Source: Porticoccus hydrocarbonoclasticus MCTG13d (GTDB lineage Bacteria; Pseudomonadota; Gammaproteobacteria; Pseudomonadales; Porticoccaceae). Taken from it: 64,000 bases of DNA. The notes beneath the pieces were generated by a model. That model was not told the origin of the DNA and made no database searches. It saw only the letters and a program-made list of their open reading frames with translations. Where the stretch lies: NCBI RefSeq assembly GCF_000744735.1, contig NZ_JQMM01000001.1, forward strand, positions 1 through 64,000, given 5' to 3'. Made by a program: the position numbers and the translations under genes. Positions 1 to 64,000 of this stretch are shown piece after piece; the stretch's first letter is position 1; each line of letters opens with the position of its first letter.

Positions 1-502
1 CATCCACTTCCCGCCGAAAATTATCCAGGGTATCTTCATCGAAACGCCCTTCAAGATAGGAGCGGGCATAAATTCCCGGCGCACTGTGACCCTGAAAATA
101 GATCAGGTCGCCCTGCTCTTCGCCCTCGTTGCCCCGAAAAAAATAATTAAAGCCAATATCATAAAGCGTGGCCGACGAGGCGAAAGAGGCAATATGCCCG
201 CCAATACCCTCATCAGGATTTTTGTTGGCCCTCATTACCATAGCCAGCGCATTCCAACGGATGATCGAGCGAATCCGGCGCTCCATGAACAGGTCACCTG
301 GCATGCGTTTTTCACGAATGACCGGGATCGTATTCCTGTAAGGGGTAACAATGGCAGGCGGCATGCCGACCCCGGTGGCAGTGGCTCGATCCAGCAGCTT
401 CTGAAGCAGATAGGCTGCCCTCTCCGGGCCCTGAAACTTCAATACGGAATCCAGCGATTCGAGCCACTCCCGGGTTTCGACGGGATCCATATCGTCTTGC
501 AT
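1..502 (-). CDS. aceE: Pyruvate dehydrogenase E1 component, N-terminal part (cut by window edge)
   Basis: This is the first ~167 codons of the homodimeric, thiamine-diphosphate-dependent E1 subunit, which decarboxylates pyruvate and acetylates the lipoyl E2 in the cytoplasmic pyruvate dehydrogenase complex. The N-terminus reads MQDDMDPVETREWLES, followed by the family signatures ERAAYLLQKLL, TPYRNTIP and RIRSIIRWNALAMVMRAN. A segment matching GIGGHIASFASSATLYDIGF, where substrate-pocket and ThDP residues begin, comes next. The ATG at 502 is preceded 8 nt upstream by GAAAGG. A second ATG four codons in is less well placed. The family is about 890 residues long, so roughly four fifths lies left of the window. 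aceF is expected next but cannot be seen. Confidence 0.93.
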   Translation of the reverse strand, partial: MQDDMDPVETREWLESLDSVLKFQGPERAAYLLQKLLDRATATGVGMPPAIVTPYRNTIPVIREKRMPGDLFMERRIRSIIRWNALAMVMRANKNPDEGIGGHIASFASSATLYDIGFNYFFRGNEGEEQGDLIYFQGHSAPGIYARSYLEGRFDEDTLDNFRREVD

Positions 503-729
503 GATCGATACCTTTCTTTTTATGGTGACTGGCAACTTGATCAGTCGGGCAACCAAAAACACCGTTAACCTGACGATTCAAGCCATTTCGTGTAGTTTAT
601 CTACCAAAAAATACTTATTCAACCGCAAAAATAAAAGGTGCTTATAAATATACTTTTCTGAAAATAGTATAACTACATGAAATCAATAATATTATTAATA
701 GCTTTCCCGAAAAACAATAAATAGTTTTA

Positions 730-3555
730 TTACATTTTTTCAGGTAGCCGATAGATGTCCCGCTCTTTAGCCAGCCCAGACCCTGACATAAAATCCCCTG
801 CCGAAGTATCAACCTGCATTGAAAAACCGGCCGCAACCACGACGTCCCTATAGACCTCCAGCATTTGAGCATGCGTCAGACTCTGGACTTCTACAATCAA
901 TTGCTGGCGCATATCAAACTGGTAATCCCTCAGGTCAATGCTAGCCCAGAATCGCCCGCTCTGCTCCGCGAGACTTTTCGGTTTCTCTGTCAGACCTGTG
1001 AGGATAGAGGCGCGATGACGCTCAAATTCGTCAGCCGGCATTGCCGCCAACTGCTCTGCGTATGAATCGAGAAACTGATCAATAGCCTGCTCAAGCCGTG
1101 ACAGAGGTGCCGATGGAGACTGCACCAGCAGCCCAAACCCCGGCACCCTCTCCAGGCCCTGATCAACAGCCGCAACAACATAACCCAACTGCTGCTCGGT
1201 ACGCAGTTCGTGAAAGAACGGGGATTTGATCAGCTGCCGCAGAAACATGAAGCGGGCGGCTTCCGCTACCGAGTCATCGCGACCCTGGTAGTAACGGAGA
1301 ATCCCTGCATCCTTGTGCGGGATGGACATGGGCGCTTTAATTTTTTCCCCAGGCGCCACCCTGGCAATCCCCCTCGGCAACCAGTCAGCCGGATTGCTGG
1401 ATGCCAGCTGCTCCGACAGTGACTGCGCCAGCACTTTCACCTCTTCTGCCTGTAGGTTGCCACTGGCCAACAACTCCAGCGAAGCACCGTTAAAAATCGT
1501 TTTCACATACTGTCTGAACGTGCTGAAATCAAGTTTCTCCAATTCATCGGCCAGTCGCGCTGGCTGCCATGCAGTGGTATTGAGCAACAGCCCGACTTCG
1601 CGCATCAGCTGAATATAGGGCGTATCCTGAGTGCTATTGCGCCACTTCCGAATCAGTTCCTGACGCAGTAATTCAAGCCGCTCATCCGTCAGCTCAGTGG
1701 TCAGCAATGCTTCGACAACAGCTGCGGATAACACCGACAGTTTGTCGTCAAAACCACTGATCATGAAGCCCAGCCCGTCTGGTCGGCGATTGATGCCATA
1801 GCGCAAACCAGCCAGAGCCGCCTCATAACTGGTTTCATTCAATGAATACTCAACTGCCCGCAAATACAGATCCATCATTGCTGCATGACGCACCCCTTCC
1901 ACTGCCGGCGTCTTGACTGCCACATAAAGTTGCGCCTTGGGCGCCCGATAATAATGATCGGCGTAGTGCCACAACCGGTAATCAGGCTGCTTGACCAACA
2001 GCTCAGCCAATCCTGGCTCAGAGGCCTTATTCGGATGTTTCAGAGAAAAACGCTCTGGAATAAAGGGGTTTTTTCCCGGCAACGCAAGGCCAGTGGCCGC
2101 CACAGGCTGTATTTCCGGTAGCGGTTCAACTTTATAGGGCACCTGATAGAGAGCCGTTACTGCATCGGTCTCAACTTCGGGTGCGGCCAATAACACCATG
2201 GCATTATCTGCTGTCATACGGGAGGCCATGTCGGCGATCAACCCGGCATCATAAAGATCCATGCGGTAGGGACCACGGAGCACTTCAGTGCAGGGGTATT
2301 GATGGAGGCGGTTGGCCAGACGACTCACCCTGTGCACTGGGTCATCCTGCTCCATGTAACGAAACTGCATGTCTGCCAACGCGCCCTGCTCATCAAAACG
2401 CCACTGGGCAATCCCCTCATCAGCAACCAGATCGATCTGTCGGAATACCAGCGACAACACCTGTTGCCAGTTTGCGTAACCATCCGGTGTCAAGCCAACC
2501 GTCACACTAAAACTGCTGCCGCTGGTATCGGAAATACCCTGACCGGCCCGCAGGTTCTCGGCCCAGCCCCTGTTTTTCAACAGCCAAAGCAGACTACCCT
2601 TACCCTCGTGACCGATCAGATTGCCAAGATAGCCGAGCGGTTGTTCGCGTTGATACCGATCCACTGCCGGCAGGGGAAATGTGATAGACAACTCCCTCAT
2701 CTCACGAACGGGTTGAACAGAGACCAGTTTCGGCGGCTCACCCGGCTCCAACAGTGGCTTGCCATGCTTTGGCTGCTGGCTGGCATGGTTGGGCACATTG
2801 GCAAAGCGGTCTCTGACCATGGCTTCAAGCTGCTCCAGAGGCTGTGGCGCCAAAACCACGAGGGCCATCCGGTTGGCTGAATAATGTGCCTTGTAAAAAG
2901 AGAACAGGTCCTCGCGTAGCTGGCCCTTTTCATCCGCCAGCGTATCCAGATTACCGACGCTGAATTTGGCTGCAGGGTGTGCTGGATTGACGACCTGGCT
3001 GTAGACATCCATCTGGCGACGGTAATCATCTTTGATGCGGGCCTTGTACTCTGAATGCACTGCATTCTTTTCACGCTCTACATAATCTGCATTAAACAGT
3101 GGCTCGACAAAAAAACGGGAAAACCGGTCCAGAGCTGGCTCAAAATGCGCCGGATCAATATCAAAGAAATAGTTGGTGTGCTCGAAGGACGTATAGGCAT
3201 TGTGCTGCCCGCCGTGCTGGCCGATGAATGCCTGATACTCGTCGGGCTCGGGGTATTTGTCCGTACCAAGAAACAGCATATGCTCAAGAAAATGCGCTAA
3301 CCCCTGACGTCGAACAGGGTCATGCGAACTGCCCACGAAGACATCCAGTGCCGCTGCAGCCTTATCTGCATCGGGGTCGGAGACAAGCAAGACCTGAAGC
3401 GAATTGGGCAATGTCAGATGACGATAGACAGACTGATCATTTTCACTGCGGGCAATATCACTATCACTGGAGGACTGAGGTGAAAAAGAGGTCGCCTCAC
3501 TGTAAGCTCCGGCAACACAAAACAGACAGACAAATACAACAACAAGTCTTTTCAT
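730..3555 (-). CDS. ptrA: Pitrilysin-type M16 zinc metallopeptidase, periplasmic
   Basis: A 941-residue insulinase-family peptidase, close to the length of E. coli protease III (962). A Sec signal peptide occupies about residues 1-20. The inverted zinc motif HFLEH is at 88-92 and the third ligand is probably Glu169 (AVHSEY), so the N-terminal catalytic domain looks active. The later M16 domains are present, including the C-terminal ELRTEQQLGYVV segment that helps form the active chamber. Family members degrade short peptides in the periplasm. The gene stands alone, with aceE to its left and perM 23 nt to its right on the same strand. The exact substrate is unknown and the gene symbol is given by family resemblance. 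Confidence 0.88.
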   Translation of the reverse strand: MKRLVVVFVCLFCVAGAYSEATSFSPQSSSDSDIARSENDQSVYRHLTLPNSLQVLLVSDPDADKAAAALDVFVGSSHDPVRRQGLAHFLEHMLFLGTDKYPEPDEYQAFIGQHGGQHNAYTSFEHTNYFFDIDPAHFEPALDRFSRFFVEPLFNADYVEREKNAVHSEYKARIKDDYRRQMDVYSQVVNPAHPAAKFSVGNLDTLADEKGQLREDLFSFYKAHYSANRMALVVLAPQPLEQLEAMVRDRFANVPNHASQQPKHGKPLLEPGEPPKLVSVQPVREMRELSITFPLPAVDRYQREQPLGYLGNLIGHEGKGSLLWLLKNRGWAENLRAGQGISDTSGSSFSVTVGLTPDGYANWQQVLSLVFRQIDLVADEGIAQWRFDEQGALADMQFRYMEQDDPVHRVSRLANRLHQYPCTEVLRGPYRMDLYDAGLIADMASRMTADNAMVLLAAPEVETDAVTALYQVPYKVEPLPEIQPVAATGLALPGKNPFIPERFSLKHPNKASEPGLAELLVKQPDYRLWHYADHYYRAPKAQLYVAVKTPAVEGVRHAAMMDLYLRAVEYSLNETSYEAALAGLRYGINRRPDGLGFMISGFDDKLSVLSAAVVEALLTTELTDERLELLRQELIRKWRNSTQDTPYIQLMREVGLLLNTTAWQPARLADELEKLDFSTFRQYVKTIFNGASLELLASGNLQAEEVKVLAQSLSEQLASSNPADWLPRGIARVAPGEKIKAPMSIPHKDAGILRYYQGRDDSVAEAARFMFLRQLIKSPFFHELRTEQQLGYVVAAVDQGLERVPGFGLLVQSPSAPLSRLEQAIDQFLDSYAEQLAAMPADEFERHRASILTGLTEKPKSLAEQSGRFWASIDLRDYQFDMRQQLIVEVQSLTHAQMLEVYRDVVVAAGFSMQVDTSAGDFMSGSGLAKERDIYRLPEKM

Positions 3556-3578
3556 GGAATTCCATCTTATGGGTAAAG

Positions 3579-4649
3579 TTACTCCGACAACGTGTTCGGC
3601 AAATCAGTTCGCGGCCAGGCGTTATAAAGCGCCTTGACCAGCGTGGCGAGGGGGATCGCAAAAAACACCCCCCAGAAGCCCCACAGGCCGCCAAACACCA
3701 GAACCGCGAGAATAATTGCAATGGGGTGAAGGTTGACGGCTTCCGAAAACAGTAATGGCACCAACACATTACCATCAAGCGCCTGAATAATCCCGTAACC
3801 CACCATCAGCCAGAGCAGTTCCGAGCCAAACCCCCACTGGAAGTAACCCACAGCGGCGATTGGAAAAGTGACGATCATCGCACCGATATAGGGTATCACT
3901 ACTGACAACCCCACCAGGAGTCCCAGCAGAGCAGCATATTGCAATCCCATGAAAAGAAAAAAGACGTAGCTGACCAGCCCGACCACCAGTATTTCAATGG
4001 CCTTACCGCGCACATAATTGGCCATTTGCAGGTTCATTTCATGCCAGATCCGCCACATGACAGGCCGCTCCTGAGGCAGCATAGAGGCGAGCAGGTTCAA
4101 TAGCTCATCCTTGTCTTTCAGCATAAAAAATACCAGCAGTGGAACCAGTACCAGATAGACCATCATGATGACCAGGCTGGGAAAGGTACTGAAAGAAAAA
4201 CTCACCAGTCGCTCTGCCATACTCGCCACTTCCTTTGACGCCTGACCCAGCAACTCTTTCAGCTGGGACTCTGAAATGAGGTGTGGATACTCTTCGGGAA
4301 GCAACAGCAGGACACTTTGCCAGTGCCGTATCATGTCCGGAATTTCACTGGCAAGATTGGCGGCCTGGCGTCCGATCAGGGGCAGGACGACGATCAGAAT
4401 CGTGAGAAATATACCGACAAATAGCAGGAATACCAACGCCACGGCAACGAGACGGGGTACTCTCCACCGAACAAGGCGGTTGACACCCCCCTGGAGCAGG
4501 AAAGCAAAAATAATGGCTGCAACAAAAGGGGCCAGAATCTGGCCAAAGGTGACCATAACGACCAACGCAATCACCAGCATCAAAGCCAGCAATACCGCTT
4601 CTTCTTCACCAAAATAGCGGTCGACCCAAGTGCCAAGCACTTTCCACAT
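3579..4649 (-). CDS. perM: AI-2E family transporter (PerM/YdiK type)
   Basis: A polytopic inner-membrane protein of 356 residues with about eight hydrophobic segments. It begins MWKVLGTWVDRYFGEEEAV, followed by a membrane pair (LLALMLVIALVVMV, ILAPFVAAIIFAFLL). The conserved C-terminal block GLSVVIPYIGAMIVTFP ... DGNVLVPLLFSEAVNLHPI is typical of the family. Members are putative exporters or permeases, and in E. coli the neighbour pair is perM-bepA, as here. I chose the ATG at 4649 because AGGA lies 7-8 nt upstream. An in-frame TTG seven codons earlier has no better signal. Transport substrate is not established. Confidence 0.85.
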   Translation of the reverse strand: MWKVLGTWVDRYFGEEEAVLLALMLVIALVVMVTFGQILAPFVAAIIFAFLLQGGVNRLVRWRVPRLVAVALVFLLFVGIFLTILIVVLPLIGRQAANLASEIPDMIRHWQSVLLLLPEEYPHLISESQLKELLGQASKEVASMAERLVSFSFSTFPSLVIMMVYLVLVPLLVFFMLKDKDELLNLLASMLPQERPVMWRIWHEMNLQMANYVRGKAIEILVVGLVSYVFFLFMGLQYAALLGLLVGLSVVIPYIGAMIVTFPIAAVGYFQWGFGSELLWLMVGYGIIQALDGNVLVPLLFSEAVNLHPIAIILAVLVFGGLWGFWGVFFAIPLATLVKALYNAWPRTDLPNTLSE

Positions 4650-4850
4650 AGCATTTTCCTGTCGGAGCAATTAAAAAATTACAAAAATCAGATTACGAAA
4701 TCATTACCAGTGCATCAAGGACAGCTGAAACATCTGCGATATGGTCGGTTTTTTCAGATGAAAACGCACGAATCCGCATGAATTAGGTCATAGAGTTACG
4801 TTACTATCCAGAGAAATTGTCACTCTCTCACGTATCACTTTCACGTATTA

Positions 4851-6317
4851 ATGGATATTCAAGCAGTGTACATACGCTCCATCATGTTTTTTCTGAACCG
4901 GCTAATACTGACCGCGCTCCTAACCGCGCCAGCACACAGCGCAAATATTGAACTGCCAGCGCTGGGCGACACTGCCTCGGCCATTATCTCACAGCAACAG
5001 GAATATGAACTCGGGCAGGCTTGGCTGCGAGCCTACCGCAGCAGGATCTCCGAGTACAACGACCCCCAGCTCTATGATTACCTGGAGGAACTACTCTACC
5101 AACTCGCCGCCCACAGCGAATTAAAAGATCACCGCCTATCACTGGTGACGATCAATAATCCATCAATGAACGCGTTCGCAGTTCCTGGCGGTGTTATTGG
5201 CGTGCACACGGGATTGTTCCGCTACGCCAAAACCGAGCACCAGATCGCCTCCGTGCTGGCACATGAGCTGGCTCACCTCAGCCAACGGCATTTTGCCCGG
5301 CGAGTTGAACAACAACGAAAGAACGCAACCACCACGATGGCCGCCATGCTGGCCAGTCTTGTGATAGCCGCCACCGTGGGCGGCGATGCCGGGATGGCCG
5401 CTATGACCGCCAGCCAGGCGCACAGCATGGAAAGTGCCATGCGATACAGCCGTCAGAATGAACAAGAAGCCGATCGACTCGGCATCCAGACAATTTATGC
5501 CGCCGGTATGGATCCGAAAGGGGTCCCCGGCATGTTCGAGCAAATGCTGCGGGCAACCCGCTACACCGGCAGCAAACCGCCAGAATTTCTGCTCACCCAC
5601 CCACTGACGGAAAACCGCGTTGCGGACGCCAAAAACCGTGTCAGTCAATTTCCGTTAAAACATTATCCCGATAATATTGAATATCACCTGATGCGCGCCC
5701 GAGCGTTGATCGCCATCGAAAAAAATGCGGCGGCGTCTCTAAACCGTTTCAACAGCGAATTGGAAGGCGACAGTCTCAACAAGGATGCCTCTCGCTACGG
5801 CCTGGTTTTGGCGCACATGGGGCTGGGGAACTTCGATGATGCAAGAAAAAACCTCAGCCAGTTAATCAGCTCATCGCCCGACAGACTCACCTACCTACTG
5901 GCTGAGATCGAAATTGACCGCCGGGAAGGGAAATATATTTCAGCCATCGAGAAGGCGCAAAACCTTTTGCGCCACAATTCGAAAAGTTATGCGCTCAGGA
6001 TGATGCTGGCCGAAGTTTACCTCAAGGCCAACCAGTTCACCGAATCTGAAAAAGTGCTTGAAGAGCTGGCCCAACGCTACCCCGATCGACCCTACGTCTG
6101 GTTTCAGCTGGCGGAAGTCAGTGGCCTGGCGGGCGATATCGCTGGAGTACACAAGGCTCGCGCACAATATTTTATTCTCAACGGGGTATTTGACAAAGCC
6201 AGAGAACAACTGGGTTATGCCAGAAAACTGCTGGTTCACGATTATCAGGAAACTGCCATTATTGACCAGCAGCTGAGAGATCTGGCCGATTTGCAGGAAA
6301 AGATGAAAAACTTCTAG
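4851..6317 (+). CDS. bepA: Periplasmic beta-barrel assembly-enhancing M48 protease with TPR repeats
   Basis: 488 residues, matching E. coli BepA (487). A signal peptide starts at residue 1 or, more convincingly, at the internal Met12 (MFFLNRLILTALLTAPAHS). The zinc motif HELAH is at 138-142 and the third ligand is Glu206 in NEQEADR. A histidine-containing loop (LLTHPLTENR) follows, as in the family. The C-terminal half, from about residue 260, is TPR-like helices, which in BepA contact the BAM complex and LptD. BepA promotes outer-membrane protein assembly and degrades stalled LptD. The gene is divergent from perM and convergent with nadA. Neither candidate start has a clear Shine-Dalgarno. 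Confidence 0.9.
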   Translation: MDIQAVYIRSIMFFLNRLILTALLTAPAHSANIELPALGDTASAIISQQQEYELGQAWLRAYRSRISEYNDPQLYDYLEELLYQLAAHSELKDHRLSLVTINNPSMNAFAVPGGVIGVHTGLFRYAKTEHQIASVLAHELAHLSQRHFARRVEQQRKNATTTMAAMLASLVIAATVGGDAGMAAMTASQAHSMESAMRYSRQNEQEADRLGIQTIYAAGMDPKGVPGMFEQMLRATRYTGSKPPEFLLTHPLTENRVADAKNRVSQFPLKHYPDNIEYHLMRARALIAIEKNAAASLNRFNSELEGDSLNKDASRYGLVLAHMGLGNFDDARKNLSQLISSSPDRLTYLLAEIEIDRREGKYISAIEKAQNLLRHNSKSYALRMMLAEVYLKANQFTESEKVLEELAQRYPDRPYVWFQLAEVSGLAGDIAGVHKARAQYFILNGVFDKAREQLGYARKLLVHDYQETAIIDQQLRDLADLQEKMKNF

Positions 6318-6362
6318 GCTTGGCAGCCGCAAATCAGGCAGTCTGCCCGGCGCTGCAGGGGG

Positions 6363-7436
6363 TTACGACTCGGCCAACTGCTGCTCGCGAAATGCCAGCA
6401 TCCGCCGCAGCGACACCATTGCGCGCCGGCCAACCGCTGAATCCACATGAATCTCGTTGGTGCCGCGCTCAAGGGACTCCATCAGATTCTCCAGATGATT
6501 CATTGCCATCCAGGGACAATGGGCACAACTACGGCAGGTGGCTCCCTCACCGGCAGTGGGCGCAATAATCAATTCTTTATCCGGCGCCGCCTGCTGCATC
6601 TTGTAAAAAATACCGCTATCCGTGGCAACAATCATTTGCTGATTCGGCAGCGTTCTGGCAGCCTCGATCAGCTGCGAAGTAGATCCCACTACATCGGCAA
6701 TGGCCACCATTGCCTCCGGGGACTCCGGGTGAACCAGAATGGCTGCACCGGGGAAGAGCTGCTTGATGCTGAGCACCCCCCGGGCCTTGAATTCTTCATG
6801 AACAATACAACTGCCATCCCACAACAGCATGTCCGCACCGGTTTTTTTCTGCACGTAGCTGCCGAGATACTTGTCGGGTGCCCAAAGAACCTTCTCTCCA
6901 CAGCTGTCCAGGTAATCCACCACGTCCAGGGCAATACTGGACGTCACCACCCAGTCCGCACGCGCCTTTACCTCCGCCGAGGTGTTCGCATAGACCACCA
7001 CCGTGCGATCTGGATTTTCGTCACAGAAATCATTGAAATCATCGGCAGGACAGCCAATATCCAGAGAACAGGTTGCTTCCAGGGTAGGCATCAGTACCGT
7101 TTTTTCCGGATTCAGAATTTTCGCGGTTTCGCCCATAAACCTGACGCCGGCCACGATCAAAGTGGAAGCCGGGTGATCATGGCCAAAGCGGGCCATTTCC
7201 AGAGAGTCCGAGACCAACCCACCCGTCTCTTCGGCTAAAGACTGAATGACCGGATCTGTGTAGTAGTGTGCCACGATAACTGCATTGCGCTCTTTCAACA
7301 GCCGCTTGATCGAAGTCCGATATACGGCTTCTTGCTCGGGCGTGTAGCGAGGCTCCTCATGCAGCTTGCCCAGATACTGCTCTACCACTTCACGGTGATC
7401 AGAATCGCTGGCAATATGGAGTTTTGGATCTTTCAT
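6363..7436 (-). CDS. nadA: Quinolinate synthase A
   Basis: Condenses iminoaspartate with dihydroxyacetone phosphate to quinolinate in NAD biosynthesis. The protein is 357 residues long. The three [4Fe-4S] ligands are recognisable as Cys123 (ATCSLDIGC), Cys210 ([10 protein letters not shown]) and Cys307 at the end of the CRSCAHC motif, each offset by ten from E. coli Cys113/200/297. The HYYTDP substrate motif lies near residue 57. The order tol-pal operon, tRNA-Lys, nadA is also found in E. coli, which supports both the gene call and the ancestry of the region. The neighbour on the other side, bepA, is convergent. Confidence 0.96.
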
Positions 7437-7704
7437 AAAAAACCGAAATTAAGTACTACGCAAGAATTTTACCATAGATACCAGATCCCTCTGTTGCCAA
7501 TTTGACTGAGTGTGTCTGATCATTTTGACCCTGACAAATAACCGCCGTTCAGGACCCGAATCCGCAGGTCCGCTTAAAATAATGCAGCATCACCACTCTG
7601 CCACCTCGAGACTCGCTATGGCCGGTATTGCGGTTCAAGCATGACTATTCGCCGCCTTACGCACAGACACGAAAAACCGAGGCAGGCAAGCCCGGCATTT
7701 TGTA

Positions 7705-7724
7705 TTGGTGGGTCGTGCTGGATT
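7705..7724 (-). repeat. 20-nt duplicate of the tRNA-Lys 3' end
   Basis: These 20 bases are identical to 7894-7913, which hold the 3'-terminal 19 nt of tRNA-Lys (including CCA) plus one flanking base. The copies are in the same orientation and 189 bp apart, with the second copy downstream of the tRNA 3' end. That is the arrangement left when an element integrates into a tRNA 3' end. Decay of a tandem tRNA-Lys copy is the alternative. Confidence 0.6.
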
Positions 7725-7856
7725 GACTCAGAACAGTTTGTCACTATTTTGACCCTTATAGGGGCCTCGCGGCCTGTGACTGCTCGGTCCAAACTCCTGA
7801 CGGAGTTTGTCGAACCACGCTTTAACGAACGAGTCCACAACAAATCGCTTACAAAT

Positions 7857-7887
7857 AAAAAGGCCACCCCACTGGGGTGGCCTTTTT
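7857..7887. terminator. Bidirectional Rho-independent terminator after tRNA-Lys
   Basis: A nine-base-pair GC-rich stem (GGCCACCCC / GGGGTGGCC) with an ACT loop is flanked by A5 on the left and T5 on the right. On the minus strand it ends the tRNA-Lys transcript 7 nt past the CCA end. It would also stop plus-strand transcription. Confidence 0.85.
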
Positions 7888-7894
7888 ATTTGTT

Positions 7895-7970
7895 TGGTGG
7901 GTCGTGCTGGATTCGAACCAGCGACCAATTGGTTAAAAGCCAACTGCTCTACCAACTGAGCTAACGACCC
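7895..7970 (-). tRNA. tRNA-Lys (anticodon UUU)
   Basis: A 76-nt cloverleaf with the CCA end encoded. The acceptor stem is GGGTCGT/ACGACCC, the D-arm has AGCTCAGTTGGTAGAGC, the anticodon loop CTTTTAA gives UUU, and the T-arm contains GGTTCGAATCC. It lies just downstream of queC on the same strand with its own plausible promoter. Confidence 0.97.
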
Positions 7971-7985
7971 TCAGAAGAGGCGCAT

Positions 7986-8013
7986 ATCTTACTTATGGGG
8001 AGTCAAAAATCAA
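7986..8013 (-). promoter_or_regulatory. Putative sigma70 promoter of tRNA-Lys
   Basis: Read on the minus strand, TTGATT (8013-8008) and TAAGAT (7991-7986) are separated by 16 nt, about 15 nt upstream of the mature tRNA 5' end. A second TTGACT inside the spacer makes the -35 assignment uncertain. Confidence 0.45.
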
Positions 8014-8017
8014 GTGT

Positions 8018-8710
8018 TTATTCTGTACCGATATAACGGGTGGGATCTGGCAACCCGGCTTCCTGAAATCCCGATATTCTCAACCGGCAACTATCACATC
8101 GGCCACAGGCAAAGCCTCGCTCGGTCGCCTGATAGCAGGAGACTGTTTCCGCATAATCAACGCCCGCCAACGTTCCCTGAAGGATAATTTCTGCTTTGGT
8201 GAGATTAATCAGCGGTTTGTTGATTCGGAGGTAATGTCCTTCAATCCCTGCTTTGGTGGCGAGATTGGCCATTTTTTCAAAAGCTTCGATGTAGTCGGGA
8301 CGACAATCCGGATAACCGGAATAATCCACCGCGTTGACCCCGATGAAAATATCCTGGGCACCCAGCACCTCTGCCCAACCCAGCGCAATGGAGAGAAATA
8401 CCGTATTGCGGGCCGGCACGTAAGTCACGGGAATGCCGCTGGTCTGCTCCTCCGGCACATCGATACGGTCATCGGTCAGGGCAGAGCCACCAATGGTCCT
8501 CAGATCCAGTTTAATGACCTTGTGTTCCTCGGCACCCAGCTGTTCAGAACAGCGCCGGGCAGCGACCAGTTCTGCCTGGGCACGTTGCCCGTAATCAAAG
8601 CTCAGGGTATAGCAGCTGAACCCCTGACTTTTTGCGAGCGCCAGTACCGTCGTTGAGTCCAGGCCGCCGGATACCAGCACCACGGCCCTGTTATTTTCGT
8701 TCACAGTCAT
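8018..8710 (-). CDS. queC: 7-cyano-7-deazaguanine (preQ0) synthase
   Basis: Converts 7-carboxy-7-deazaguanine to preQ0, using ATP and ammonia, in queuosine biosynthesis. The 230 residues match E. coli QueC (231). The PP-loop SGGLDST is at 14-20, and the C-terminal zinc site is Cys192, Cys202, Cys205 and Cys208 (ACGRCDSC). The start ATG directly abuts the TGA of queE, so the pair is probably translationally coupled. With queA and tgt at 26-28.6 kb, four steps of the queuosine pathway are in this window. Confidence 0.97.
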
Positions 8711-9361
8711 TCAGTGTCCCGGGGCATCTTTCCACAACAATTTATGCAATTGAAGCTGAAACCTGACCGGCAACCTGTCATTCAGCACCCACTCTGCCAG
8801 TTCGGTGGCATCCTGCTGGCCGAAACTCGGAGAAAACAGGATGTCAGTGACACAGTCCGACAGACTGAACTCGTCGAGCTTCATCCGGGCCCATTCGTAG
8901 TCCTGCCTGTCACAGATCACAAACTTAATCTGGTCGGAGGGTTTCAGGTAAGCAATGTTTTCATAGAGGTTGCGATTCACCTCACCAGAGGCGGGGGTTT
9001 TCAGGTCCATCACTTTTGTCACTCGAGGGTCCACCTCAGCAATGGATAAAGCGCCCGCTGTTTCCAGACTCACCTGGTAACCCTTGTCACAAAGCGCTGT
9101 CAACAGAAGCAGGCAGGATTTCTGGGCCAGCGGTTCGCCACCGGTGACACACACCCGCGAAGCTTTAAAGGTACTCACCTCTTCCAGAATCTGCTCGATT
9201 GAGCGACGTTCACCACCGTAGAAAGCATATTCAGTGTCGCAGTAATGGCAACGCAAAGGGCAACCGGTCAGTCGCACAAAAACCGTCGGCAAGCCAACCG
9301 TGGCCGACTCACCCTGGAGAGAATAGAAAATTTCAGTAATGCGAACAGACGTTGGGGTCAT
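8711..9361 (-). CDS. queE: 7-carboxy-7-deazaguanine synthase (radical SAM)
   Basis: Radical-SAM enzyme that makes the 7-deazaguanine ring from 6-carboxytetrahydropterin. The protein is 216 residues long (E. coli 223). The cluster motif CPLRCHYC supplies Cys34, Cys38 and Cys41 in the CxxxCxxC spacing of radical-SAM proteins. VCVTGGEPLAQ near residue 70 is the SAM-binding GGE motif. It is followed without a gap by queC and lies 66 nt downstream of cpoB, a common arrangement at the end of tol-pal operons in gammaproteobacteria. Confidence 0.96.
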   Translation of the reverse strand: MTPTSVRITEIFYSLQGESATVGLPTVFVRLTGCPLRCHYCDTEYAFYGGERRSIEQILEEVSTFKASRVCVTGGEPLAQKSCLLLLTALCDKGYQVSLETAGALSIAEVDPRVTKVMDLKTPASGEVNRNLYENIAYLKPSDQIKFVICDRQDYEWARMKLDEFSLSDCVTDILFSPSFGQQDATELAEWVLNDRLPVRFQLQLHKLLWKDAPGH

Positions 9362-9427
9362 GGGAGGTACTGCATGTCATCAATGCCGCAGTTTAACCGA
9401 CATTTGCAAAATCAGGAGGCCATCCGA

Positions 9428-10183
9428 TTAAAAGTGTTGGTCCAGATAGCGTTTTGCCAGGGTCGCCGCGTTATCATTGCCCGCGGCGGAGGCTTCCAAC
9501 AGGGATTTGGCTTTTACTTTATCGCCCATCAGGAAATATACCTGACCGAGCTTGAAAGCGGCGTCAGAAGCTTTACGGTTCGCTGGATACTGTTCTACCA
9601 CGGCAGAGAAAGCCTGACGGGCAGCATCGAGATCATTTTGTAGCAGATAAATTTCACCTAGCCAGTAATGCGCATTGGCCACCAGCTTGCCATCTGGATA
9701 ATCGGTGAGATGTTTTTTAAAAAGGGCAATGGCATCTTCAGTTTTACCCGCTTTTAACTGGTCATAGGCATTGCTGTAGTGCTTTGCTTCATCTGTACCG
9801 GAATTGACACTTTCGGCAGCGGGACTGTTAGCAGAGGGGCTATCAGCGCGACTTGGGGTGGGGGTCACCGACGAGTCACCAGCTGCAATAGCACTGAGCC
9901 GCCGATCAAGGTCCATGTAGTCGTCGAGCTGACGGGATTTCAATTGACGGATTTCATGGCTCAATTCTTCCACCATACCACGCAGGGTTCGAACTTCTTC
10001 CTGCAACATTTGCATCTGGTATTGAACTCCCCCATTAAAGGTGGATGTCTGGGCAGGTGGGTCAGGGACAGCCCTGGGAGATGCAACTTGGGGCTGGCTG
10101 CCCAGTTCAGAGACGGGCGCAGCGGCAAAACCAAAGATGGGCAGGAGAGAGAAAAGAATAATACCAATTGCAGTCACACGCAT
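9428..10183 (-). CDS. cpoB: Tol-Pal-associated cell division coordinator
   Basis: A periplasmic protein of 251 residues (E. coli CpoB/YbgF 263). It has a signal peptide (MRVTAIGIILFSLLPIFGFA), then a trimerising coiled coil (YQMQMLQEEVRTLRGMVEELSHEIRQLK, about residues 55-100, given here as YQMQMLQEEVRTLRGM onward), a low-complexity Ser/Pro linker, and three TPR-like repeats to the C-terminus. CpoB links outer-membrane constriction by Tol-Pal with septal peptidoglycan synthesis by PBP1B. It is the last tol gene in the operon. A perfect hairpin at 10239-10256 lies between pal and this gene and could modulate read-through. Confidence 0.92.
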   Translation of the reverse strand: MRVTAIGIILFSLLPIFGFAAAPVSELGSQPQVASPRAVPDPPAQTSTFNGGVQYQMQMLQEEVRTLRGMVEELSHEIRQLKSRQLDDYMDLDRRLSAIAAGDSSVTPTPSRADSPSANSPAAESVNSGTDEAKHYSNAYDQLKAGKTEDAIALFKKHLTDYPDGKLVANAHYWLGEIYLLQNDLDAARQAFSAVVEQYPANRKASDAAFKLGQVYFLMGDKVKAKSLLEASAAGNDNAATLAKRYLDQHF

Positions 10184-10238
10184 GGGGATATCCTCTACCG
10201 ACGGTACGGAAAAACGCTACACTGGAATGGCAATACGC

Positions 10239-10256
10239 CCGGTGTTTGAACACCGG
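10239..10256 (-). promoter_or_regulatory. Hairpin in the pal-cpoB intergenic gap
   Basis: Seven-base-pair arms CCGGTGT/ACACCGG enclose a TTGA (or TCAA) tetraloop. No T-run follows on either strand, so it is not a classical terminator. It may stabilise mRNA or act as an attenuator between pal and cpoB. Confidence 0.35.
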
Positions 10257-10293
10257 ACGTTTGCAAAAAACAGCAACAGCGCCTGGGGCGCGA

Positions 10294-10803
10294 TTACTTC
10301 ATTTCTACGCGACGATTCAACGCCCAAGCAGTTTCATTGCTATCCAGGGAAGCGGGGCTTTCCTCACCATAGCTGATCACTTCCAGCAAATTGCCATTCA
10401 CACCCTCGGAAATCAGGAAATCGCGAACGGCATTGGCGCGACGCTCACCCAGCGCCATGTTGTATTCGCGTGTCCCGCGCTCGTCAGCATGGCCTTCCAG
10501 ACGAACATTGACTGGATTGGCACGCAACCATTCTGCATGGAGACGCAACGCAGCGGTGGCTTCAGCATTGAGAACAGCACGATCAAACTCGAAGTAGAAA
10601 ACCCGCGGCACAGCTGTATCCGTACCCAGTGTCGTGGCAGTAACGCCTTCAGTTGATACTGAACCTGTAGACACTTGACTACTTGGCACCGACGTACCGG
10701 CACTCGCTGTATCAGTTGTATCAGTACCGGTTGAGGAACAGCCCGATAACAGCGCCATCACAACGGTAACCAAAGCGCCGTATTTGAGCAGTTGATTATT
10801 CAT
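10294..10803 (-). CDS. pal: Peptidoglycan-associated lipoprotein
   Basis: An outer-membrane lipoprotein of 169 residues that binds peptidoglycan and TolB. The lipobox LLSGC places the lipidated cysteine at about residue 22. A Ser/Thr-rich linker is followed by an OmpA-like domain with the peptidoglycan-binding signature NVRLEGHADERGTREYNMAL and the C-terminal NRRVEM. Upstream of the ATG, reading leftward, is AGGAG with an 8-nt spacing. It sits between tolB and cpoB in the normal operon order. Confidence 0.97.
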   Translation of the reverse strand: MNNQLLKYGALVTVVMALLSGCSSTGTDTTDTASAGTSVPSSQVSTGSVSTEGVTATTLGTDTAVPRVFYFEFDRAVLNAEATAALRLHAEWLRANPVNVRLEGHADERGTREYNMALGERRANAVRDFLISEGVNGNLLEVISYGEESPASLDSNETAWALNRRVEMK

Positions 10804-10836
10804 TTCTTTCTCCTGTAATTAAATAATGTAGCTTGT

Positions 10837-12123
10837 TTATTTTGGTGACCAGGCAGGCTCTCGGACATCGCCGACAGTTGCTGGCAGTAAAAATTTCACA
10901 CCCGCATCCAGCGAAACAGCTGCCAGTACTCCCTTGCTGCCTTGTTTGGTTGCGTAAATCAACATAGCACCATTCGGGGCAACTGTAGGGGATTCATCCA
11001 GATACGTTTGTGTTAAAACTCTCAGGTCGCCCGTAACCAGGTCCTGTGAAGCGATATGAAAATCGCCTTTATCGCGGTGCACCATAACTAAAGTGCGCCC
11101 ATCAGGAGCAAGTCTTGGTCTGGCATTGTACGACCCTGCGAAGGTTAAGCGTTCTACCTGTCCGCTGGCAATGGTTAACTTATAAATTTGTGGCGCTCCG
11201 CCCCTATCTGAGGTAAAAATCAGTGATTTTCCGTCCGGCGTCCAGTTTGGTTCGGTATCAATCGCAAAATGCGTGGTCATGCGGATAAATTTTCGCGTCA
11301 TCAAATCAAGCGTATAAAGTTCAGGGTTGCCGTCTTTTGATAAGACCAGAGCCAGTTTTCGACCATCGGGTGACCAGGCGGGTGCGCCGTTGAGCCCCCG
11401 GAAATTGGTCAACTGCTCGCGGGCAGCCGTGGCAAGATTTTGACGAAAAATGGCCGGCCGTCCTGTTTCAAAAGAGACGTACACCAACTCCTTTGCATCC
11501 GGGGACCAGGCCGGCGACATGATCGGCTCGTCTGATGCCAACAGCAAACGTTCTCTGGCACCATCCGCATCAGACACCATCAGGCGAAATGACATTTTTC
11601 CGTTCTTGGGAATGGCACTCACGTAGGCAATGCGGGTAGAGAAAGCACCGGGGATACCGGTGATAGTTTCATACACCTGATCGCTGATGTGGTGAGCGAT
11701 ATCTCGCAACTGTGCAGCCTTTCCATCCACCGCCTTGGTAAACAGCTTGCGGCCTCCAGCCACCTCCATAAGGCTGAACGTCACCTTGTAACTGCCCCCC
11801 TGATCAGTCACGTCGCCAACCACCAGGTATTCTGCACCCAGAACCCGCCAGTCACGCAAGTAGACATCATTCTCACGGGCGGGAAATGACAACATGTTTT
11901 GCCGGGGTATCGAATTGAACAGGCCACTGCGATCCAGATCCGCCGAAACGATGTTACTGATATCTTCAGGCAGCGCCCGACCGCCGAGCGTCATCGGTGA
12001 AATGGCGATACGGGTCGGATTGTCAACGCCTTGGGTAATTTCGATGGTGAATTCAGCAAATGCTGACGGCAGCCAGCACGCCATAAACACGCACAAACTT
12101 AGTAGAAACCCGGTTTTCCTCAC
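10837..12123 (-). CDS. tolB: Tol-Pal system beta-propeller protein
   Basis: A periplasmic protein of 428 residues (E. coli 430). It has a signal peptide ending about residue 23 (WLPSAFA), an N-terminal domain with the TolA-box region ([18 protein letters not shown]), and a C-terminal six-bladed propeller seen as repeated [24 protein letters not shown] and EPAWSPK blocks. TolB shuttles between TolA and Pal to relocalise Pal to the division site. It begins 3 nt after the tolA stop. Confidence 0.97.
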
Positions 12124-12126
12124 TGT

Positions 12127-12846
12127 TTATAACCTCAAATCATCTGGTCTGAAAATTAATGGCAATTTACGAAAATAAGTCTCGAACACCTTCGGCGGCA
12201 GTTCCTTTAACTTTTCGAACCGGCCCACTTTAAGCACCGCCTGTACGGCAGAACGATCAAACGCCTCATTACCGCTGGATCTGACAATATCAACACGAAC
12301 TACCTGCCCATTGGGCAACAGTTGCACCAGCAACTCAACCTCCATATCGCGACGGGAATTGAGTGGACGATTCCAGTTGGCGGCCAGACGCTCAAAAATG
12401 TAATCCGCGTAACTGCTGGCCAACTCCTCATCGTTCGCGGCCGCCAAAAATGCCTCTTCCTCGGCCAGGGCACTGGCCAGTGCCTGTTCAAGTTGCTGCT
12501 TATCTATTTGCGGCTTGGGCTCTGGTTGCGGTTCCGGTTTTGGCGCGGGTTTGGGTTCCGGTTTTGGCGCAGGCTTCGGCGCTGGCTTGGGCTTGGGCTT
12601 AGGAGCCGGTTTCGGGGTCGGTTTGGGAGCCGGCTTGGGTGCCGCTTTAGGCACCGGGGGCTTCGGTTTGGGTTTGGCCTTTTCCTCCAGCTTGAGCAAC
12701 GTTGCCTGAACATATTTCGGCTGGGTAATTTTTCGTTGTTTCCTCTCCGGCTCCCAATGCACTACCATCAGCGCCACCATGCAAGCATGCAACAGCAGGC
12801 TCACCAAAACGGCAACGGTAAACGAGGAGACTTTGCCGGAGAACAC
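12127..12846 (-). CDS. tolA: TolA, short form with a Pro-Lys-rich spacer
   Basis: An inner-membrane protein whose single N-terminal helix (FTVAVLVSLLLHACMVALMV) carries the SHLS-like LLLHA element that contacts TolQR. The middle (about residues 50-115) is a Pro/Lys/Ala repeat (PKPAPKP units) in place of the long helical domain II of E. coli. The C-terminal domain (about 140-239) contains YADYIFERLAANWNRP and the TonB-like SGNEAFDRSAVQAVLKV. At 239 residues it is much shorter than E. coli TolA (421). It transmits proton-motive force from TolQR to TolB and Pal. Confidence 0.93.
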   Translation of the reverse strand: MFSGKVSSFTVAVLVSLLLHACMVALMVVHWEPERKQRKITQPKYVQATLLKLEEKAKPKPKPPVPKAAPKPAPKPTPKPAPKPKPKPAPKPAPKPEPKPAPKPEPQPEPKPQIDKQQLEQALASALAEEEAFLAAANDEELASSYADYIFERLAANWNRPLNSRRDMEVELLVQLLPNGQVVRVDIVRSSGNEAFDRSAVQAVLKVGRFEKLKELPPKVFETYFRKLPLIFRPDDLRL

Positions 12847-12851
12847 GGTAG

Positions 12852-13289
12852 CTAGTTTTTCCCTGGCGGCGGCTCGGTGACCAGCCCGACAGAGGGCGCA
12901 CCGGCATTCTGCAACTCACTCATCAACCTGACCACAGTGCCATAATCCACTTTTGCATCACCCCAGACCAGCACGGGCGTCTTCGGCTGCACACCCATCA
13001 CCTTCTGCACTTTTTCAATAATAGAGGTGAGTGGCTCTTCAATATTCTTGCCGTTGCCGAGGTCCAGATAGTAAGTCCCATCGGCTTTCACAGAGACAAT
13101 GAGGGGTTCCAGATCCTTGTCATCAAGCGGTGCGGACGGGGCCTGTGGCAGCTCCACCTTGACCCCCTGCATCAACATGGGGGCTGTCACCATAAAGACA
13201 ATCAACAATACCAGCATCACATCAATGTAGGGCACTACATTGATTTCAGCCACCAGCCGCCTTTTATGTTTAGGAGTTCGGATAGCCAT
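12852..13289 (-). CDS. tolR: Tol-Pal proton channel subunit TolR
   Basis: A protein of 145 residues with one N-terminal membrane helix containing the essential proton-carrying Asp23 (INVVPYIDVMLVLLIVFMV), at exactly the E. coli position. The periplasmic domain follows and ends in a Pro-rich tail. Together with TolQ it forms the ion-driven motor that energises TolA. Its start overlaps the tolQ stop by one base, consistent with coupled translation. Confidence 0.97.
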   Translation of the reverse strand: MAIRTPKHKRRLVAEINVVPYIDVMLVLLIVFMVTAPMLMQGVKVELPQAPSAPLDDKDLEPLIVSVKADGTYYLDLGNGKNIEEPLTSIIEKVQKVMGVQPKTPVLVWGDAKVDYGTVVRLMSELQNAGAPSVGLVTEPPPGKN

Positions 13290-13960
13290 TAACCGTGTAC
13301 CCGACGGTGCAGAATACTGGAAAATTCCTCGGCAAAGGTTTGATAACCGCTGTAGATACTATCCGCCGACGCTGAATAGCGATTGTAGGCCAGCACCGCC
13401 GGAATCGCGGCAAACAGGCCCATGGCGGTGGCAATCAAGGCTTCAGAGATACCCGGCGCAACCGTAGCCAGGGTGGCCTGCTGTACCGTTGCCAGTCCGC
13501 GAAAGGAGTTCATGATCCCCCAGACGGTGCCAAACAAACCGATGTAGGGACTCACCGACGCAACGCTGGCCAGAAAGGGTAAATTCCGATTGAGTCGCTC
13601 CTCCTCCCGGGACAGGGCAATTCGCATGGATCGCTCAGTGCCTTCGATGACCGTATCCGCATCAACATTAGCCTGCTGGGCCAGGCGGTTGAACTCGCGG
13701 AAGCCCGCACGGAATACACTCGCCAAGCCCTCGGCGGCACCTCTGCCACCAATATCCGTATAGAGCTGATTAAGGTCTACTCCGGACCAGAAGTTATCCT
13801 CGAATTTGCGCAGATTGATCCCCGCATTTCTCAGGTATAGCCCCCGTTGGATGATCATTACCCAGGAGACGATCGAAGCAAAAAATAACAGTGCCATGAC
13901 AAATTGCACGAGCAGGGAAGCATCGGCAATCAGACTCCAGAGTGATAATTGTTCGGTCAC
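13289..13960 (-). CDS. tolQ: Tol-Pal proton channel subunit TolQ
   Basis: An inner-membrane protein of 223 residues, homologous to ExbB and MotA, with three membrane spans: about 15-38 (LLVQFVMALLFFASIVSWVMI), around 125-150 and around 165-190. The conserved segments PYIGLFGTVWGIMNSF and EALIATAMGLFAAIPAVLAYN line the proton path. It starts 21 nt after ybgC on the same strand and heads the tolQRAB part of the operon. Confidence 0.97.
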   Translation of the reverse strand: MTEQLSLWSLIADASLLVQFVMALLFFASIVSWVMIIQRGLYLRNAGINLRKFEDNFWSGVDLNQLYTDIGGRGAAEGLASVFRAGFREFNRLAQQANVDADTVIEGTERSMRIALSREEERLNRNLPFLASVASVSPYIGLFGTVWGIMNSFRGLATVQQATLATVAPGISEALIATAMGLFAAIPAVLAYNRYSASADSIYSGYQTFAEEFSSILHRRVHG

Positions 13961-13981
13961 CAGGTAACTCCTGTTTTCTTG

Positions 13982-14383
13982 TTAAATAGCGGCTTGCAAT
14001 GTTTGCAACATCTCGGCCGGGATGGCCGTGGGTCGCTTCGTTTGATGATTGATGCAGGCCGCTTTCACGACCCCTTCGACCAGAACCTGCTCATCCCTCA
14101 GCACTTTTTGGGCGATGGTGAATGAAGTTCTGCTCACGGCGACCAGTTTTGCCGTGGCAATTACCTGGTCATCCAATACTGCCGGTTGCCGGTACTTCAA
14201 TTCCACCGAACAGACCACAAACTGCATGCCCTCAAACAGCGCCGGCTTGTCATAACCCAACGACCGCATCAGCTCAGTGCGGGCGCGCTCAAGGTACTTC
14301 AGATAATTGGCGTAGTAGACAATCCCGCCCGCGTCGGTGTCTTCCACATACACACGGATCGGTAGACAATATTCGCTGGTCAT
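13982..14383 (-). CDS. ybgC: Acyl-CoA thioesterase of the Tol-Pal operon
   Basis: A hotdog-fold 4-hydroxybenzoyl-CoA thioesterase-like protein of 133 residues. The active-site region [20 protein letters not shown] contains the catalytic Asp and the HxxY-equivalent pocket of YbgC. Substrates in relatives are short-chain or malonyl acyl-CoA. Its start overlaps the ruvB stop in an ATGA arrangement, so ruvCAB and ybgC-tol are probably read as one unit. Confidence 0.94.
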
Positions 14384-15417
14384 TTCTCCATGAAATCCAG
14401 TTGTTGGTCAATTTTTTGTGGACTTTTCAGACCGAAGTGCTGGTAGGCAAGGTTTGTAACCATTCGACCCCGAGTGGTTCTCATCAAGTATCCCTGCTGG
14501 ATCAGAAACGGTTCCAGTACGTCCTCGATCGTTCCCCGCTCTTCGCTGATCGCGGCGGCCAGACTGTCCACCCCCACAGGTCCCCCATCAAACTTCTGCA
14601 TGATGGTTAACATCAGCCGTCGATCCATATGATCAAAACCATTGGCATCCACATTGAGCATATTCAATGCCTGATCGGCCACCTCCGCACTGATCTTTCC
14701 ATCTGCCTTGATCTCGGCATAGTCCCTGACCCGACGCAACAGGCGATTGGCTATTCTGGGTGTACCCCTCGCTCGGCGGGCAATCTCCATAGCGCCCTGT
14801 TGTCCCATGGCCACACCGAGAATATCCGCAGAGCGCGCGACAATCGTGCTCAACTCATCCACTGAGTAAAACTCGAGGCGCTGTACGATACCAAAACGAT
14901 CGCGCAACGGCGACGTGAGTAACCCCGCCCGGGTCGTTGCACCAACAAGGGTAAAGGGTGGCAAGTCCAGCTTGATGGAACGTGCAGCAGGCCCTTCACC
15001 GATCATGATATCCAGCTGGTAGTCTTCCATAGCTGGATAGATAACCTCTTCCACCACGGGACTCAGACGATGAATCTCGTCAATGAACAACACGTCCCCC
15101 GGCTCCAGGTTGGTCATCAGAGCCGCCAGATCACCAGCTTTCTCCAGCACCGGGCCAGAGGTGGTTTTCAGATCCACACCCATCTCATTGGCAATGATAT
15201 GGGCCAGCGTGGTCTTGCCCAGACCCGGGGGGCCAAATACCAGCGTGTGGTCCAGTGGTTCACCGCGCCTGCGTGCGGCACCGATAAATATTTCCATCTG
15301 CTCACGAACCGCCTGCTGCCCGACGTAGTCGGCCAGACTCAGAGGACGAATCGCACGATCAAAGCGCTCCTCCTGGACGGAAGCTTCTGGGGAGATAAGA
15401 CGATCATTCTCAATCAT
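14380..15417 (-). CDS. ruvB: Holliday junction branch migration ATPase RuvB
   Basis: A hexameric AAA+ motor of 345 residues. Walker A is [13 protein letters not shown] at about residues 66-78, Walker B is [12 protein letters not shown], and sensor 1 follows in the LVGATTRAG block. The C-terminal winged-helix domain ends [15 protein letters not shown], which contacts DNA. It works with RuvA to drive branch migration and lies downstream of ruvC and ruvA, 23 nt after the ruvA stop. Confidence 0.98.
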
Positions 15418-15440
15418 GGGCGCAGTATATCTTGCACGGG

Positions 15441-16043
15441 CTAGCTTTTAACCATGCTTTTCAGGGCAAGGCGAATCAATTCCTGACTGGATTGCCCTTC
15501 GCTGGCTACGGCCGTTATCATCCGAGCCGCCTCCTGGGGCTTGTAACCCAGTGCAATCAGTGCACTCTCGGCCTCCCTGACCGTATCGGTTTGTCGTCCT
15601 GCCTGGCCAGTGAGGGAGAAGTCCGCCGAATCGGTGGAAAAATGGTTGAGGCGATCCCGCATTTCCACGATCAGACGCTCGGCTGTTTTTTTGCCGATGC
15701 CGGGTAATCGCACCAGGGTCGCGGTATCGTTATGCTGCACTGAATGGGCGAAATCAGCTGCCGTCATTCCGGATAAAATGGCCAGCGCCATTTTCGGCCC
15801 CACGCCACTGACTCTGATCAGGCTGCGAAATAACTCGCGCTCGACAGTATCGGCAAAACCGTAAAGTTGCTGTACATCCTCCCGTACCACAAAGTGCGTA
15901 TGGAGGGTCACCGTCTGGCCCGGTACCGGCAAGTCAAAAAATGTATTGAGCGACACCAATACTTCGTAGCCGACACCCTGCACATCAATCAGCAGTTCCG
16001 GCGCCTTGCGCTCCAGTAATGTGCCATGAATTCTTCCGATCAC
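15441..16043 (-). CDS. ruvA: Holliday junction binding protein RuvA
   Basis: A 200-residue protein (E. coli 203). It has an OB-fold N-terminal domain beginning [20 protein letters not shown], a helix-hairpin-helix region ([19 protein letters not shown] and [19 protein letters not shown]) that grips the junction, and a flexible linker leading to domain III ([16 protein letters not shown]), which binds RuvB. It lies 33 nt downstream of ruvC. Confidence 0.98.
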
Positions 16044-16076
16044 CTCGCAATTCCTCTCTTTATAGGACTCGCCATA

Positions 16077-16595
16077 TTATTTATACCGCCCCCTGGCATA
16101 ACGAACATCGGGGGGCAATCCAGCCGTGGTACGGATTGTTTGCGCGTGGCAGAGCGCCACTGCAAGCGCGTCTGCGGCATCCTCAGAAGGCACCGAAGGC
16201 AACTTCAGCAGTCGTGTGACCATATGCTGCACCTGCTCCTTGCCAGCCGCGCCACTGCCAACCACCGACTGCTTGACTGACCGCGCAGCATACTCAGCCA
16301 CCGACAACCCCGCGGCAACACCCGCCACAATGGCTGCGCCACGGGCCTGCCCGAGCTTCAGCGCAGCCCTGGGATCACGGGCAAAGAAAACATCCTCAAT
16401 GGCCATTGTCTCAGGATGGTGCTCTTCGATAATGCAGGAAAGACTCTCAAAGATCACTTTGAGACGCTCCGGAAGCGCGCCATCCGGCAGGCGGATAATG
16501 CCACTGGCAACATACTCGGCGCGGGAACCAACGGCGTTGACAAGGCCAAAACCGGTCTTTCTCGAACCCGGGTCTATACCGAGAATCAGTGTCAT
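16077..16595 (-). CDS. ruvC: Holliday junction resolvase RuvC
   Basis: A 172-residue endonuclease (E. coli 173). The acidic catalytic residues are visible in [15 protein letters not shown] (Asp7), MAIEDVFFA (Glu near 66) and the C-terminal [14 protein letters not shown] block. It cleaves Holliday junctions at 5'-A/TTTG/C-type sites in the family. It is the first gene of ruvCAB here and is preceded 18 nt upstream by a LexA-box match, so the whole operon is probably SOS-inducible. Confidence 0.98.
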
Positions 16596-16612
16596 GTGAA
16601 TCGCCCGAAATA

Positions 16613-16628
16613 CTGTATATTGTCACAG
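16613..16628 (-). promoter_or_regulatory. LexA (SOS) box upstream of ruvCAB
   Basis: CTGTATATTGTCACAG fits the gammaproteobacterial CTGT-N8-ACAG LexA consensus and lies 17 nt upstream of the ruvC start. Control of ruvAB by LexA is established in E. coli; here the operator precedes ruvC. Confidence 0.8.
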
Positions 16629-16684
16629 TATCCTAATCGCTTGAAAAAACAAGAGCCAGCGGCTCCATCGTCACTGCACCCACT

Positions 16685-16716
16685 AAAAAAGGCGGCTGTT
16701 GCCAGCCGCCTTTTTT
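16685..16716. terminator. Bidirectional terminator between the alanine-rich gene and ruvC
   Basis: An eight-base-pair GGCGGCTG/CAGCCGCC stem with a TTGC loop is flanked by A6 and T6. It lies 18 nt past the stop of the leftward gene at 16735-17046 and before the ruvC promoter region, so it insulates the SOS operon. Confidence 0.85.
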
Positions 16717-16734
16717 GCGTTCACACAACAACTT

Positions 16735-17046
16735 TTATTTGGTTTCCTCATCTGCCGATTCAGCGGGAGCTGCTCCTGCAGGTGTTTCATCAGCAGGCGC
16801 TTCCTCTGCCACAGCCTCTTCTACTGGAGCTGCCTCTGCCGGGGCTTCCTCAGCAGGAGCTTCTTCAACAACCGCCTCTTCTACCGGCGCGGGTTTTGCG
16901 ACTGCCTGCTTGACGACACCCGCGGCGACCAGAATGCTGACTTTTTCGTCACCATTAATGATCTTCTTGTCAGCGCCTTCAACGGCATAGCGACCTGAGC
17001 GTTTTTGATAAATGGTGTACTCGTCAGTTTTCTGAAGTACTTTCAT
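16735..17046 (-). CDS. Small protein with an Ala/Glu/Pro-rich tail
   Basis: 103 residues. The first ~48 form a compact region (MKVLQKTDEYTIYQKRSGRY, then a segment with KKIINGDEKVSILVAAGVV). This is followed by about 50 residues of acidic Ala-Pro-Glu repeats (EEAPAEEAPAEAAP type), probably disordered. I place the start at 17046 because AGGAGA lies 7 nt upstream; a longer reading frame adds 16 residues without such a site. No signal peptide or membrane span is seen. I do not recognise a function, although similar small proteins next to yebC occur in pseudomonads as far as I recall. It has its own terminator. Confidence 0.75.
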   Translation of the reverse strand: MKVLQKTDEYTIYQKRSGRYAVEGADKKIINGDEKVSILVAAGVVKQAVAKPAPVEEAVVEEAPAEEAPAEAAPVEEAVAEEAPADETPAGAAPAESADEETK

Positions 17047-17123
17047 CCTGTCTCTCCTGTGATTACTCGTTCTGTTAACAATATCGGGATACACCCGGGT
17101 TTACTCTCTGGCCCAACCGATCA

Positions 17124-17870
17124 TCAGCCGAGCTCAGCCATCACCGACGCGGGAATATCCGCATTGGTATACACATTCTGCACATCATCCAGATCTTCCA
17201 GATGATCCACCAGCGCCAGCAATTTCTCCGCACCGTCCAGGTCAACCGGCACAGTAATGGATGCCAGCATCGTGACCTCTGCATTTTCCGGCTCAAGGCC
17301 AGCTCCCGACAGAGCTTCTTTGACTCCGCTGAAGTCTTCCCACGCGGTGAGCACGTCGATGGAACCATCGTCATTGGTCACCACATCTTCTGCGCCCGCT
17401 TCCAGGGCCACTTCGATTAAGCGGTTTTCATCAACCCCGGCGGGATAACTGATTTGACCAGTACGCTTAAACAGGTAGGCGACCGATCCGTCCGTGCCCA
17501 GATTGCCACCGCGCTTGGTGAATGCGTGGCGCACATCGGAAACCGTACGATTGCGGTTATCCGTCATACAGTCCACGAGAACGGCAATACCTCCGACACC
17601 ATAACCCTCGTAGGTCACCTCTTCATAATTGTCGCCTTCACCGGCACCCGCACCCCTGGCGATGGCTTTATCAATGGTGTCTCGCTTCATGTTATTACCG
17701 AGCGCCTTGTCCACTGCGGCGCGGAGCCGGGGGTTGTCCTCCGGCAGGGGCCCACCGGATTTTGCAGCCACAACCAGTTCACGAATCAGTTTGGTGAACA
17801 CCTTGCCGCGCTTGGCATCCTGCGCTGCCTTGCGGTGCTTGATATTGGCCCATTTGCTGTGACCTGCCAT
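17124..17870 (-). CDS. yebC: YebC/PmpR-family regulatory protein
   Basis: A 248-residue member of the YebC family, recognised from the N-terminus [20 protein letters not shown] and the conserved RNPRLR-like block [14 protein letters not shown] (here [17 protein letters not shown]). [20 protein letters not shown] and the acidic C-terminal domain are also present. Members have been described as transcriptional regulators (PmpR) and more recently as translation factors relieving ribosome stalling at proline stretches; which applies here is not visible. The gene order aspS-yebC-ruvC is common in gammaproteobacteria. Confidence 0.95.
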
Positions 17871-17945
17871 AACAAAAATCTCCCATCCTTCCGAGCTGCA
17901 GTCGTTTTTTATCGTGTTGCACCGGTCAGCGCACTGCGGGATAGA

Positions 17946-19721
17946 TCAGCCATCCGCCGGTTTTTTCTCCCGCAAACGAATATTCAGTTCACGCAATTGC
18001 CGATTATCAACCCCACCCGGCGCATCGGTCATGACGCAGGCCGCTGTCTGGGTTTTCGGGAAAGCGATCACATCGCGAATCGAATGGCTGCCGGTCATCA
18101 ACATAATCAGCCGATCCAGACCAAACGCCAGCCCGCCATGGGGTGGACAACCAAATTTCAGGGCGTCGATCAGGAAACCGAATTTTTCATCCGCTTCTGC
18201 TTCACTGATACCCAGCACCTTAAAGACCGCATGCTGCATATCGGGGTTGTGGATACGGATCGAACCACCACCAAGCTCCGTGCCGTTCAACACCATATCG
18301 TAGGCAATCGACAGGGCTTTTTCCGGATCGGCCTCGAGCGTTTCCACCGAGCAGGCCGGTCGGGTAAAGGGATGATGCAGGGATGTCCAACCACCCTCTC
18401 CATCTTCTTCAAACATCGGGAAGTCGACCACCCACAACGGCGCCCACTGACAGGTGTAGAGATTCAGGTCTGCACCGAGTTTGCAGCGCAGGGCACCCAA
18501 AGCTTCGGTCACAACACGGTGGTTATCTGCACCAAAGAAAATCAGGTCGCCATTCTCCGCGGCGGTGCGATCAAGTATGGCGGCACGCACATCCAACGGC
18601 AGAAACTTGACGATCGGGGATTGCAGCCCCTCCTCCAGGTCTTCCCTGTTATTCACCTTGATGTAGGCCAGCCCCCGGGCACCATAAATACCGACAAACC
18701 TGGTGTAATCATCTATCTGCTTGCGACTGATCCCGTTGCCACCAGGTACCTTCAACGCCGTGACACGACCCTTTGGATCATTGGCTGGCCCGGAAAACAC
18801 CTTGAAATCCACCCCCGCCATCAGGTCCTTGATTTCCACTAGTTCAAGGGGAATCCGCAAATCCGGTTTATCGCTGCCATAGCGCATGATGGCTTCGCTG
18901 TGAGGCATGGAGGGAAAGTGGCCCAGATCCACCTCGAGCACTTCCTGGAAAACCGTGCGGATCATCTCCTCATTGATGGCCATGATCTCCGCTTCCGAGG
19001 TAAACGACATTTCCACATCAACCTGGGTAAATTCAGGCTGGCGGTCCGCCCGGAGATCTTCGTCACGGAAACATTTTGCGATCTGGTAATAACGGTCCAC
19101 GCCCGACACCATCAGCAACTGCTTGAACAACTGTGGCGACTGCGGCAGCGCAAAAAACTTGCCTTCGTGGGTGCGGCTCGGCACCAGGTAATCGCGGGCG
19201 CCCTCCGGCGTGGCCCGGGTCAGGATCGGGGTTTCAATATCCAGAAATCCCCGTTGATCGAGAAAGTTGCGAATAATATTGGTCACCCTGGAGCGGAACC
19301 GCATATTGCTGAGCATTTCCGGCCGGCGCAGGTCCAGATAGCGGTACTTGAGCCGCACTTCCTCGCCTACCTTGTTATGCTGATCCAGCGGGAAAGGCGG
19401 CGTTTCGGATGCATTCAGTATCTGCACAGCCAGACCATAAACTTCAATCTGGCCGGTGGCCATTTCAGGGTTGACGGTTTCGGGGGTTCTGGCGCGAACC
19501 CGACCAGTCACCTGCAGCACATATTCACTGCGAACCCGGTCGGCGAGGGCAAAATGCTCGCCGCAATCCGGATCAAACACGACCTGCACGATACCTTCAC
19601 GATCGCGCAAATCGACAAAGATCACACCCCCGTGGTCGCGTCGACGATCCACCCAACCGCACAGGGTGACTTCCTGATCAATGTGTTCGGCGCCGAGCAC
19701 ACCACAATAACTTGTCCGCAT
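17946..19721 (-). CDS. aspS: Aspartyl-tRNA synthetase
   Basis: A class IIb synthetase of 591 residues (E. coli 590). It has an N-terminal OB-fold anticodon-binding domain ([20 protein letters not shown]), then motif 2 ([19 protein letters not shown], read here as [20 protein letters not shown]), a GAD insertion around residues 290-420, and motif 3 ([12 protein letters not shown]). It charges tRNA-Asp in the cytoplasm and lies 56 nt downstream of the FmdB-type gene on the same strand. Confidence 0.98.
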
Positions 19722-19777
19722 TATGTCTTCCCGTTGTTAATCGATGGAGGCCGGGCGGGGCTTCCAGTGGTATTGGT

Positions 19778-20056
19778 TCAGGCAGCGGGGGTGGAACCGG
19801 CAGCCTCTTTGGGTTTTGCTTCAGGTTTTGCCTTGCTTTCCAAGGGCTGGTCGCCGGCAATATTCTTTCTTTTCTCTTTTTTGAAGTCCGTTTCATACCA
19901 GCCACTGCCACTCAGCCGGAAACCGGCAGCCGTCAACTGTTTTTTCAATTCCGACTGATGACAAACCGGACAATCCGTCAATGGTTTGTCACTGATTTTT
20001 TGGAGTGCTTCCAGCACATGACCGCAGGCCTGACATTGATAACTGTAAATCGGCAT
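19778..20056 (-). CDS. FmdB-family zinc ribbon protein
   Basis: A 92-residue protein beginning MPIYSYQCQACGHVLEALQK. The two CxxC pairs (CQAC near 8-11 and CPVC near 29-32) form a zinc ribbon, followed by LTAAGFRLSGSGWYETDF, which is diagnostic for the FmdB regulatory family. The tail is Lys/Glu/Pro-rich and probably disordered. I chose the start at 20056 because MPIYSY is the universal family N-terminus; an upstream extension is not conserved. The function of the family is poorly defined. It commonly sits directly upstream of aspS, as here. Confidence 0.9.
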   Translation of the reverse strand: MPIYSYQCQACGHVLEALQKISDKPLTDCPVCHQSELKKQLTAAGFRLSGSGWYETDFKKEKRKNIAGDQPLESKAKPEAKPKEAAGSTPAA

Positions 20057-20199
20057 ACTAAATACCCTGATTCTAGAGTGGGCAGAACGCCCCTGATAAA
20101 AGCGGCGCATTATACCCCAGTAACCAGGGGGCTAGAAGATTGGATAATGACTGAATCCGGACTACCGCCAACACAATGCGCAAAAATCTGCCGGAAAAG

Positions 20200-20628
20200 C
20201 TATTTGTGCAAGGCGGTGAAGTCATCCCCGACGAGTACATTGACAAGTGGATCGACCCGCGCCGCAAGCAACTCCCCGGTATAACCCTGTGCCGGCAGCC
20301 GTCCCCAAATAGGATCGGGCCAGGCACCGTCCGTTTTATAGCGGGCGAGATGATGCACATGCAGTTGGGCCACCCGGTTGCCCAGGGTCGCGATATTGAC
20401 CTTATCCGGGGAGAACACATCCACCAATGTCTCCGCCAGCAGAGAGGATTCGCGAATCAGCTGATATTGGTCCTGTTCTGACAAATGATAAATTTCCGTC
20501 ACATCGGCAATCCGTGGCACCAGAATGAACCAGGGATAATTGGCATCGCGGTGGATCAACAACCGGCACAACGGAAAGTCACCAATAATTACCGTGTCAG
20601 CCATCAGTGCAGAATCGAGCTCAAACAT
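20200..20628 (-). CDS. HIT-domain protein
   Basis: A 142-residue histidine-triad-superfamily protein. The characteristic region GNRVAQLHVHHLARYKTDGA gives an LHVHH motif in place of the textbook HxHxH. The downstream AWPDPIWG block is typical of the short HIT proteins of pseudomonads. HIT proteins hydrolyse or transfer nucleoside monophosphates; the substrate here is unknown. It is divergent from proS. Confidence 0.8.
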   Translation of the reverse strand: MFELDSALMADTVIIGDFPLCRLLIHRDANYPWFILVPRIADVTEIYHLSEQDQYQLIRESSLLAETLVDVFSPDKVNIATLGNRVAQLHVHHLARYKTDGAWPDPIWGRLPAQGYTGELLAARVDPLVNVLVGDDFTALHK

Positions 20629-20713
20629 TTAACAACCTCTTGTCCTGTACCCAAAGCGGGCTCCACCGTAAAATAGCGGTTTTTACACTCACCTCCAAGA
20701 CAAAGAATCAACT

Positions 20714-22435
20714 ATGCGTGCCAGCCAGTTTTTGATCGCTACCCAAAAAGAAACCCCGGCCGATGCCGAAGTCATCAGCCATCAATTGATGATTCGCGCC
20801 GGCATGATCCGCAAGCTGGCCGCCGGGCTCTACAACTGGTTGCCTCTGGGATTGCGGGTGCTGCGCAAAGTGGAGGCCATTGTCCGCGAAGAGATGAACC
20901 GGGCCGGCGCCATGGAAGTCCTGATGCCGGTGACCCAGCCGGCGGAACTCTGGCAGGAGTCCGGTCGCTGGGAACAGTACGGGCCGGAACTGCTGAGAAT
21001 GAAGGATCGTCACGACCGCGCCTTCTGCCTCGGCCCAACCCACGAGGAAGTCATTACCGACCTGGTCCGCAATCAACTGCGCAGTTACAAGCAACTGCCC
21101 GCCAATTTCTATCAGATTCAGACCAAATTCCGGGATGAAATCCGCCCCCGCTTTGGCATCATGCGCGCACGGGAGTTTCTGATGAAAGATGCCTACTCCT
21201 TTCATGCGGATCAGGCCAGCCTGCAGCAGACCTATGACACCATGCACGCGGCTTACACCACTATTTTCAGCCGTCTCGGCCTCGACTTCAGGCCCGTCCT
21301 GGCGGATACCGGCAGCATTGGCGGCAACCACTCCCATGAATTTCATGTGCTGGCGGCCTCCGGCGAGGACGATATCGCCTTCTCCAACGCCAGCGACTAT
21401 GCCGCCAACGTGGAAATGGCCGAAGCCATGGCACCGACCGGCAGTCGGCCAACTGCATCGACAGACATGCAGGAAGTGGCGACACCGGGCCAGCACAGCA
21501 TTGAACAGGTCAGCCGGTTTCTCGGAGTAAAACCTGAGCAGGTCGCAAAAACCCTGATCGTGCTGGGAGAACCTGACCAAAACACCACCGCACTGGTGGC
21601 ACTTGTGCTGCGGGGCGACCACGAACTCAACGCTATCAAGGCCGAGAAACTGCAGGGCGTGGCATCACCACTGACCTTTGCCAGCGAAGCACAGGTAAAA
21701 GCCATCCTGGGATGTTCTGTGGGATCCATCGGTCCGGTAGCGCTCAGCATTCCGACCATTGTGGATCGCAGCGCGGCCCATCTGGCAGATTTTGTCTGTG
21801 GTGCAAACCGCGATGATTACCACCTCACCGGTGTCAACTGGGAGAGGGACTGCCCGCCGCTGCAAGTCGAGGACATTCGCAATGTGGTCCCCGGCGACGC
21901 CAGTCCCGACGGCCAGGGCACACTGGAAATCAAACGCGGCATTGAAGTGGGGCATATTTTTCAATTGGGCACCAAATACAGTGAGGCCATGAACGCCCGG
22001 GTACTCAATGAAGAAGGCCGCGAGCAGGTCATGTTGATGGGCTGCTACGGTATCGGCGTAAGCCGCGTTGTGGCCGCTGCCATTGAGCAGAATCATGACG
22101 AAAAAGGCATCATCTGGCCCGATGCCCTGGCCCCTTTCCAGGTCGCAGTAGTGCCGATCAATCTGCACAAGTCCGAACCGGTTCGCGATGCATGCGAAAC
22201 GCTCTATTCCGATCTGCAACAGGCAGGTTTTGACGTATTGTTAATGGATGAAGAGAAAGCCCGGTTAGGGGTCATGCTGGCAGACATCGAATTAATGGGC
22301 ATTCCTCACCGCATCGTCGTGGGTGACCGAGGGCTTGAACAGGGTCAGGTGGAATATTACAACCGTCGCAGCGGGGAAAGCTGCCAAATCGCGGTAACGG
22401 AATTGCCTGAATTTCTGGCACAGGCCCTCGGATGA
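20714..22435 (+). CDS. proS: Prolyl-tRNA synthetase (bacterial type with editing domain)
   Basis: 573 residues (E. coli 572). Class II motifs are visible: motif 1 around [20 protein letters not shown], motif 2 in [20 protein letters not shown], and motif 3 in [18 protein letters not shown]. The insertion domain between motifs 2 and 3 (about residues 225-405, including [17 protein letters not shown]) is the INS editing domain that clears mischarged Ala-tRNA-Pro. The C-terminal anticodon-binding domain follows. The stop overlaps the next gene's start (ATGA). Confidence 0.98.
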
Positions 22436-23013
22436 GCGCTTCGGTCGGCCAGCGAATCGCGCGGTGGCTGACACTGACGACCACCGCTCTCTGGCTGAGC
22501 GCTTCTCTCGCGGGCGATGCGCAGGAAGTAGATCAGGCGCTGTTGACCCTCCTGAAAAAGACCGTGGAACAGGCTGACAGCTTTGAGGATCGTTTCGATG
22601 CCGAGGTATGGCTGATGGCAAAATCCACCCAGCTTGCCCGGTATATTCCTGACAGCGAAGAGCGACTCGATCTGCTGCGCAAAATCCATCAGGCCGCCAC
22701 ACGGGCAGAACTGTCGCCGGAAGTGGTTCTCGCGGTTATTCAGGTGGAAAGTCACTTTGACTCCTACGCAGTCTCCAGTGCCGGTGCTCAGGGTATGATG
22801 CAGGTCATGCCCTTCTGGAAGCACGAAATCGGTCGGGCGGATGACAACCTGATCAATATCGATACCAATCTGCGCTATGGGTGCACCATTCTCAAGTATT
22901 ATCTGGACAAGGAAAATGGCGATCTCGCGCTAGCGCTCGCCCGCTATAATGGCAGCTATGGCAAAACCTGGTACCCCGAGAGAGTCATGGTGGCCTGGGA
23001 TAACTGGCGCTAG
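22432..23013 (+). CDS. Lytic transglycosylase (SLT domain)
   Basis: A 193-residue protein with an N-terminal hydrophobic segment that looks like a signal peptide or anchor ([19 protein letters not shown]). The catalytic domain carries the SLT signature [17 protein letters not shown], in which the Glu is the acid catalyst, then [12 protein letters not shown] and [11 protein letters not shown]. Such enzymes cleave the MurNAc-GlcNAc bond to give anhydro-muropeptides. It is translationally coupled to proS by a 4-nt overlap, an arrangement seen in other pseudomonads. An intergenic bidirectional terminator follows. Confidence 0.9.
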
Positions 23014-23090
23014 AAGCAAACAACAAAATGACACTCCGGAGGATTGTTAAACAAAAACCTCCGGATAAAACCTAATAAAGAAAACACAAA

Positions 23091-23117
23091 AAAATGCCAG
23101 CTAACGCTGGCATTTTT
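23091..23117. terminator. Bidirectional terminator between transglycosylase and cold-shock genes
   Basis: Stem GCCAGC/GCTGGC with a TAAC loop, extended by AAAAT/ATTTT pairing and ending in T5. It lies between convergent genes and can serve both. Confidence 0.85.
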
Positions 23118-23141
23118 ATTGGTTAAACTCAGGCATTTGCC

Positions 23142-23354
23142 TCAGGCAACAACAGTCACGTTTTGTGCCTGCGGGCCTTTCTGACCGTCGGTCACTTCGA
23201 AAGTGACCTGCTGCCCTTCATAAAGTGTGCGACGGCCTGTACCGTTAATAGCACTAAAATGTACAAAGACGTCCTTGCCACCTTCCTGCGCAAGAAAGCC
23301 ATACCCTTTTTCTTCATTGAACCACTTAACGGTACCGGTAACTAAATCTGACAT
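23142..23354 (-). CDS. Cold-shock domain protein (CspA family)
   Basis: A 70-residue nucleic-acid-binding protein. It carries RNP1 (KGYGFLAQ) and RNP2 (VFVHFS) on the five-stranded OB barrel, beginning [20 protein letters not shown]. The start at 23354 is set by GAGGA about 6 nt upstream; the longer open frame has no support. Members act as RNA chaperones. The roughly 160-nt gap to secF holds the promoter and leader, which in this family often regulates by temperature, although I cannot define an element in it. Confidence 0.95.
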
Positions 23355-23514
23355 AAAATCCTCGTAAGCACTTAGTGCCAACCTCAGTTGGCGGTGTAAA
23401 TATACGGGCAGCCAAAAACCCGCAATTCCCACTTTAAAACGGCTTACAAAAACGCGCAAGCAAAAATACCTTGACATATCCCTCAATTGCAGCGCACGTC
23501 ATCATTAAGAAATC

Positions 23515-24435
23515 CTATGGCAGCCCATCGAATTCCTCTCCTTCCTTCTCGGGTGGTAACAAATTTTCTCTGGTCATCCGCAGAGCCATAAGCAGATTTG
23601 CCGCCACATAGATAGAAGAGTAGGTACCGATTACCACACCAACAATGAGTGCGATTGCAAAGTTGTGAATCAGCTCACCACCAAAAACAAACAGCGCCAC
23701 CAGCACAAAAATTGTGGTCAGAGAGGTAAGCAATGTGCGCTGCAACGACTGCGTCAGGGATTCATTAATAACCTCTTTTGCCTCCGCCGTTCGCAACAGG
23801 CGAAAATTTTCCCGTATTCGGTCAAACACGACAATCGTGTCATTCAGGGAGTAACCGATCACGGCGAGCACCGCCGCCAGCACTGTGAGATCAAACTCCA
23901 GGCGGGTAATCGAGAAAAACCCGAGCGTGATAATCACATCGTGAACCAGCGCAACAACAGCACCGATGGAAAATTTGTATTGAAACCGGATAGCCACATA
24001 GAGCATCACCACGGCCAGCGCAGCCAGCATCCCCAGACCGCCATCTTCGCGGAGCTCATCGCCCACTTGGGGGCCCACATAGTCCACCCGGCGCATTTCG
24101 ATTTCGCTGTCGGTGTTATTTTTCAGCGCGGCAAACACCTCATCGGACAAGCCGGCTGCTGGCTCACCCTGCAAACGGATCAGCACATCACTTTCGGAAC
24201 CGAAGTAGATGACAGTGGGGTTTTCAAAGCCGCTCTCCGTAAGCTGTGCGCGAATCACCGATAAATCGGCTGGTTGTGGATAGCCCACCTCAATCTGGGT
24301 ACCACCAGTAAAATCGAGACCCAGCACGATGCCTTTCACCGACAGGGATACCAGCGAACCCAGCACCAACAAAATAGACAGGATCGCCGCCAACTTCCGC
24401 TGGCCCATGAAATCAATAACACGTAGCGTCGTCAT
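23515..24435 (-). CDS. secF: Protein translocase subunit SecF
   Basis: An inner-membrane protein of 306 residues with six membrane spans of the RND-like SecDF family. It opens with the cytoplasmic RVIDFMGQRKLAA and TM1 (LAAILSILLVLGSLVSLSV), and carries the proton-pathway signature VIGYSLNDTIVVFDRIREN. SecD and SecF use proton-motive force to pull exported proteins out of SecY. It begins 9 nt after secD. Confidence 0.97.
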   Translation of the reverse strand: MTTLRVIDFMGQRKLAAILSILLVLGSLVSLSVKGIVLGLDFTGGTQIEVGYPQPADLSVIRAQLTESGFENPTVIYFGSESDVLIRLQGEPAAGLSDEVFAALKNNTDSEIEMRRVDYVGPQVGDELREDGGLGMLAALAVVMLYVAIRFQYKFSIGAVVALVHDVIITLGFFSITRLEFDLTVLAAVLAVIGYSLNDTIVVFDRIRENFRLLRTAEAKEVINESLTQSLQRTLLTSLTTIFVLVALFVFGGELIHNFAIALIVGVVIGTYSSIYVAANLLMALRMTRENLLPPEKEGEEFDGLP

Positions 24436-24444
24436 GGTGAGCTC

Positions 24445-26298
24445 CTAAATCCAGACTTTGTTAATGGTACGGCCACCATAGACCAGATTGACGAGCGCTC
24501 TGGTACCCAGAATTGCGGTGAACATCGAGGTCAAAATACCGATCGAGAGGGTAACTGCAAAGCCCTGCACCGGCCCGGAGCCAACGGCGTATAGAATCAC
24601 CGCCACAATCAGGGTCGTCAGGTTGGCATCCAGAATCGAGACAAAAGCGCGATCATAGCCGGCATTGATGGCGGACTGGGGTGGCAGACCATTGGCCAGC
24701 TCCTCCCTGATCCGGGAAAAAATCAGCACATTGGCATCCACGGCCATCCCGACCGTCAGCACGATACCCGCAATACCCGGCAGGGTCAGCGTTGCACTCA
24801 ACATTGACATGGCAGCAACCATAATGACCAGGTTGAAAGCGAGTGCCACATTGGCAAAGATACCGAACACCCGGTAGTACACCAACATAAAGAGCAACAC
24901 CATCGCCATACCGATGGTGACCGATTTAACCCCCAGGGCAATGTTCTCGGCACCCAGTGAGGGGCCGATGGTTCTCTCTTCTACAAAATACATGGGTGCC
25001 GCCAGACCACCAGCGCGGAGCAGCAGTGCCAGCTCCGAGGACTCACGAGGATTATCCAGGCCGGTAATACGAAAGGTCTTGCCCAGCGCACTGCGAATGG
25101 TGGCCAGACTGATAATTTTCTTTTCAACATAGCGCTCGGACGTCGCAACCTGTTCGCCCTTTTCATTGGTGGTATAGGTGGTGCGGGTCTTGTACTCGAT
25201 AAACAGCACACCCAGACGGCGATCAATATTTTTGCGCGAAACCCGGTGCATACGGGCACCACCATCACTGTCCAGCGTGATATTCACCTGCGGAAAGCCA
25301 TTTTCATCGAAGGAGGCCGACGCGTTCGACACGTGGTCTCCCGTAATCACCACCGTGCGTTCCAGCCAAGCATCGGGAAAACGTGACTTGTCATTCAGAA
25401 ATTCAAATTTTTCTGCCGTGACCACATTCTGCTCTTCGGCCTCAAGACGGAACTCAAGGTTGGCTGTCTTGCCGATAATCCGCTTCGCTTCAGCCGTATC
25501 CTGAACCCCGGGCAGCTCGACCATTACACGGTTGCGACCCTGACGCTGAACGATGGGCTCGGACACCCCCAGTTCATTAACCCGGTTTCTCAGGGTCACC
25601 AGGTTCTGGTTCAGTGCGTAATCCTCAACTTCCCTGATCGCAGATTCCGACATATTGGAGCGGATAGTGAACAAACCGCCGTCCGTGGTGAGCTGGGTGG
25701 TCAGATCGCGGAAGTCGCGACGGAGAATCCGGTTCGCCTCATCCCGCTCTTCTTCAGTGCGGAATTTGCTGACAATCGTCCCACCCTCCAGCTTCACTGT
25801 ATGGTAGCGTAGCTTCTCCTCACGCATGGCACCACGTATCTCCCGAACCGCAGACTCCATACGCTTGCCGACCGCCTCATCAATATTGACTTCCAGCAGG
25901 AAATGCACGCCTCCACTGAGGTCGAGCCCGAGCTTCATCGGCTGTGCCCCCAGCGCAGCGAGCCATTCCGGTGTCGTAGGTGCGAGGTTGAGCGCCACCA
26001 CATAATCGGAACCAAGCGCGCGCTGAATGACCCTTTTTGCCGGTAACTGCTGATCCCGCTCTTTCAGGCGAATCAGGGCATTTTCACCATTGCTCTCTGC
26101 ACCGAAGTACTCGATACCTTCATCCTTGAGAGCCTGCTCCATCTGATCCAGCAACTGCTGATCAATCACGGTCGCACTACTCTGTCCGGAGACCTGTACG
26201 GCCGGATCAGGCACATACAGATTGGGAAGGGCGTAAACCATTCCCAACAAAATAACAAAGAGGATCAGCAGGTATTTCCATAACGGATAACGGTTCAT
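24445..26298 (-). CDS. secD: Protein translocase subunit SecD
   Basis: A 617-residue protein (E. coli 615) with an N-terminal TM helix, the large P1 periplasmic head (about 30-430, containing PMKLGLDLSGGVHFLLEVN), and five TM helices in the C-terminal third. VEERTIGPSLGAENI and GMAVDANVLIFSRIREE mark the SecD permease core. It lies downstream of tgt, but yajC, which normally separates tgt from secD, is absent from the 123-nt gap. Confidence 0.97.
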   Translation of the reverse strand: MNRYPLWKYLLILFVILLGMVYALPNLYVPDPAVQVSGQSSATVIDQQLLDQMEQALKDEGIEYFGAESNGENALIRLKERDQQLPAKRVIQRALGSDYVVALNLAPTTPEWLAALGAQPMKLGLDLSGGVHFLLEVNIDEAVGKRMESAVREIRGAMREEKLRYHTVKLEGGTIVSKFRTEEERDEANRILRRDFRDLTTQLTTDGGLFTIRSNMSESAIREVEDYALNQNLVTLRNRVNELGVSEPIVQRQGRNRVMVELPGVQDTAEAKRIIGKTANLEFRLEAEEQNVVTAEKFEFLNDKSRFPDAWLERTVVITGDHVSNASASFDENGFPQVNITLDSDGGARMHRVSRKNIDRRLGVLFIEYKTRTTYTTNEKGEQVATSERYVEKKIISLATIRSALGKTFRITGLDNPRESSELALLLRAGGLAAPMYFVEERTIGPSLGAENIALGVKSVTIGMAMVLLFMLVYYRVFGIFANVALAFNLVIMVAAMSMLSATLTLPGIAGIVLTVGMAVDANVLIFSRIREELANGLPPQSAINAGYDRAFVSILDANLTTLIVAVILYAVGSGPVQGFAVTLSIGILTSMFTAILGTRALVNLVYGGRTINKVWI

Positions 26299-26421
26299 AT
26301 CACTAGTCTTTTATTGAGTCCTGATCGAAAGGCTGACCATTATAGGGTGGAAGCAGCGCCCTTGTCAGAAACGGCGGAAAATATCGAGCACCCCTCACAT
26401 ATTGGGGCAAATGGGCAAACC

Positions 26422-28598
<2,177 letters not shown>

Positions 28599-28689
28599 AC
28601 GTTTGGGGGAGGCTTGTAAAAGGCCGCAAGGGTAATGGAAATCCACCGCCAGAGCCAGCGTACCCATCAATCAGAACAACACCGCTCTA

Positions 28690-28717
28690 TTGCTTCTCCG
28701 GGGACCACTGCTATAAT
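28690..28717 (+). promoter_or_regulatory. Sigma70 promoter of tRNA-Leu
   Basis: TTGCTT at 28690-28695 and a perfect TATAAT at 28712-28717 are separated by 16 nt. The GC-rich stretch just after (CGCGCCCC) resembles a stringent-response discriminator, typical of stable-RNA promoters. Confidence 0.75.
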
Positions 28718-28728
28718 CGCGCCCCTGT

Positions 28729-28815
28729 GCCAGAGTGGTGAAATTGGTAGACACAGGGGATTCAAAATCCCCCGCCCTTAAAAGCGTGCCGGTTCGAGTC
28801 CGGCCTCTGGTACCA
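28729..28815 (+). tRNA. tRNA-Leu (anticodon CAA), integration target
   Basis: An 87-nt class II tRNA. The acceptor stem is GCCAGAG/CTCTGGT, the D-arm has TGGTGAAATTGGTAGACA, the anticodon stem GGGGA/TCCCC encloses TTCAAAA (anticodon CAA), a long variable arm follows, the T-arm has GGTTCGAGTCC, and CCA is encoded. From the anticodon loop onward it is duplicated at 37080-37137, which marks it as the attachment site of the island to its right. Confidence 0.97.
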
Positions 28816-28817
28816 CT
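28760..28817 (+). repeat. attL: 58-bp direct repeat in the tRNA-Leu 3' half
   Basis: Perfectly identical to 37080-37137. It covers the anticodon loop to the CCA end of tRNA-Leu plus two bases. Integration regenerates a functional tRNA, as is usual for tRNA-targeting tyrosine recombinases. Confidence 0.93.
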
Positions 28818-29349
28818 TAAAAATCAATAGGTTGAAAAAACCCAGCAGCGCATTCACCACAGCCACACTTTTTAAAAGTAGACATATAGTAGACGGCTAT
28901 GCATCCTGCCCATCCTAGGCGCCATTACCAGCACCAACTTCTTTAAAATCCCTTGGAGAGTAATTTTCTTTCTGGTTCACCCCGGCTTGGGCACCATTAT
29001 GCCAAGTAGTTATACTGCCTTTTCCTACATTCGGAAACGGAGCAGGTTACCTTTTTTTATCTGGGAGAGAGGCGGGGGTTGCCTGGGCCTCTTTCTGCAG
29101 CACCGTGGGCAGGTAATCGCGCCACAATTATTGCTGATACTATATCTATGCGAACAACGTCGGGATGGATGGGATAAAGTCGCTGGACATACGAGATCTT
29201 TACACGCGCTCAATATGCCGTGAATGTATACAGCTTAACGAGAGGTTACCAGCTCCAATGCACGGTTTATACTCAACCGATGCTCACTTACTACCCAGAC
29301 TGCTACCCGAAATCTACTATACACGCGACACAACTGAGCGAGACGTTAA
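28816..29349. other. Left end of the element, non-coding
   Basis: No convincing gene is visible. Contents are the paired GTAGAC arm-type repeats at 28878-28894, a 44-bp segment (29243-29286) about 80 percent identical to 37273-37316 beyond the right end, and a GCTTAAC...GTTAAAT bracket (29233-29351) reminiscent of an integron attC site, though weakly so. Small open frames here have no ribosome-binding sites worth calling. Confidence 0.5.
28878..28894 (+). repeat. Left paired GTAGAC repeats (putative integrase arm sites)
   Basis: GTAGAC occurs twice with an 11-bp period. The same pair with the same period is found at 36944-36960 next to the integrase. Repeats of this sort at both ends of an integrated element are typical of arm-type binding sites; this assignment is inferred. 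Confidence 0.5.
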
Positions 29350-29829
29350 ATGGAAAAGATCTGGTTATCAATTAGAAGGAACATACTATCAATAGCATTG
29401 AGCTTGTTTTCGATTAACTTGAATGCAGAGACGATTCCAGACATAACTAAAGGAAACTTTGATTTCCTTCTATCTAGTAATAAGTGTGTTTCCGTAACAG
29501 CATTGACCGAGCCTGACGAACGAGCCATAAGTGTTAATGAAAACATAGATATTGATTTATTTTGCAGCAGAAATAACAATTCCTATAAATGTGCAGAATA
29601 TATAGATTTTGATGACGAGTCACACAGAAATCAACTCGATTTCAAAATAACAGCAGACTCCCCACCGTATTTGCATTTAGTGCATGAAGCGTCGTTTTCA
29701 ATTATATACGTGAATTTAAATACTAGAGGTGCTGTCTACGAAAGAAGGAACACTTTAACAAAGGGGCTCGTTACCATTACCTGTAATTCCTTACATGCAA
29801 CTAAGCATGAGCTAGACAATGCTGAATAA
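29350..29829 (+). CDS. Small secreted protein of unknown function
   Basis: A 159-residue AT-rich gene. An N-terminal signal peptide (MEKIWLSIRRNILSIALSLF, cleaved near residue 26 after LNA) predicts export. The mature part has four cysteines (about residues 48, 71, 80 and 146), enough for two disulfides, and a beta-rich pattern. No family is recognised. It is the first cargo gene of the tRNA-Leu element. The start codon overlaps a GTTAAAT motif discussed under findings, and only a weak GAG lies upstream. It could be an outer-membrane-associated exclusion factor or an unrelated passenger. Confidence 0.6.
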   Translation: MEKIWLSIRRNILSIALSLFSINLNAETIPDITKGNFDFLLSSNKCVSVTALTEPDERAISVNENIDIDLFCSRNNNSYKCAEYIDFDDESHRNQLDFKITADSPPYLHLVHEASFSIIYVNLNTRGAVYERRNTLTKGLVTITCNSLHATKHELDNAE

Positions 29830-29935
29830 GACGCCACATAAAAATAAAAAGCATGCAACAAGTTTCCCCAAGTTCACCCAAACCGAAAAAGGCTGAGCTT
29901 TCGCGAGACATCCTACACTCAAAAAAGCTCGAATC

Positions 29936-30862
29936 ATGAAAGAAAGTAATGCTCCAAAATTTTGCTCTTCATGCGGCGAATCACTTCACCCACTGCCTTA
30001 CTTGCACGTAGAGCGTAAATGCAACGAATGCGAAAAGGCTATTTTCGTAAGGGAGGCAGGCGAAAACAGGCAGGGAACCACCATACCTTTTAGTATTTCG
30101 TTGAAGCCAAAGGCCAACACCCATTTGCACAAGCCAGGTGTCAATTGGCTGGTGCAACAGTTTTTTCTCGATGGCGCCCCCAAGACCCACCGAGATCTAA
30201 ATGACTTGTTCGATCGCTATGAAGATGTAGCCGAAAAAAAACTGATGCGAAGCGAAAAGCTATCAAGCTTAAATCTAAATCTAGATAGAGAAGCTGATGC
30301 GGAAACCATCTATAAGATTCTAGAAAAGGACAAAAGCGCTTGGGAGTGGTGGGCTTACCAAACTGGAATATATTCCTCCATTGGGCGAAATTCTGTTAGG
30401 GATGGCGAATTAGAAAAAGCAGCTTATGCATGCTTCATGGCTGGTAAATGTCATTCAATGCTGGTCTTCGTAGCAGAGCTTGAAGACCTTGTCTGGAAAG
30501 GGTACTTAGCAGAGAAGGTCGTATATAACGCAGCAGCGGCAGCTGCTGGATCACCTGCGGAAGTAGAGGCAATAGAAAGATTACATCCTTTGTTTGAGAA
30601 GCTGAGCAATGCCGTCCTATACGCGTGGGCGAATAGCGAAGACCCTATTGGGCCAAAAATTGGTTTTAATGATTTGTCTGAATCAATTATAAAAGCTCTC
30701 GCACAGTTCCATATGGCTTCCAGGGAGCGAAAGAGAGAGGAGGAAAAGACCAACCGAGCTTATACAAGAACTATCCATGATATGCGTATTCGGTGGTTCG
30801 GAACCGGTGTTGCAGTATTAGGTGGCTTGATAGGGGCCGCAAAAGCTCTGGGATGGCTGTGA
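29936..30862 (+). CDS. Zinc-ribbon protein with a C-terminal membrane helix
   Basis: A 308-residue protein. Cys10/Cys13 and Cys29/Cys32 (FCSSCGES and KCNECEK) form an N-terminal zinc ribbon. A long alpha-helical middle follows (about 85-280, with YNAAAAAAGSPAEVEAIERL). The last ~20 residues (GTGVAVLGGLIGAAKALGWL) are a glycine-rich hydrophobic helix that could insert in a membrane. No enzymatic motif is seen and I do not recognise a family. It sits between the secreted protein and the R-M pair in the element. The tail-anchored layout with a sensor-like ribbon resembles the architecture of some abortive-infection proteins, but that is a guess. Confidence 0.65.
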   Translation: MKESNAPKFCSSCGESLHPLPYLHVERKCNECEKAIFVREAGENRQGTTIPFSISLKPKANTHLHKPGVNWLVQQFFLDGAPKTHRDLNDLFDRYEDVAEKKLMRSEKLSSLNLNLDREADAETIYKILEKDKSAWEWWAYQTGIYSSIGRNSVRDGELEKAAYACFMAGKCHSMLVFVAELEDLVWKGYLAEKVVYNAAAAAAGSPAEVEAIERLHPLFEKLSNAVLYAWANSEDPIGPKIGFNDLSESIIKALAQFHMASRERKREEEKTNRAYTRTIHDMRIRWFGTGVAVLGGLIGAAKALGWL

Positions 30863-30964
30863 TTTGCTCTTCGCCTGACAATCCTTTCAAGTCAGCCATT
30901 CGGCCGGGAGGTTCTGCTTATCTGCGCGCTCCTTGATGTGTGGCGTTACCACTCAATGCAACGG

Positions 30965-30980
30965 CTGTTTATATATACAG
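30965..30980 (+). promoter_or_regulatory. LexA-type SOS box upstream of the R-M pair
   Basis: CTGTTTATATATACAG matches CTGT-N8-ACAG and differs by one base from the strong E. coli consensus core. It ends 20 nt before the methyltransferase start. The same consensus is found upstream of ruvCAB in this window, so the host LexA probably recognises it. Confidence 0.65.
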
Positions 30981-31000
30981 TATAAGTATGGTTTGCTAAT

Positions 31001-31993
31001 ATGAATAGAACCATATCTCAGAAGGCGAAAAATGTGTCAAATTTATCATGTATAGAAATCTGTGCCGGAGCTGGCGGGCAAGCTTTGGGGCTTGAAAACG
31101 CCGGTTTTGATGCGCAAGCACTTGTTGAAATCGATGGTCACTGCTGTGGAACCTTGCGCTATAATCGCCCTAACTGGAACGTCATTGAAGATGATGTAAA
31201 GAACTTCAGCGGCAAACCTTTCGAAGGTGTTGATCTGTTGGCAGGTGGTGTGCCATGCCCCCCTTTCTCAAAAGCTGGCAAGCAGCTGGGTAAAAATGAT
31301 GAGCGTGATTTATTTCCTGAGGCATTACGGCTGGTAGATGAGATCCGCCCCAATGCCGTGATGCTGGAAAATGTGCGCGGCTTCCTTGATGCTGTTTTTG
31401 AAGACTATCGCTTAAAGCTAAAACGTAAATTACAACGTATGGGTTATGTGGTGGACTGGCGATTACTCAATGCTTCAGATTTTGGTGTGTCTCAATTGCG
31501 CCCCCGTGTGGTGATCGTAGCCATTAAGAAAGAGCTCGCTGAACACTTCCAATGGTGTTCACCGCTTGATCATAACCCACCTAGCGTTGGTGAGCTGTTA
31601 TTAGACAAAATGAAAGAGAACAAGTGGCGTGGCGCAAACAAGTGGGCGAAACAAGCGGATGATATTGCACCAACAATTGTTGGTGGCTCTAAAAAACATG
31701 GCGGCCCAGATTTAGGTCCAACAAGAGCAAAACTAGCTTGGGCTTCATTAGGTGTGAATGGAATGACGATCGCCGATGAAGCCCCACAAAGAGACTTTGT
31801 AGGCATGCCGCGTCTGACTGTTGAAATGGTGGCTCGAATTCAAGGTTTCCCCGACGATTGGAAATTTTTAGGGCGCAAAACCCCAGCCTATAGACAAGTT
31901 GGTAATGCATTTCCCCCACCAGTTGCAGAAGCCCTGGCAAAGCAAATTCAAAACTGTTTAACAGCCAAGAAAATTTTCTCAGTTGCCGTATAG
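31001..31993 (+). CDS. DNA (cytosine-5) methyltransferase of a Type II R-M system
   Basis: A 330-residue m5C methyltransferase. Motif I is EICAGAGGQALGLE (about 19-32), motif IV PCPPFS has the catalytic Cys86, motif VI is ENVRG at 123-127, motif VIII is SQLRPRVVIVA, and motif X is RQVGNAFPPPVAEALA. The target recognition region between VIII and IX is short (about 65 residues) and contains GGSKKHGGPDLGPTRA. The recognition sequence cannot be read from this. It is followed 12 nt later by an HNH nuclease, so together they form a restriction-modification pair. A LexA box precedes it. Confidence 0.93.
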   Translation: MNRTISQKAKNVSNLSCIEICAGAGGQALGLENAGFDAQALVEIDGHCCGTLRYNRPNWNVIEDDVKNFSGKPFEGVDLLAGGVPCPPFSKAGKQLGKNDERDLFPEALRLVDEIRPNAVMLENVRGFLDAVFEDYRLKLKRKLQRMGYVVDWRLLNASDFGVSQLRPRVVIVAIKKELAEHFQWCSPLDHNPPSVGELLLDKMKENKWRGANKWAKQADDIAPTIVGGSKKHGGPDLGPTRAKLAWASLGVNGMTIADEAPQRDFVGMPRLTVEMVARIQGFPDDWKFLGRKTPAYRQVGNAFPPPVAEALAKQIQNCLTAKKIFSVAV

Positions 31994-32005
31994 GAACAAT
32001 AAAAG

Positions 32006-32596
32006 ATGACAAAAAAGAGGGGGGCACGCGTAAAACTAAGAGAGCATTTCTTAGCTAATGTGGGGCGTATTATGGATTCTGATGAACTCAGAAAAGTTTC
32101 AGGGGATATCAGTGAGTGGGCGCGTAGAGTACGAGAATTACGCACTGAGGAAGGCTACCTGATTCTTACCCACAATGATCGCAGTGAATTAAAGCCGGGC
32201 CAATATCTGCTAGAAAACCCTAAACCTGAACCAGCATTTGAACGCGGAATTTCTAAGGAAACCCGCGCCTATGTTCTTGACCGTAACGGTTTTACCTGTC
32301 AAATGTGTGGAGCTGTAGCTGGTGAACCACACCCCTATGACCCAACAAGAAATACACGCCTTCACATTGGTCATATTGTTGATAAATCTCAAGGTGGTGA
32401 TGACGACCCAAGCAATTTAAGGGCGCTTTGTTCAATATGCAATGAAGGTGCATCTAATTTAACCCTTGAACGGCCCTCAGTTCAAAAATTAATGATTCAA
32501 GTAAGACGCGCTAAAGGCGGAGATCAAGTCGAGTTACTCAAGTGGTTAATAGATAAGTTCCCTAAAAAAGCGAAAGATTTTTTTGATTCTCATTAA
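32006..32596 (+). CDS. HNH restriction endonuclease
   Basis: A 196-residue nuclease. The N-terminal part (about 10-75) looks like a winged helix (SEWARRVRELRTEEGYLILT). It is followed by an HNH domain with structural zinc cysteines 98, 101, 142 and 145 (CQMCG, CSIC), the catalytic His123 in LHIGHIVD, and Asn137 in NLRALC. Adjacent to and co-directional with the cytosine methyltransferase, it is most simply its cognate restriction enzyme. No frameshift or missing residue is seen, so the pair looks active. It converges on the rep gene. Confidence 0.87.
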   Translation: MTKKRGARVKLREHFLANVGRIMDSDELRKVSGDISEWARRVRELRTEEGYLILTHNDRSELKPGQYLLENPKPEPAFERGISKETRAYVLDRNGFTCQMCGAVAGEPHPYDPTRNTRLHIGHIVDKSQGGDDDPSNLRALCSICNEGASNLTLERPSVQKLMIQVRRAKGGDQVELLKWLIDKFPKKAKDFFDSH

Positions 32597-32702
32597 CATA
32601 TAATAACGCAAGAATTCAGATAAACCCTCGACGTGCTTTTTTTCCAAATTTTACGAGCATCGAGTCGTTGCACCAGCTTATTTTCAAGTTCCCTGCGTAC
32701 AG

Positions 32703-34268
32703 TTATTGACAGAACTCCAAGGCAAGCGCCGGTGGCGCTTGTGCTTCCAAACACCCCCCAATACTATTGATTGACGAACCTTTGCGTCGAATAGTCCATT
32801 CAGGTTTGGGGTATGAGATGGCTTTTGGCTGGTCGTGCGACCATAATCCAAAAACTTTTTTTATGGTGTCGCCGTACTGGCCGAGCTTTTCCTTGACTAG
32901 ATAAGCCAATTGCAAAGGGCGACGCAGTCTCTTGCAGACCGCGCCTCCCATCTTTGCTGTGAAATGGCTCCAATCTCCTTTGTCTGCGGCCTCGATGATT
33001 TCCATGACTTCTGGCGTAGGCGCTCCGGTGAGAATATCGAGGTTTCTGGCTGTTTTTCGGCATTCCCGGTAAACAGTGACCGGTGGGCCCCCAATTTGCT
33101 GAAATTGACGAATGTTCCAGATCGAAGACCATGCGCGCACACGCAGTGCTGTGATCGCGCTATGGTCTTCCCCCTCGTCATCCGCATCCAGTCCGTGACC
33201 ATCAATATTTTTGGAAATGTATTTGGCCAGATAGGCGGTAGCCCGTCCCTTTCTGGGATCAATCACCTCAGCCTTAAAACGGTGCTTACGAGCGCCAGGT
33301 TCGTGGCCATCTTCGGCCATGATGAAACGCCTTAGGATGTCGGTTAATGCCTTGCGCCGTGCTTTGGGCACAAAAAAGAGCATGTGCCAGTGAGGGGTGC
33401 CGTCACGGTGCGGCTCGGCGACTCGAAACCCGTATAAGGGGACTCCTGCCCTTATAAGGGCAGCCCGGGTTTTCTGCCATTGCCCGTTAAACCATGCCTG
33501 AGCTTCGACAGGGGTAGCACCGTTGTATTTGGAGTTTGCTTTTCCCTTAGTGATTGCATGGTATTTGCTGGGACAGGTCCAGGTGTAAAACATCGCTACC
33601 CACGCAGCTTCGGAGTTCTGCTCCGCATAATTTTCAAAACCGTCTAAGCGGACCATCAGTTCATTGCGCTTGTTTACTGGGTTGGAAATACCCAGGTCAG
33701 CTAATTCCGCTAGATTGTATGATTGACCAAAATCATTTTCGGCTTCCATGTCTTCCAAAAGTCGCCGATTTCTCCGATCTTTGGCTAACCAGGATTTGAA
33801 ACCCCAGTCGGAAACATAAGAGGCAACACCTCTGCGTGTGAATCCCAGCTCCCGGTTAAGTTGTTCAACCCTTTGTGCTGCTACATTTCGTAGTTGTCTA
33901 CGCCAGAACTTTGCGCAACTTATACGCGGAATATCTGTGTTCGAGGGAAGGGAGAATCCGTATCGTTCTTCAAAGGTGGCAATCATGCGTTTGATGTCGA
34001 ATGAGCTGTTTATGGCTGCCCGGCAATAGCGCTTTGCAAAGCTCTCTGCCAAGTCGCGAATTTCCTGGTCATCAGCGGCAAAGTGAAAGTCCTCCACCCA
34101 TAGGCGATCGACAACATGGCGTACCCGTGTATTGGCATCCCTTAAAGGGGTGCCCTTGGCAAGTTCCCGGGTATGCCAACACTTTAGCTTTGGGCCAAAG
34201 GTGCGAGCCCGGGTTAGCAGCTTCGATAGCCACACTTCATTCTCTTTAAGGACAAAGGAAGTCGTCAT
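32703..34268 (-). CDS. HUH replication endonuclease (phage P2 gpA-like)
   Basis: A 521-residue rolling-circle initiator. The HUH motif PHWHM puts the metal ligands at His293 and His295. The paired catalytic tyrosines are Tyr346 and Tyr350 in AYLAKYISKNIDG, the two-tyrosine YxxxY arrangement of P2 gene A proteins. The N-terminal half is basic and probably binds DNA. Such proteins nick one strand at the origin and start single-strand synthesis. It is last in the alpA operon, overlapping the preceding gene by 4 nt. A perfect hairpin sits in its last 40 nt. It implies that the element replicates after excision. Confidence 0.87.
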   Translation of the reverse strand: MTTSFVLKENEVWLSKLLTRARTFGPKLKCWHTRELAKGTPLRDANTRVRHVVDRLWVEDFHFAADDQEIRDLAESFAKRYCRAAINSSFDIKRMIATFEERYGFSLPSNTDIPRISCAKFWRRQLRNVAAQRVEQLNRELGFTRRGVASYVSDWGFKSWLAKDRRNRRLLEDMEAENDFGQSYNLAELADLGISNPVNKRNELMVRLDGFENYAEQNSEAAWVAMFYTWTCPSKYHAITKGKANSKYNGATPVEAQAWFNGQWQKTRAALIRAGVPLYGFRVAEPHRDGTPHWHMLFFVPKARRKALTDILRRFIMAEDGHEPGARKHRFKAEVIDPRKGRATAYLAKYISKNIDGHGLDADDEGEDHSAITALRVRAWSSIWNIRQFQQIGGPPVTVYRECRKTARNLDILTGAPTPEVMEIIEAADKGDWSHFTAKMGGAVCKRLRRPLQLAYLVKEKLGQYGDTIKKVFGLWSHDQPKAISYPKPEWTIRRKGSSINSIGGCLEAQAPPALALEFCQ

Positions 34269-34651
34269 GATGACACCTCCCGTTTCCCGGGTTTTTTCGG
34301 GTTATTACCGGGTTTCGTACCGGGTTGCTCGGGTAAATTGCTTGGACTTTTACGGACTGATTCTCCGGATTTTCCGGGTAATGAACCTCGGGCTTCTGGT
34401 CCGGCTGATGTTGGTTTTAGCAAAAGCTTCATCAGTTCAAAAAATAGCCAATCTTCAACGATTGGTTCCAGAGTGATATCCAATAATAGGTGGTCACCAG
34501 GCCAAGCGTGATGAATATACGTGTTAGGAATAACACCACAGATAGCGAGGCGTTGAATTATCGGCTCAGCGGTGATTTGGTTTCTGTAGGAACATTCACT
34601 TTGTTCCTTAAAAGATTCGATGTATTCAAATAGTTCGAAAAGGCTTTTCAT
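34265..34651 (-). CDS. Small protein between AlpA and Rep, unknown function
   Basis: 128 residues. The first ~85 are folded-looking (FELFEYIESFKEQSECSYRN and VEDWLFFELMKLLLK). The last ~45 are a basic Pro/Gly/Lys tail (PGKSGESVRKSPSNLPEQPG) that is probably disordered. The overlaps on both sides (4 nt with alpA, 4 nt with rep) show a single translationally coupled operon. The 3' end of the gene carries the regularly spaced CGGGT series described in the findings. No family recognised; a Rep accessory role would fit its position. Confidence 0.7.
   Translation of the reverse strand: MKSLFELFEYIESFKEQSECSYRNQITAEPIIQRLAICGVIPNTYIHHAWPGDHLLLDITLEPIVEDWLFFELMKLLLKPTSAGPEARGSLPGKSGESVRKSPSNLPEQPGTKPGNNPKKPGKREVSS
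34288..34334. repeat. Five phased CGGGT repeats upstream of rep (iteron-like)
   Basis: CGGGT occurs at 34288, 34298, 34309, 34321 and 34330, spaced 9-12 bp and averaging about one helical turn, just upstream of the leftward rep start. They also encode the Pro-rich tail of the small gene. Iterons or an origin are suggested by position only. Confidence 0.4.
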
Positions 34652-34854
34652 GCTGCGTCCTCCTGGCTGGTGGAGAAACGAAGCTGTTGCTGGATAAAGT
34701 TGTCCAGATCACCCAATCGATAACGGATTGAGCGGGTCCCTAATCGGATAAAGGGAATTCTCGCTCCGGCCCATCTGTCTCGTTCCAGAAAGGCTGCGCT
34801 TACGCCCAGATAATTAGCTGCTTGTTTTGTATTAAGTAAAGTTTGCATTTTCAA
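34648..34854 (-). CDS. AlpA-family helix-turn-helix regulator / excisionase
   Basis: A 68-residue MerR-like winged-HTH protein. NTKQAANYLGVSAAFLERDR is the helix-turn-helix, and FIRLGTRSIRYRLGDLDNFI is the wing and family tail. AlpA proteins activate or direct excision of satellites and islands such as P4-like elements. Start support is strong: AGGAG lies 7 nt upstream. That SD sits inside a 6-bp inverted repeat (CTCCTG/CAGGAG, 34856-34878) that could mask it. First gene of the alpA-small gene-rep operon. Confidence 0.88.
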   Translation of the reverse strand: MKMQTLLNTKQAANYLGVSAAFLERDRWAGARIPFIRLGTRSIRYRLGDLDNFIQQQLRFSTSQEDAA

Positions 34855-34855
34855 T

Positions 34856-34878
34856 CTCCTGCATATGGTTGACAGGAG
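34856..34878 (-). promoter_or_regulatory. Hairpin that can sequester the alpA ribosome-binding site
   Basis: CTCCTG and CAGGAG form 6-bp arms with an 11-nt loop. The CAGGAG copy that serves as the alpA Shine-Dalgarno in the transcript is one of the two arms, so folding would lower alpA translation. Confidence 0.35.
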
Positions 34879-34919
34879 TGAAAATTAGAGGAGATATGGC
34901 GTGGGAAATAGAACTAGTA

Positions 34920-34944
34920 CGCGCACTCGTACTACGAGTGCGCG
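34920..34944. promoter_or_regulatory. 25-bp perfect palindrome between the alpA operon and the integrase operon
   Basis: Twelve-base arms CGCGCACTCGTA and TACGAGTGCGCG flank a single C. No T-run follows on either strand, so it is not a standard terminator. It lies 66 bp upstream of the alpA start and 11 bp past the stop of the 254-aa gene. Operator or replication-origin function is the most likely reading. Confidence 0.65.
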
Positions 34945-34955
34945 CATCCGTAGTA

Positions 34956-35720
34956 TTAGCCTCTTAGGTGCCTTCGAAGGGCGTCAGTGAGTTGTCTAAC
35001 CGCATGATCGGAACTTGTGTATAGCCTTTTTTCTTGGTCGGTCAGGCTGGAATAGAACCGTCTGGCGCTCTCTCTCTTGCTCCATTGATCTTTATTTTTC
35101 TTATGGAAACTGAAAAATTGATTGTGTAAATCAGTGTGTTTTGAGTGTGCCTTAGCTGCTGCAGTGCGTTTTTCTTGGCGGTTTTGGATGACTTCTAATT
35201 CAGAATCGAAGTACAGAAGTTGCTCATACATCAACCTAATATTTTCAGATATAGCGTCGAGGACTTTCAATCTTTCTTCTACTGGAGTGGCCTTCTTGGT
35301 TAGCATTTTTTCCTGTGCGCTCAAGGCGATAATCAGGGAAAAAATGGCTGAGGCAAAAACAGCCTTTGGTGCCTCGTTATCTTCTAGGTCAAGAGCAAGT
35401 GTTTGGAGAGGATGATTTTGTGGAAGTAGCGCATCGACTGTTTGTAGGTATTCCTCTGTATTTTTTTGATCTCGGAACAACTGAGACATTGGTTGTACTT
35501 TTGAAACCATTTCTCGGATTTGGTCAGAATTAACGGTTTCTGTGGGGATGTCTGAGGCCAATAATGTTATGAATGCATTCGTGTATTTAAAGAAATCCTC
35601 TTTCGAGCAATTTTCCAGATTTTTTCGAGCCAGCTCTAAGGCTTTTTCGCATAAGCCGCGAGAGTAGCTGGGTAATATGATGTCAAGTTGATCCTCCCCT
35701 GGGTCGATATGGTTAATCAC
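34956..35720 (-). CDS. Integrase-partner protein of unknown function
   Basis: 254 residues, almost entirely alpha-helical by composition. A small hydrophobic stretch (PKAVFASAIFSLIIALSAQE) occurs mid-protein, and the basic C-terminal segment (about 190-254, HKKNKDQWSKRESARRFYSS and an RRHLRG end) may bind DNA. The start overlaps the integrase stop by 8 nt, so the two are cotranslated. No family is recognised. Co-occurrence with the integrase suggests a role in recombination directionality or regulation. Confidence 0.7.
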   Translation of the reverse strand: MINHIDPGEDQLDIILPSYSRGLCEKALELARKNLENCSKEDFFKYTNAFITLLASDIPTETVNSDQIREMVSKVQPMSQLFRDQKNTEEYLQTVDALLPQNHPLQTLALDLEDNEAPKAVFASAIFSLIIALSAQEKMLTKKATPVEERLKVLDAISENIRLMYEQLLYFDSELEVIQNRQEKRTAAAKAHSKHTDLHNQFFSFHKKNKDQWSKRESARRFYSSLTDQEKRLYTSSDHAVRQLTDALRRHLRG

Positions 35721-36912
35721 TTAATATGCGTCCTTGTATAAAGTTTGTGATTCTTTGCATAGGTTCGCGTAATCGCTCTGTACTGGGAACAATATACCCC
35801 GCCGTTACATCATTTGAAAACTTGTGGTTCAAGAGCCTTTTGAGGGCATAAGCCGGGATGTCCAGGCTTTCGGCTATGGTAATAAAAGTCCGCCGTAGAT
35901 CATGGAGAGTAAATACAATGCCAGAGTGTTCCGAAATGCGCCCTAGCGCGGTACGGGGTTCCTTTAGAGGCCCATCGGCTAGGGGTGAGGGGAATACCCA
36001 TATTTTTTCTGTCTGTCTGTAACGACGGATTAACATATCTTCCAAATAATCTGACATTGGCAGACGGTGTGGCTCTTTGTTCTTTGTCTCTGGAATAAGA
36101 AAGGTACGCTCATGAAAATCTACATCATTCCAGGTCATCCGGCTGGCCTCCGACCTTCGCAATCCAGTGAACAGGAGAAAATGCAGATAATCCCGCGTTG
36201 TCTCCTGGTTCAACCGCAACGTAGCCTCATACCAGGGTTTTAGTTGGGTCGGGGTTAGCAATGTTTGTCGCCGCCTTACCTCGTACCAGGCGCGGTTCTT
36301 GCTCAAGCGATTGACCGGGTTTACTGGGATCACCGGTTTGCCGGTTTGATCCTCGTACTGCTCTATGGCGAAATTAAACAGTGCACGCAGCACCCGCATG
36401 GTGTTGTTGGCGCGGGCATGGCTGGTTTCGCCCAGTTTTCGGTGCCTCCTCTCCACCATGTCCTTGCTAATTTCAGCTAAAGACTTATCTAGCCAGTCCC
36501 CCAAGGAAATTTCAATACAGCGCTTATAGTCATGGAGCGTATTGGGCTTCAGGTTCTTGCGTCCTTGCAAATAGTCTTGGTAGGTCTGGCGTAGCGTGAC
36601 CGCCCTAGCCCGCCGCTCTCGTTTGTCAGCCAAGGGGTCTTTGTCCTGGGCAATATCCCCCAATAATACCCGGGCCTGCTTACGGGCTTGCTCTACCGTC
36701 AGCGCCCCGTGCTTGCCCAAAGTAATGCGCTTTGGCCTACCTTGAACCCGAGCCTCCACGATATAAACCTTAGAACCGGCATTGGTCACCTTCAAACCAA
36801 ACCCTGTCAGGTCCGTATCACGGTAAAATACCTGGGCCGGTTTCCCTGTCACGGAAGGCTCAGGGGGTTCTAGGCTATCAATGGCTCTTTTGGTCAATTT
36901 AAGGTGCGGCAT
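35713..36912 (-). CDS. Tyrosine recombinase (island integrase, DUF4102 type)
   Basis: A 399-residue integrase. The N-terminal DUF4102 fold (GFGLKVTNAGSKVYIVEARV) and SAM-like core-binding domain (about 105-190) are followed by the catalytic domain with Arg252 (TGLRRSEASR), His337 and Arg340 (HDLRRT), His363 (LLNHK) and nucleophile Tyr373 (AGYIVP). All five catalytic residues are present. It lies at the right end, 168 bp from attR, reading inward, as in other tRNA islands. Arm-like GTAGAC and ATATAACTG repeats occupy the gap. Confidence 0.95.
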   Translation of the reverse strand: MPHLKLTKRAIDSLEPPEPSVTGKPAQVFYRDTDLTGFGLKVTNAGSKVYIVEARVQGRPKRITLGKHGALTVEQARKQARVLLGDIAQDKDPLADKRERRARAVTLRQTYQDYLQGRKNLKPNTLHDYKRCIEISLGDWLDKSLAEISKDMVERRHRKLGETSHARANNTMRVLRALFNFAIEQYEDQTGKPVIPVNPVNRLSKNRAWYEVRRRQTLLTPTQLKPWYEATLRLNQETTRDYLHFLLFTGLRRSEASRMTWNDVDFHERTFLIPETKNKEPHRLPMSDYLEDMLIRRYRQTEKIWVFPSPLADGPLKEPRTALGRISEHSGIVFTLHDLRRTFITIAESLDIPAYALKRLLNHKFSNDVTAGYIVPSTERLREPMQRITNFIQGRILSD

Positions 36913-36943
36913 TGCGTTATCCCAGCGTTATTTGTGTCCATTA

Positions 36944-36960
36944 GTAGACGCATAGTAGAC
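36944..36960 (+). repeat. Right paired GTAGAC repeats (putative integrase arm sites)
   Basis: Same hexamer and same 11-bp period as at 28878-28894. The neighbouring direct repeats ATATAACTG at 37017-37025 and 37028-37036 also have an 11-bp period. Confidence 0.5.
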
Positions 36961-37079
36961 ACATTATTTCAAAAACTGGGGTATATAGGCAATAATCCGC
37001 AAGGAAGAAAAGGCACATATAACTGATATATAACTGTATTTAAAAGAGTTTCAAAAAACAAAGAAGATAGACACAAATA

Positions 37080-37137
37080 ATTCAAAATCCCCCGCCCTTA
37101 AAAGCGTGCCGGTTCGAGTCCGGCCTCTGGTACCACT
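37080..37137 (+). repeat. attR: 58-bp direct repeat of the tRNA-Leu 3' half
   Basis: Perfect copy of 28760-28817 that lacks the tRNA 5' half, so it cannot form a tRNA. It marks the right border of the element. The chromosome resumes after it, with about 25 nt that still resemble the sequence following the left copy. Confidence 0.93.
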
Positions 37138-37690
37138 CAAAAATCAATGGGTTAAAATACCTCAGCCCTGCTTTAATCCCGCCGAAGATTCCCCATACCT
37201 ACAAAAAACCCTCTTATATACTCAAGGGTAGATATTTCAGCATCCGCAGCTGACCCAAGGCAATATATCGCAAGGTTGCCAAATCCAACGCTCGGCTTAT
37301 ACTCGAGCGACGCTCATGATCCAGACAGTTACCCAGAAAACAATCACAAAAACAGCCAGTTGGTGCCAATTTTACTCGGTCATTACGTCGAACGTGGCGT
37401 CGGTGAACTCGACCTCGAAAAACTGCCGCAGTTGATCGAGCTGAAATATCACAGCATCCGCGATGTGGTAAACGAACTGGGCGAGGTAAAAAATATTCGG
37501 GATGTGTTTGTGGGATTTCAACGGGATTTATACTGATAACGATTTTTCTCGACCCTTTTTGGGCTGACAAGGCACTCGTTTGTGCCGCACAGCTTCAGCA
37601 TTGCGCGGACCCGGATGATAAAGAATCGCTATGCGGTGTTTCACAGTAAAGTTGACACCGAGATCAAGTTATTGAAACGGAGACCGCGCA
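37138..37690. other. Degenerate right flank of the element
   Basis: No intact gene. A truncated hsdR tail lies at 37360-37536 and the diverged 44-bp copy of left-end sequence at 37273-37316. These look like the remains of an earlier insertion at the same tRNA. Confidence 0.55.
37360..37536 (+). pseudogene. hsdR: C-terminal fragment of a Type I restriction subunit (HsdR, EcoEI type)
   Basis: The translated fragment reads LVPILLGHYVERGVGELDLE, then LPQLIELKYHSIRDVVNELG and IRDVFVGFQRDLY before a stop. It aligns with the extreme C-terminus of EcoEI-type HsdR proteins (the ELD-EKL, LKYHSI-DA and FxGFQxxLY signatures). The helicase and nuclease parts, hsdM and hsdS are missing, so it is a remnant. 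It suggests that an R-M-bearing island occupied the tRNA-Leu site before. Confidence 0.72.
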
Positions 37691-39247
37691 GTGTTTGAAG
37701 TTATCACCATCAGTTTCGCTTTCTTCTTTGGTCTGGCCGTCCGTCAGATTGGCCTGCCGCCCCTGGTTGGCTTTCTGGCAGCGGGGTTTGCCATCAACAT
37801 CTTCGGGCCGCCGCTTGGTCTGCCCGCGTACACCGGGGAAACGCTGCACCATGTGGCGCATCTGGGCGTTCTGATGCTGCTTTTCACTGTCGGGCTCAAG
37901 CTCAAGCTGGAACAGATCGCGCAGCCGCAGGTAGTGGGCGGGGCACTGTTGCATTTCGCGATTTCCGTCGCTGTCTTCCTGCCGGGGTTGAAACTATTCA
38001 TGGGACTGGACTGGAACAGCGCACTTTTGCTGGCGATCGCACTGTCGTTCTCGTCAACCGTGCTGGCCGCAAAACTGCTGGAAACCAAGCGCGAGCTGGG
38101 CGCCTTTCACGGTCGCACCGCCATCGGCATCCTGATCGTGCAGGACATTATCGCGCTGGTGGTGCTGGCGGTCTGGTCTGGCCAGACACCGAATATCTGG
38201 GCGCTACTGGTTTTTACTTTGCCGCTACTTCGCCCGGTACTGCATCAGTTGCTGGATTTCGCAGGCCATGATGAACTCCTGGTGCTGATGGGCATGATGC
38301 TGTCGCTGGTGATCGGCGGCATGGGGTTTGAGGCGATGGGCCTTTCATCGGAAATCGGCGCGCTGGTGATGGGGGTGCTGCTGTCCACCCACAGCCGCGC
38401 AAAGGAATTGGGAGAGTCGCTCTGGTCGCTCAAGGAAATTTTCCTTGTCGGGTTTTTCCTGCAAATCGGACTGACCGGTCTACCGGATTGGAACACGATG
38501 GTCTTTGCCGTGGCCGTTGGTATCGTGCTTTCGCTCAAGGGGGCGCTGTTCTTCGCGCTGATGGTGGCGTTCAAGCTGCGTGCACGCAGCGCATTCCTGA
38601 CTGCGCTTAGTCTGACCGCATATTCCGAGTTCGGGTTGATCGTAGCGGCGGGTGTTCTGCCCGAATACCTCGTGCCACTGGCCATTGCCGTATCGATTTC
38701 TTTCGTGATATCGGCGCCGCTCAATCGCTTCGCACATCCGCTGTACGAACAGTACGAAGCCAACCTGCGCCGATATGAACGCGACACCATCCACCCTGAC
38801 GAGCAACCAAAGGAAATGGGCGACGCCGATGTACTGATTTTTGGCATGGGCCGGACCGGTAGCGCCGCTTACCACCAGATCGAACAAGATGGATTCAAGC
38901 CACTGGGCCTTGATGCTGACACCTATACCGCCAAAGCGCACCAAGAGGCGGGACGCAACGTGATGTTCGCCGATGCAGAAGACAGCAATTTCTGGCGCAG
39001 TTGCCATTTTGGACAGATCAAGGCGGCAATCCTGGCTATGGACGATCTTGAGGCCAAGCTGATCGCCGCCCGATCCCTGCGCCAGCGGGGTTTCAGCGGA
39101 CCTATCGTCTCGCACGCCCTGCATGACTCGCATCAGGAGCAGATCCGCGAGGCGGGTGCAAACTACACCTATTTGACGATGAATCAAGCGGGGATCAGCC
39201 TGGCAGAGCATACAGCAGAGGCAATGCGCAAGGGCGAAACGGGCTGA
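37691..39247 (+). CDS. Kef-type cation:proton antiporter with TrkA-N domain
   Basis: A 518-residue inner-membrane CPA2 antiporter. About 12 hydrophobic helices precede residue 365, including the CPA2 signatures FSSTVLAAKLLE and GILIVQDIIALVVL. A cytoplasmic NAD-binding Rossmann fold follows (VLIFGMGRTGSAAYHQIEQD, about 395-490). It probably moves K+ or Na+ against H+. The GTG start has CGGAG about 8 nt upstream. Its GC-rich codon usage differs from the neighbouring element and RDD gene, and its position next to the tRNA island suggests horizontal gain. It is not classical KefB/KefC, as no glutathione-binding region is obvious. Confidence 0.85.
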   Translation: MFEVITISFAFFFGLAVRQIGLPPLVGFLAAGFAINIFGPPLGLPAYTGETLHHVAHLGVLMLLFTVGLKLKLEQIAQPQVVGGALLHFAISVAVFLPGLKLFMGLDWNSALLLAIALSFSSTVLAAKLLETKRELGAFHGRTAIGILIVQDIIALVVLAVWSGQTPNIWALLVFTLPLLRPVLHQLLDFAGHDELLVLMGMMLSLVIGGMGFEAMGLSSEIGALVMGVLLSTHSRAKELGESLWSLKEIFLVGFFLQIGLTGLPDWNTMVFAVAVGIVLSLKGALFFALMVAFKLRARSAFLTALSLTAYSEFGLIVAAGVLPEYLVPLAIAVSISFVISAPLNRFAHPLYEQYEANLRRYERDTIHPDEQPKEMGDADVLIFGMGRTGSAAYHQIEQDGFKPLGLDADTYTAKAHQEAGRNVMFADAEDSNFWRSCHFGQIKAAILAMDDLEAKLIAARSLRQRGFSGPIVSHALHDSHQEQIREAGANYTYLTMNQAGISLAEHTAEAMRKGETG

Positions 39248-39413
39248 TACGGCAAGAATAAGTAGGACCAGGTAGAACTCCCGAAAGGAACCAGACATGC
39301 CAAAACGTCTTATCAAGGCCCCACAAAAGCGAGTCCAGTATTGAATGTCGCGCAACGTATTTACGTGATATAAAACCGTTAACCACTAAATCATATTAAG
39401 GAGTTTTTGCTTT

Positions 39414-39869
39414 ATGGAAAATAAGGAATACGCAGGTTTCTGGATTAGATTTGGCGCACTACTCATTGATTTAGTGATCATGGCGATTGTTTTATATGTG
39501 CCATTAAGCCTTATTTACGGTGAAGAGTATTGGTTAGGGGATAAGCTGATATACGGCTTCTGGGACGTTATGCTTGGCTATGTTGTACCATTTGTCGCAA
39601 CAATATGGTTTTGGCTACGCTATCTCGGCACGCCCGGCAAAATGGTCATGAAATTACAAATCGTCGATGCATCCACCGGTGAAAAAATGCGTACCGGCCA
39701 GGCTATCGGCAGATACTTTGCGTATATTTTATCCGCTGTTCCACTATGCCTTGGATTTATTTGGGTGGGCATAGACCAGCGCAAACAGGGCTGGCACGAC
39801 AAGCTGGCGAGCACTGTCGTTATCCGCAATACAGGCAAAGAACCCGTTCAGTTTGAAGACAGTATTTAA
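39414..39869 (+). CDS. RDD family membrane protein
   Basis: 151 residues with the RDD signature: FWIRFGALLIDLVIM (the R and D residues of helix 1), then two further membrane helices and RTGQAIGRYFAYILSAVPLC. The conserved DKLASTVVI tail ends the domain. Family members are small integral membrane proteins of unsettled function, with a Na+/H+ antiport role proposed for one. TAAGGAG sits 8 nt before the ATG. A second, divergent RDD protein is encoded at 42923-43426. Confidence 0.87.
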   Translation: MENKEYAGFWIRFGALLIDLVIMAIVLYVPLSLIYGEEYWLGDKLIYGFWDVMLGYVVPFVATIWFWLRYLGTPGKMVMKLQIVDASTGEKMRTGQAIGRYFAYILSAVPLCLGFIWVGIDQRKQGWHDKLASTVVIRNTGKEPVQFEDSI

Positions 39870-39946
39870 CGCTGGAACTCGCTGCTGTCCGTCCTGTGTT
39901 GGCGCTGTCAACCTATCCTTTTTTCGCTCCTGAGACGGAGAACCCG

Positions 39947-40822
39947 ATGAATCTGTTACGAATTCTACTGGCTGGCTTATTGGCCACAGTTTTTTCTGGC
40001 TGTTCGCAACAGGCCGCAAACTCAGCTGCGGAAACAGCCGCCAGGGAAGAGTTGGCCCGCCGGAATATCCCGGTTACTCTCGCAGGCCTGAAACAGTCAA
40101 CCACGGGCCGGAACCATGATGGAGCTTATCTGTTCGAGGATACAGGATTTTTCGCAGAGATCAGCGATGCCAACTTCCGGGACGCACTGAAACACGCAAG
40201 CGCCAGCGGCAACTACGGGCTTTATGTAATGTTATCCCGTTACGGAGCTGACCAGGTCTTTCCGGCTGGCGAACTGGCCAGCTCCCTGAATCAGGCAATC
40301 AGGAAAAACTCTGTTCGACTGGCGGCTTTATTGATTACCCATGGGGCAATACCGGGCAATGATTCATTGTTTTTCGCGGCCTACCAGGATAACTACGATC
40401 TGGCAGCCCTGCTTCTGGCAAACGGCGGGACCTTTGCGGCAGGCGAAAACAGTGGCGCTTTAAAGATGGCGGCGCGCCTCGGCAATCTGAAAACCCTCGA
40501 AGCCTTCGTGGACAGTGGGCAGGCTCAGCAAAGCCAGATTGACCAGGCAATTCTCTACGGAGCGTTGACGGAAAAAATCGACGTTGTGAAATACCTGGTG
40601 GATCAGGGCGTCGATATCAACCAGGGTGACAGTGACGGCTGCACAGCGTTGCACTACCTTTCGCAGGACGGGACGGTCGACATGATCAAATACATGGTAA
40701 ACAACGGCGCCCGGATCAACGCTACCTGCCGGGGAGCTGAAACGCCGCTAAAGTGGGCCCACTACGGTGACAATACACAGGTCATTGAATACCTGGTCAG
40801 TGTCGGTGCGACGCAGAACTAG
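39947..40822 (+). CDS. Ankyrin-repeat lipoprotein
   Basis: A 291-residue protein when started at ATG 39947, which has GGAG 7 nt upstream; an earlier in-frame ATG adds 17 unlikely residues. MNLLRILLAGLLATVFSGC is a lipoprotein signal peptide with an FSGC lipobox, so the protein is probably anchored in a membrane facing the periplasm. From about residue 75 onward there are seven or so ankyrin-like repeats, best in DGCTALHYLSQDGTVDMIKY and GAETPLKWAHYGDNTQVIEY. Ankyrin arrays mediate protein-protein contacts; the partner is unknown. Confidence 0.85.
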   Translation: MNLLRILLAGLLATVFSGCSQQAANSAAETAAREELARRNIPVTLAGLKQSTTGRNHDGAYLFEDTGFFAEISDANFRDALKHASASGNYGLYVMLSRYGADQVFPAGELASSLNQAIRKNSVRLAALLITHGAIPGNDSLFFAAYQDNYDLAALLLANGGTFAAGENSGALKMAARLGNLKTLEAFVDSGQAQQSQIDQAILYGALTEKIDVVKYLVDQGVDINQGDSDGCTALHYLSQDGTVDMIKYMVNNGARINATCRGAETPLKWAHYGDNTQVIEYLVSVGATQN

Positions 40823-40852
40823 TCCCCGGCCTGAAATAAACGTGCGGCGCAC

Positions 40853-41128
40853 TCAGGCAAAATTTTCATCCAGATATTTAGAGACTTCTGACTCGATCAT
40901 TCCTTTAAAGGCGCTCATCAATAGGCCGAGCGTCACATCCACTCTGACGGTTTTGTCATCAAAGCTCACTTTGGCATCAATACCGCTGTGTTTGTAATGA
41001 ACCGTATCGCCCTCCCAGCAATAATCACCACCGTGCTTGGCTTTCAGTTTTTGTCCCAACTCTTCCGTCATGGTGCGAACCTGTGCTTTCTCCATGGTGT
41101 GATTGCGTTCCAACTGAATATGACTCAT
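40853..41128 (-). CDS. Polyhydroxyalkanoic acid system family protein
   Basis: A 91-residue protein of the PHA granule-associated family. It begins MSHIQLERNHTMEKAQVRTM and contains the family pattern DYCWEGDTVHYKHSGIDAKV and VTLGLLMSAFKGMIESEVSK. Members co-occur with PHA synthase and phasins and have been predicted to act in granule formation or regulation. It is encoded next to a TetR regulator and a phasin-like gene, so these three probably form one PHA block, although phaC is not in this window. Confidence 0.85.
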   Translation of the reverse strand: MSHIQLERNHTMEKAQVRTMTEELGQKLKAKHGGDYCWEGDTVHYKHSGIDAKVSFDDKTVRVDVTLGLLMSAFKGMIESEVSKYLDENFA

Positions 41129-41194
41129 CTCCCTCTCTCTTTTTTGTTGTTTGGCTAAACTTTGTTATTTGTCCGGACCTGGCCAAATGCCGTA

Positions 41195-41848
41195 TTACTG
41201 ACACTGCTTCTCGCGGAGAGAAAGCTCCGTGCAGGTTTCCATAAACTGCAATTGCTGTTCACCCAGATAAGGTGCCAATAGTGCCATAATCTGCAAAATG
41301 GCACCCTGAATGAACTGGTGCTGGTCTAGTGATTTTTTGCGAAGGTTCTGAAATTGAAACCAATGAGTGAAGATCAGCATGATGTTGTCAGCCAGCTGAT
41401 CTATACGGCTGGCAATCATCGTTCTATCCGCCAGCAACCCTTCCTCCAGCAGGCTATCCAACAACCGGTGTATCCACTGATACTGCTTTTCCACCAACTT
41501 GCCGAACCGCTTGTCTATACTGCCATACTTGTGCAACAGGTCTGTGGTGTTACGGAAAAAAAAGCGGTAGTTGAAGATATGTTCCAGCATCACATACAGG
41601 TAGAGCCAGTGCTCCTCCAGGCTGGCTTCCGCGCTGCGAGAGTCCTGTAGCAAAGTTTCGATACCGGCCTCAAACTGCTCATAGAGCTCCGTGACCATCT
41701 CCTCCTTTCCCTTGAAATGGTAATAGAGGTTGCCGGGGCTGATTTCCAGCTCATTGGCAATATCCACTGCAGTGAGGTTGGTTTCGCCCTCGCGATTAAA
41801 CAGATCCAGGCTCACCAACAGAATATGATCACGTCTTTTCATCAGCAT
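41195..41848 (-). CDS. TetR-family transcriptional regulator
   Basis: 217 residues. The N-terminal helix-turn-helix is seen in NLTAVDIANELEISPGNLYYHF, with the TetR YYHFKGKEEM continuation. The C-terminal part is the all-helical ligand and dimer domain. It is divergent from the phasin gene, and a palindromic site (41884-41900) lies between them, so autoregulation and control of the phasin are plausible. In pseudomonads PhaD, a TetR regulator, controls phaIF; whether this is its orthologue is not certain. Confidence 0.88.
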   Translation of the reverse strand: MLMKRRDHILLVSLDLFNREGETNLTAVDIANELEISPGNLYYHFKGKEEMVTELYEQFEAGIETLLQDSRSAEASLEEHWLYLYVMLEHIFNYRFFFRNTTDLLHKYGSIDKRFGKLVEKQYQWIHRLLDSLLEEGLLADRTMIASRIDQLADNIMLIFTHWFQFQNLRKKSLDQHQFIQGAILQIMALLAPYLGEQQLQFMETCTELSLREKQCQ

Positions 41849-41883
41849 TCCGACTGCGTTGCAAAATAAATTCCACTATTTCG

Positions 41884-41900
41884 TAAAAACCTGGTTTTTA
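41884..41900. promoter_or_regulatory. Palindromic operator candidate in the TetR-phasin intergenic region
   Basis: TAAAAACC and GGTTTTTA are perfect 8-bp arms around a single T, centred between divergent genes. This fits a TetR-type operator site. Confidence 0.5.
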
Positions 41901-41984
41901 GTATGCGTTTTCTAAAAATTATCACTAATGTGGCATGAAATTAAGCGTAAACACACGAATTCAACTGCTTCCGGAGATATTACT

Positions 41985-42626
41985 ATGGCAGAACTTAAAA
42001 ACACTATCGACAAAACCGAAGAACTGGCACGCAAGATCTGGCTGGCCGGACTCGGCGCCTATGGTCACGGCCTCAACAACATTCATGATGGCTATGAAAA
42101 AATGAGCGATCAGACCCGTCGTTATTTCGACGACCTGGTTGCCCGTGGCACAAAAATTGAGTCAGAAGCAAAATCCAGACTGGACAAAACCGGCGACAGA
42201 TTCAAGGAAGCTGGCGACAAACTGAAAGCCAAAGGTGAAAAGCTCAAAAAACAGGGCAAGGAACTTCGCAAGGGCGGCATCAATATGAATGTCAGCTCCA
42301 GAATCGACGAGATTCGTGAAAAAGTCTCATCCAAAATGGTGATGCCGACAATTCCATCTATGCCTTCGTTCTACAACAACGACGACAAGCTGGCCGAGCT
42401 GAATGCCAAAGTGGACGAACTGATTCGCACCGTGAACAAGCTAACGGCCAAGTCAACAGCTACGCCAGCGGCAAAGCCTGCTGCCAAAAAGGCACCTGCT
42501 AAAAAAGCGGCCGCCAAACCGGTAGCGGCTAAACCGGCTCCCGCGGCCAGCAAACCCGTCAGTGCTGAGACAAAAGCAGCGCCGACCACAACACCGAAAG
42601 CGGATAGCCCCACTACTAGCGCTTAA
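41985..42626 (+). CDS. Phasin (PHA granule protein) with histone-like tail
   Basis: 213 residues from ATG 41985, which has GGAG 8 nt upstream. The N-terminal half (about 1-110) shows the phasin family pattern KIWLAGLGAYGHGLNN and a heptad-like helix rich in Lys and Glu. From about residue 150 a leucine-zipper-like stretch leads into an Ala/Lys/Pro tail with AAKKAPAKKAAAKP units, typical of the DNA-binding tail of PhaF-type phasins. It coats and helps partition PHA granules. A strong terminator follows. Confidence 0.88.
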   Translation: MAELKNTIDKTEELARKIWLAGLGAYGHGLNNIHDGYEKMSDQTRRYFDDLVARGTKIESEAKSRLDKTGDRFKEAGDKLKAKGEKLKKQGKELRKGGINMNVSSRIDEIREKVSSKMVMPTIPSMPSFYNNDDKLAELNAKVDELIRTVNKLTAKSTATPAAKPAAKKAPAKKAAAKPVAAKPAPAASKPVSAETKAAPTTTPKADSPTTSA

Positions 42627-42693
42627 TATTGTCTTACCCCCTTGCTCGCAAGAGCAACTAGTGCCCAAGGCCAATCCCATAGGCCTTATTGAC

Positions 42694-42722
42694 AGGCTGC
42701 CCTCACCGGCAGCCTTTTTTTT
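42694..42722 (+). terminator. Rho-independent terminator after the phasin gene
   Basis: Stem AGGCTGCC/GGCAGCCT with a CTCACC loop, followed by T7. Confidence 0.88.
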
Positions 42723-42922
42723 GCGCCAAATCGCAGTCCGATGCCGAAGGCAAAGATCGTGTGCGCAAGGAAGTGGATTACCTGATCAGGTGAGTGGGAA
42801 AAATTGATCCCGGTTATCGATGTCGAGTTGATGGTGTTTTGCTAGAATGCGGCCGTTGAACATCAATGGTTAGCCGACCTGAAGTGATCATCATAGACTC
42901 GCCAACACCCTAACTGACATAA

Positions 42923-43426
42923 GTGAAGTGCTCCTTGACCGCTCCCACACTCGCCACTCTCCCCTCCGCAAATCTGGCAAGACGCCTGATGGCAATGCTT
43001 TATGACAGTTTTTTGCTGCTGGGCATCAGTTTCGCCTATGGCGTTGTACTGTTACTACTGCGCAGGTTGTTTGGTGACGACACCATGCAGGCGCCACACA
43101 GCTCATTGCAATTATTAATCATGCTGGGATGGTGGTTTTTTTGTGCGCTGTTTTTTGTATGGTGCTGGCGTCGTTCAGGCCAAACCCTCGGCATGAAATC
43201 CTGGCGAATTCAGCTCATCGCTCAAAATGGGGATACCCCCACCTGGCAAGCCTGCTGGATACGCACGGCGTTAGCACCACTATCCTTTGCCGTGTTCGGC
43301 ATTGGTTATCTATGGTGCCTGGCGGACCATAACGGCGACTGCCTGCATGATAAATGGAGCCATACCCGAACGGTTGTATTACCGAAACCACCGAAACGGA
43401 GCAAAAGGAATGCGGCTGCCAAATGA
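42923..43426 (+). CDS. RDD family membrane protein (second copy)
   Basis: 167 residues. LARRLMAMLYDSFLLLGISF carries the RDD Arg and Asp positions, three membrane helices follow, and the conserved segment SGQTLGMKSWRIQLIAQNGD leads to the DKWSHT tail. A GTG start is used if the annotated frame is correct; an ATG 22 codons in (MAMLYDS) is the alternative. Convergent with lptG, which it ends 27 nt from. It shows little direct similarity to the RDD gene at 39414. Confidence 0.85.
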   Translation: MKCSLTAPTLATLPSANLARRLMAMLYDSFLLLGISFAYGVVLLLLRRLFGDDTMQAPHSSLQLLIMLGWWFFCALFFVWCWRRSGQTLGMKSWRIQLIAQNGDTPTWQACWIRTALAPLSFAVFGIGYLWCLADHNGDCLHDKWSHTRTVVLPKPPKRSKRNAAAK

Positions 43427-43453
43427 CACTGGGGAAGCACTCGCAATAGTAAG

Positions 43454-44542
43454 TCAGGCCGCCCTGCGCAGCAGGATCAACCCGATGGCAGCACACACCA
43501 GCGCCGGGATCACCACCGCTAGCAGCGGGGGGAAACCGAAGACCACACTCGCGGGCCCCAGCAGATCCTGAGCAGTACTAAACACCAATCCCACCAGAAC
43601 ACCGGCAAAAATCCGGTAGCCCATCGTCACCTGCCTGAGCGGACCAAACACAAAGGAAATGGCAATCAATACCAGGCTGACAATCGTCAACGGCTGTAGT
43701 GCCTTGCGCCAGAACTCCAGTTGATATTTCGACGCATCCTGGCCCTGCCCTTCCAGATACTCGGTGTAATCATAAAGACTCCGAATGGCCAGCGACTCCG
43801 GTGGGAGGATAATCAGATAGAGCAACTCCGGTGACAACTTGCTATCCCAGAGACGCGTGGTGAATTCACCGGTTTCCACTTTGTCGTCCCGGAAGTGGGT
43901 GATGACGCCCCTCTCTTCCAGCCAATGATCACCCTGGTAAGTCGCCCGCTCGGAAAAACTCGCTCTCTGAAGTCGATGCTGATCATCAAATTCATAGCGG
44001 GTCACACCGAACAAAACACCGCCGGGATACACTGCATTAAAATGCATGTATTCATTGCCTTCCTTGTTCCAGATACCAATATTGGTTTCCTGAGAACTCT
44101 CCCCGCCTTTCAGAACCATACGCCGACTCTCGGCATATTGGTCCATATAGGGCACCACAAATTCACCCAGCAGTGCGCCCAAAAAAATCAGCATCAGGAT
44201 CGGTCGGCTCACAAACCAGACAATGCGCAGCAGGGAAACCCCGGCCGATCGCATCACCACCAATTCAGAATTATTGGCCAACACACCGAGACCAACCAGG
44301 CAGCCGATCAGTGATGCCATCGGAATATGCTCGTAAATGCGGGCTGGCAGGGTCAACGCGACATAGATAACCACCTGAGAAAATGTGTATTTGTTACCAA
44401 TATCGTCCACCCCATCGATGACAGCACCCACCGCATCCAGCGTCACGATAACCAGCAGCACCATGGCAATCGCCGACAGTACCGATGCCATGACATAAGA
44501 GGACAGACGCCTCATCGACTGATAGCCTGTATTAAACTTCAT
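43454..44542 (-). CDS. lptG: LPS export ABC transporter permease LptG
   Basis: A 362-residue permease. Started at 44542 because this ATG overlaps the lptF stop (ATGA); a longer frame has no support. It has three N-terminal membrane helices (SYVMASVLSAIAMVLLVIVT first), a periplasmic beta-jellyroll (about 135-255) and three C-terminal helices ending in VIPALVCAAIGLILL. With LptF and LptB it extracts LPS and passes it to LptC. Confidence 0.95.
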   Translation of the reverse strand: MKFNTGYQSMRRLSSYVMASVLSAIAMVLLVIVTLDAVGAVIDGVDDIGNKYTFSQVVIYVALTLPARIYEHIPMASLIGCLVGLGVLANNSELVVMRSAGVSLLRIVWFVSRPILMLIFLGALLGEFVVPYMDQYAESRRMVLKGGESSQETNIGIWNKEGNEYMHFNAVYPGGVLFGVTRYEFDDQHRLQRASFSERATYQGDHWLEERGVITHFRDDKVETGEFTTRLWDSKLSPELLYLIILPPESLAIRSLYDYTEYLEGQGQDASKYQLEFWRKALQPLTIVSLVLIAISFVFGPLRQVTMGYRIFAGVLVGLVFSTAQDLLGPASVVFGFPPLLAVVIPALVCAAIGLILLRRAA

Positions 44543-45666
44543 GACTGCACTCCCACCGTCTTTCTGGCAACGCCTGAAAGACGCACAAACAGAGCGCTTA
44601 CGGTCGACCAATTAAACAGCAACACGGCAATACCCAGAAACAGGATATGGATTCCCCACATCAATACGAGTGCCGCAGCGTTGCCGTCCTCCACCAAGCC
44701 TCTGGCACCACTTAGGGAAACCAGGTAAACCATGTATAGAATGACCGCCGGCAGGGTCTTGGCAAATCGGCCCTGCCGGGGATCTGTCTTACTGAGGGGA
44801 ATTGCCAATAATGCCACCACCAGAACCAGCACCGGCACAGACAGACGCCAGTGAAGGGTGGCAACATGGGACGGAAGCGTCGAACTCATCAAAGCGCCAG
44901 TTGCCAGCGTATCCACCTTGTCCCTGCTCCTTGGTTCTTCAGGCTTGCTCAACCGCTGACCATATTCCTCAAACCGGGTGATCTGGTAATCGGCATTGCC
45001 CGGCACACCCTCAATCCTGTAACCATCCTCAAGAACCAGGAAATTCGCCTCTTTCGGGTCGGGACTTACACGGACGTGCCCGGTGGGCGCAACCACCAGT
45101 ACCAGCTGTTTACCCTCCACGGCATCGGGGTTGTTTTCCGCCAGGAACACGTCCCGCATTTCTTTCTGCTTGGTCACCTCTTCGGTGTAGGTAACACCCC
45201 GACCACCCTGCAGAGGATGGAAGTGCCCTGCAATCAAACCGTCCAGTTCACCGCGTTCCTTTTGGGCAAGCAACAGGGCTTCGGCTTTTTGCATCCCGGA
45301 GGGACTGACATCCAGGCTCAGCCAGGCAACAATCGATGCGACGAACACTGCCGGAATCATGGTGTAAAGCACTAACCTGCGCACGCTCATACCACAGGCT
45401 CGCATCACCGTCATTTCACTCTGCACGTAAAGCCGACCGTAACTGAGCAATATGCCAAGGAAGAAAGCCAGCGGCAGAATCAATTCTAGGAACCCCGGCA
45501 GGCGGTAACCGATAATGGCCAGCAGCACGCCGGCATCCATTTCACCCGCTGCAGCTCTGGCCAAATACTTCACAAACCGGCCACTGGCAACCAGGATCAA
45601 CAAAACCCCACTGACAGCAAATGTAGAAATCAGTAGATCCTTGGCAATGTAGCGAAATATCAGCAA
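44539..45666 (-). CDS. lptF: LPS export ABC transporter permease LptF
   Basis: A 375-residue partner of LptG with the same three-helix, jellyroll, three-helix layout. The N-terminus LLIFRYIAKDLLISTFAVSG fits the family. The start is a TTG with AGGAA 7 nt upstream. It overlaps lptG by 4 nt. It is divergent from pepA, as in many gammaproteobacteria including E. coli. Confidence 0.95.
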   Translation of the reverse strand: MLIFRYIAKDLLISTFAVSGVLLILVASGRFVKYLARAAAGEMDAGVLLAIIGYRLPGFLELILPLAFFLGILLSYGRLYVQSEMTVMRACGMSVRRLVLYTMIPAVFVASIVAWLSLDVSPSGMQKAEALLLAQKERGELDGLIAGHFHPLQGGRGVTYTEEVTKQKEMRDVFLAENNPDAVEGKQLVLVVAPTGHVRVSPDPKEANFLVLEDGYRIEGVPGNADYQITRFEEYGQRLSKPEEPRSRDKVDTLATGALMSSTLPSHVATLHWRLSVPVLVLVVALLAIPLSKTDPRQGRFAKTLPAVILYMVYLVSLSGARGLVEDGNAAALVLMWGIHILFLGIAVLLFNWSTVSALFVRLSGVARKTVGVQS

Positions 45667-45773
45667 GTGTGGGTTCCTGTTATGCTCGGCGGACTAGCAT
45701 TGGAGTTGTTCATCCAATTATCCAGAATTACACTGCTATTGTCTCGCACTCCCTACCCATCAATGGAGATATC

Positions 45774-47261
45774 ATGGAATTTAATACCTTTGTCGGTCAG
45801 CTCACCACCCGCAAAACCGAGTGTTTTGTGGTTGCCTATGGCCCGAAGGGGCTCGACTGCCCTGACCTCCAACAGATTGACCAGGCTATGGAGGGATTGA
45901 TAGCGCGACTGATCAAAAAAGGCGACATCAAATATGCCGATGGCGCCATGCAGCTGATCAATGAGCCCAAGGGCCTGGCGGCTGAACGCCTGCTCATCTT
46001 CAGTGCTGGCAAAGAAGCACTCAATGAGCAAACCTGCCTCAACGCCTTGTCCGCTCTGGCCGGCCAATTGACCAAGTTGCCGATCAAATCTGCTTCTATC
46101 TCACTCGATGGTTTCGCCGTAACCGGTCGCGAGCGCCCCTGGCTAGCTCAGCAACTGGCCCGCAAACTGGGGGAAGCGGCCTATCTGTTCAACCCGTTCA
46201 AGTCCAGGGAAAAGAAGCCTGCGACCCTGGGCAAGGTGTCCCTGGTATGCCCATCCAGACAGGGAATAGGCCCGGTGAAACAGGCTTTGCTCCTCGGCAG
46301 TGCCATCGCCAACGGGGTCAACCGCAGCCGGGAACTGGGTGACTTGCCCGGCAACATCTGCACGCCCAGCTACCTTTCCAGTCACGCCAGGGAGCTGGCG
46401 GGGCAATATCCCAACCTTGACTGCAAGGTCCTCAGCGAAAAACAGATGGAAGCACTCGGCATGGGTTCGCTGTTATCGGTGACTGCAGGCACTCAGCAAC
46501 CAGCGAAAATGATTGTGCTGGAATACAAGGGGGACAAAACCCGCGGCAAACCGATTGTACTGGTGGGCAAGGGGGTAACTTTCGATTCCGGTGGCATCAG
46601 CCTAAAACCGGGAGCTGGTATGGATGAAATGAAATACGATATGTGCGGTGCCGCCAGCGTTTTGGGCACGCTGTCGGCAATTGCCGAGTACAAGCTGCCC
46701 CTGAATGTCACAGGCATTATCCCGGCGGTCGAAAATATGCCCAGTGGCACTGCCACCAGGCCGGGTGATGTGGTGACCAGCATGTCCGGACAAACCATTG
46801 AGGTGCTCAATACCGATGCCGAGGGCCGCCTGATTCTCTGCGATGCACTCACCTACGCCGGGCGCTACAAGCCCTCTTTCGTGATTGATATTGCAACACT
46901 TACCGGCGCCTGTGTCATGGCGCTGGGCAGTCATGCCAGCGGCCTGCTGAGCAATGATGACGCCCTGGCACAGGCACTGGAAAGCGCCGGCCAGACCAGC
47001 GGTGACCGGGTTTGGCGACTCCCCCTGTGGAATGAATACGACAAACAGCTGAAAAGCAATTTTGCCGATTTGGCGAATATCGGTGGGCGGGAAGCGGGCA
47101 CCATCACCGCGGCCTGTTTTCTGGGACGGTTTACCAAAAATTATCGTTGGGCGCACCTGGATATTGCCGGTACCGCCTGGAATAGCGGCACCAACAAGGG
47201 TGCTACCGGTCGTCCCGTTCCCCTGTTGGTGGAATTTCTGGCTGAACAGGCCAGCCAATGA
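45774..47261 (+). CDS. pepA: Leucyl aminopeptidase (M17)
   Basis: A 495-residue aminopeptidase (E. coli 503). The catalytic half has VGKGVTFDSGGISLKPG, MKYDMCGAASVLG and NTDAEGRLILCDAL, containing the di-zinc ligands and active-site Lys and Arg. The start at 45774 has GGAG 5 nt upstream; a longer open frame has no site. In E. coli PepA also binds DNA in Xer recombination. Overlaps holC by 4 nt (ATGA). Confidence 0.97.
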   Translation: MEFNTFVGQLTTRKTECFVVAYGPKGLDCPDLQQIDQAMEGLIARLIKKGDIKYADGAMQLINEPKGLAAERLLIFSAGKEALNEQTCLNALSALAGQLTKLPIKSASISLDGFAVTGRERPWLAQQLARKLGEAAYLFNPFKSREKKPATLGKVSLVCPSRQGIGPVKQALLLGSAIANGVNRSRELGDLPGNICTPSYLSSHARELAGQYPNLDCKVLSEKQMEALGMGSLLSVTAGTQQPAKMIVLEYKGDKTRGKPIVLVGKGVTFDSGGISLKPGAGMDEMKYDMCGAASVLGTLSAIAEYKLPLNVTGIIPAVENMPSGTATRPGDVVTSMSGQTIEVLNTDAEGRLILCDALTYAGRYKPSFVIDIATLTGACVMALGSHASGLLSNDDALAQALESAGQTSGDRVWRLPLWNEYDKQLKSNFADLANIGGREAGTITAACFLGRFTKNYRWAHLDIAGTAWNSGTNKGATGRPVPLLVEFLAEQASQ

Positions 47262-47683
47262 CCAATATCAATTTCTACAAAATTAATGGTGGTTTCAATG
47301 AGTCGCTGATGCTGGCCTGCCAGTTGACGGAAAAAGCTTTTCAGCAGGGCCTGCAGGTATTGCTTCACACGGGTGACAAGGATGTTTCCCAACAACTCGA
47401 CGACCTGCTCTGGTCGTTCCGGCCGACCGCCTTTCTGCCCCACGCCATCGAATCAAAACCGGCTTCAGCCATCGCCATCAATCACAGTGATGACCCGGGG
47501 GAACACCACGGATTGCTGATCAACCTGTCGGAAGAGACACCGGGATGGTTTTCACGCTTTGAGAAAGCCATTGAGATCGTCTACGATGACCAGCGGGTGA
47601 TTGAATCGAAACGCGAGCGTTTCAGCTTTTATAAACACCGCGGGTATCCACTAAACTTTCACGACCTGAGCAACAAAAAATAG
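47258..47683 (+). CDS. holC: DNA polymerase III chi subunit
   Basis: A 141-residue subunit of the clamp loader that binds single-strand DNA-binding protein. Recognisable from the start TNINFYKINGGFNESLMLAC, the LDDLLWSF block, and the C-terminal KHRGYPLNFHDL. Location between pepA and valS is the standard synteny. Confidence 0.93.
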   Translation: MTNINFYKINGGFNESLMLACQLTEKAFQQGLQVLLHTGDKDVSQQLDDLLWSFRPTAFLPHAIESKPASAIAINHSDDPGEHHGLLINLSEETPGWFSRFEKAIEIVYDDQRVIESKRERFSFYKHRGYPLNFHDLSNKK

Positions 47684-47735
47684 TGTTGATCATCAGCAAT
47701 ACCAATCACTTTGCTGGCGGCCAGAGGTAGGCGCC

Positions 47736-48176
47736 ATGAACCATGAGCCCAAAGACCCGCGCAAGACGTTGATCGAAGAACTCGATCAGTTGCGTTACAC
47801 CCTCCACGACAGTCCTGAGGTTCAGCAGAATATTCCCATGCTGGATGAGACCCTCGACGACCTTGACGACCCGTTCGAGCTGGACATCCCGATTCTCACT
47901 GAGCCATTACTAGAAAGTGAACAAAATCCACCTGAAACGTCCAGCCACCCGGCTACTTTTCAAAACCCCCAAACCCCGCTGACATCACCGGCCGAACCTG
48001 CCGGTCAACCGAGGCATTCGACCCCGGCAGCAGCCAGCGTGGAGCTGGAGGATTTGCTGGATGAGCTGATTGCAGAATACCTGCCCGTCCTGGAACGCCA
48101 GCTACGGGAAAAACTGCGCCTGGCGCTCAGTTCGGATTCCGCAGAAGACGACGAAAACCACGTCGACGCAGGCTAG
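47736..48176 (+). CDS. Acidic protein of unknown function between holC and valS
   Basis: 146 residues, strongly acidic and Pro-rich in the middle (about 45-95, probably disordered). It starts MNHEPKDPRKTLIEELDQLR and ends with a helical, amphipathic segment (LEDLLDELIAEYLPVLERQL). Small proteins of this layout occupy the holC-valS gap in pseudomonads as far as I recall. No motif reveals a function. The ATG has AGAGG about 8 nt upstream. Confidence 0.7.
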   Translation: MNHEPKDPRKTLIEELDQLRYTLHDSPEVQQNIPMLDETLDDLDDPFELDIPILTEPLLESEQNPPETSSHPATFQNPQTPLTSPAEPAGQPRHSTPAAASVELEDLLDELIAEYLPVLERQLREKLRLALSSDSAEDDENHVDAG

Positions 48177-48266
48177 CTGGCCCTTTATAATCCCCGCCTT
48201 TACATTTATTTGCCCCGCTATCCGCCATGGGGTGTCATGTTCTGCCAAAAACCCCTACGAGTGCGC

Positions 48267-51056
48267 ATGGAAAAGACCTACAGTCCCCAAGATATTGAAT
48301 CCAAGTGGTACCAGACCTGGGAGCAGCAGGGTTATTTCAAACCCGGCTCAGATCCCCAGGCAGATCCCTATTGCATCATGATTCCGCCTCCGAATGTCAC
48401 TGGCAGCCTGCATATGGGCCACGGCTTTCAGGAAGCCATCATGGATGCCCTGATTCGCTATCATCGCATGCTGGGCAACAACACGCTCTGGCAAGTGGGG
48501 ACCGATCACGCGGGCATTGCCACCCAAATGGTCGTGGAGCGTCTGCTGGAGGCCGAAGGAGTCTCCCGGCACGACTTGGGCCGCGAAAAATTCATCGAAA
48601 AAGTCTGGGAGTGGAAAGCCCAGTCCGGTGGCAACATCACCCGACAGCTTCGCCGCCTGGGCGCATCGCCGGATTGGTCCCGGGAACGTTTCACCATGGA
48701 CGACGGCTTCTATAAAGCCGTTCAGGAAGTTTTCATTCGTCTCTATGAGGACGGTCTGATCTACCGCGGCAAGCGGCTGGTGAACTGGGACCCGGCACTA
48801 CACACTGCCATCTCTGACCTGGAAGTGATTGCCGAAGAGGAAAGCGGTCACCTCTGGCACTTCAAATACCCGCTGACCGACGGTAGTGGCTTTATGACTG
48901 TCGCCACTACCCGCCCGGAAACCATGCTGGGTGACACTGCCGTGGCAGTGAACCCCAACGATGAACGCTATACCCACCTCCTCGGCAAAACCGTCACCCT
49001 GCCCCTAGCGAATCGCGAAATCCCGATTATTGCCGACGACTATGTAGAACGCGAATTCGGCACTGGCTGCGTCAAAATCACCCCGGCCCACGATTTCAAT
49101 GACTACGCAGTCGGCCAGCGCCACCACCTGCCGATAATCAACATCTTTAACCACGATGCCCAACTCAACGACCAGGTGCCGGAAGCCTATCGCGGCCTGG
49201 ACCGCTTTGAGGCCCGCAAGCGCATTGTCAATGATCTGGATGCTCTAGGGCTGTTGGAAAAGGTCGACGACCACAAACTGAAAGTACCCCGGGGCGACCG
49301 CTCCGGGGTAGTGATCGAGCCCTACCTCACCGACCAGTGGTACGTAAAAGCCGCACCATTGGCGGAGAAGGCCATCGATGCTGTGGAAGACGGCAGCATC
49401 CAGTTCGTACCCAAACAGTACGAGAACATGTACTTCTCCTGGATGCGCGATATTCAGGACTGGTGTATATCCCGGCAACTGTGGTGGGGCCACCGCATTC
49501 CCGCCTGGTATGACAATCAGGGCAATGTTTACGTGGGCCGCAGCGAGGAAGACGTGCGCGAACGCCACAACCTCGGCGATACCGCTCTGAAACAGGACGA
49601 GGACGTGCTGGATACCTGGTTCTCCTCCGGCCTGTGGACCTTTGGCACCCTGGGCTGGCCCAATGCCGATAACGACCCGAATGTCGCCGAACTCCTGAAG
49701 ACTTTCCACCCCAGCAGCGTGCTGGTCACCGGCTTCGACATTATCTTCTTCTGGGTGGCCAGGATGATCATGATGACCCTGTATTTCATGAAGGAAGTAC
49801 CGTTTCACACGGTCTATGTGCACGGCCTGGTGCGCGACAGCCATGGCCAGAAAATGTCCAAGTCCAAGGGCAACGTGCTCGACCCTATCGATCTGATCGA
49901 CGGTATCGACCTTGAATCGCTGGTGAAGAAGCGCACGGCCGGACTGATGCGCCCGAAAGACGCCTCCAAGATCGAAAAACAGACCCGCAAAGAATTCCCG
50001 GACGGGATTGCCCCCTATGGCACAGACGCTCTGCGCTACACCTACTACTCGCTGGCCTCCACCGGCCGGGATATCAATTTCGATGTGGGCCGGATTGAAG
50101 GATTCCGCAATTTCTGCAATAAAATGTGGAATGCCGCCCGCTATGTACTGATGAATACCGAGGATCAGGACTGCGGTCAGGACAACAGCACTGACTATCA
50201 ACTGAGCCTGGCGGATCGCTGGATCATCGGTCGCCTGCAACAGGCCGAGAAGGCCGTTACAGAGGCTATCGACCATTACCGGCTCGATCTGGCATCACAG
50301 GCTATCTACGAATTTTTCTGGAATGAGTACTGCGACTGGTATCTGGAACTGTCCAAGCCGGTATTGTGGGACGACGACGCCGCTCCAGCCCTTAAAAAGG
50401 GCACCCGTCGCACTTTGGTGAGGGTGCTGGAGGCCACCTTGCGGCTGGCCCACCCGCTGATGCCTTTCATCACCGAAGAAATCTGGCAGCAAATCAAGGT
50501 GCTTGCCGGTGCCAAGGGCGACACCATCATGCTGCAGCCCTATCCCGAGGCCGACGACAGCCGCATCGACGAAACCGCCATCGCAGATATTGAATGGCTG
50601 AAGAGGGTAATCATCGGTATCCGCAACATCCGCGGTGAAATGAATATCACACCGGCAAAACATCTGCCCATTTATTTCAACAATGGTTCTGCCGATGACT
50701 TGCGCAAGTTGAACGACAACCGCCAGTTTCTCGCCAAACTGGCGAATCTCGAAGCCATCACCTGGCTGGAGCCGGGTGATGAGGCACCCATGTCGGCCAC
50801 GGCACTGGTGGGCAATATGGAAATTCTGGTTCCTATGGCAGGGCTGATCGACAAGGATGCGGAACTCGCGAGACTAAACAAGGAAATTGACAAACTGCAG
50901 AGAGAGCTGGAAAAAGTACAGAATAAACTTGGCAATGAAAACTTCGTCGGCAAAGCACCGGCCGAGGTCGTTGCCAAAGAGCGGGAAAGAATGGCCGACA
51001 TGGAGGCTACGCTGGATAAACTCTCACAGCAGTGCACCACCATCAATGCGCTCTGA
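48267..51056 (+). CDS. valS: Valyl-tRNA synthetase
   Basis: A class I synthetase of 929 residues when started at [14 protein letters not shown] (E. coli starts MEKTYNPQDIEQ); the 19-residue longer frame is unlikely. The HIGH-type motif appears in [15 protein letters not shown] and KMSKS in [13 protein letters not shown]. The editing (CP1) domain lies between (about 190-340, with [16 protein letters not shown]). The C-terminal coiled coil ([20 protein letters not shown]) clamps tRNA. Confidence 0.98.
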
Positions 51057-51080
51057 AGCCCCCTACCCTCTACTGCCGTC

Positions 51081-52274
51081 TCAGGTATTCACCGGATCAG
51101 TGATCGCCACCGGTGAATCCTGACGGGTTCCATTTCCCATGCTCGATGGTAACTGGTTCGTCATGACCACACTGTTTTTACCCCGACGCTTGGCCTCATA
51201 CATGGCAGCATCGGCAGATTTCAGCGAAGCCGATAAAGGAGCATCCTGTTGCTGGGCAGCAACCCCTAAGCTCATGCTAAGGTCAATCGACTCGCCATCC
51301 ACCAGAATTTTACTGGTGGCCACACAGTCTCTAACTTTCTCAGCCAGCACTTTCGCACCCTCAGCATCGGTATCTGCGAGCAATAACAAAAACTCCTCAC
51401 CCCCCCAGCGAGCGGCGAGATCATCTTCCCGGACCAAACTGCTGATAAGTTTACCTACAGTCGACAACACCCGATCCCCAACATCATGGCCGTAGCGGTC
51501 ATTAATCTGCTTGAAGTCGTCCATATCGCCAAGAATCACGGCATAACTACCCTCTCCCTGGGTACTGCGTTGCTCCTGCTTGCCCAGATACTCCCGCAAA
51601 CCGCGTCGATTGGCCAGGCCGGTCAATTCATCCGTACAGGCCTGTATATCAAGTTCACGCCAGGTAGCCTGCAATCGTTGTCGGGTCTGGTGACGGATAT
51701 ACTCCACTGAAAAGGAAATCCAGGCTAGGATTAGGTAAGCAGCCCAGAACCGAAACAGAATCTCTGTCGAATGGGGAGATGAATAGAAAGCGGATGGCCA
51801 GAACAGCAGCCATGTGGTGCCACTGATTAGCAGCAATACCAGAATTAAACCCCGCTGGTAGCCAAGCAGATGAAAAAACAGCGGCAACATCACCAGGCAC
51901 CAAAGCAGTCCGGACCATTCCACATCTTCGACCAACAACCAGAAGAAATGTAAAAAGACCATGATAATCAGGGTCAACCGGAGTATGACGACGGTCAGTC
52001 GAGCACTGGTGCCGCCCTTGTTGAGCAACAGAATATAGAAGAAGGTGATGATCAATCCGGCTGCCAGGGTAACCAGATTTGTCCATACCGGACCCAGGTC
52101 CGCATAGATATCCCAGAGCGACAGGGCCGTCATCACCAGCCCGCCGGTCAGCATCAGAATACCGATGATCACTGACTGCCACTGCGCCTCTGCAAGGGCC
52201 GCAGCACGCTGCGGTGCGCGATTGATTTTATCGCACCAGTCCAGCTTTTCTTGATAGCCTGACTTCCCCGCCAT
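51081..52274 (-). CDS. Membrane-bound diguanylate cyclase
   Basis: A 397-residue GGDEF protein. Six hydrophobic helices (about 30-190) form an N-terminal membrane sensor without a recognisable named domain. The GGDEF domain (about 225-385) has an intact RWGGEEF A-site, and REDD is at the position of the RxxD inhibitory I-site, so it probably makes c-di-GMP with product feedback. Started at ATG 52274 (AAGGAG lies 11 nt upstream); a GTG nine codons earlier is possible. It is convergent with valS, a common neighbourhood. Confidence 0.88.
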   Translation of the reverse strand: MAGKSGYQEKLDWCDKINRAPQRAAALAEAQWQSVIIGILMLTGGLVMTALSLWDIYADLGPVWTNLVTLAAGLIITFFYILLLNKGGTSARLTVVILRLTLIIMVFLHFFWLLVEDVEWSGLLWCLVMLPLFFHLLGYQRGLILVLLLISGTTWLLFWPSAFYSSPHSTEILFRFWAAYLILAWISFSVEYIRHQTRQRLQATWRELDIQACTDELTGLANRRGLREYLGKQEQRSTQGEGSYAVILGDMDDFKQINDRYGHDVGDRVLSTVGKLISSLVREDDLAARWGGEEFLLLLADTDAEGAKVLAEKVRDCVATSKILVDGESIDLSMSLGVAAQQQDAPLSASLKSADAAMYEAKRRGKNSVVMTNQLPSSMGNGTRQDSPVAITDPVNT

Positions 52275-52465
52275 AACCCGTTGATCTCCTTGAACATACA
52301 CCCATTTTGAAAAACGGATGTCACGGTATTATTGATCGTACTCAAAACACTTCCGACTATTGATATGATAGCGGTTTATTCAAAGTGTCATTCACGCTCA
52401 CCCCCGCAGGCAACATCTCGTGGGGGTCGTACCCTGGCAAGGGCGGCGCAAGGAACCCGAGAAAA

Positions 52466-53992
52466 CTACTCAGGGCGCATATGAGGGAACAGTAACACAT
52501 CCCTGATCGAAGGCGAGTCCGTGAGCAGCATCACCAGACGATCAATACCGATTCCTTCACCAGCAGTGGGTGGCAGACCGTACTCGAGTGCACGAATATA
52601 ATCTGCATCATAATGCATTGCCTCGTCATCCCCAGCCTCTTTTTCTGCCACTTGGGCACGAAAACGCGCCGCCTGGTCCTCTGCATCGTTCAGCTCGGAA
52701 AAGCCATTGGCGATCTCACGACCTCCGACGAAAAACTCAAAACGCTCGGTGACAAAAGGATTCCGGTCACTGCGACGGGCCAGTGGCGACACCTCAGTGG
52801 GATACTCGGTGATAAAGGTCGGCTGATCGAGGCGGTGCTCGACAGTTTTTTCGAAAATTTCGATCTGTACCTTGCCCAGCCCCCAATTGTCCTTGAGGGG
52901 AATATCGAGATGCTCAGCGAGTTCCCTGGCGCCTTCCGGGTCGGAGAGTGCCGCTGCACTGACATCCGGATTGAAGTGGAGAATGGCATCGAATACCGAC
53001 AGGCGACGGAAAGGCTTGGCAAAGTCGTAACGGGTTTCCTGCAACACCTCGCCCTCGGCGTTTTTAACCGTGCTGACAACTTCGGGACTACCGAGCACCT
53101 CGACAGCCAGACTGCGCAGCATATCTTCGGTCAGATCCATGAGATCGTGATAATCCGCATAGGCCTGATAGAATTCCAGCATCGTGAATTCGGGGTTGTG
53201 ACGGGTCGAGAGCCCCTCGTTACGGAAGTTGCGATTGATCTCATAAACCCGCTCAAAACCGCCGACCACCAGCCGCTTAAGATATAATTCGGGGGCGACC
53301 CGTAGATACATATCGATGTCGAGCGCATTGTGGTGTGTGACAAACGGCTTAGCCGTAGCACCGCCGGGAATCACCTGCAGCATGGGGGTTTCCACCTCCA
53401 TAAACGCCCGGTTGTTGAGATAGCGACGAATAAAATCAATCACACTCGAGCGGATGCGGAACAGTTCGCGAATCTCCGGGTTGACGATCAGATCCACATA
53501 GCGCTGGCGATAGCGCAGCTCCTGGTCGGCGAGACCATGGTACTTGTCAGGCAGCGGCCGCAACGCCTTCGTCAGCAACTGGAATTGCTCCATATTTACG
53601 TAAAGATCGCCCTTGCCCGACTTGTGCAGCACACCGGCGACTCCGACGATATCGCCCAGATCCAGACGCTTGGCAAAACTGCGCGCCTCCTTACTGACGT
53701 AAAGCTGGATGGCCCCCGAGGCATCCTGCAACACCATAAAAGCACCGCGATTGCGGATGACACGCCCGGCCACACTAGCCTGGTAATGGCGGGACTCGAG
53801 GGATTCCTTGGACTCTTCACCATAGTCGGCCTGTAGCGATGCCGCCTGATTTGCGGGGCGGAAATCATTGGGAAACGGAGTGCCACCGGCAGCCTCGGCC
53901 TCAGACCGGATAGCGGCCAGCTTGGCGCGACGCTCGGTGATCAGCCTGTTTTCTTCTGCTTGGTCGGTGGTGTTTTTGGGTGTATCAGTCAT
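52466..53992 (-). CDS. lysS: Lysyl-tRNA synthetase (class II)
   Basis: 508 residues (E. coli 505) when started at the ATG at 53992; an upstream GTG adds four residues. The N-terminal OB-fold anticodon domain is followed by motif 2 ([20 protein letters not shown]) and motif 3 ([20 protein letters not shown]). It pairs with prfB upstream, 45 nt away, the same order as in E. coli. Confidence 0.98.
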
Positions 53993-54037
53993 GAAATCTA
54001 CCACATGGGTTGGGCCGGACCGGGACAGGTGCGGTTA

Positions 54038-55133
54038 TCACAGACCGGCTTTGAGTGAGGCTTCAATGAAGCGATCCAGATCACCATCCAGCACGGCCTG
54101 GCAATTACTGGTCTGGACGTTAGTGCGCAAATCCTTGATACGCTGGTCATCGAGAACATAGGAGCGAATCTGGCTGCCCCAGCCGATATCCGACTTGCTG
54201 TCCTCCAGAGCCTGAGCGGCCTCGCTGCGTTTCAGCATTTCCCGCTCATACAACCTGGCGCGCAACATTTTCCAACACTTGTCCCGGTTCTGGTGTTGGG
54301 ATCGCTCGCTCTGACAGGACACCACCACACCAGTCGGTTCGTGGGTCAGGCGTACTGCCGAATCGGTCTTGTTAATGTGCTGACCACCGGCGCCGCTGGC
54401 CCGATAGGTATCGGTCCGGACATCGGCAGGATTGATATCAATTTCCACATCGTCGTCAATTTCGGGGGAAACAAACACCGAGCTGAACGAGGTATGACGG
54501 CGATTGCCTGAATCAAACGGTGACTTACGCACCAACCGATGCACGCCCGTCTCCGTGCGAAGCCAACCGAAAGCGTATTCACCTTCAAAAAGAATCGTTG
54601 CACTCTTGATACCGGCCACTTCGCCAGCAGAACATTCCTCGAGGGTGGTTTTAAAGCCCTTTTCATCGCCCCAGCGCAAATACATACGCAACAGCATTTC
54701 GGCCCAATCCTGCGCTTCGGTTCCACCGGAACCGGCCTGAATATCCAGAAAGGCATTATTGGGGTCCATTTCACCCGAAAACATCCGGCGAAATTCCAGC
54801 TTTTCCAGCTGCGCGGTGAGCTGCTCCACTTCGGATTCAATGTCCGCTACAGCGCCGGCATCGTCCTCCTCCACCGCCATATCGAGCAGGTCTTTGGCAT
54901 CGGCAATACCGCTGTCCAGTGTTTCGATGGTTGTCACAATAAGTTCCAGTGACGAGCGCTCACGCCCCAGTTGCTGGGCGCGATCCGGATCATTCCATAC
55001 ATCGGCAGCGCCAAGCTCCAGCTCGACCTCGGTCAGGCGATCTTTCTTGTTGGCAAAGTCAAAGATACCCCCTAAGCACGTCTGTGCGTACCTGAAGATC
55101 CTCGAGAGCGTGACGAAGTGGACTGATTTCCAT
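54038..55133 (-). CDS. prfB: Peptide chain release factor 2, expressed by programmed +1 frameshift
   Basis: RF2 recognises UGA and UAA stops. The gene is in two frames: 24 codons from the ATG at 55133 end at an in-frame TGA (55061-55059). Ribosomes slip one base at CTT-TGA and continue from 55060 to the stop at 54038, giving 364 residues (E. coli 365). The [15 protein letters not shown] block contains the peptidyl-hydrolase GGQ. The frameshift sequence is identical to that of E. coli. Low RF2 favours frameshifting, which is an autoregulatory loop. Without the shift the short product ends VLRGYL. Confidence 0.97.
55058..55073 (-). promoter_or_regulatory. prfB programmed +1 frameshift site
   Basis: AGGGGGTATCTTTGAC is present: the SD-like AGGGGG is three bases upstream of the CTT slip codon, followed by TGA-C. 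It is the canonical RF2 recoding signal. Confidence 0.97.
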
Positions 55134-55334
55134 GAACAATGGCCAAGAGTGTGAGAAAAAAACGAGGCCGGATTCTAACGGATTCCTGCCCGGTTCTCCA
55201 GAGATGCGTCCGTTTGCCTTATCTGGCTGCATCACAGAAGCGATCCACAATCGACTTGCCTGCGTACAAACCGTCAATGATGACAATTTTTCCACTAACC
55301 GGATGGCTGTAGGCAACTCTCCGGGGCTGCTGAT

Positions 55335-55766
55335 ATGAATAGGTTACTTATAAAAATGCCCATAACAATAAAATGGAGGCGCGCCTTGAAACTCCCGACT
55401 CTGACGCTTGTTGTACTAACCGGATTTATCGCATTGCCCGCATTGTCGGACACTCACGGCTGGCAGTACATTAATGCACTGCCACCTATCCAGCGGGAAG
55501 TTCATGACACCTGGAAAATCCAGCTAAACCGTGATGAAGGCAACCATAATGCGCCCGACAATAGAGCCATTTCAGAGGATTTCTTCTTCGCCGTGCAGTG
55601 GTCAATCCTGTGGGAATTTGCCTCCCTTTGGGCCACCCCCGGCGGCGAGGGGGTACCCCGGCCTGTGCTGTTCATCCAGTACGGTGAAGAACCGTCACTG
55701 CACAGGCAGCAGGAGACACAGGCAGGAGAGCACGAAAGTTACCTCGGTGCAAAAATGCTGTTTTAA
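55335..55766 (+). CDS. Secreted protein of unknown function
   Basis: 143 residues. A long N-terminal extension leads to a signal-type segment (LKLPTLTLVVLTGFIALPALS), then about 100 mature residues rich in Trp and acidic residues (HGWQYINALPPIQREVHDTW, SEDFFFAVQWSILWEF). No family is recognised. It converges on the ABC permease gene and is separated from prfB by about 200 nt. A later in-frame ATG (MPITIKWRRALK) gives a more standard signal peptide. Confidence 0.6.
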   Translation: MNRLLIKMPITIKWRRALKLPTLTLVVLTGFIALPALSDTHGWQYINALPPIQREVHDTWKIQLNRDEGNHNAPDNRAISEDFFFAVQWSILWEFASLWATPGGEGVPRPVLFIQYGEEPSLHRQQETQAGEHESYLGAKMLF

Positions 55767-55771
55767 CGGTT

Positions 55772-58279
55772 TCAGATATCGAGATTCCCCAGTACCTGCA
55801 GCGGAGGCAGGCGCACCGCCTTGCGCGTGTAGAGCACGCCGAGCACCCCAATCAACAGCGCCCCAGCCAGGGGACCCCAAAACCACAGTTCGACATGGAG
55901 CCCAAAGGGCGCCTCGAACATACGCCGCTGCAACAGGAACAATGCCAATTCTGCACCGACGGCGGCCAGCAACCCGGCCAGCGCGCCCAGCGCACCGAAC
56001 TCCACCGACTGCACTGTCAATATGCGCCGGGCCGTGCTGCCCAGTGTTCGCAGAATGGCGCTTTCCTGCAGCCGTTCGGCCATCGACAGTTTCACTGCGG
56101 CCAGCATGACCAACACCCCACAACCAAGAATCAGCAGCGTCATCAACTCCAGTCCATGAGTCACCTGGCTCACCATGGAGCGAATCCGTTCAATCACCAT
56201 ATCCAGTTCAATTACCAATACCGTGGGATATTGACTGAGCAGTGTATTGACGAACGGTTTCTGTTCCGGCGGCAGGTACAGGCTGGTCATGAAAATTCGC
56301 GGATACTTCTCCAGATACCCATCGGGAAACAGCACGTAAAAATTGGGGGTCATGGTGTCCCAGTTGAGGCTGCGGATACTGGTAATCACCCCATCGAAGG
56401 TAAGCCCGCCCACACTGAAGGTGAGACGACTGCCCAGCGTCACCCCGATTTCACTGGCCAGATCCTCTTCAATCGATACCGGCGCTACATTCACGCCATG
56501 CCGTTCAGCGAAGTGGGTCAGCTCTTCCCACCACTGCCCTTCTTCCACCCTGTTGCCTTCGGGCAACTGATCGGTCCAACTCAGATTCAGTTCACGGCGC
56601 AGGGCGTTATTCTGCTCCACCAGCTCATCGGAAGGCGGCTGACCATCAATCAGCGTTATCCGCCCCCGAACCATGGCATACCAGCCCACCGAACTGAGCT
56701 GGTTATCTGCCAACAGACGTTTCACACCATCCAGTTCGTGGGGAGCCACATTGACCAGAAAGTGATTGGGCGCATCTTCGGCCAGTTGCCAGCGCCACTG
56801 CTCCATCAGGGTGGTACGCACCATCACCAGCGTCATCAGAATCGCCATGGCCCCGGCAAACCCGGTCAGCAACACCAGTGTTTGTCCACGGCGACGCCAC
56901 AGGTTAGCCAGGGCCAGCCGCCATACACTGCCCGCCCGGTTACCCAGTCGTCGGGCCAGATTCAATAACAGCCAGCCAGGGCCCATCACCGCCAGTGCTG
57001 TCACTACCAGCCCCGCCAGAATTGCCAGCGTCAGGGCTATACTCTGGCTGTACCAGAGCAACATCAGCAGAATAACCAGCAAACCAATTACCAGTCGCTT
57101 CATCGCGCTTACCGGGTGGACGGGCACATCCCGTCGCAACACCGCCAGCGGCGACAGGGACGGCAGATGCCAGAGAGCCGGCAGGGCAAAACCCACCAGA
57201 CACAGCATGCCGGTCGCCAAACCTACCAGCCACGGCCGCCAACCGGCCTGAGGCAGATTGACCGGCAGCAATTCGCGCACCAGAAAGACCAGTGATTCAT
57301 GCACCAGCCAGCCTATCGCCAGCCCCATCAGGGAGCCCGCCAGCGCCAACCAGAAGGTCTGCTGCCAGTAAAGTGATCGCACACGGCGGGCAGACAGCCC
57401 CCAGCTTTTCAACAACGCCACAGCCGCTGTTTGCCCGACAGCGTAATGGCGACTGGCCAGGGCCAGGGCAATACCGGCCAGGACAACACCCAGGCTGCCT
57501 GCCAGGATCAGGAACCGCCGCCCCTGGATCAGCGTATCGGCAATACCCGCCTGCGCTTCATCGGGCGACAGAAGCCGGTCATGACTGTTAAGTTGCGGCT
57601 CGAGCCAGGCGAGATAACTGGCCAGATCGCTGTCTTCACCCGCCAGCAACAAACGGTAATCGACCCGACTGCCGGGCTGGATCACCCCTGATGCGTTCAA
57701 ATCCTGCCAGCTCATCAGCACCCGGGCGCCAAACAGGGAGAAAGAGCCGCCACGATCCGGCTCTTCGACAATGACTTTGGTGACTCGCAACGTGACTTCC
57801 CCCACCTCCAGCGAGTCACCAAGTTCCATTTTCAGAATAGGCAGAAGACGGCTGTCCACCCAGACCTCACCTGCTGGTGGACCGTGGTTTACCGACTCAA
57901 AAAACTCGGGGGTTGTTACAAAAGTGCGCTCGGCCAGTGTCAACAGGCCGCGCAGGGGATAGCCGGACTGCACGGCTTTCACCGCTGCAAGGTGGTTGTT
58001 ATCCCCGCTGTAGACCATGGAAGCAAACAGTGCCATCTGCACGGTTTCCAAGCGCTCATCATCCGCGCGCCGCAACCAGTCGTCCGGGATGGCACGGCTA
58101 GTGCGAACCTGGGCATCCGCGGCCAACAGGTGGCTGGACTCTTTAACCAACGCTTTTTCTACCCTGTCTGCCAGCAGGGCAACCGCAGTCACGACAACCA
58201 CCGCCATGACCAGCGACCAGAAAATCAGGGCCAATTGACCGCCGCGCCAACTGCGCCACAACAGTTTCCAGGCCATCAT
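55772..58279 (-). CDS. ybbP: FtsX-like ABC transporter permease (YbbP type)
   Basis: An 835-residue permease with two FtsX-like domains and about ten membrane helices, beginning MMAWKLLWRSWRGGQLALIF. The first periplasmic domain is at about 45-250 and the MacB-like C-terminal block (LMTLLILGCGVLVMLAAVKL, LRTLGSTARRILTVQSVEFG) ends the protein. Its ATG overlaps the stop of the ATPase gene (ATGA). The tesA gene lies just beyond, the YbbA-YbbP-TesA arrangement of E. coli. Proposed to export or extract hydrophobic compounds; substrate unknown. Confidence 0.88.
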   Translation of the reverse strand: MMAWKLLWRSWRGGQLALIFWSLVMAVVVVTAVALLADRVEKALVKESSHLLAADAQVRTSRAIPDDWLRRADDERLETVQMALFASMVYSGDNNHLAAVKAVQSGYPLRGLLTLAERTFVTTPEFFESVNHGPPAGEVWVDSRLLPILKMELGDSLEVGEVTLRVTKVIVEEPDRGGSFSLFGARVLMSWQDLNASGVIQPGSRVDYRLLLAGEDSDLASYLAWLEPQLNSHDRLLSPDEAQAGIADTLIQGRRFLILAGSLGVVLAGIALALASRHYAVGQTAAVALLKSWGLSARRVRSLYWQQTFWLALAGSLMGLAIGWLVHESLVFLVRELLPVNLPQAGWRPWLVGLATGMLCLVGFALPALWHLPSLSPLAVLRRDVPVHPVSAMKRLVIGLLVILLMLLWYSQSIALTLAILAGLVVTALAVMGPGWLLLNLARRLGNRAGSVWRLALANLWRRRGQTLVLLTGFAGAMAILMTLVMVRTTLMEQWRWQLAEDAPNHFLVNVAPHELDGVKRLLADNQLSSVGWYAMVRGRITLIDGQPPSDELVEQNNALRRELNLSWTDQLPEGNRVEEGQWWEELTHFAERHGVNVAPVSIEEDLASEIGVTLGSRLTFSVGGLTFDGVITSIRSLNWDTMTPNFYVLFPDGYLEKYPRIFMTSLYLPPEQKPFVNTLLSQYPTVLVIELDMVIERIRSMVSQVTHGLELMTLLILGCGVLVMLAAVKLSMAERLQESAILRTLGSTARRILTVQSVEFGALGALAGLLAAVGAELALFLLQRRMFEAPFGLHVELWFWGPLAGALLIGVLGVLYTRKAVRLPPLQVLGNLDI

Positions 58280-58965
58280 TCCGCTGTACCCGACAACACC
58301 GTGTCGTTTTCCACCAACAGACCACCCTTTAGCGTCACACGCCGGTGACAACGGCTGGCCAGCGTCGCCTCATGGGTCACCAGCAACAGTGTTGTACCCT
58401 CTTCACGGTTCAGCTGGAACAACAAATCATTGATCGTCTTGCCAGTCACCGTATCGAGGTTACCGGTGGGCTCATCGGCAAACAGAATTCTGGGTCGACT
58501 GGCAAAGGCGCGCGCCAGCGCAACACGCTGCTGTTCACCACCGGACAACTGGCGGGGATAATGACTGAGTCTGGCGGTTAATCCGACACGGTCCAGGTAA
58601 CTGCGGGCAATTTCGGTGGCACTGCTATCACCCCGCAACTCCAATGGTAACGAGACGTTTTCCAGCGCCGTCAGACTGGGCAGCAAATGAAATGATTGAA
58701 AGACAAACCCCACATAGCGGGCACGCATGGCAGCCCGCCCCTCCTCGGTCATGGCCGTGATATCTTCCCCGTTCACCCTGACCACCCCGGCGCTGGGTGT
58801 ATCCAGACCCGCCAGGATTCCCAACAGCGTAGACTTGCCTGATCCGGAAGGCCCGATAATTGCCAGTGCCTCTCCGTCAATCACGGTCAGGTTGATATCG
58901 TCCAGAATTCGCAGAACACCCTCGGAAGTGGTCACTTCCTTGGTAATATGATTCGCTTCAATCAT
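58276..58965 (-). CDS. ybbA: ABC transporter ATP-binding protein (YbbA type)
   Basis: A 229-residue MacB/LolD-class ATPase. Walker A is GPSGSGKSTLLGI (about 38-50), the Q-loop FQSFHLLPSLT, signature LSGGEQQRVALARAFA, and Walker B ILFADEPTGNLD. It is translationally coupled to the permease and divergent from tesA, with about 70 nt between. Confidence 0.95.
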   Translation of the reverse strand: MIEANHITKEVTTSEGVLRILDDINLTVIDGEALAIIGPSGSGKSTLLGILAGLDTPSAGVVRVNGEDITAMTEEGRAAMRARYVGFVFQSFHLLPSLTALENVSLPLELRGDSSATEIARSYLDRVGLTARLSHYPRQLSGGEQQRVALARAFASRPRILFADEPTGNLDTVTGKTINDLLFQLNREEGTTLLLVTHEATLASRCHRRVTLKGGLLVENDTVLSGTAE

Positions 58966-59034
58966 TGATCACTTCCATTTACCGACAAACGCCATACACT
59001 GTAACAGTTATCTGTCACCCTCAAATTTGTTGCC

Positions 59035-59649
59035 ATGATCCGCTGCTGTATTGCCCTGATTTTATCGCTTGTGCTGCTCACCGCCCACAGCGCCACCCTG
59101 TTGGTTCTGGGTGACAGCATCAGTGCCGGTTATGGTATTGATGCCGGCAAGGGCTGGGTGGACCTGATGCAACATCAACTCGGCGATGAACATCGGGTCA
59201 TCAACGCCAGTATCAGCGGTGATACCACCGGTGGCGGCCTGTCCCGACTGGATACCCTGATTGACGAACACCAGCCAGATTTTGTGCTGATCGAACTGGG
59301 CGGTAACGATGGGCTGCGGGGTTACCCGATTCCGCGCATGGAGCAGAACCTGCGGGCCATGATCGACCTCAGTCGCGCCAATGATAGCCAGCCCATTCTG
59401 TTTGGCATGCAAATTCCACCCAATTATGGCAAGCGTTACAGCGATCAGTTCGCCAATGTTTTTCCTAAACTCGCCGCCCAGGAGAACGTACCACTGATTT
59501 CTTTCATGTTCGAAGATATCGCCACAGATCAGGCCCTGATTCAGGCGGACGGCATTCATCCGACTGAAACGGCACAACCGCTGATCGTCGAACATGCCAT
59601 GCGGTTATTGCTGCCACTGCTCAACGGCGAAGCGCCCTGCGACCCTTGA
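59035..59649 (+). CDS. tesA: Periplasmic thioesterase/lysophospholipase (SGNH)
   Basis: A 204-residue GDSL hydrolase (E. coli TesA 208). It has a signal peptide (CIALILSLVLLTAHS), the nucleophile Ser28 in VLGDSISAGYG, the oxyanion residues Gly62-region and Asn91 (ELGGND), and the Asp172/His175 pair in DGIHPTE. Family members hydrolyse acyl-CoA, lysophospholipid and ester substrates. Divergent from ybbA-ybbP. Confidence 0.95.
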   Translation: MIRCCIALILSLVLLTAHSATLLVLGDSISAGYGIDAGKGWVDLMQHQLGDEHRVINASISGDTTGGGLSRLDTLIDEHQPDFVLIELGGNDGLRGYPIPRMEQNLRAMIDLSRANDSQPILFGMQIPPNYGKRYSDQFANVFPKLAAQENVPLISFMFEDIATDQALIQADGIHPTETAQPLIVEHAMRLLLPLLNGEAPCDP

Positions 59650-59717
59650 GTCCGCGCCCATATCCCATCACCTGAACTCTGTTAGAATCCCCCCCCAAAC
59701 CACAGGCCAGCTGTTTC

Positions 59718-61616
59718 ATGACTCTGATCCGGATCGACGATATTTCCATTGAATTTGGCGATGTGCCACTGCTGATCAATGCCCAGCTTACGGTGGAATC
59801 CGGTGAACGGATTTGTCTGATCGGCCGCAATGGTGCGGGAAAATCCACTCTGCTGAAAATTCTCACCGGACAGATCAAGCCCGACCACGGCGAAATCCAC
59901 TTCCGTCGCCACCTCCGCATCAGCCAATTGGAACAGGCCCTGCCGGGGGACCTGGAACGCAATGTTGCGGATGTTGTGCGGGAAGGTCTGGCCGACCAAC
60001 AATCGCTCATCAACCGGTTTTACCACCAATCCCAACAGAGTCCGGACAAACAGGGAATGCAGGCAATGGAAGACTTGCAGGCCGAGATTGATGCCGGCGG
60101 TGGCTGGCAGGTGGACAAACAGGTAGAGACCATCATCAGTCAACTGGAATTGCCCGCCCACAAAACCCTGGCGGAATTATCAGGCGGCTGGCGCAGGCGG
60201 GTGGCATTGGGTAAAGCGCTGGTGTCCAATCCTGACCTGCTGTTGCTCGATGAACCCACCAACCACCTGGACATCAGCACGATTGAATGGCTAGAACACC
60301 GTGTTCGCAGCTTTCAGGGAGCCGTCATCTTCATTACCCACGATCGCAATTTTTTACAACGGCTGGCCACACGAATCGTCGAGATCGACCGTGGGCACCT
60401 GGTCAGCTGGCCCGGCAACTACCAGAATTACCTGACCCTCAAGGAGCAGGCCCTCGAAGAAGAAGAAAGCCGCAATGCCCTGTTTGACAAGAAACTGGCT
60501 GAAGAGGAAACCTGGATCCGCCAAGGCGTCAAAGCACGCCGTACGCGCAACGAAGGCCGAGTGCGCTCCCTGCAGGCCATGCGCCAGAACCGCGCACAGC
60601 GCGTCAATGTGCAGGGCAAGGCCAAAATCACTGTTGAAACCGCCGAGAACTCCGGGCGCAAAGTGATCGAAGCGCGCAGCGTGTGCCACGGCTATGGCAA
60701 TGAACAACTGATCGACAACTTCAAGATCAAGATTATGCGCGGTGACCGTATCGGCTTGATCGGCAATAATGGCGTCGGCAAGTCTACCCTGCTGAAAATT
60801 CTGCTCGGCCAGATAGAACCTGATGAAGGCTCGGTCAAACTGGGCACCAATATTGAAATCGGCTACTTCGATCAGATCCGGCGGGAGCTGGATACCAGCA
60901 AAACCATTGCCGAAAACGTCGGCGACGGCAAAGAGTACATTCGCATTAATGGCAAGGAGCGCCATATTATCGGTTACCTGCGCAACTTTCTGTTCTCGCC
61001 CAAACGCGCCATGACCCCGGTCAGCGCCCTGTCCGGCGGCGAGTGCAACCGGGTGCTGCTAGCCAAACTGTTTACGCGTCCCACCAACCTGCTGGTGCTC
61101 GACGAACCCACCAACGATCTCGATGTGGAAATGCTCGAAGTTCTCGAGGAGCAACTGGTGGAATACCAGGGCACCCTGATCATCGTCAGCCACGACCGGG
61201 AGTTTCTTGATAACGTGGTTACCAGCGTGCTGGTATTCGAGGAAGACGGCAAAATTGAAGAGTACATCGGCGGTTACAGCGATTGGGTCAAACGAGGCAA
61301 ACACCTCAAAATCGCCGATACGCTGGATCACCCCTCCGGCCACCTTGTGGATCACGAGACCACCTCAACCGCTGCGGCGAAAAAACCCGCCGTCAAACTG
61401 AGCTACAAGTTCCAGCGGGAGCTGGACAGCCTCCCGGGCCTGATCGACCAACTGGAGCAAGACATTGCGCTTCTGGAGGAACAGACAGCAGACCCGGACT
61501 TTTTTAACCGCCCTTTCACCGAAACCCAGCCGGTGCTGGACCAATTGGCAGAAAAACAACAGGCGCTGGATGCGGCCGCAGAGCGCTGGGTAGAGCTGGA
61601 AGAAATGAAGGGTTAA
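59718..61616 (+). CDS. uup: ABC-F ATPase Uup
   Basis: 632 residues (E. coli 635). Two ATPase domains: GRNGAGKST and LSGGWRRRVALGKAL in the first, GNNGVGKST and LSGGECNRVLLAKLF in the second, with the ABC-F linker in between (EEEESRNALFDKKLAEEETW). It ends with the Uup-specific coiled-coil DNA-binding domain (SYKFQRELDSLPGLIDQLEQ). ABC-F proteins act on the ribosome; Uup is also linked to branched DNA. A terminator hairpin follows. Confidence 0.95.
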   Translation: MTLIRIDDISIEFGDVPLLINAQLTVESGERICLIGRNGAGKSTLLKILTGQIKPDHGEIHFRRHLRISQLEQALPGDLERNVADVVREGLADQQSLINRFYHQSQQSPDKQGMQAMEDLQAEIDAGGGWQVDKQVETIISQLELPAHKTLAELSGGWRRRVALGKALVSNPDLLLLDEPTNHLDISTIEWLEHRVRSFQGAVIFITHDRNFLQRLATRIVEIDRGHLVSWPGNYQNYLTLKEQALEEEESRNALFDKKLAEEETWIRQGVKARRTRNEGRVRSLQAMRQNRAQRVNVQGKAKITVETAENSGRKVIEARSVCHGYGNEQLIDNFKIKIMRGDRIGLIGNNGVGKSTLLKILLGQIEPDEGSVKLGTNIEIGYFDQIRRELDTSKTIAENVGDGKEYIRINGKERHIIGYLRNFLFSPKRAMTPVSALSGGECNRVLLAKLFTRPTNLLVLDEPTNDLDVEMLEVLEEQLVEYQGTLIIVSHDREFLDNVVTSVLVFEEDGKIEEYIGGYSDWVKRGKHLKIADTLDHPSGHLVDHETTSTAAAKKPAVKLSYKFQRELDSLPGLIDQLEQDIALLEEQTADPDFFNRPFTETQPVLDQLAEKQQALDAAAERWVELEEMKG

Positions 61617-61717
61617 TTTCCCGAAACTGATCCAAAAAATTGAAATTGATTTTTTTGTTCCCAGCAAAAACATTTTTGCCGGTCTAATCATCTGAAATTT
61701 TTATAATAACCATGACC

Positions 61718-61745
61718 AAAAGTCATGCTTTCAAGCATGGCTTTT
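61718..61745 (+). terminator. Hairpin downstream of uup, probable terminator
   Basis: AAAAGTCATGCTT and AAGCATGGCTTTT form a 13-bp stem (one G-U) closed by a tiny loop and ending in TTTT. The U tract is short, so efficiency is uncertain. Confidence 0.5.
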
Positions 61746-61918
61746 AGATAGCCCTTTCTAAAAATTCCCACCATGATCAACCCAATGCCAAGGCAAAAGC
61801 CTTTGGCAGAAACGTGCTTTAGCGACTTGTTAATAATCGGGCGCACAGCGCTTTGCGGAGGACCAATCAGTCGATATAGCGAGTTCAGGCATTCACATCT
61901 TCACTACGAGGAATGACC

Positions 61919-62290
61919 ATGACAAAGCATTTTAACCACCTGTTAACTAGGGGCATGACCGTTGAGGTCACCGATCCCAAGCACCCCAGGTCCGCGCATC
62001 CGGCCACGTTTCTGGGCCAGGTCTGCTACTGCGACCAGGATCATGCCTGTATCAAAGACCACGATGATCACACCTACAACGTTTATCTGGATGAAATTCT
62101 TTGCCTGATGAACTACAAAAACAGTAGCTCCTGTTACTGCCTGCGAATGAGCGAACACGGCTACGACGTAGTGTGCATATTGCCCACCGGTATGGTGGAA
62201 ACCCTTGCCTCATCACTGGACATAACCACGGCGCTGTACGTGATCGAGCTGTTTTCCACACCCCGCAGCCATCAACCGCTGGCGGCCTGA
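61919..62290 (+). CDS. Cysteine-rich orphan protein
   Basis: 123 residues. The start at 61919 is chosen because GAGGA is 6 nt upstream; the ATG at 61913 directly abuts it. The segment CYCDQDHACIKDHDDHTYNV and later SSSCYCLRMSE contain eight cysteines and several His/Asp, which may bind metal or form disulfides, but there is no signal peptide, so a cytoplasmic metal site is more likely. The region from about 15 to 60 resembles a small beta-barrel. I do not recognise a family. Flanked by terminators on both sides, so it is a monocistron. Confidence 0.6.
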   Translation: MTKHFNHLLTRGMTVEVTDPKHPRSAHPATFLGQVCYCDQDHACIKDHDDHTYNVYLDEILCLMNYKNSSSCYCLRMSEHGYDVVCILPTGMVETLASSLDITTALYVIELFSTPRSHQPLAA

Positions 62291-62323
62291 GCACGCTCAG
62301 AGGCAATACTTACCAACACAACC

Positions 62324-62357
62324 AAAAACGCCCCACTTCCAGTCTTGGCAGTGGGGC
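62324..62357 (-). terminator. Terminator of the globin-like gene
   Basis: GCCCCACT/AGTGGGGC stem with a 12-nt loop, followed on the minus strand by T5 (A5 at 62324-62328). It lies 26 nt after the globin-like stop. Confidence 0.75.
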
Positions 62358-62382
62358 AGAGGTCAATTACTGACGGGGCTAT

Positions 62383-62871
62383 TCAGCCTTGAATAACCAC
62401 CTGAGAGCGGAAGCCTTCGACCAATTTCAATAGTTCGCCCACTTCACGCTGTGGAAATTTCGCGTTATTGAACGATACCGCGCATTCATCGAGAATTACA
62501 TCAAACTCCCCATCGGTGATTTTCAGTGCGTCATCCACTTCACCGATCTGAACAGGGAACAGCACCGGACCGCCGGTATACTGTACCGCCCAAGCCGTCA
62601 ACGCCACTTTGGCACTTTCTCTTGAGCCGATACTTTCATGAACCTTTTTTATCCTGGGGTTCGCATTCAGCGTCTTGTTTATATACAGACGATCCACCAG
62701 ATCATTGACCGTCAAAGCAATCGGATACACACCACCCAGCCGCTCAAACAGCGTCCTCTCAGGTTGGGATTTCGCGGGCGAAGACAACAGCAGCAAACCG
62801 GCCAGCAATATTGCAACAGGTAGCAGCAACACTCTGGCAGGACGGGTAACAGGCCATGTAGAACACTTCAT
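62383..62871 (-). CDS. Exported truncated-globin-like protein lacking the proximal histidine
   Basis: 162 residues with an N-terminal signal-like segment (VLLLPVAILLAGLLLLSSPA, cleaved near 35). The mature protein starts TLFERLGGVYPIALTVNDLV, the pattern of group I truncated hemoglobins, and continues with TGGPVLFPVQIGEVDDALKI. In typical members the stretch after GGP carries the proximal His (MKEAHAGL-like). Here the aligned residues read IGEVDDAL, putting Asp113 where the heme-binding His should be. It may therefore be a heme-free relative, or bind heme otherwise. It is a single gene with its own terminator. Confidence 0.75.
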   Translation of the reverse strand: MKCSTWPVTRPARVLLLPVAILLAGLLLLSSPAKSQPERTLFERLGGVYPIALTVNDLVDRLYINKTLNANPRIKKVHESIGSRESAKVALTAWAVQYTGGPVLFPVQIGEVDDALKITDGEFDVILDECAVSFNNAKFPQREVGELLKLVEGFRSQVVIQG

Positions 62872-63021
62872 TTTCGATCCTTGGAGGAGATAAACATTAC
62901 AGAGCCATCAAACAGATAGGAGGGAAATTCTACCTGACACACCTTCTTGCTGACGCCAATACTACTACTACAACACCATTATGGGGCCTACCAACTTCTC
63001 AACGCTATCTGTTAGACAGCG

Positions 63022-64000
63022 TTAGCCGAGGTGCTCCACCAGCAACTGCATCGACTCCCTACCCCGCCACAGGTTGATGTCCAGCTTGTAGATCAACCGG
63101 ACTTTCTCAGCCGCCGGGTCGGGCCAGATGTCTGTGCCCACATTGAACGCGATGGCGTCGATCAACTGTTTTTTGCTTTCATCCAGTGCTAGCAGCAGCT
63201 TGAGGTGTTTTTCACCGACGATGCGCTGTTGCACGATATGAAATTCGCCCTCGAACAGCGGTTCGGGAAAGTGCTGCCCCCAAGGGCCAGCCTCCCGCAG
63301 CAACCGGGCGGTGTCGATATTGAGTTCAGTGGTATCCAGCACCCCATCGGTGAGGATTTCTGCTTCCAGATCCGCCGGGGTGAGCAATCGACGTACCTCT
63401 GCATCAAACGCATCGACAAATTTCAGGTAGTGATCTTTTGGGAGACTCAGCCCTGCCGCCATGGCGTGGCCGCCGAATTTACTGATCAGGCCCGGGTGGC
63501 GGCTGGCGACCGCGTCCAGTGCATCCCGAATATGCAGGCCCTTGATGGAGCGGGCAGACCCTTTGTATTCACCGTTGTCGGCATCGGCAAAGACGATGAC
63601 CGGACGATGCACCCTGTCCTTGATGCGCGAGGCCAGCAGACCCACCACCCCCTGATGCCAGTTGGCATCGAACAGGCACAGCCCCCAGGGTAACTTCTGT
63701 TCGTCCAGGTGCAATTGCTCCAGCGCCAACAGCGCTTCCCGCTGCATGTCGGCTTCGATCACCCGGCGGTCGCGGTTCAGTTCATCCAGTTGCAGGGCAT
63801 ATTCCCGCGCCATATAGGGGTCGGTTTCAAGCAGACACTGGATGCCGATGGACATGTCGTCCAGCCGGCCAGCCGCATTGAGCCGGGGCCCAATGGCAAA
63901 GCCGAGATCTGATGCCACCAGACGACTGCAATCACGTCCCGCGAGGTCGAGCAGCGCCTGGATGCCCGGCCGGGATTTCCCCGCCCGAATACGCTGCAAC
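63022..64000 (-). CDS. recJ: Single-strand DNA exonuclease RecJ, C-terminal part (cut by window edge)
   Basis: About 325 residues running off the right edge: the later part of the DHH catalytic core and the C-terminal DHHA1 and OB-fold regions. Visible signatures are QRIRAGKSRPGIQALL at the cut, IGPRLNAAGRLDDMSIGIQC, WHQGVVGLLASRIKDR, GSARSIKGLHIRDAL and KFGGHAMAAGLSL. RecJ degrades single strands 5' to 3' in recombination and repair. The N-terminal half, with the DHH motif, lies outside. Confidence 0.95.
   Translation of the reverse strand, partial: LQRIRAGKSRPGIQALLDLAGRDCSRLVASDLGFAIGPRLNAAGRLDDMSIGIQCLLETDPYMAREYALQLDELNRDRRVIEADMQREALLALEQLHLDEQKLPWGLCLFDANWHQGVVGLLASRIKDRVHRPVIVFADADNGEYKGSARSIKGLHIRDALDAVASRHPGLISKFGGHAMAAGLSLPKDHYLKFVDAFDAEVRRLLTPADLEAEILTDGVLDTTELNIDTARLLREAGPWGQHFPEPLFEGEFHIVQQRIVGEKHLKLLLALDESKKQLIDAIAFNVGTDIWPDPAAEKVRLIYKLDINLWRGRESMQLLVEHLG

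Follow-up and report, generated by a model that had tools for sequence, protein, structure and literature searches.

The 64,000-nucleotide stretch of Porticoccus hydrocarbonoclasticus MCTG13d, a probably marine bacterium, that we analysed (the window) carries an integrative element of about 8.3 kb, which is inserted into a tRNA-Leu gene and looks intact. It encodes a tyrosine integrase, an AlpA-like protein and an HUH Rep with a predicted origin. Since the island has no recognised means of its own of leaving the cell, spread via phage is probable. Our preferred reading, held with modest confidence, is that of an integrative rolling-circle element that is not self-transmissible and spreads as a phage satellite resembling the PICMIs, mobilised by a helper phage. 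The features are as follows (window coordinates and strand).

28729..28815, +: intact host tRNA-Leu(CAA), the integration target (ARAGORN; empty site in G010)
28760..28817, +: attL, 58-bp exact repeat on the tRNA side
28877..28894, no strand: left candidate arm sites of the integrase (two AGTAGAC boxes at a distance of 11 bp)
29350..29829, +: cargo ORF, 159 aa, without family match
29936..30862, +: cargo ORF, 308 aa, with only a weak zinc-ribbon match and no PADLOC match
31001..31993, +: C5 cytosine DNA methyltransferase, cargo (Pfam 1e-70; PADLOC DruM / MTase_II 8.9e-148)
32006..32596, +: HNH nuclease, cargo (Pfam 1.4e-9; PADLOC REase_II 4.5e-9)
32695..32722, -: predicted double-strand origin core, overlapping the rep stop codon (1 mismatch of 28 against the consensus)
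32723..32741, -: hairpin with 8-bp stem and 3-nt loop, adjoining the origin core
32703..34268, -: HUH Rep, 521 aa (Phage_GPA PF05840, 4e-80)
34265..34651, -: 128-aa gene between alpA and rep, in the position of PICMI up1
34648..34854, -: AlpA-like HTH_17 / excisionase-type protein, 68 aa as called
34956..35720, -: 254-aa gene, GTG start as called, in the position of PICMI iolg
35713..36912, -: tyrosine integrase, 399 aa (PF00589)
36943..36960, no strand: right candidate arm sites of the integrase (two AGTAGAC boxes at a distance of 11 bp)
37080..37137, +: attR, 58-bp exact repeat

The element is integrated into tRNA-Leu. Its att repeats are identical at 58 of 58 bases, far above chance expectation, with a start-to-start distance of 8,320 bp, and attL is the 3' part of tRNA-Leu(CAA). 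Moreover, genome comparison reveals a clean empty tRNA-Leu site in the congener G010, so that both marks of a tRNA-targeting integrative element, att repeats and an empty site, are present. This bears out an earlier note on this DNA, which had described an intact tRNA-Leu integrative element bounded by a perfect 58-bp repeat; only the left end had been placed one base off. A similar AGTAGAC pair is found at both ends of three related elements (L073, L075 and L076).

The integrase lies at the right end and is oriented inward, as had been proposed, and Pfam profile matches confirm the integrase, AlpA, Rep, methyltransferase and HNH genes. Integrase residues R252, H337, R340, H363 and Y373 are invariant in 10 aligned integrases (the element's own included). 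Rep has HxH at residues 293-295 and YxxxY at 346-350, and the H and Y residues of these motifs are invariant in all eight element Reps; with catalytic residues kept in both enzymes, neither is visibly dead. The 254-aa gene overlaps int by 8 nt and its product gives a poor structure model (mean pLDDT 57). In the Rep tree, the element's Rep is sister to the Reps of the PM2-like prophages G029 and G056, which come from the same bacterial family, and 19 of 20 P2-like Reps as well as those of PM2 and Cr39582 fall in the other half. The earlier description as a P2-type two-tyrosine Rep holds for the two-tyrosine HUH part, but the protein is not simply P2-type.

A predicted double-strand origin at the 3' end of rep (32695-32741) had been overlooked. 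Its 28-nt consensus is common to P2-like and PM2-like phages, and the motif recurs with 0-3 mismatches in all seven elements for which the 3' end of rep is available, with 2 mismatches in PSP3, and with 2 and 6 in G029 and G056, respectively. PM2 itself speaks against the origin reading, or at best weakly for it, since its motif scores 7 mismatches where shuffling gives 8 at best, and the cleavage mark in its record (2253/2254) does not coincide with the motif called origin. Judged from sequence, the HUH motif, the two tyrosines and the hairpin-nick origin together point to a two-tyrosine HUH rolling-circle replicon. P2-type rolling-circle replication yields monomer circles.

We infer that the element excises and replicates, and that AlpA controls it. 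An infecting helper phage would switch on AlpA, which as excisionase, together with Int and probably the 254-aa protein, would recombine attL with attR to give an 8.3-kb circle. Rep would then nick the origin (hairpin plus nick site) where the rep gene ends, driving rolling-circle replication of the P2/PM2 type. Packaged in helper particles, the product would reach another cell and be inserted there into tRNA-Leu by Int. Between helper visits, the cargo would protect both host and element. It includes a probable restriction-modification pair, in which the HNH nuclease is the candidate restriction partner of the methyltransferase.

We scanned the nine main ORFs against Pfam (E<=1) and PHROGs (E<=0.1; for the HNH protein, the best 25 of 34 PHROGs). 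Capsid, large terminase and relaxase families are absent from the matches listed for these ORFs, which agrees with the earlier claim that packaging and transfer genes are lacking. Two weak PHROGs cross-matches occur, at 0.0049 between the methyltransferase and a family named 'DNA primase' and at 0.0017 between the HNH protein and one named 'terminase small subunit'. No helper-interaction gene was recognised by Pfam, PHROGs or PADLOC. HUH enzymes can act as relaxases, and many islands without a relaxase use the oriT of a helper. The element might accordingly be a mobilisable island, whose circle a co-resident conjugative element transfers via an oriT mimic or with Rep as the relaxase, and Rep does have a weak Pfam match to RepSA of pSAM2 (0.003). 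We consider this unlikely, since Pfam matched no relaxase family, as an integrative mobilisable element would have, and since Rep is phage-type (phrog_91, 5e-156) with a nick-like site placed as at phage Rep genes.

Int, AlpA and a GPA Rep occur together in eight genomes, and the five elements with both ends seen measure 6.9-9.4 kb. Cargo differs among the seven of these eight for which it is in hand, with a type IIG enzyme and AbiEii in G012, RT_VI in G310, and HetE-N and PIN-TPR in G047. The unit with variable cargo that the earlier note proposed to look for does recur. Int and the gene that follows it overlap by 4-14 nt in five of the eight elements and abut in two, and in L074 only a 62-aa frame follows (overlaps as called: L055, 13 nt; L047 and L048, 14 nt; L075, 4 nt; L073 and L076, none). 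These data bear on a further possibility, namely a defence island without a dedicated vehicle, which excises and replicates but depends for its spread on natural transformation or generalised transduction. It would suit the defence-type cargo and the lack of a recognised packaging or helper-interaction gene, as well as the finding that the tRNA-Leu site is a hotspot, occupied by other islands in relatives. We nevertheless find it doubtful, because the presence of Int, AlpA and Rep in eight elements and of the origin in seven suggests selection for regulated amplification.

A phage satellite is also what the gene order recalls. PICMIs are phage-inducible chromosomal minimalist islands of Vibrionaceae, and in the available part of their description PICMI115 has the same order of int, gene after int, alpA, small gene, replication gene, cargo and target (PMC10803314). 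Size (6-9 kb) and the lack of recognised capsid-remodelling or packaging genes are likewise shared, and a gene overlapping int, as found here, is given there as iolg in 21 of 35 PICMI subfamilies (PMC10803314). The likeness is one of gene order. Where the earlier note had seen a mismatch with the P4, PICI and PLE layouts, the layout thus does agree in gene order with a described family, and the satellite-like logic seen in it is supported. In the authors' model, co-located int, alpA and prim are mandatory (PMC10803314); the element has int and alpA but, in place of the primase, an HUH Rep with its own origin, and no primase family was matched in the nine ORFs (Pfam E<=1; in PHROGs only the 0.0049 methyltransferase match). 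Its target is tRNA-Leu(CAA) with a 58-bp att, whereas the text available for PICMIs gives fis and 17-bp repeats (PMC10803314), and its host, Porticoccus (Cellvibrionales in NCBI), lies outside the Vibrionaceae. Since both hallmarks tested, primase and fis site, are lacking, the element is not classed as a PICMI. Monomer circles, expected from P2-type replication, would also count against our preferred reading and set the element apart from PICMI115, PICMIs being described in the same excerpt as packaged as a concatemer after induction by a virulent helper (PMC10803314). Should our preferred reading hold, a minimal phage-satellite architecture extends beyond the Vibrionaceae.

P4-like satellites and PICIs have a tRNA-type target, Int and AlpA, all in common with the element, together with a primase-type replication gene and packaging or capsid-interference genes; beyond the two weak cross-matches, no primase, terminase or capsid-size gene was recognised in the nine ORFs. 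The AlpA/tyrosine-integrase islands at Pseudomonas tmRNA (I55 and its relatives), which a jumbo phage transduces according to the available part of PMC12595487, resemble the element in Int, AlpA, defence cargo and lack of autonomous-transfer genes. They differ in being larger (three share ~18 kb), in the tmRNA target and in a RadC, YqaJ core, and inovirus Gp2-like proteins are mentioned among I55-type elements (PMC12595487). Charybdis elements (PMC12324425) and AH14b (PMC4936722) were also considered and, in the portions of these sources available, do not match the element. P2-like gpA and the element's protein are both Phage_GPA Reps, with ~42% identity and the same origin motif (PSP3), but the latter has 521 aa against 708 aa in PSP3 and lies in a different part of the Rep tree. 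The PM2-like prophages G029 and G056 have the closest non-element Reps and a related origin motif, but they bear capsid and P9 ATPase genes on a different chassis; PHROGs matched neither a double-jelly-roll capsid nor a P9 ATPase in the element's nine ORFs.

The search for a helper and for virion-derived copies speaks against our preferred reading. A resident helper phage was rejected, as phrog_2, which in PSP3 picks out gpP, the terminase large subunit, has no match in the host's own genome (0/1; control positive in 11/14 genomes). A profile search of this genome found no PM2-type capsid either. Among 144 relatives, the P2 capsid PF05125 is present in two, neither from the host's family. A single Cr39582 capsid query matched one of the 144, the element genome G021, and a five-row PM2-like capsid profile matched five, with G021 the only one of four element genomes. 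This overlap has a probability of ~13% by chance and is therefore not evidence of an association. In a draw of 390 genomes from the order, 19 match the PM2-like capsid profile and none of the five element genomes is among them, if the two draws of 390 compared are taken as identical. L206, the PM2-like prophage of G021, lacks a GPA Rep; in its place is a gene matching phrog_38601, of unknown function. Among the IMG/VR matches listed for Int, the 254-aa protein, AlpA and Rep there is no virion-derived copy of the element: the best Rep identity of the candidates listed is 45%, the two nearest Int contigs among them (52%) gave no GPA Rep match, and the AlpA-like contig L059 (42%) has no Rep match. 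The 137 distinct IMG/VR Rep loci listed include 112 with P2-like and 5 with PM2-like structural matches, 11 with an Int match at 1e-4 and none with an AlpA match. As for a shared packaging sequence, blastn against L049, L050, L052, L206, PM2 and Cr39582 matched only rep and the origin.

The element Reps fall into more than one clade, a single origin being rejected by the AU test (p=0.0036), although a common clade fits their integrases (71/80). On these trees, one integrase/AlpA chassis acquired Rep more than once, from at least two sources and probably three. Although the sister position of Rep to those of G029 and G056 would fit a PM2-like or P2-like prophage reduced by the loss of its capsid genes, such a remnant is at odds with this contrast between the trees. 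Moreover, tblastn of seven relatives' loci and PHROGs matches of the nine ORFs gave no PM2 or P2 structural gene, and we rejected the remnant as highly improbable because the same capsid-less layout recurs with intact-looking genes and motifs.

A more specific version of the satellite reading would make the lineage a satellite of PM2-like phages that uses its helper's Rep/origin type, the chassis taking up local small-phage replicators. We hold this to be distinctly unlikely. If it were true, a circle of <10 kb would be packaged in circular form in tailless, membrane-containing PM2-like capsids of the ~10-kb class, a class that is a PM2-based assumption, since the available text of PMC11630473 gives 12.1-15.1 kb for tailless prophages of marine Vibrio. 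PM2-like phages would then be candidate helpers, and the titles and abstract openings listed in the literature searches describe no corticovirus satellite. Finally, the replication gene is exchangeable, with a conserved origin motif common to element Reps and to tailed and tailless phages. With Reps from several sources on one chassis, the question whether satellites take their helper's replicator is now directly testable.

The element is bounded by an exact 58-bp repeat (28760-28817 and 37080-37137), which on the left forms the 3' portion of a complete tRNA-Leu(CAA) gene (28729-28815), just as the earlier note, which spoke of a perfect tRNA-derived repeat, had claimed. The left flank was matched in all 17 genomes of the genus, including its own (a single contig of 2.47 Mb), and the right flank in six of the 17. 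In the relative G010 the two flanks are contiguous, with no insert, and 402 of 442 bases are identical to the joined flanks of the window. The exact repeat within tRNA-Leu(CAA) and this insert-free site therefore show that the element has integrated into tRNA-Leu. The G+C content of the element is 0.46, compared to 0.54 in the remaining window. Paired AGTAGAC boxes, spaced by 11 bp, lie just inside both ends. A like pair is present at both ends of the related elements at loci L073, L075 and L076; L047 and L074 each have one at a single end, and a strict pattern detected none in L055 or L048.

Other traces of islands were seen at this site. A 44-bp stretch at the left end of the element (29243-29286) is 80% similar to one in the right host flank (37273-37316), which looks like traces of an older island. 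By eye, the right host flank resembles the terminal part of a type I restriction gene (compare L094). L094 (G012:C29:74000-90000) is the same tRNA-Leu(CAA) locus in the relative G012 (apparently Porticoccus sp. NORP89); at 7090-7309 it holds a relic of a rep 3' end with its origin (1 mismatch), adjoined by ORFs resembling type I restriction genes, and a sibling element probably once occupied it. In G005 about 48 kb (G005:C2:28315-76799) separate the matches to both flanks of the same tRNA-Leu, which makes the site look like a hotspot for islands within the genus.

Read leftward from the right end, the genes are int, encoding an integrase of 399 aa; a gene of 254 aa that shares 8 nt with int; one for an AlpA-like protein of 68 aa; a gene of 128 aa; and rep, whose product (521 aa) matches Phage_GPA (4e-80) and phrog_91 (5e-156). 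Rightward from the tRNA follow ORFs of 159 and 308 aa and genes for a C5 methyltransferase and for an HNH nuclease. The catalytic integrase residues R252, H337, R340, H363 and Y373 are invariant in ten of ten aligned integrases (eight elements, L058 and L077), and all eight element Reps keep the HxH (293, 295) and both tyrosines (346, 350) unchanged. Mutational death of either protein, named beforehand as grounds for dropping the reading, is thus not what their sequences suggest.

The int-alpA-rep block, whose recurrence with variable cargo the earlier note had proposed to look for, is indeed found elsewhere. A Rep search gave matches in nine of 144 relatives, and an integrase profile (E<=1e-90) in 12 of 390 genomes of the order, own genome included in both. 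In the species-genome collection a pattern-limited scan for Rep yielded 27 loci, one of which (NORP89) has Int and AlpA of the window's kind. Int, AlpA and GPA Rep occur together in eight genomes: the window's, G012, G047 and G021 (via the Rep search), and G291, G310, G293 and G434 (via the integrase search; Int 53-55% identical). It follows from this dissection that all five integrase-search genomes with Int more than 50% identical, own included, have a GPA Rep. In the other seven (Int 40-45%) none was found in the stretch examined; one of them, L077 (tRNA-Thr, 5.45 kb), combines AlpA with a G2P-type HUH Rep. The IMG/VR contigs L058 and L193 have Int at 52% and, by eye, an AlpA-like gene, with no GPA Rep match.

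In five of the eight elements int is overlapped by the gene that follows it; that gene abuts int in L073 and L076 and is only a 62-aa frame in L074. All but L073 have a small gene called between alpA and rep. Both ends are visible in five (8,320, 9,392, 8,823, 7,723 and 6,929 bp). A tRNA-Leu(TAA) was detected at the repeat in G047 and G434 and on the expected side in G291, where no repeat was found. The repeats of G012 and G293 resemble tRNA-Leu 3' sequence, with no complete tRNA detected by ARAGORN in the sequence covered. The element is real, recurring and intact-looking.

Other integrase-Rep layouts were seen further afield. In Microbulbifer agarilyticus (L021, 6339-14888) a distant integrase (24%) is followed by two genes, alpA, a small gene, a GPA Rep with a hairpin origin (1 mismatch) and 220-aa and 859-aa ORFs, so that the int-alpA-Rep architecture may have more than one evolutionary origin. 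Contigs L022, L026, L042, L045 and L051 join a GPA Rep to another kind of integrase (~365-440 aa), with no AlpA, P2- or PM2-type match, and may represent another class of small integrative elements with rolling-circle replication.

The earlier note had missed a predicted replication origin, which we add here:

32695-32722, minus strand: origin motif CCTTGGAGTTCTGTCAATAACTGTACGC, at the 3' end of rep

This is the sole match with <=7 mismatches across the 64-kb window. Beside it lies a hairpin with an 8-bp stem, and the 56-base fold surpasses shuffled sequence only by a modest margin (z -1.5; equalled by 16 of 200 shuffles). The motif occurs in or near rep in 53 of the 54 loci of the Rep tree with 0-7 mismatches, those with 7 (L027, PM2, Cr39582 and L056) being weak, compared to 8-12 for the best among 15 shuffled sequences at each locus. 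The exception is L048, whose rep frame stops at contig base 138, the origin region lying beyond the sequence covered. Given its match in the P2-like phage PSP3 and the P2 origin, we read the motif as a candidate nick site of the replication origin.

Between the window and G012, AlpA is 98%, Rep 91% and the 128-aa gene 70% identical, but Int only 74%; BLAST finds no counterpart of the 254-aa gene in G012, and a 262-aa gene occupies its position there. The integrase tree is compatible with one clade for the eight elements, weakly supported (71/80). In the Rep tree (54 rows) the element Reps fall in separate places. Those of the window, G012, G047 and G021 make up one clade (99/93), to which the Reps of G029 and G056 are sister (100/98 for all six); a P2-like prophage of Pseudomaricurvus groups with G293 and G434 (100/96), and G291 and G310 lie elsewhere. 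A single origin of the element Reps was rejected by AU tests on groups chosen after the tree was seen (p=0.0036 for eight rows; p=0.014 for six rows without G291 and G310).

G029 and G056 belong to the host's own family and are taken for PM2-like prophages because PM2-like P9 ATPase and capsid genes lie near their Reps. The Reps of PM2 and Cr39582, however, stand apart, in the half of the tree that holds 19 of the 20 P2-like Reps, which counts against a simple corticoviral origin. PM2-like capsid matches occur in five of 144 relatives, overlapping with one of four element genomes, and in 19 of 390 genomes of the order, overlapping with none of five. These counts do not mark PM2-like phages as helpers, and we consider a PM2-type helper improbable. 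P2-type capsids were found in two of 144 relatives and none in the host's family. Separately, L053 (G142:C8) encodes a GPA Rep near a presumed Zot-like protein (5689-6795 and 9074-10996), with an origin motif at 5 mismatches; it is a possible filamentous phage sharing the replicator and motif.

By position and family, int, alpA and probably the int-overlapping gene would play the same roles as their counterparts in PICMI, a family of Vibrionaceae phage satellites (PMC10803314). In place of the PICMI primase, the window's family carries an HUH Rep of phage type with an origin. Although like PICMI in its proposed working, the element is not classed as one, because the two defining features looked for, the primase and the fis target, are absent. 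We lean slightly towards a satellite life style.

Finally, the cargo varies as anticipated. PADLOC matched the window's methyltransferase to DruM/MTase_II (8.9e-148) and its HNH protein to REase_II (4.5e-9). It recognised in G012 AbiEii (1.7e-68) as well as a type IIG enzyme (1519 bits), and in G310 the reverse transcriptase RT_VI (5e-66). It matched neither of two G047 proteins, which have HetE-N and PIN-TPR domains, nor the one tested protein each of G291 and G434. Recognised defence-type genes are thus present in three of the six elements scanned; the cargo of G021 lies outside the sequence covered. G293 carries, by eye, toxin-antitoxin-like genes. The window's HNH protein (32006-32596) also has a sub-threshold IscB match (3.8e-13; 49 bits, cut-off 175). 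A second island adjoins the G012 and G293 elements at a tRNA-Leu-type repeat (L055:118-2954 and L075:5994-8830), 97.6% identical over 2,837 bp in two bacterial families and followed in L075 by ORFs that, by eye, resemble ACR3 permease, MerA, MerP and MerR; it is apparently a recently transferred metal-resistance island.
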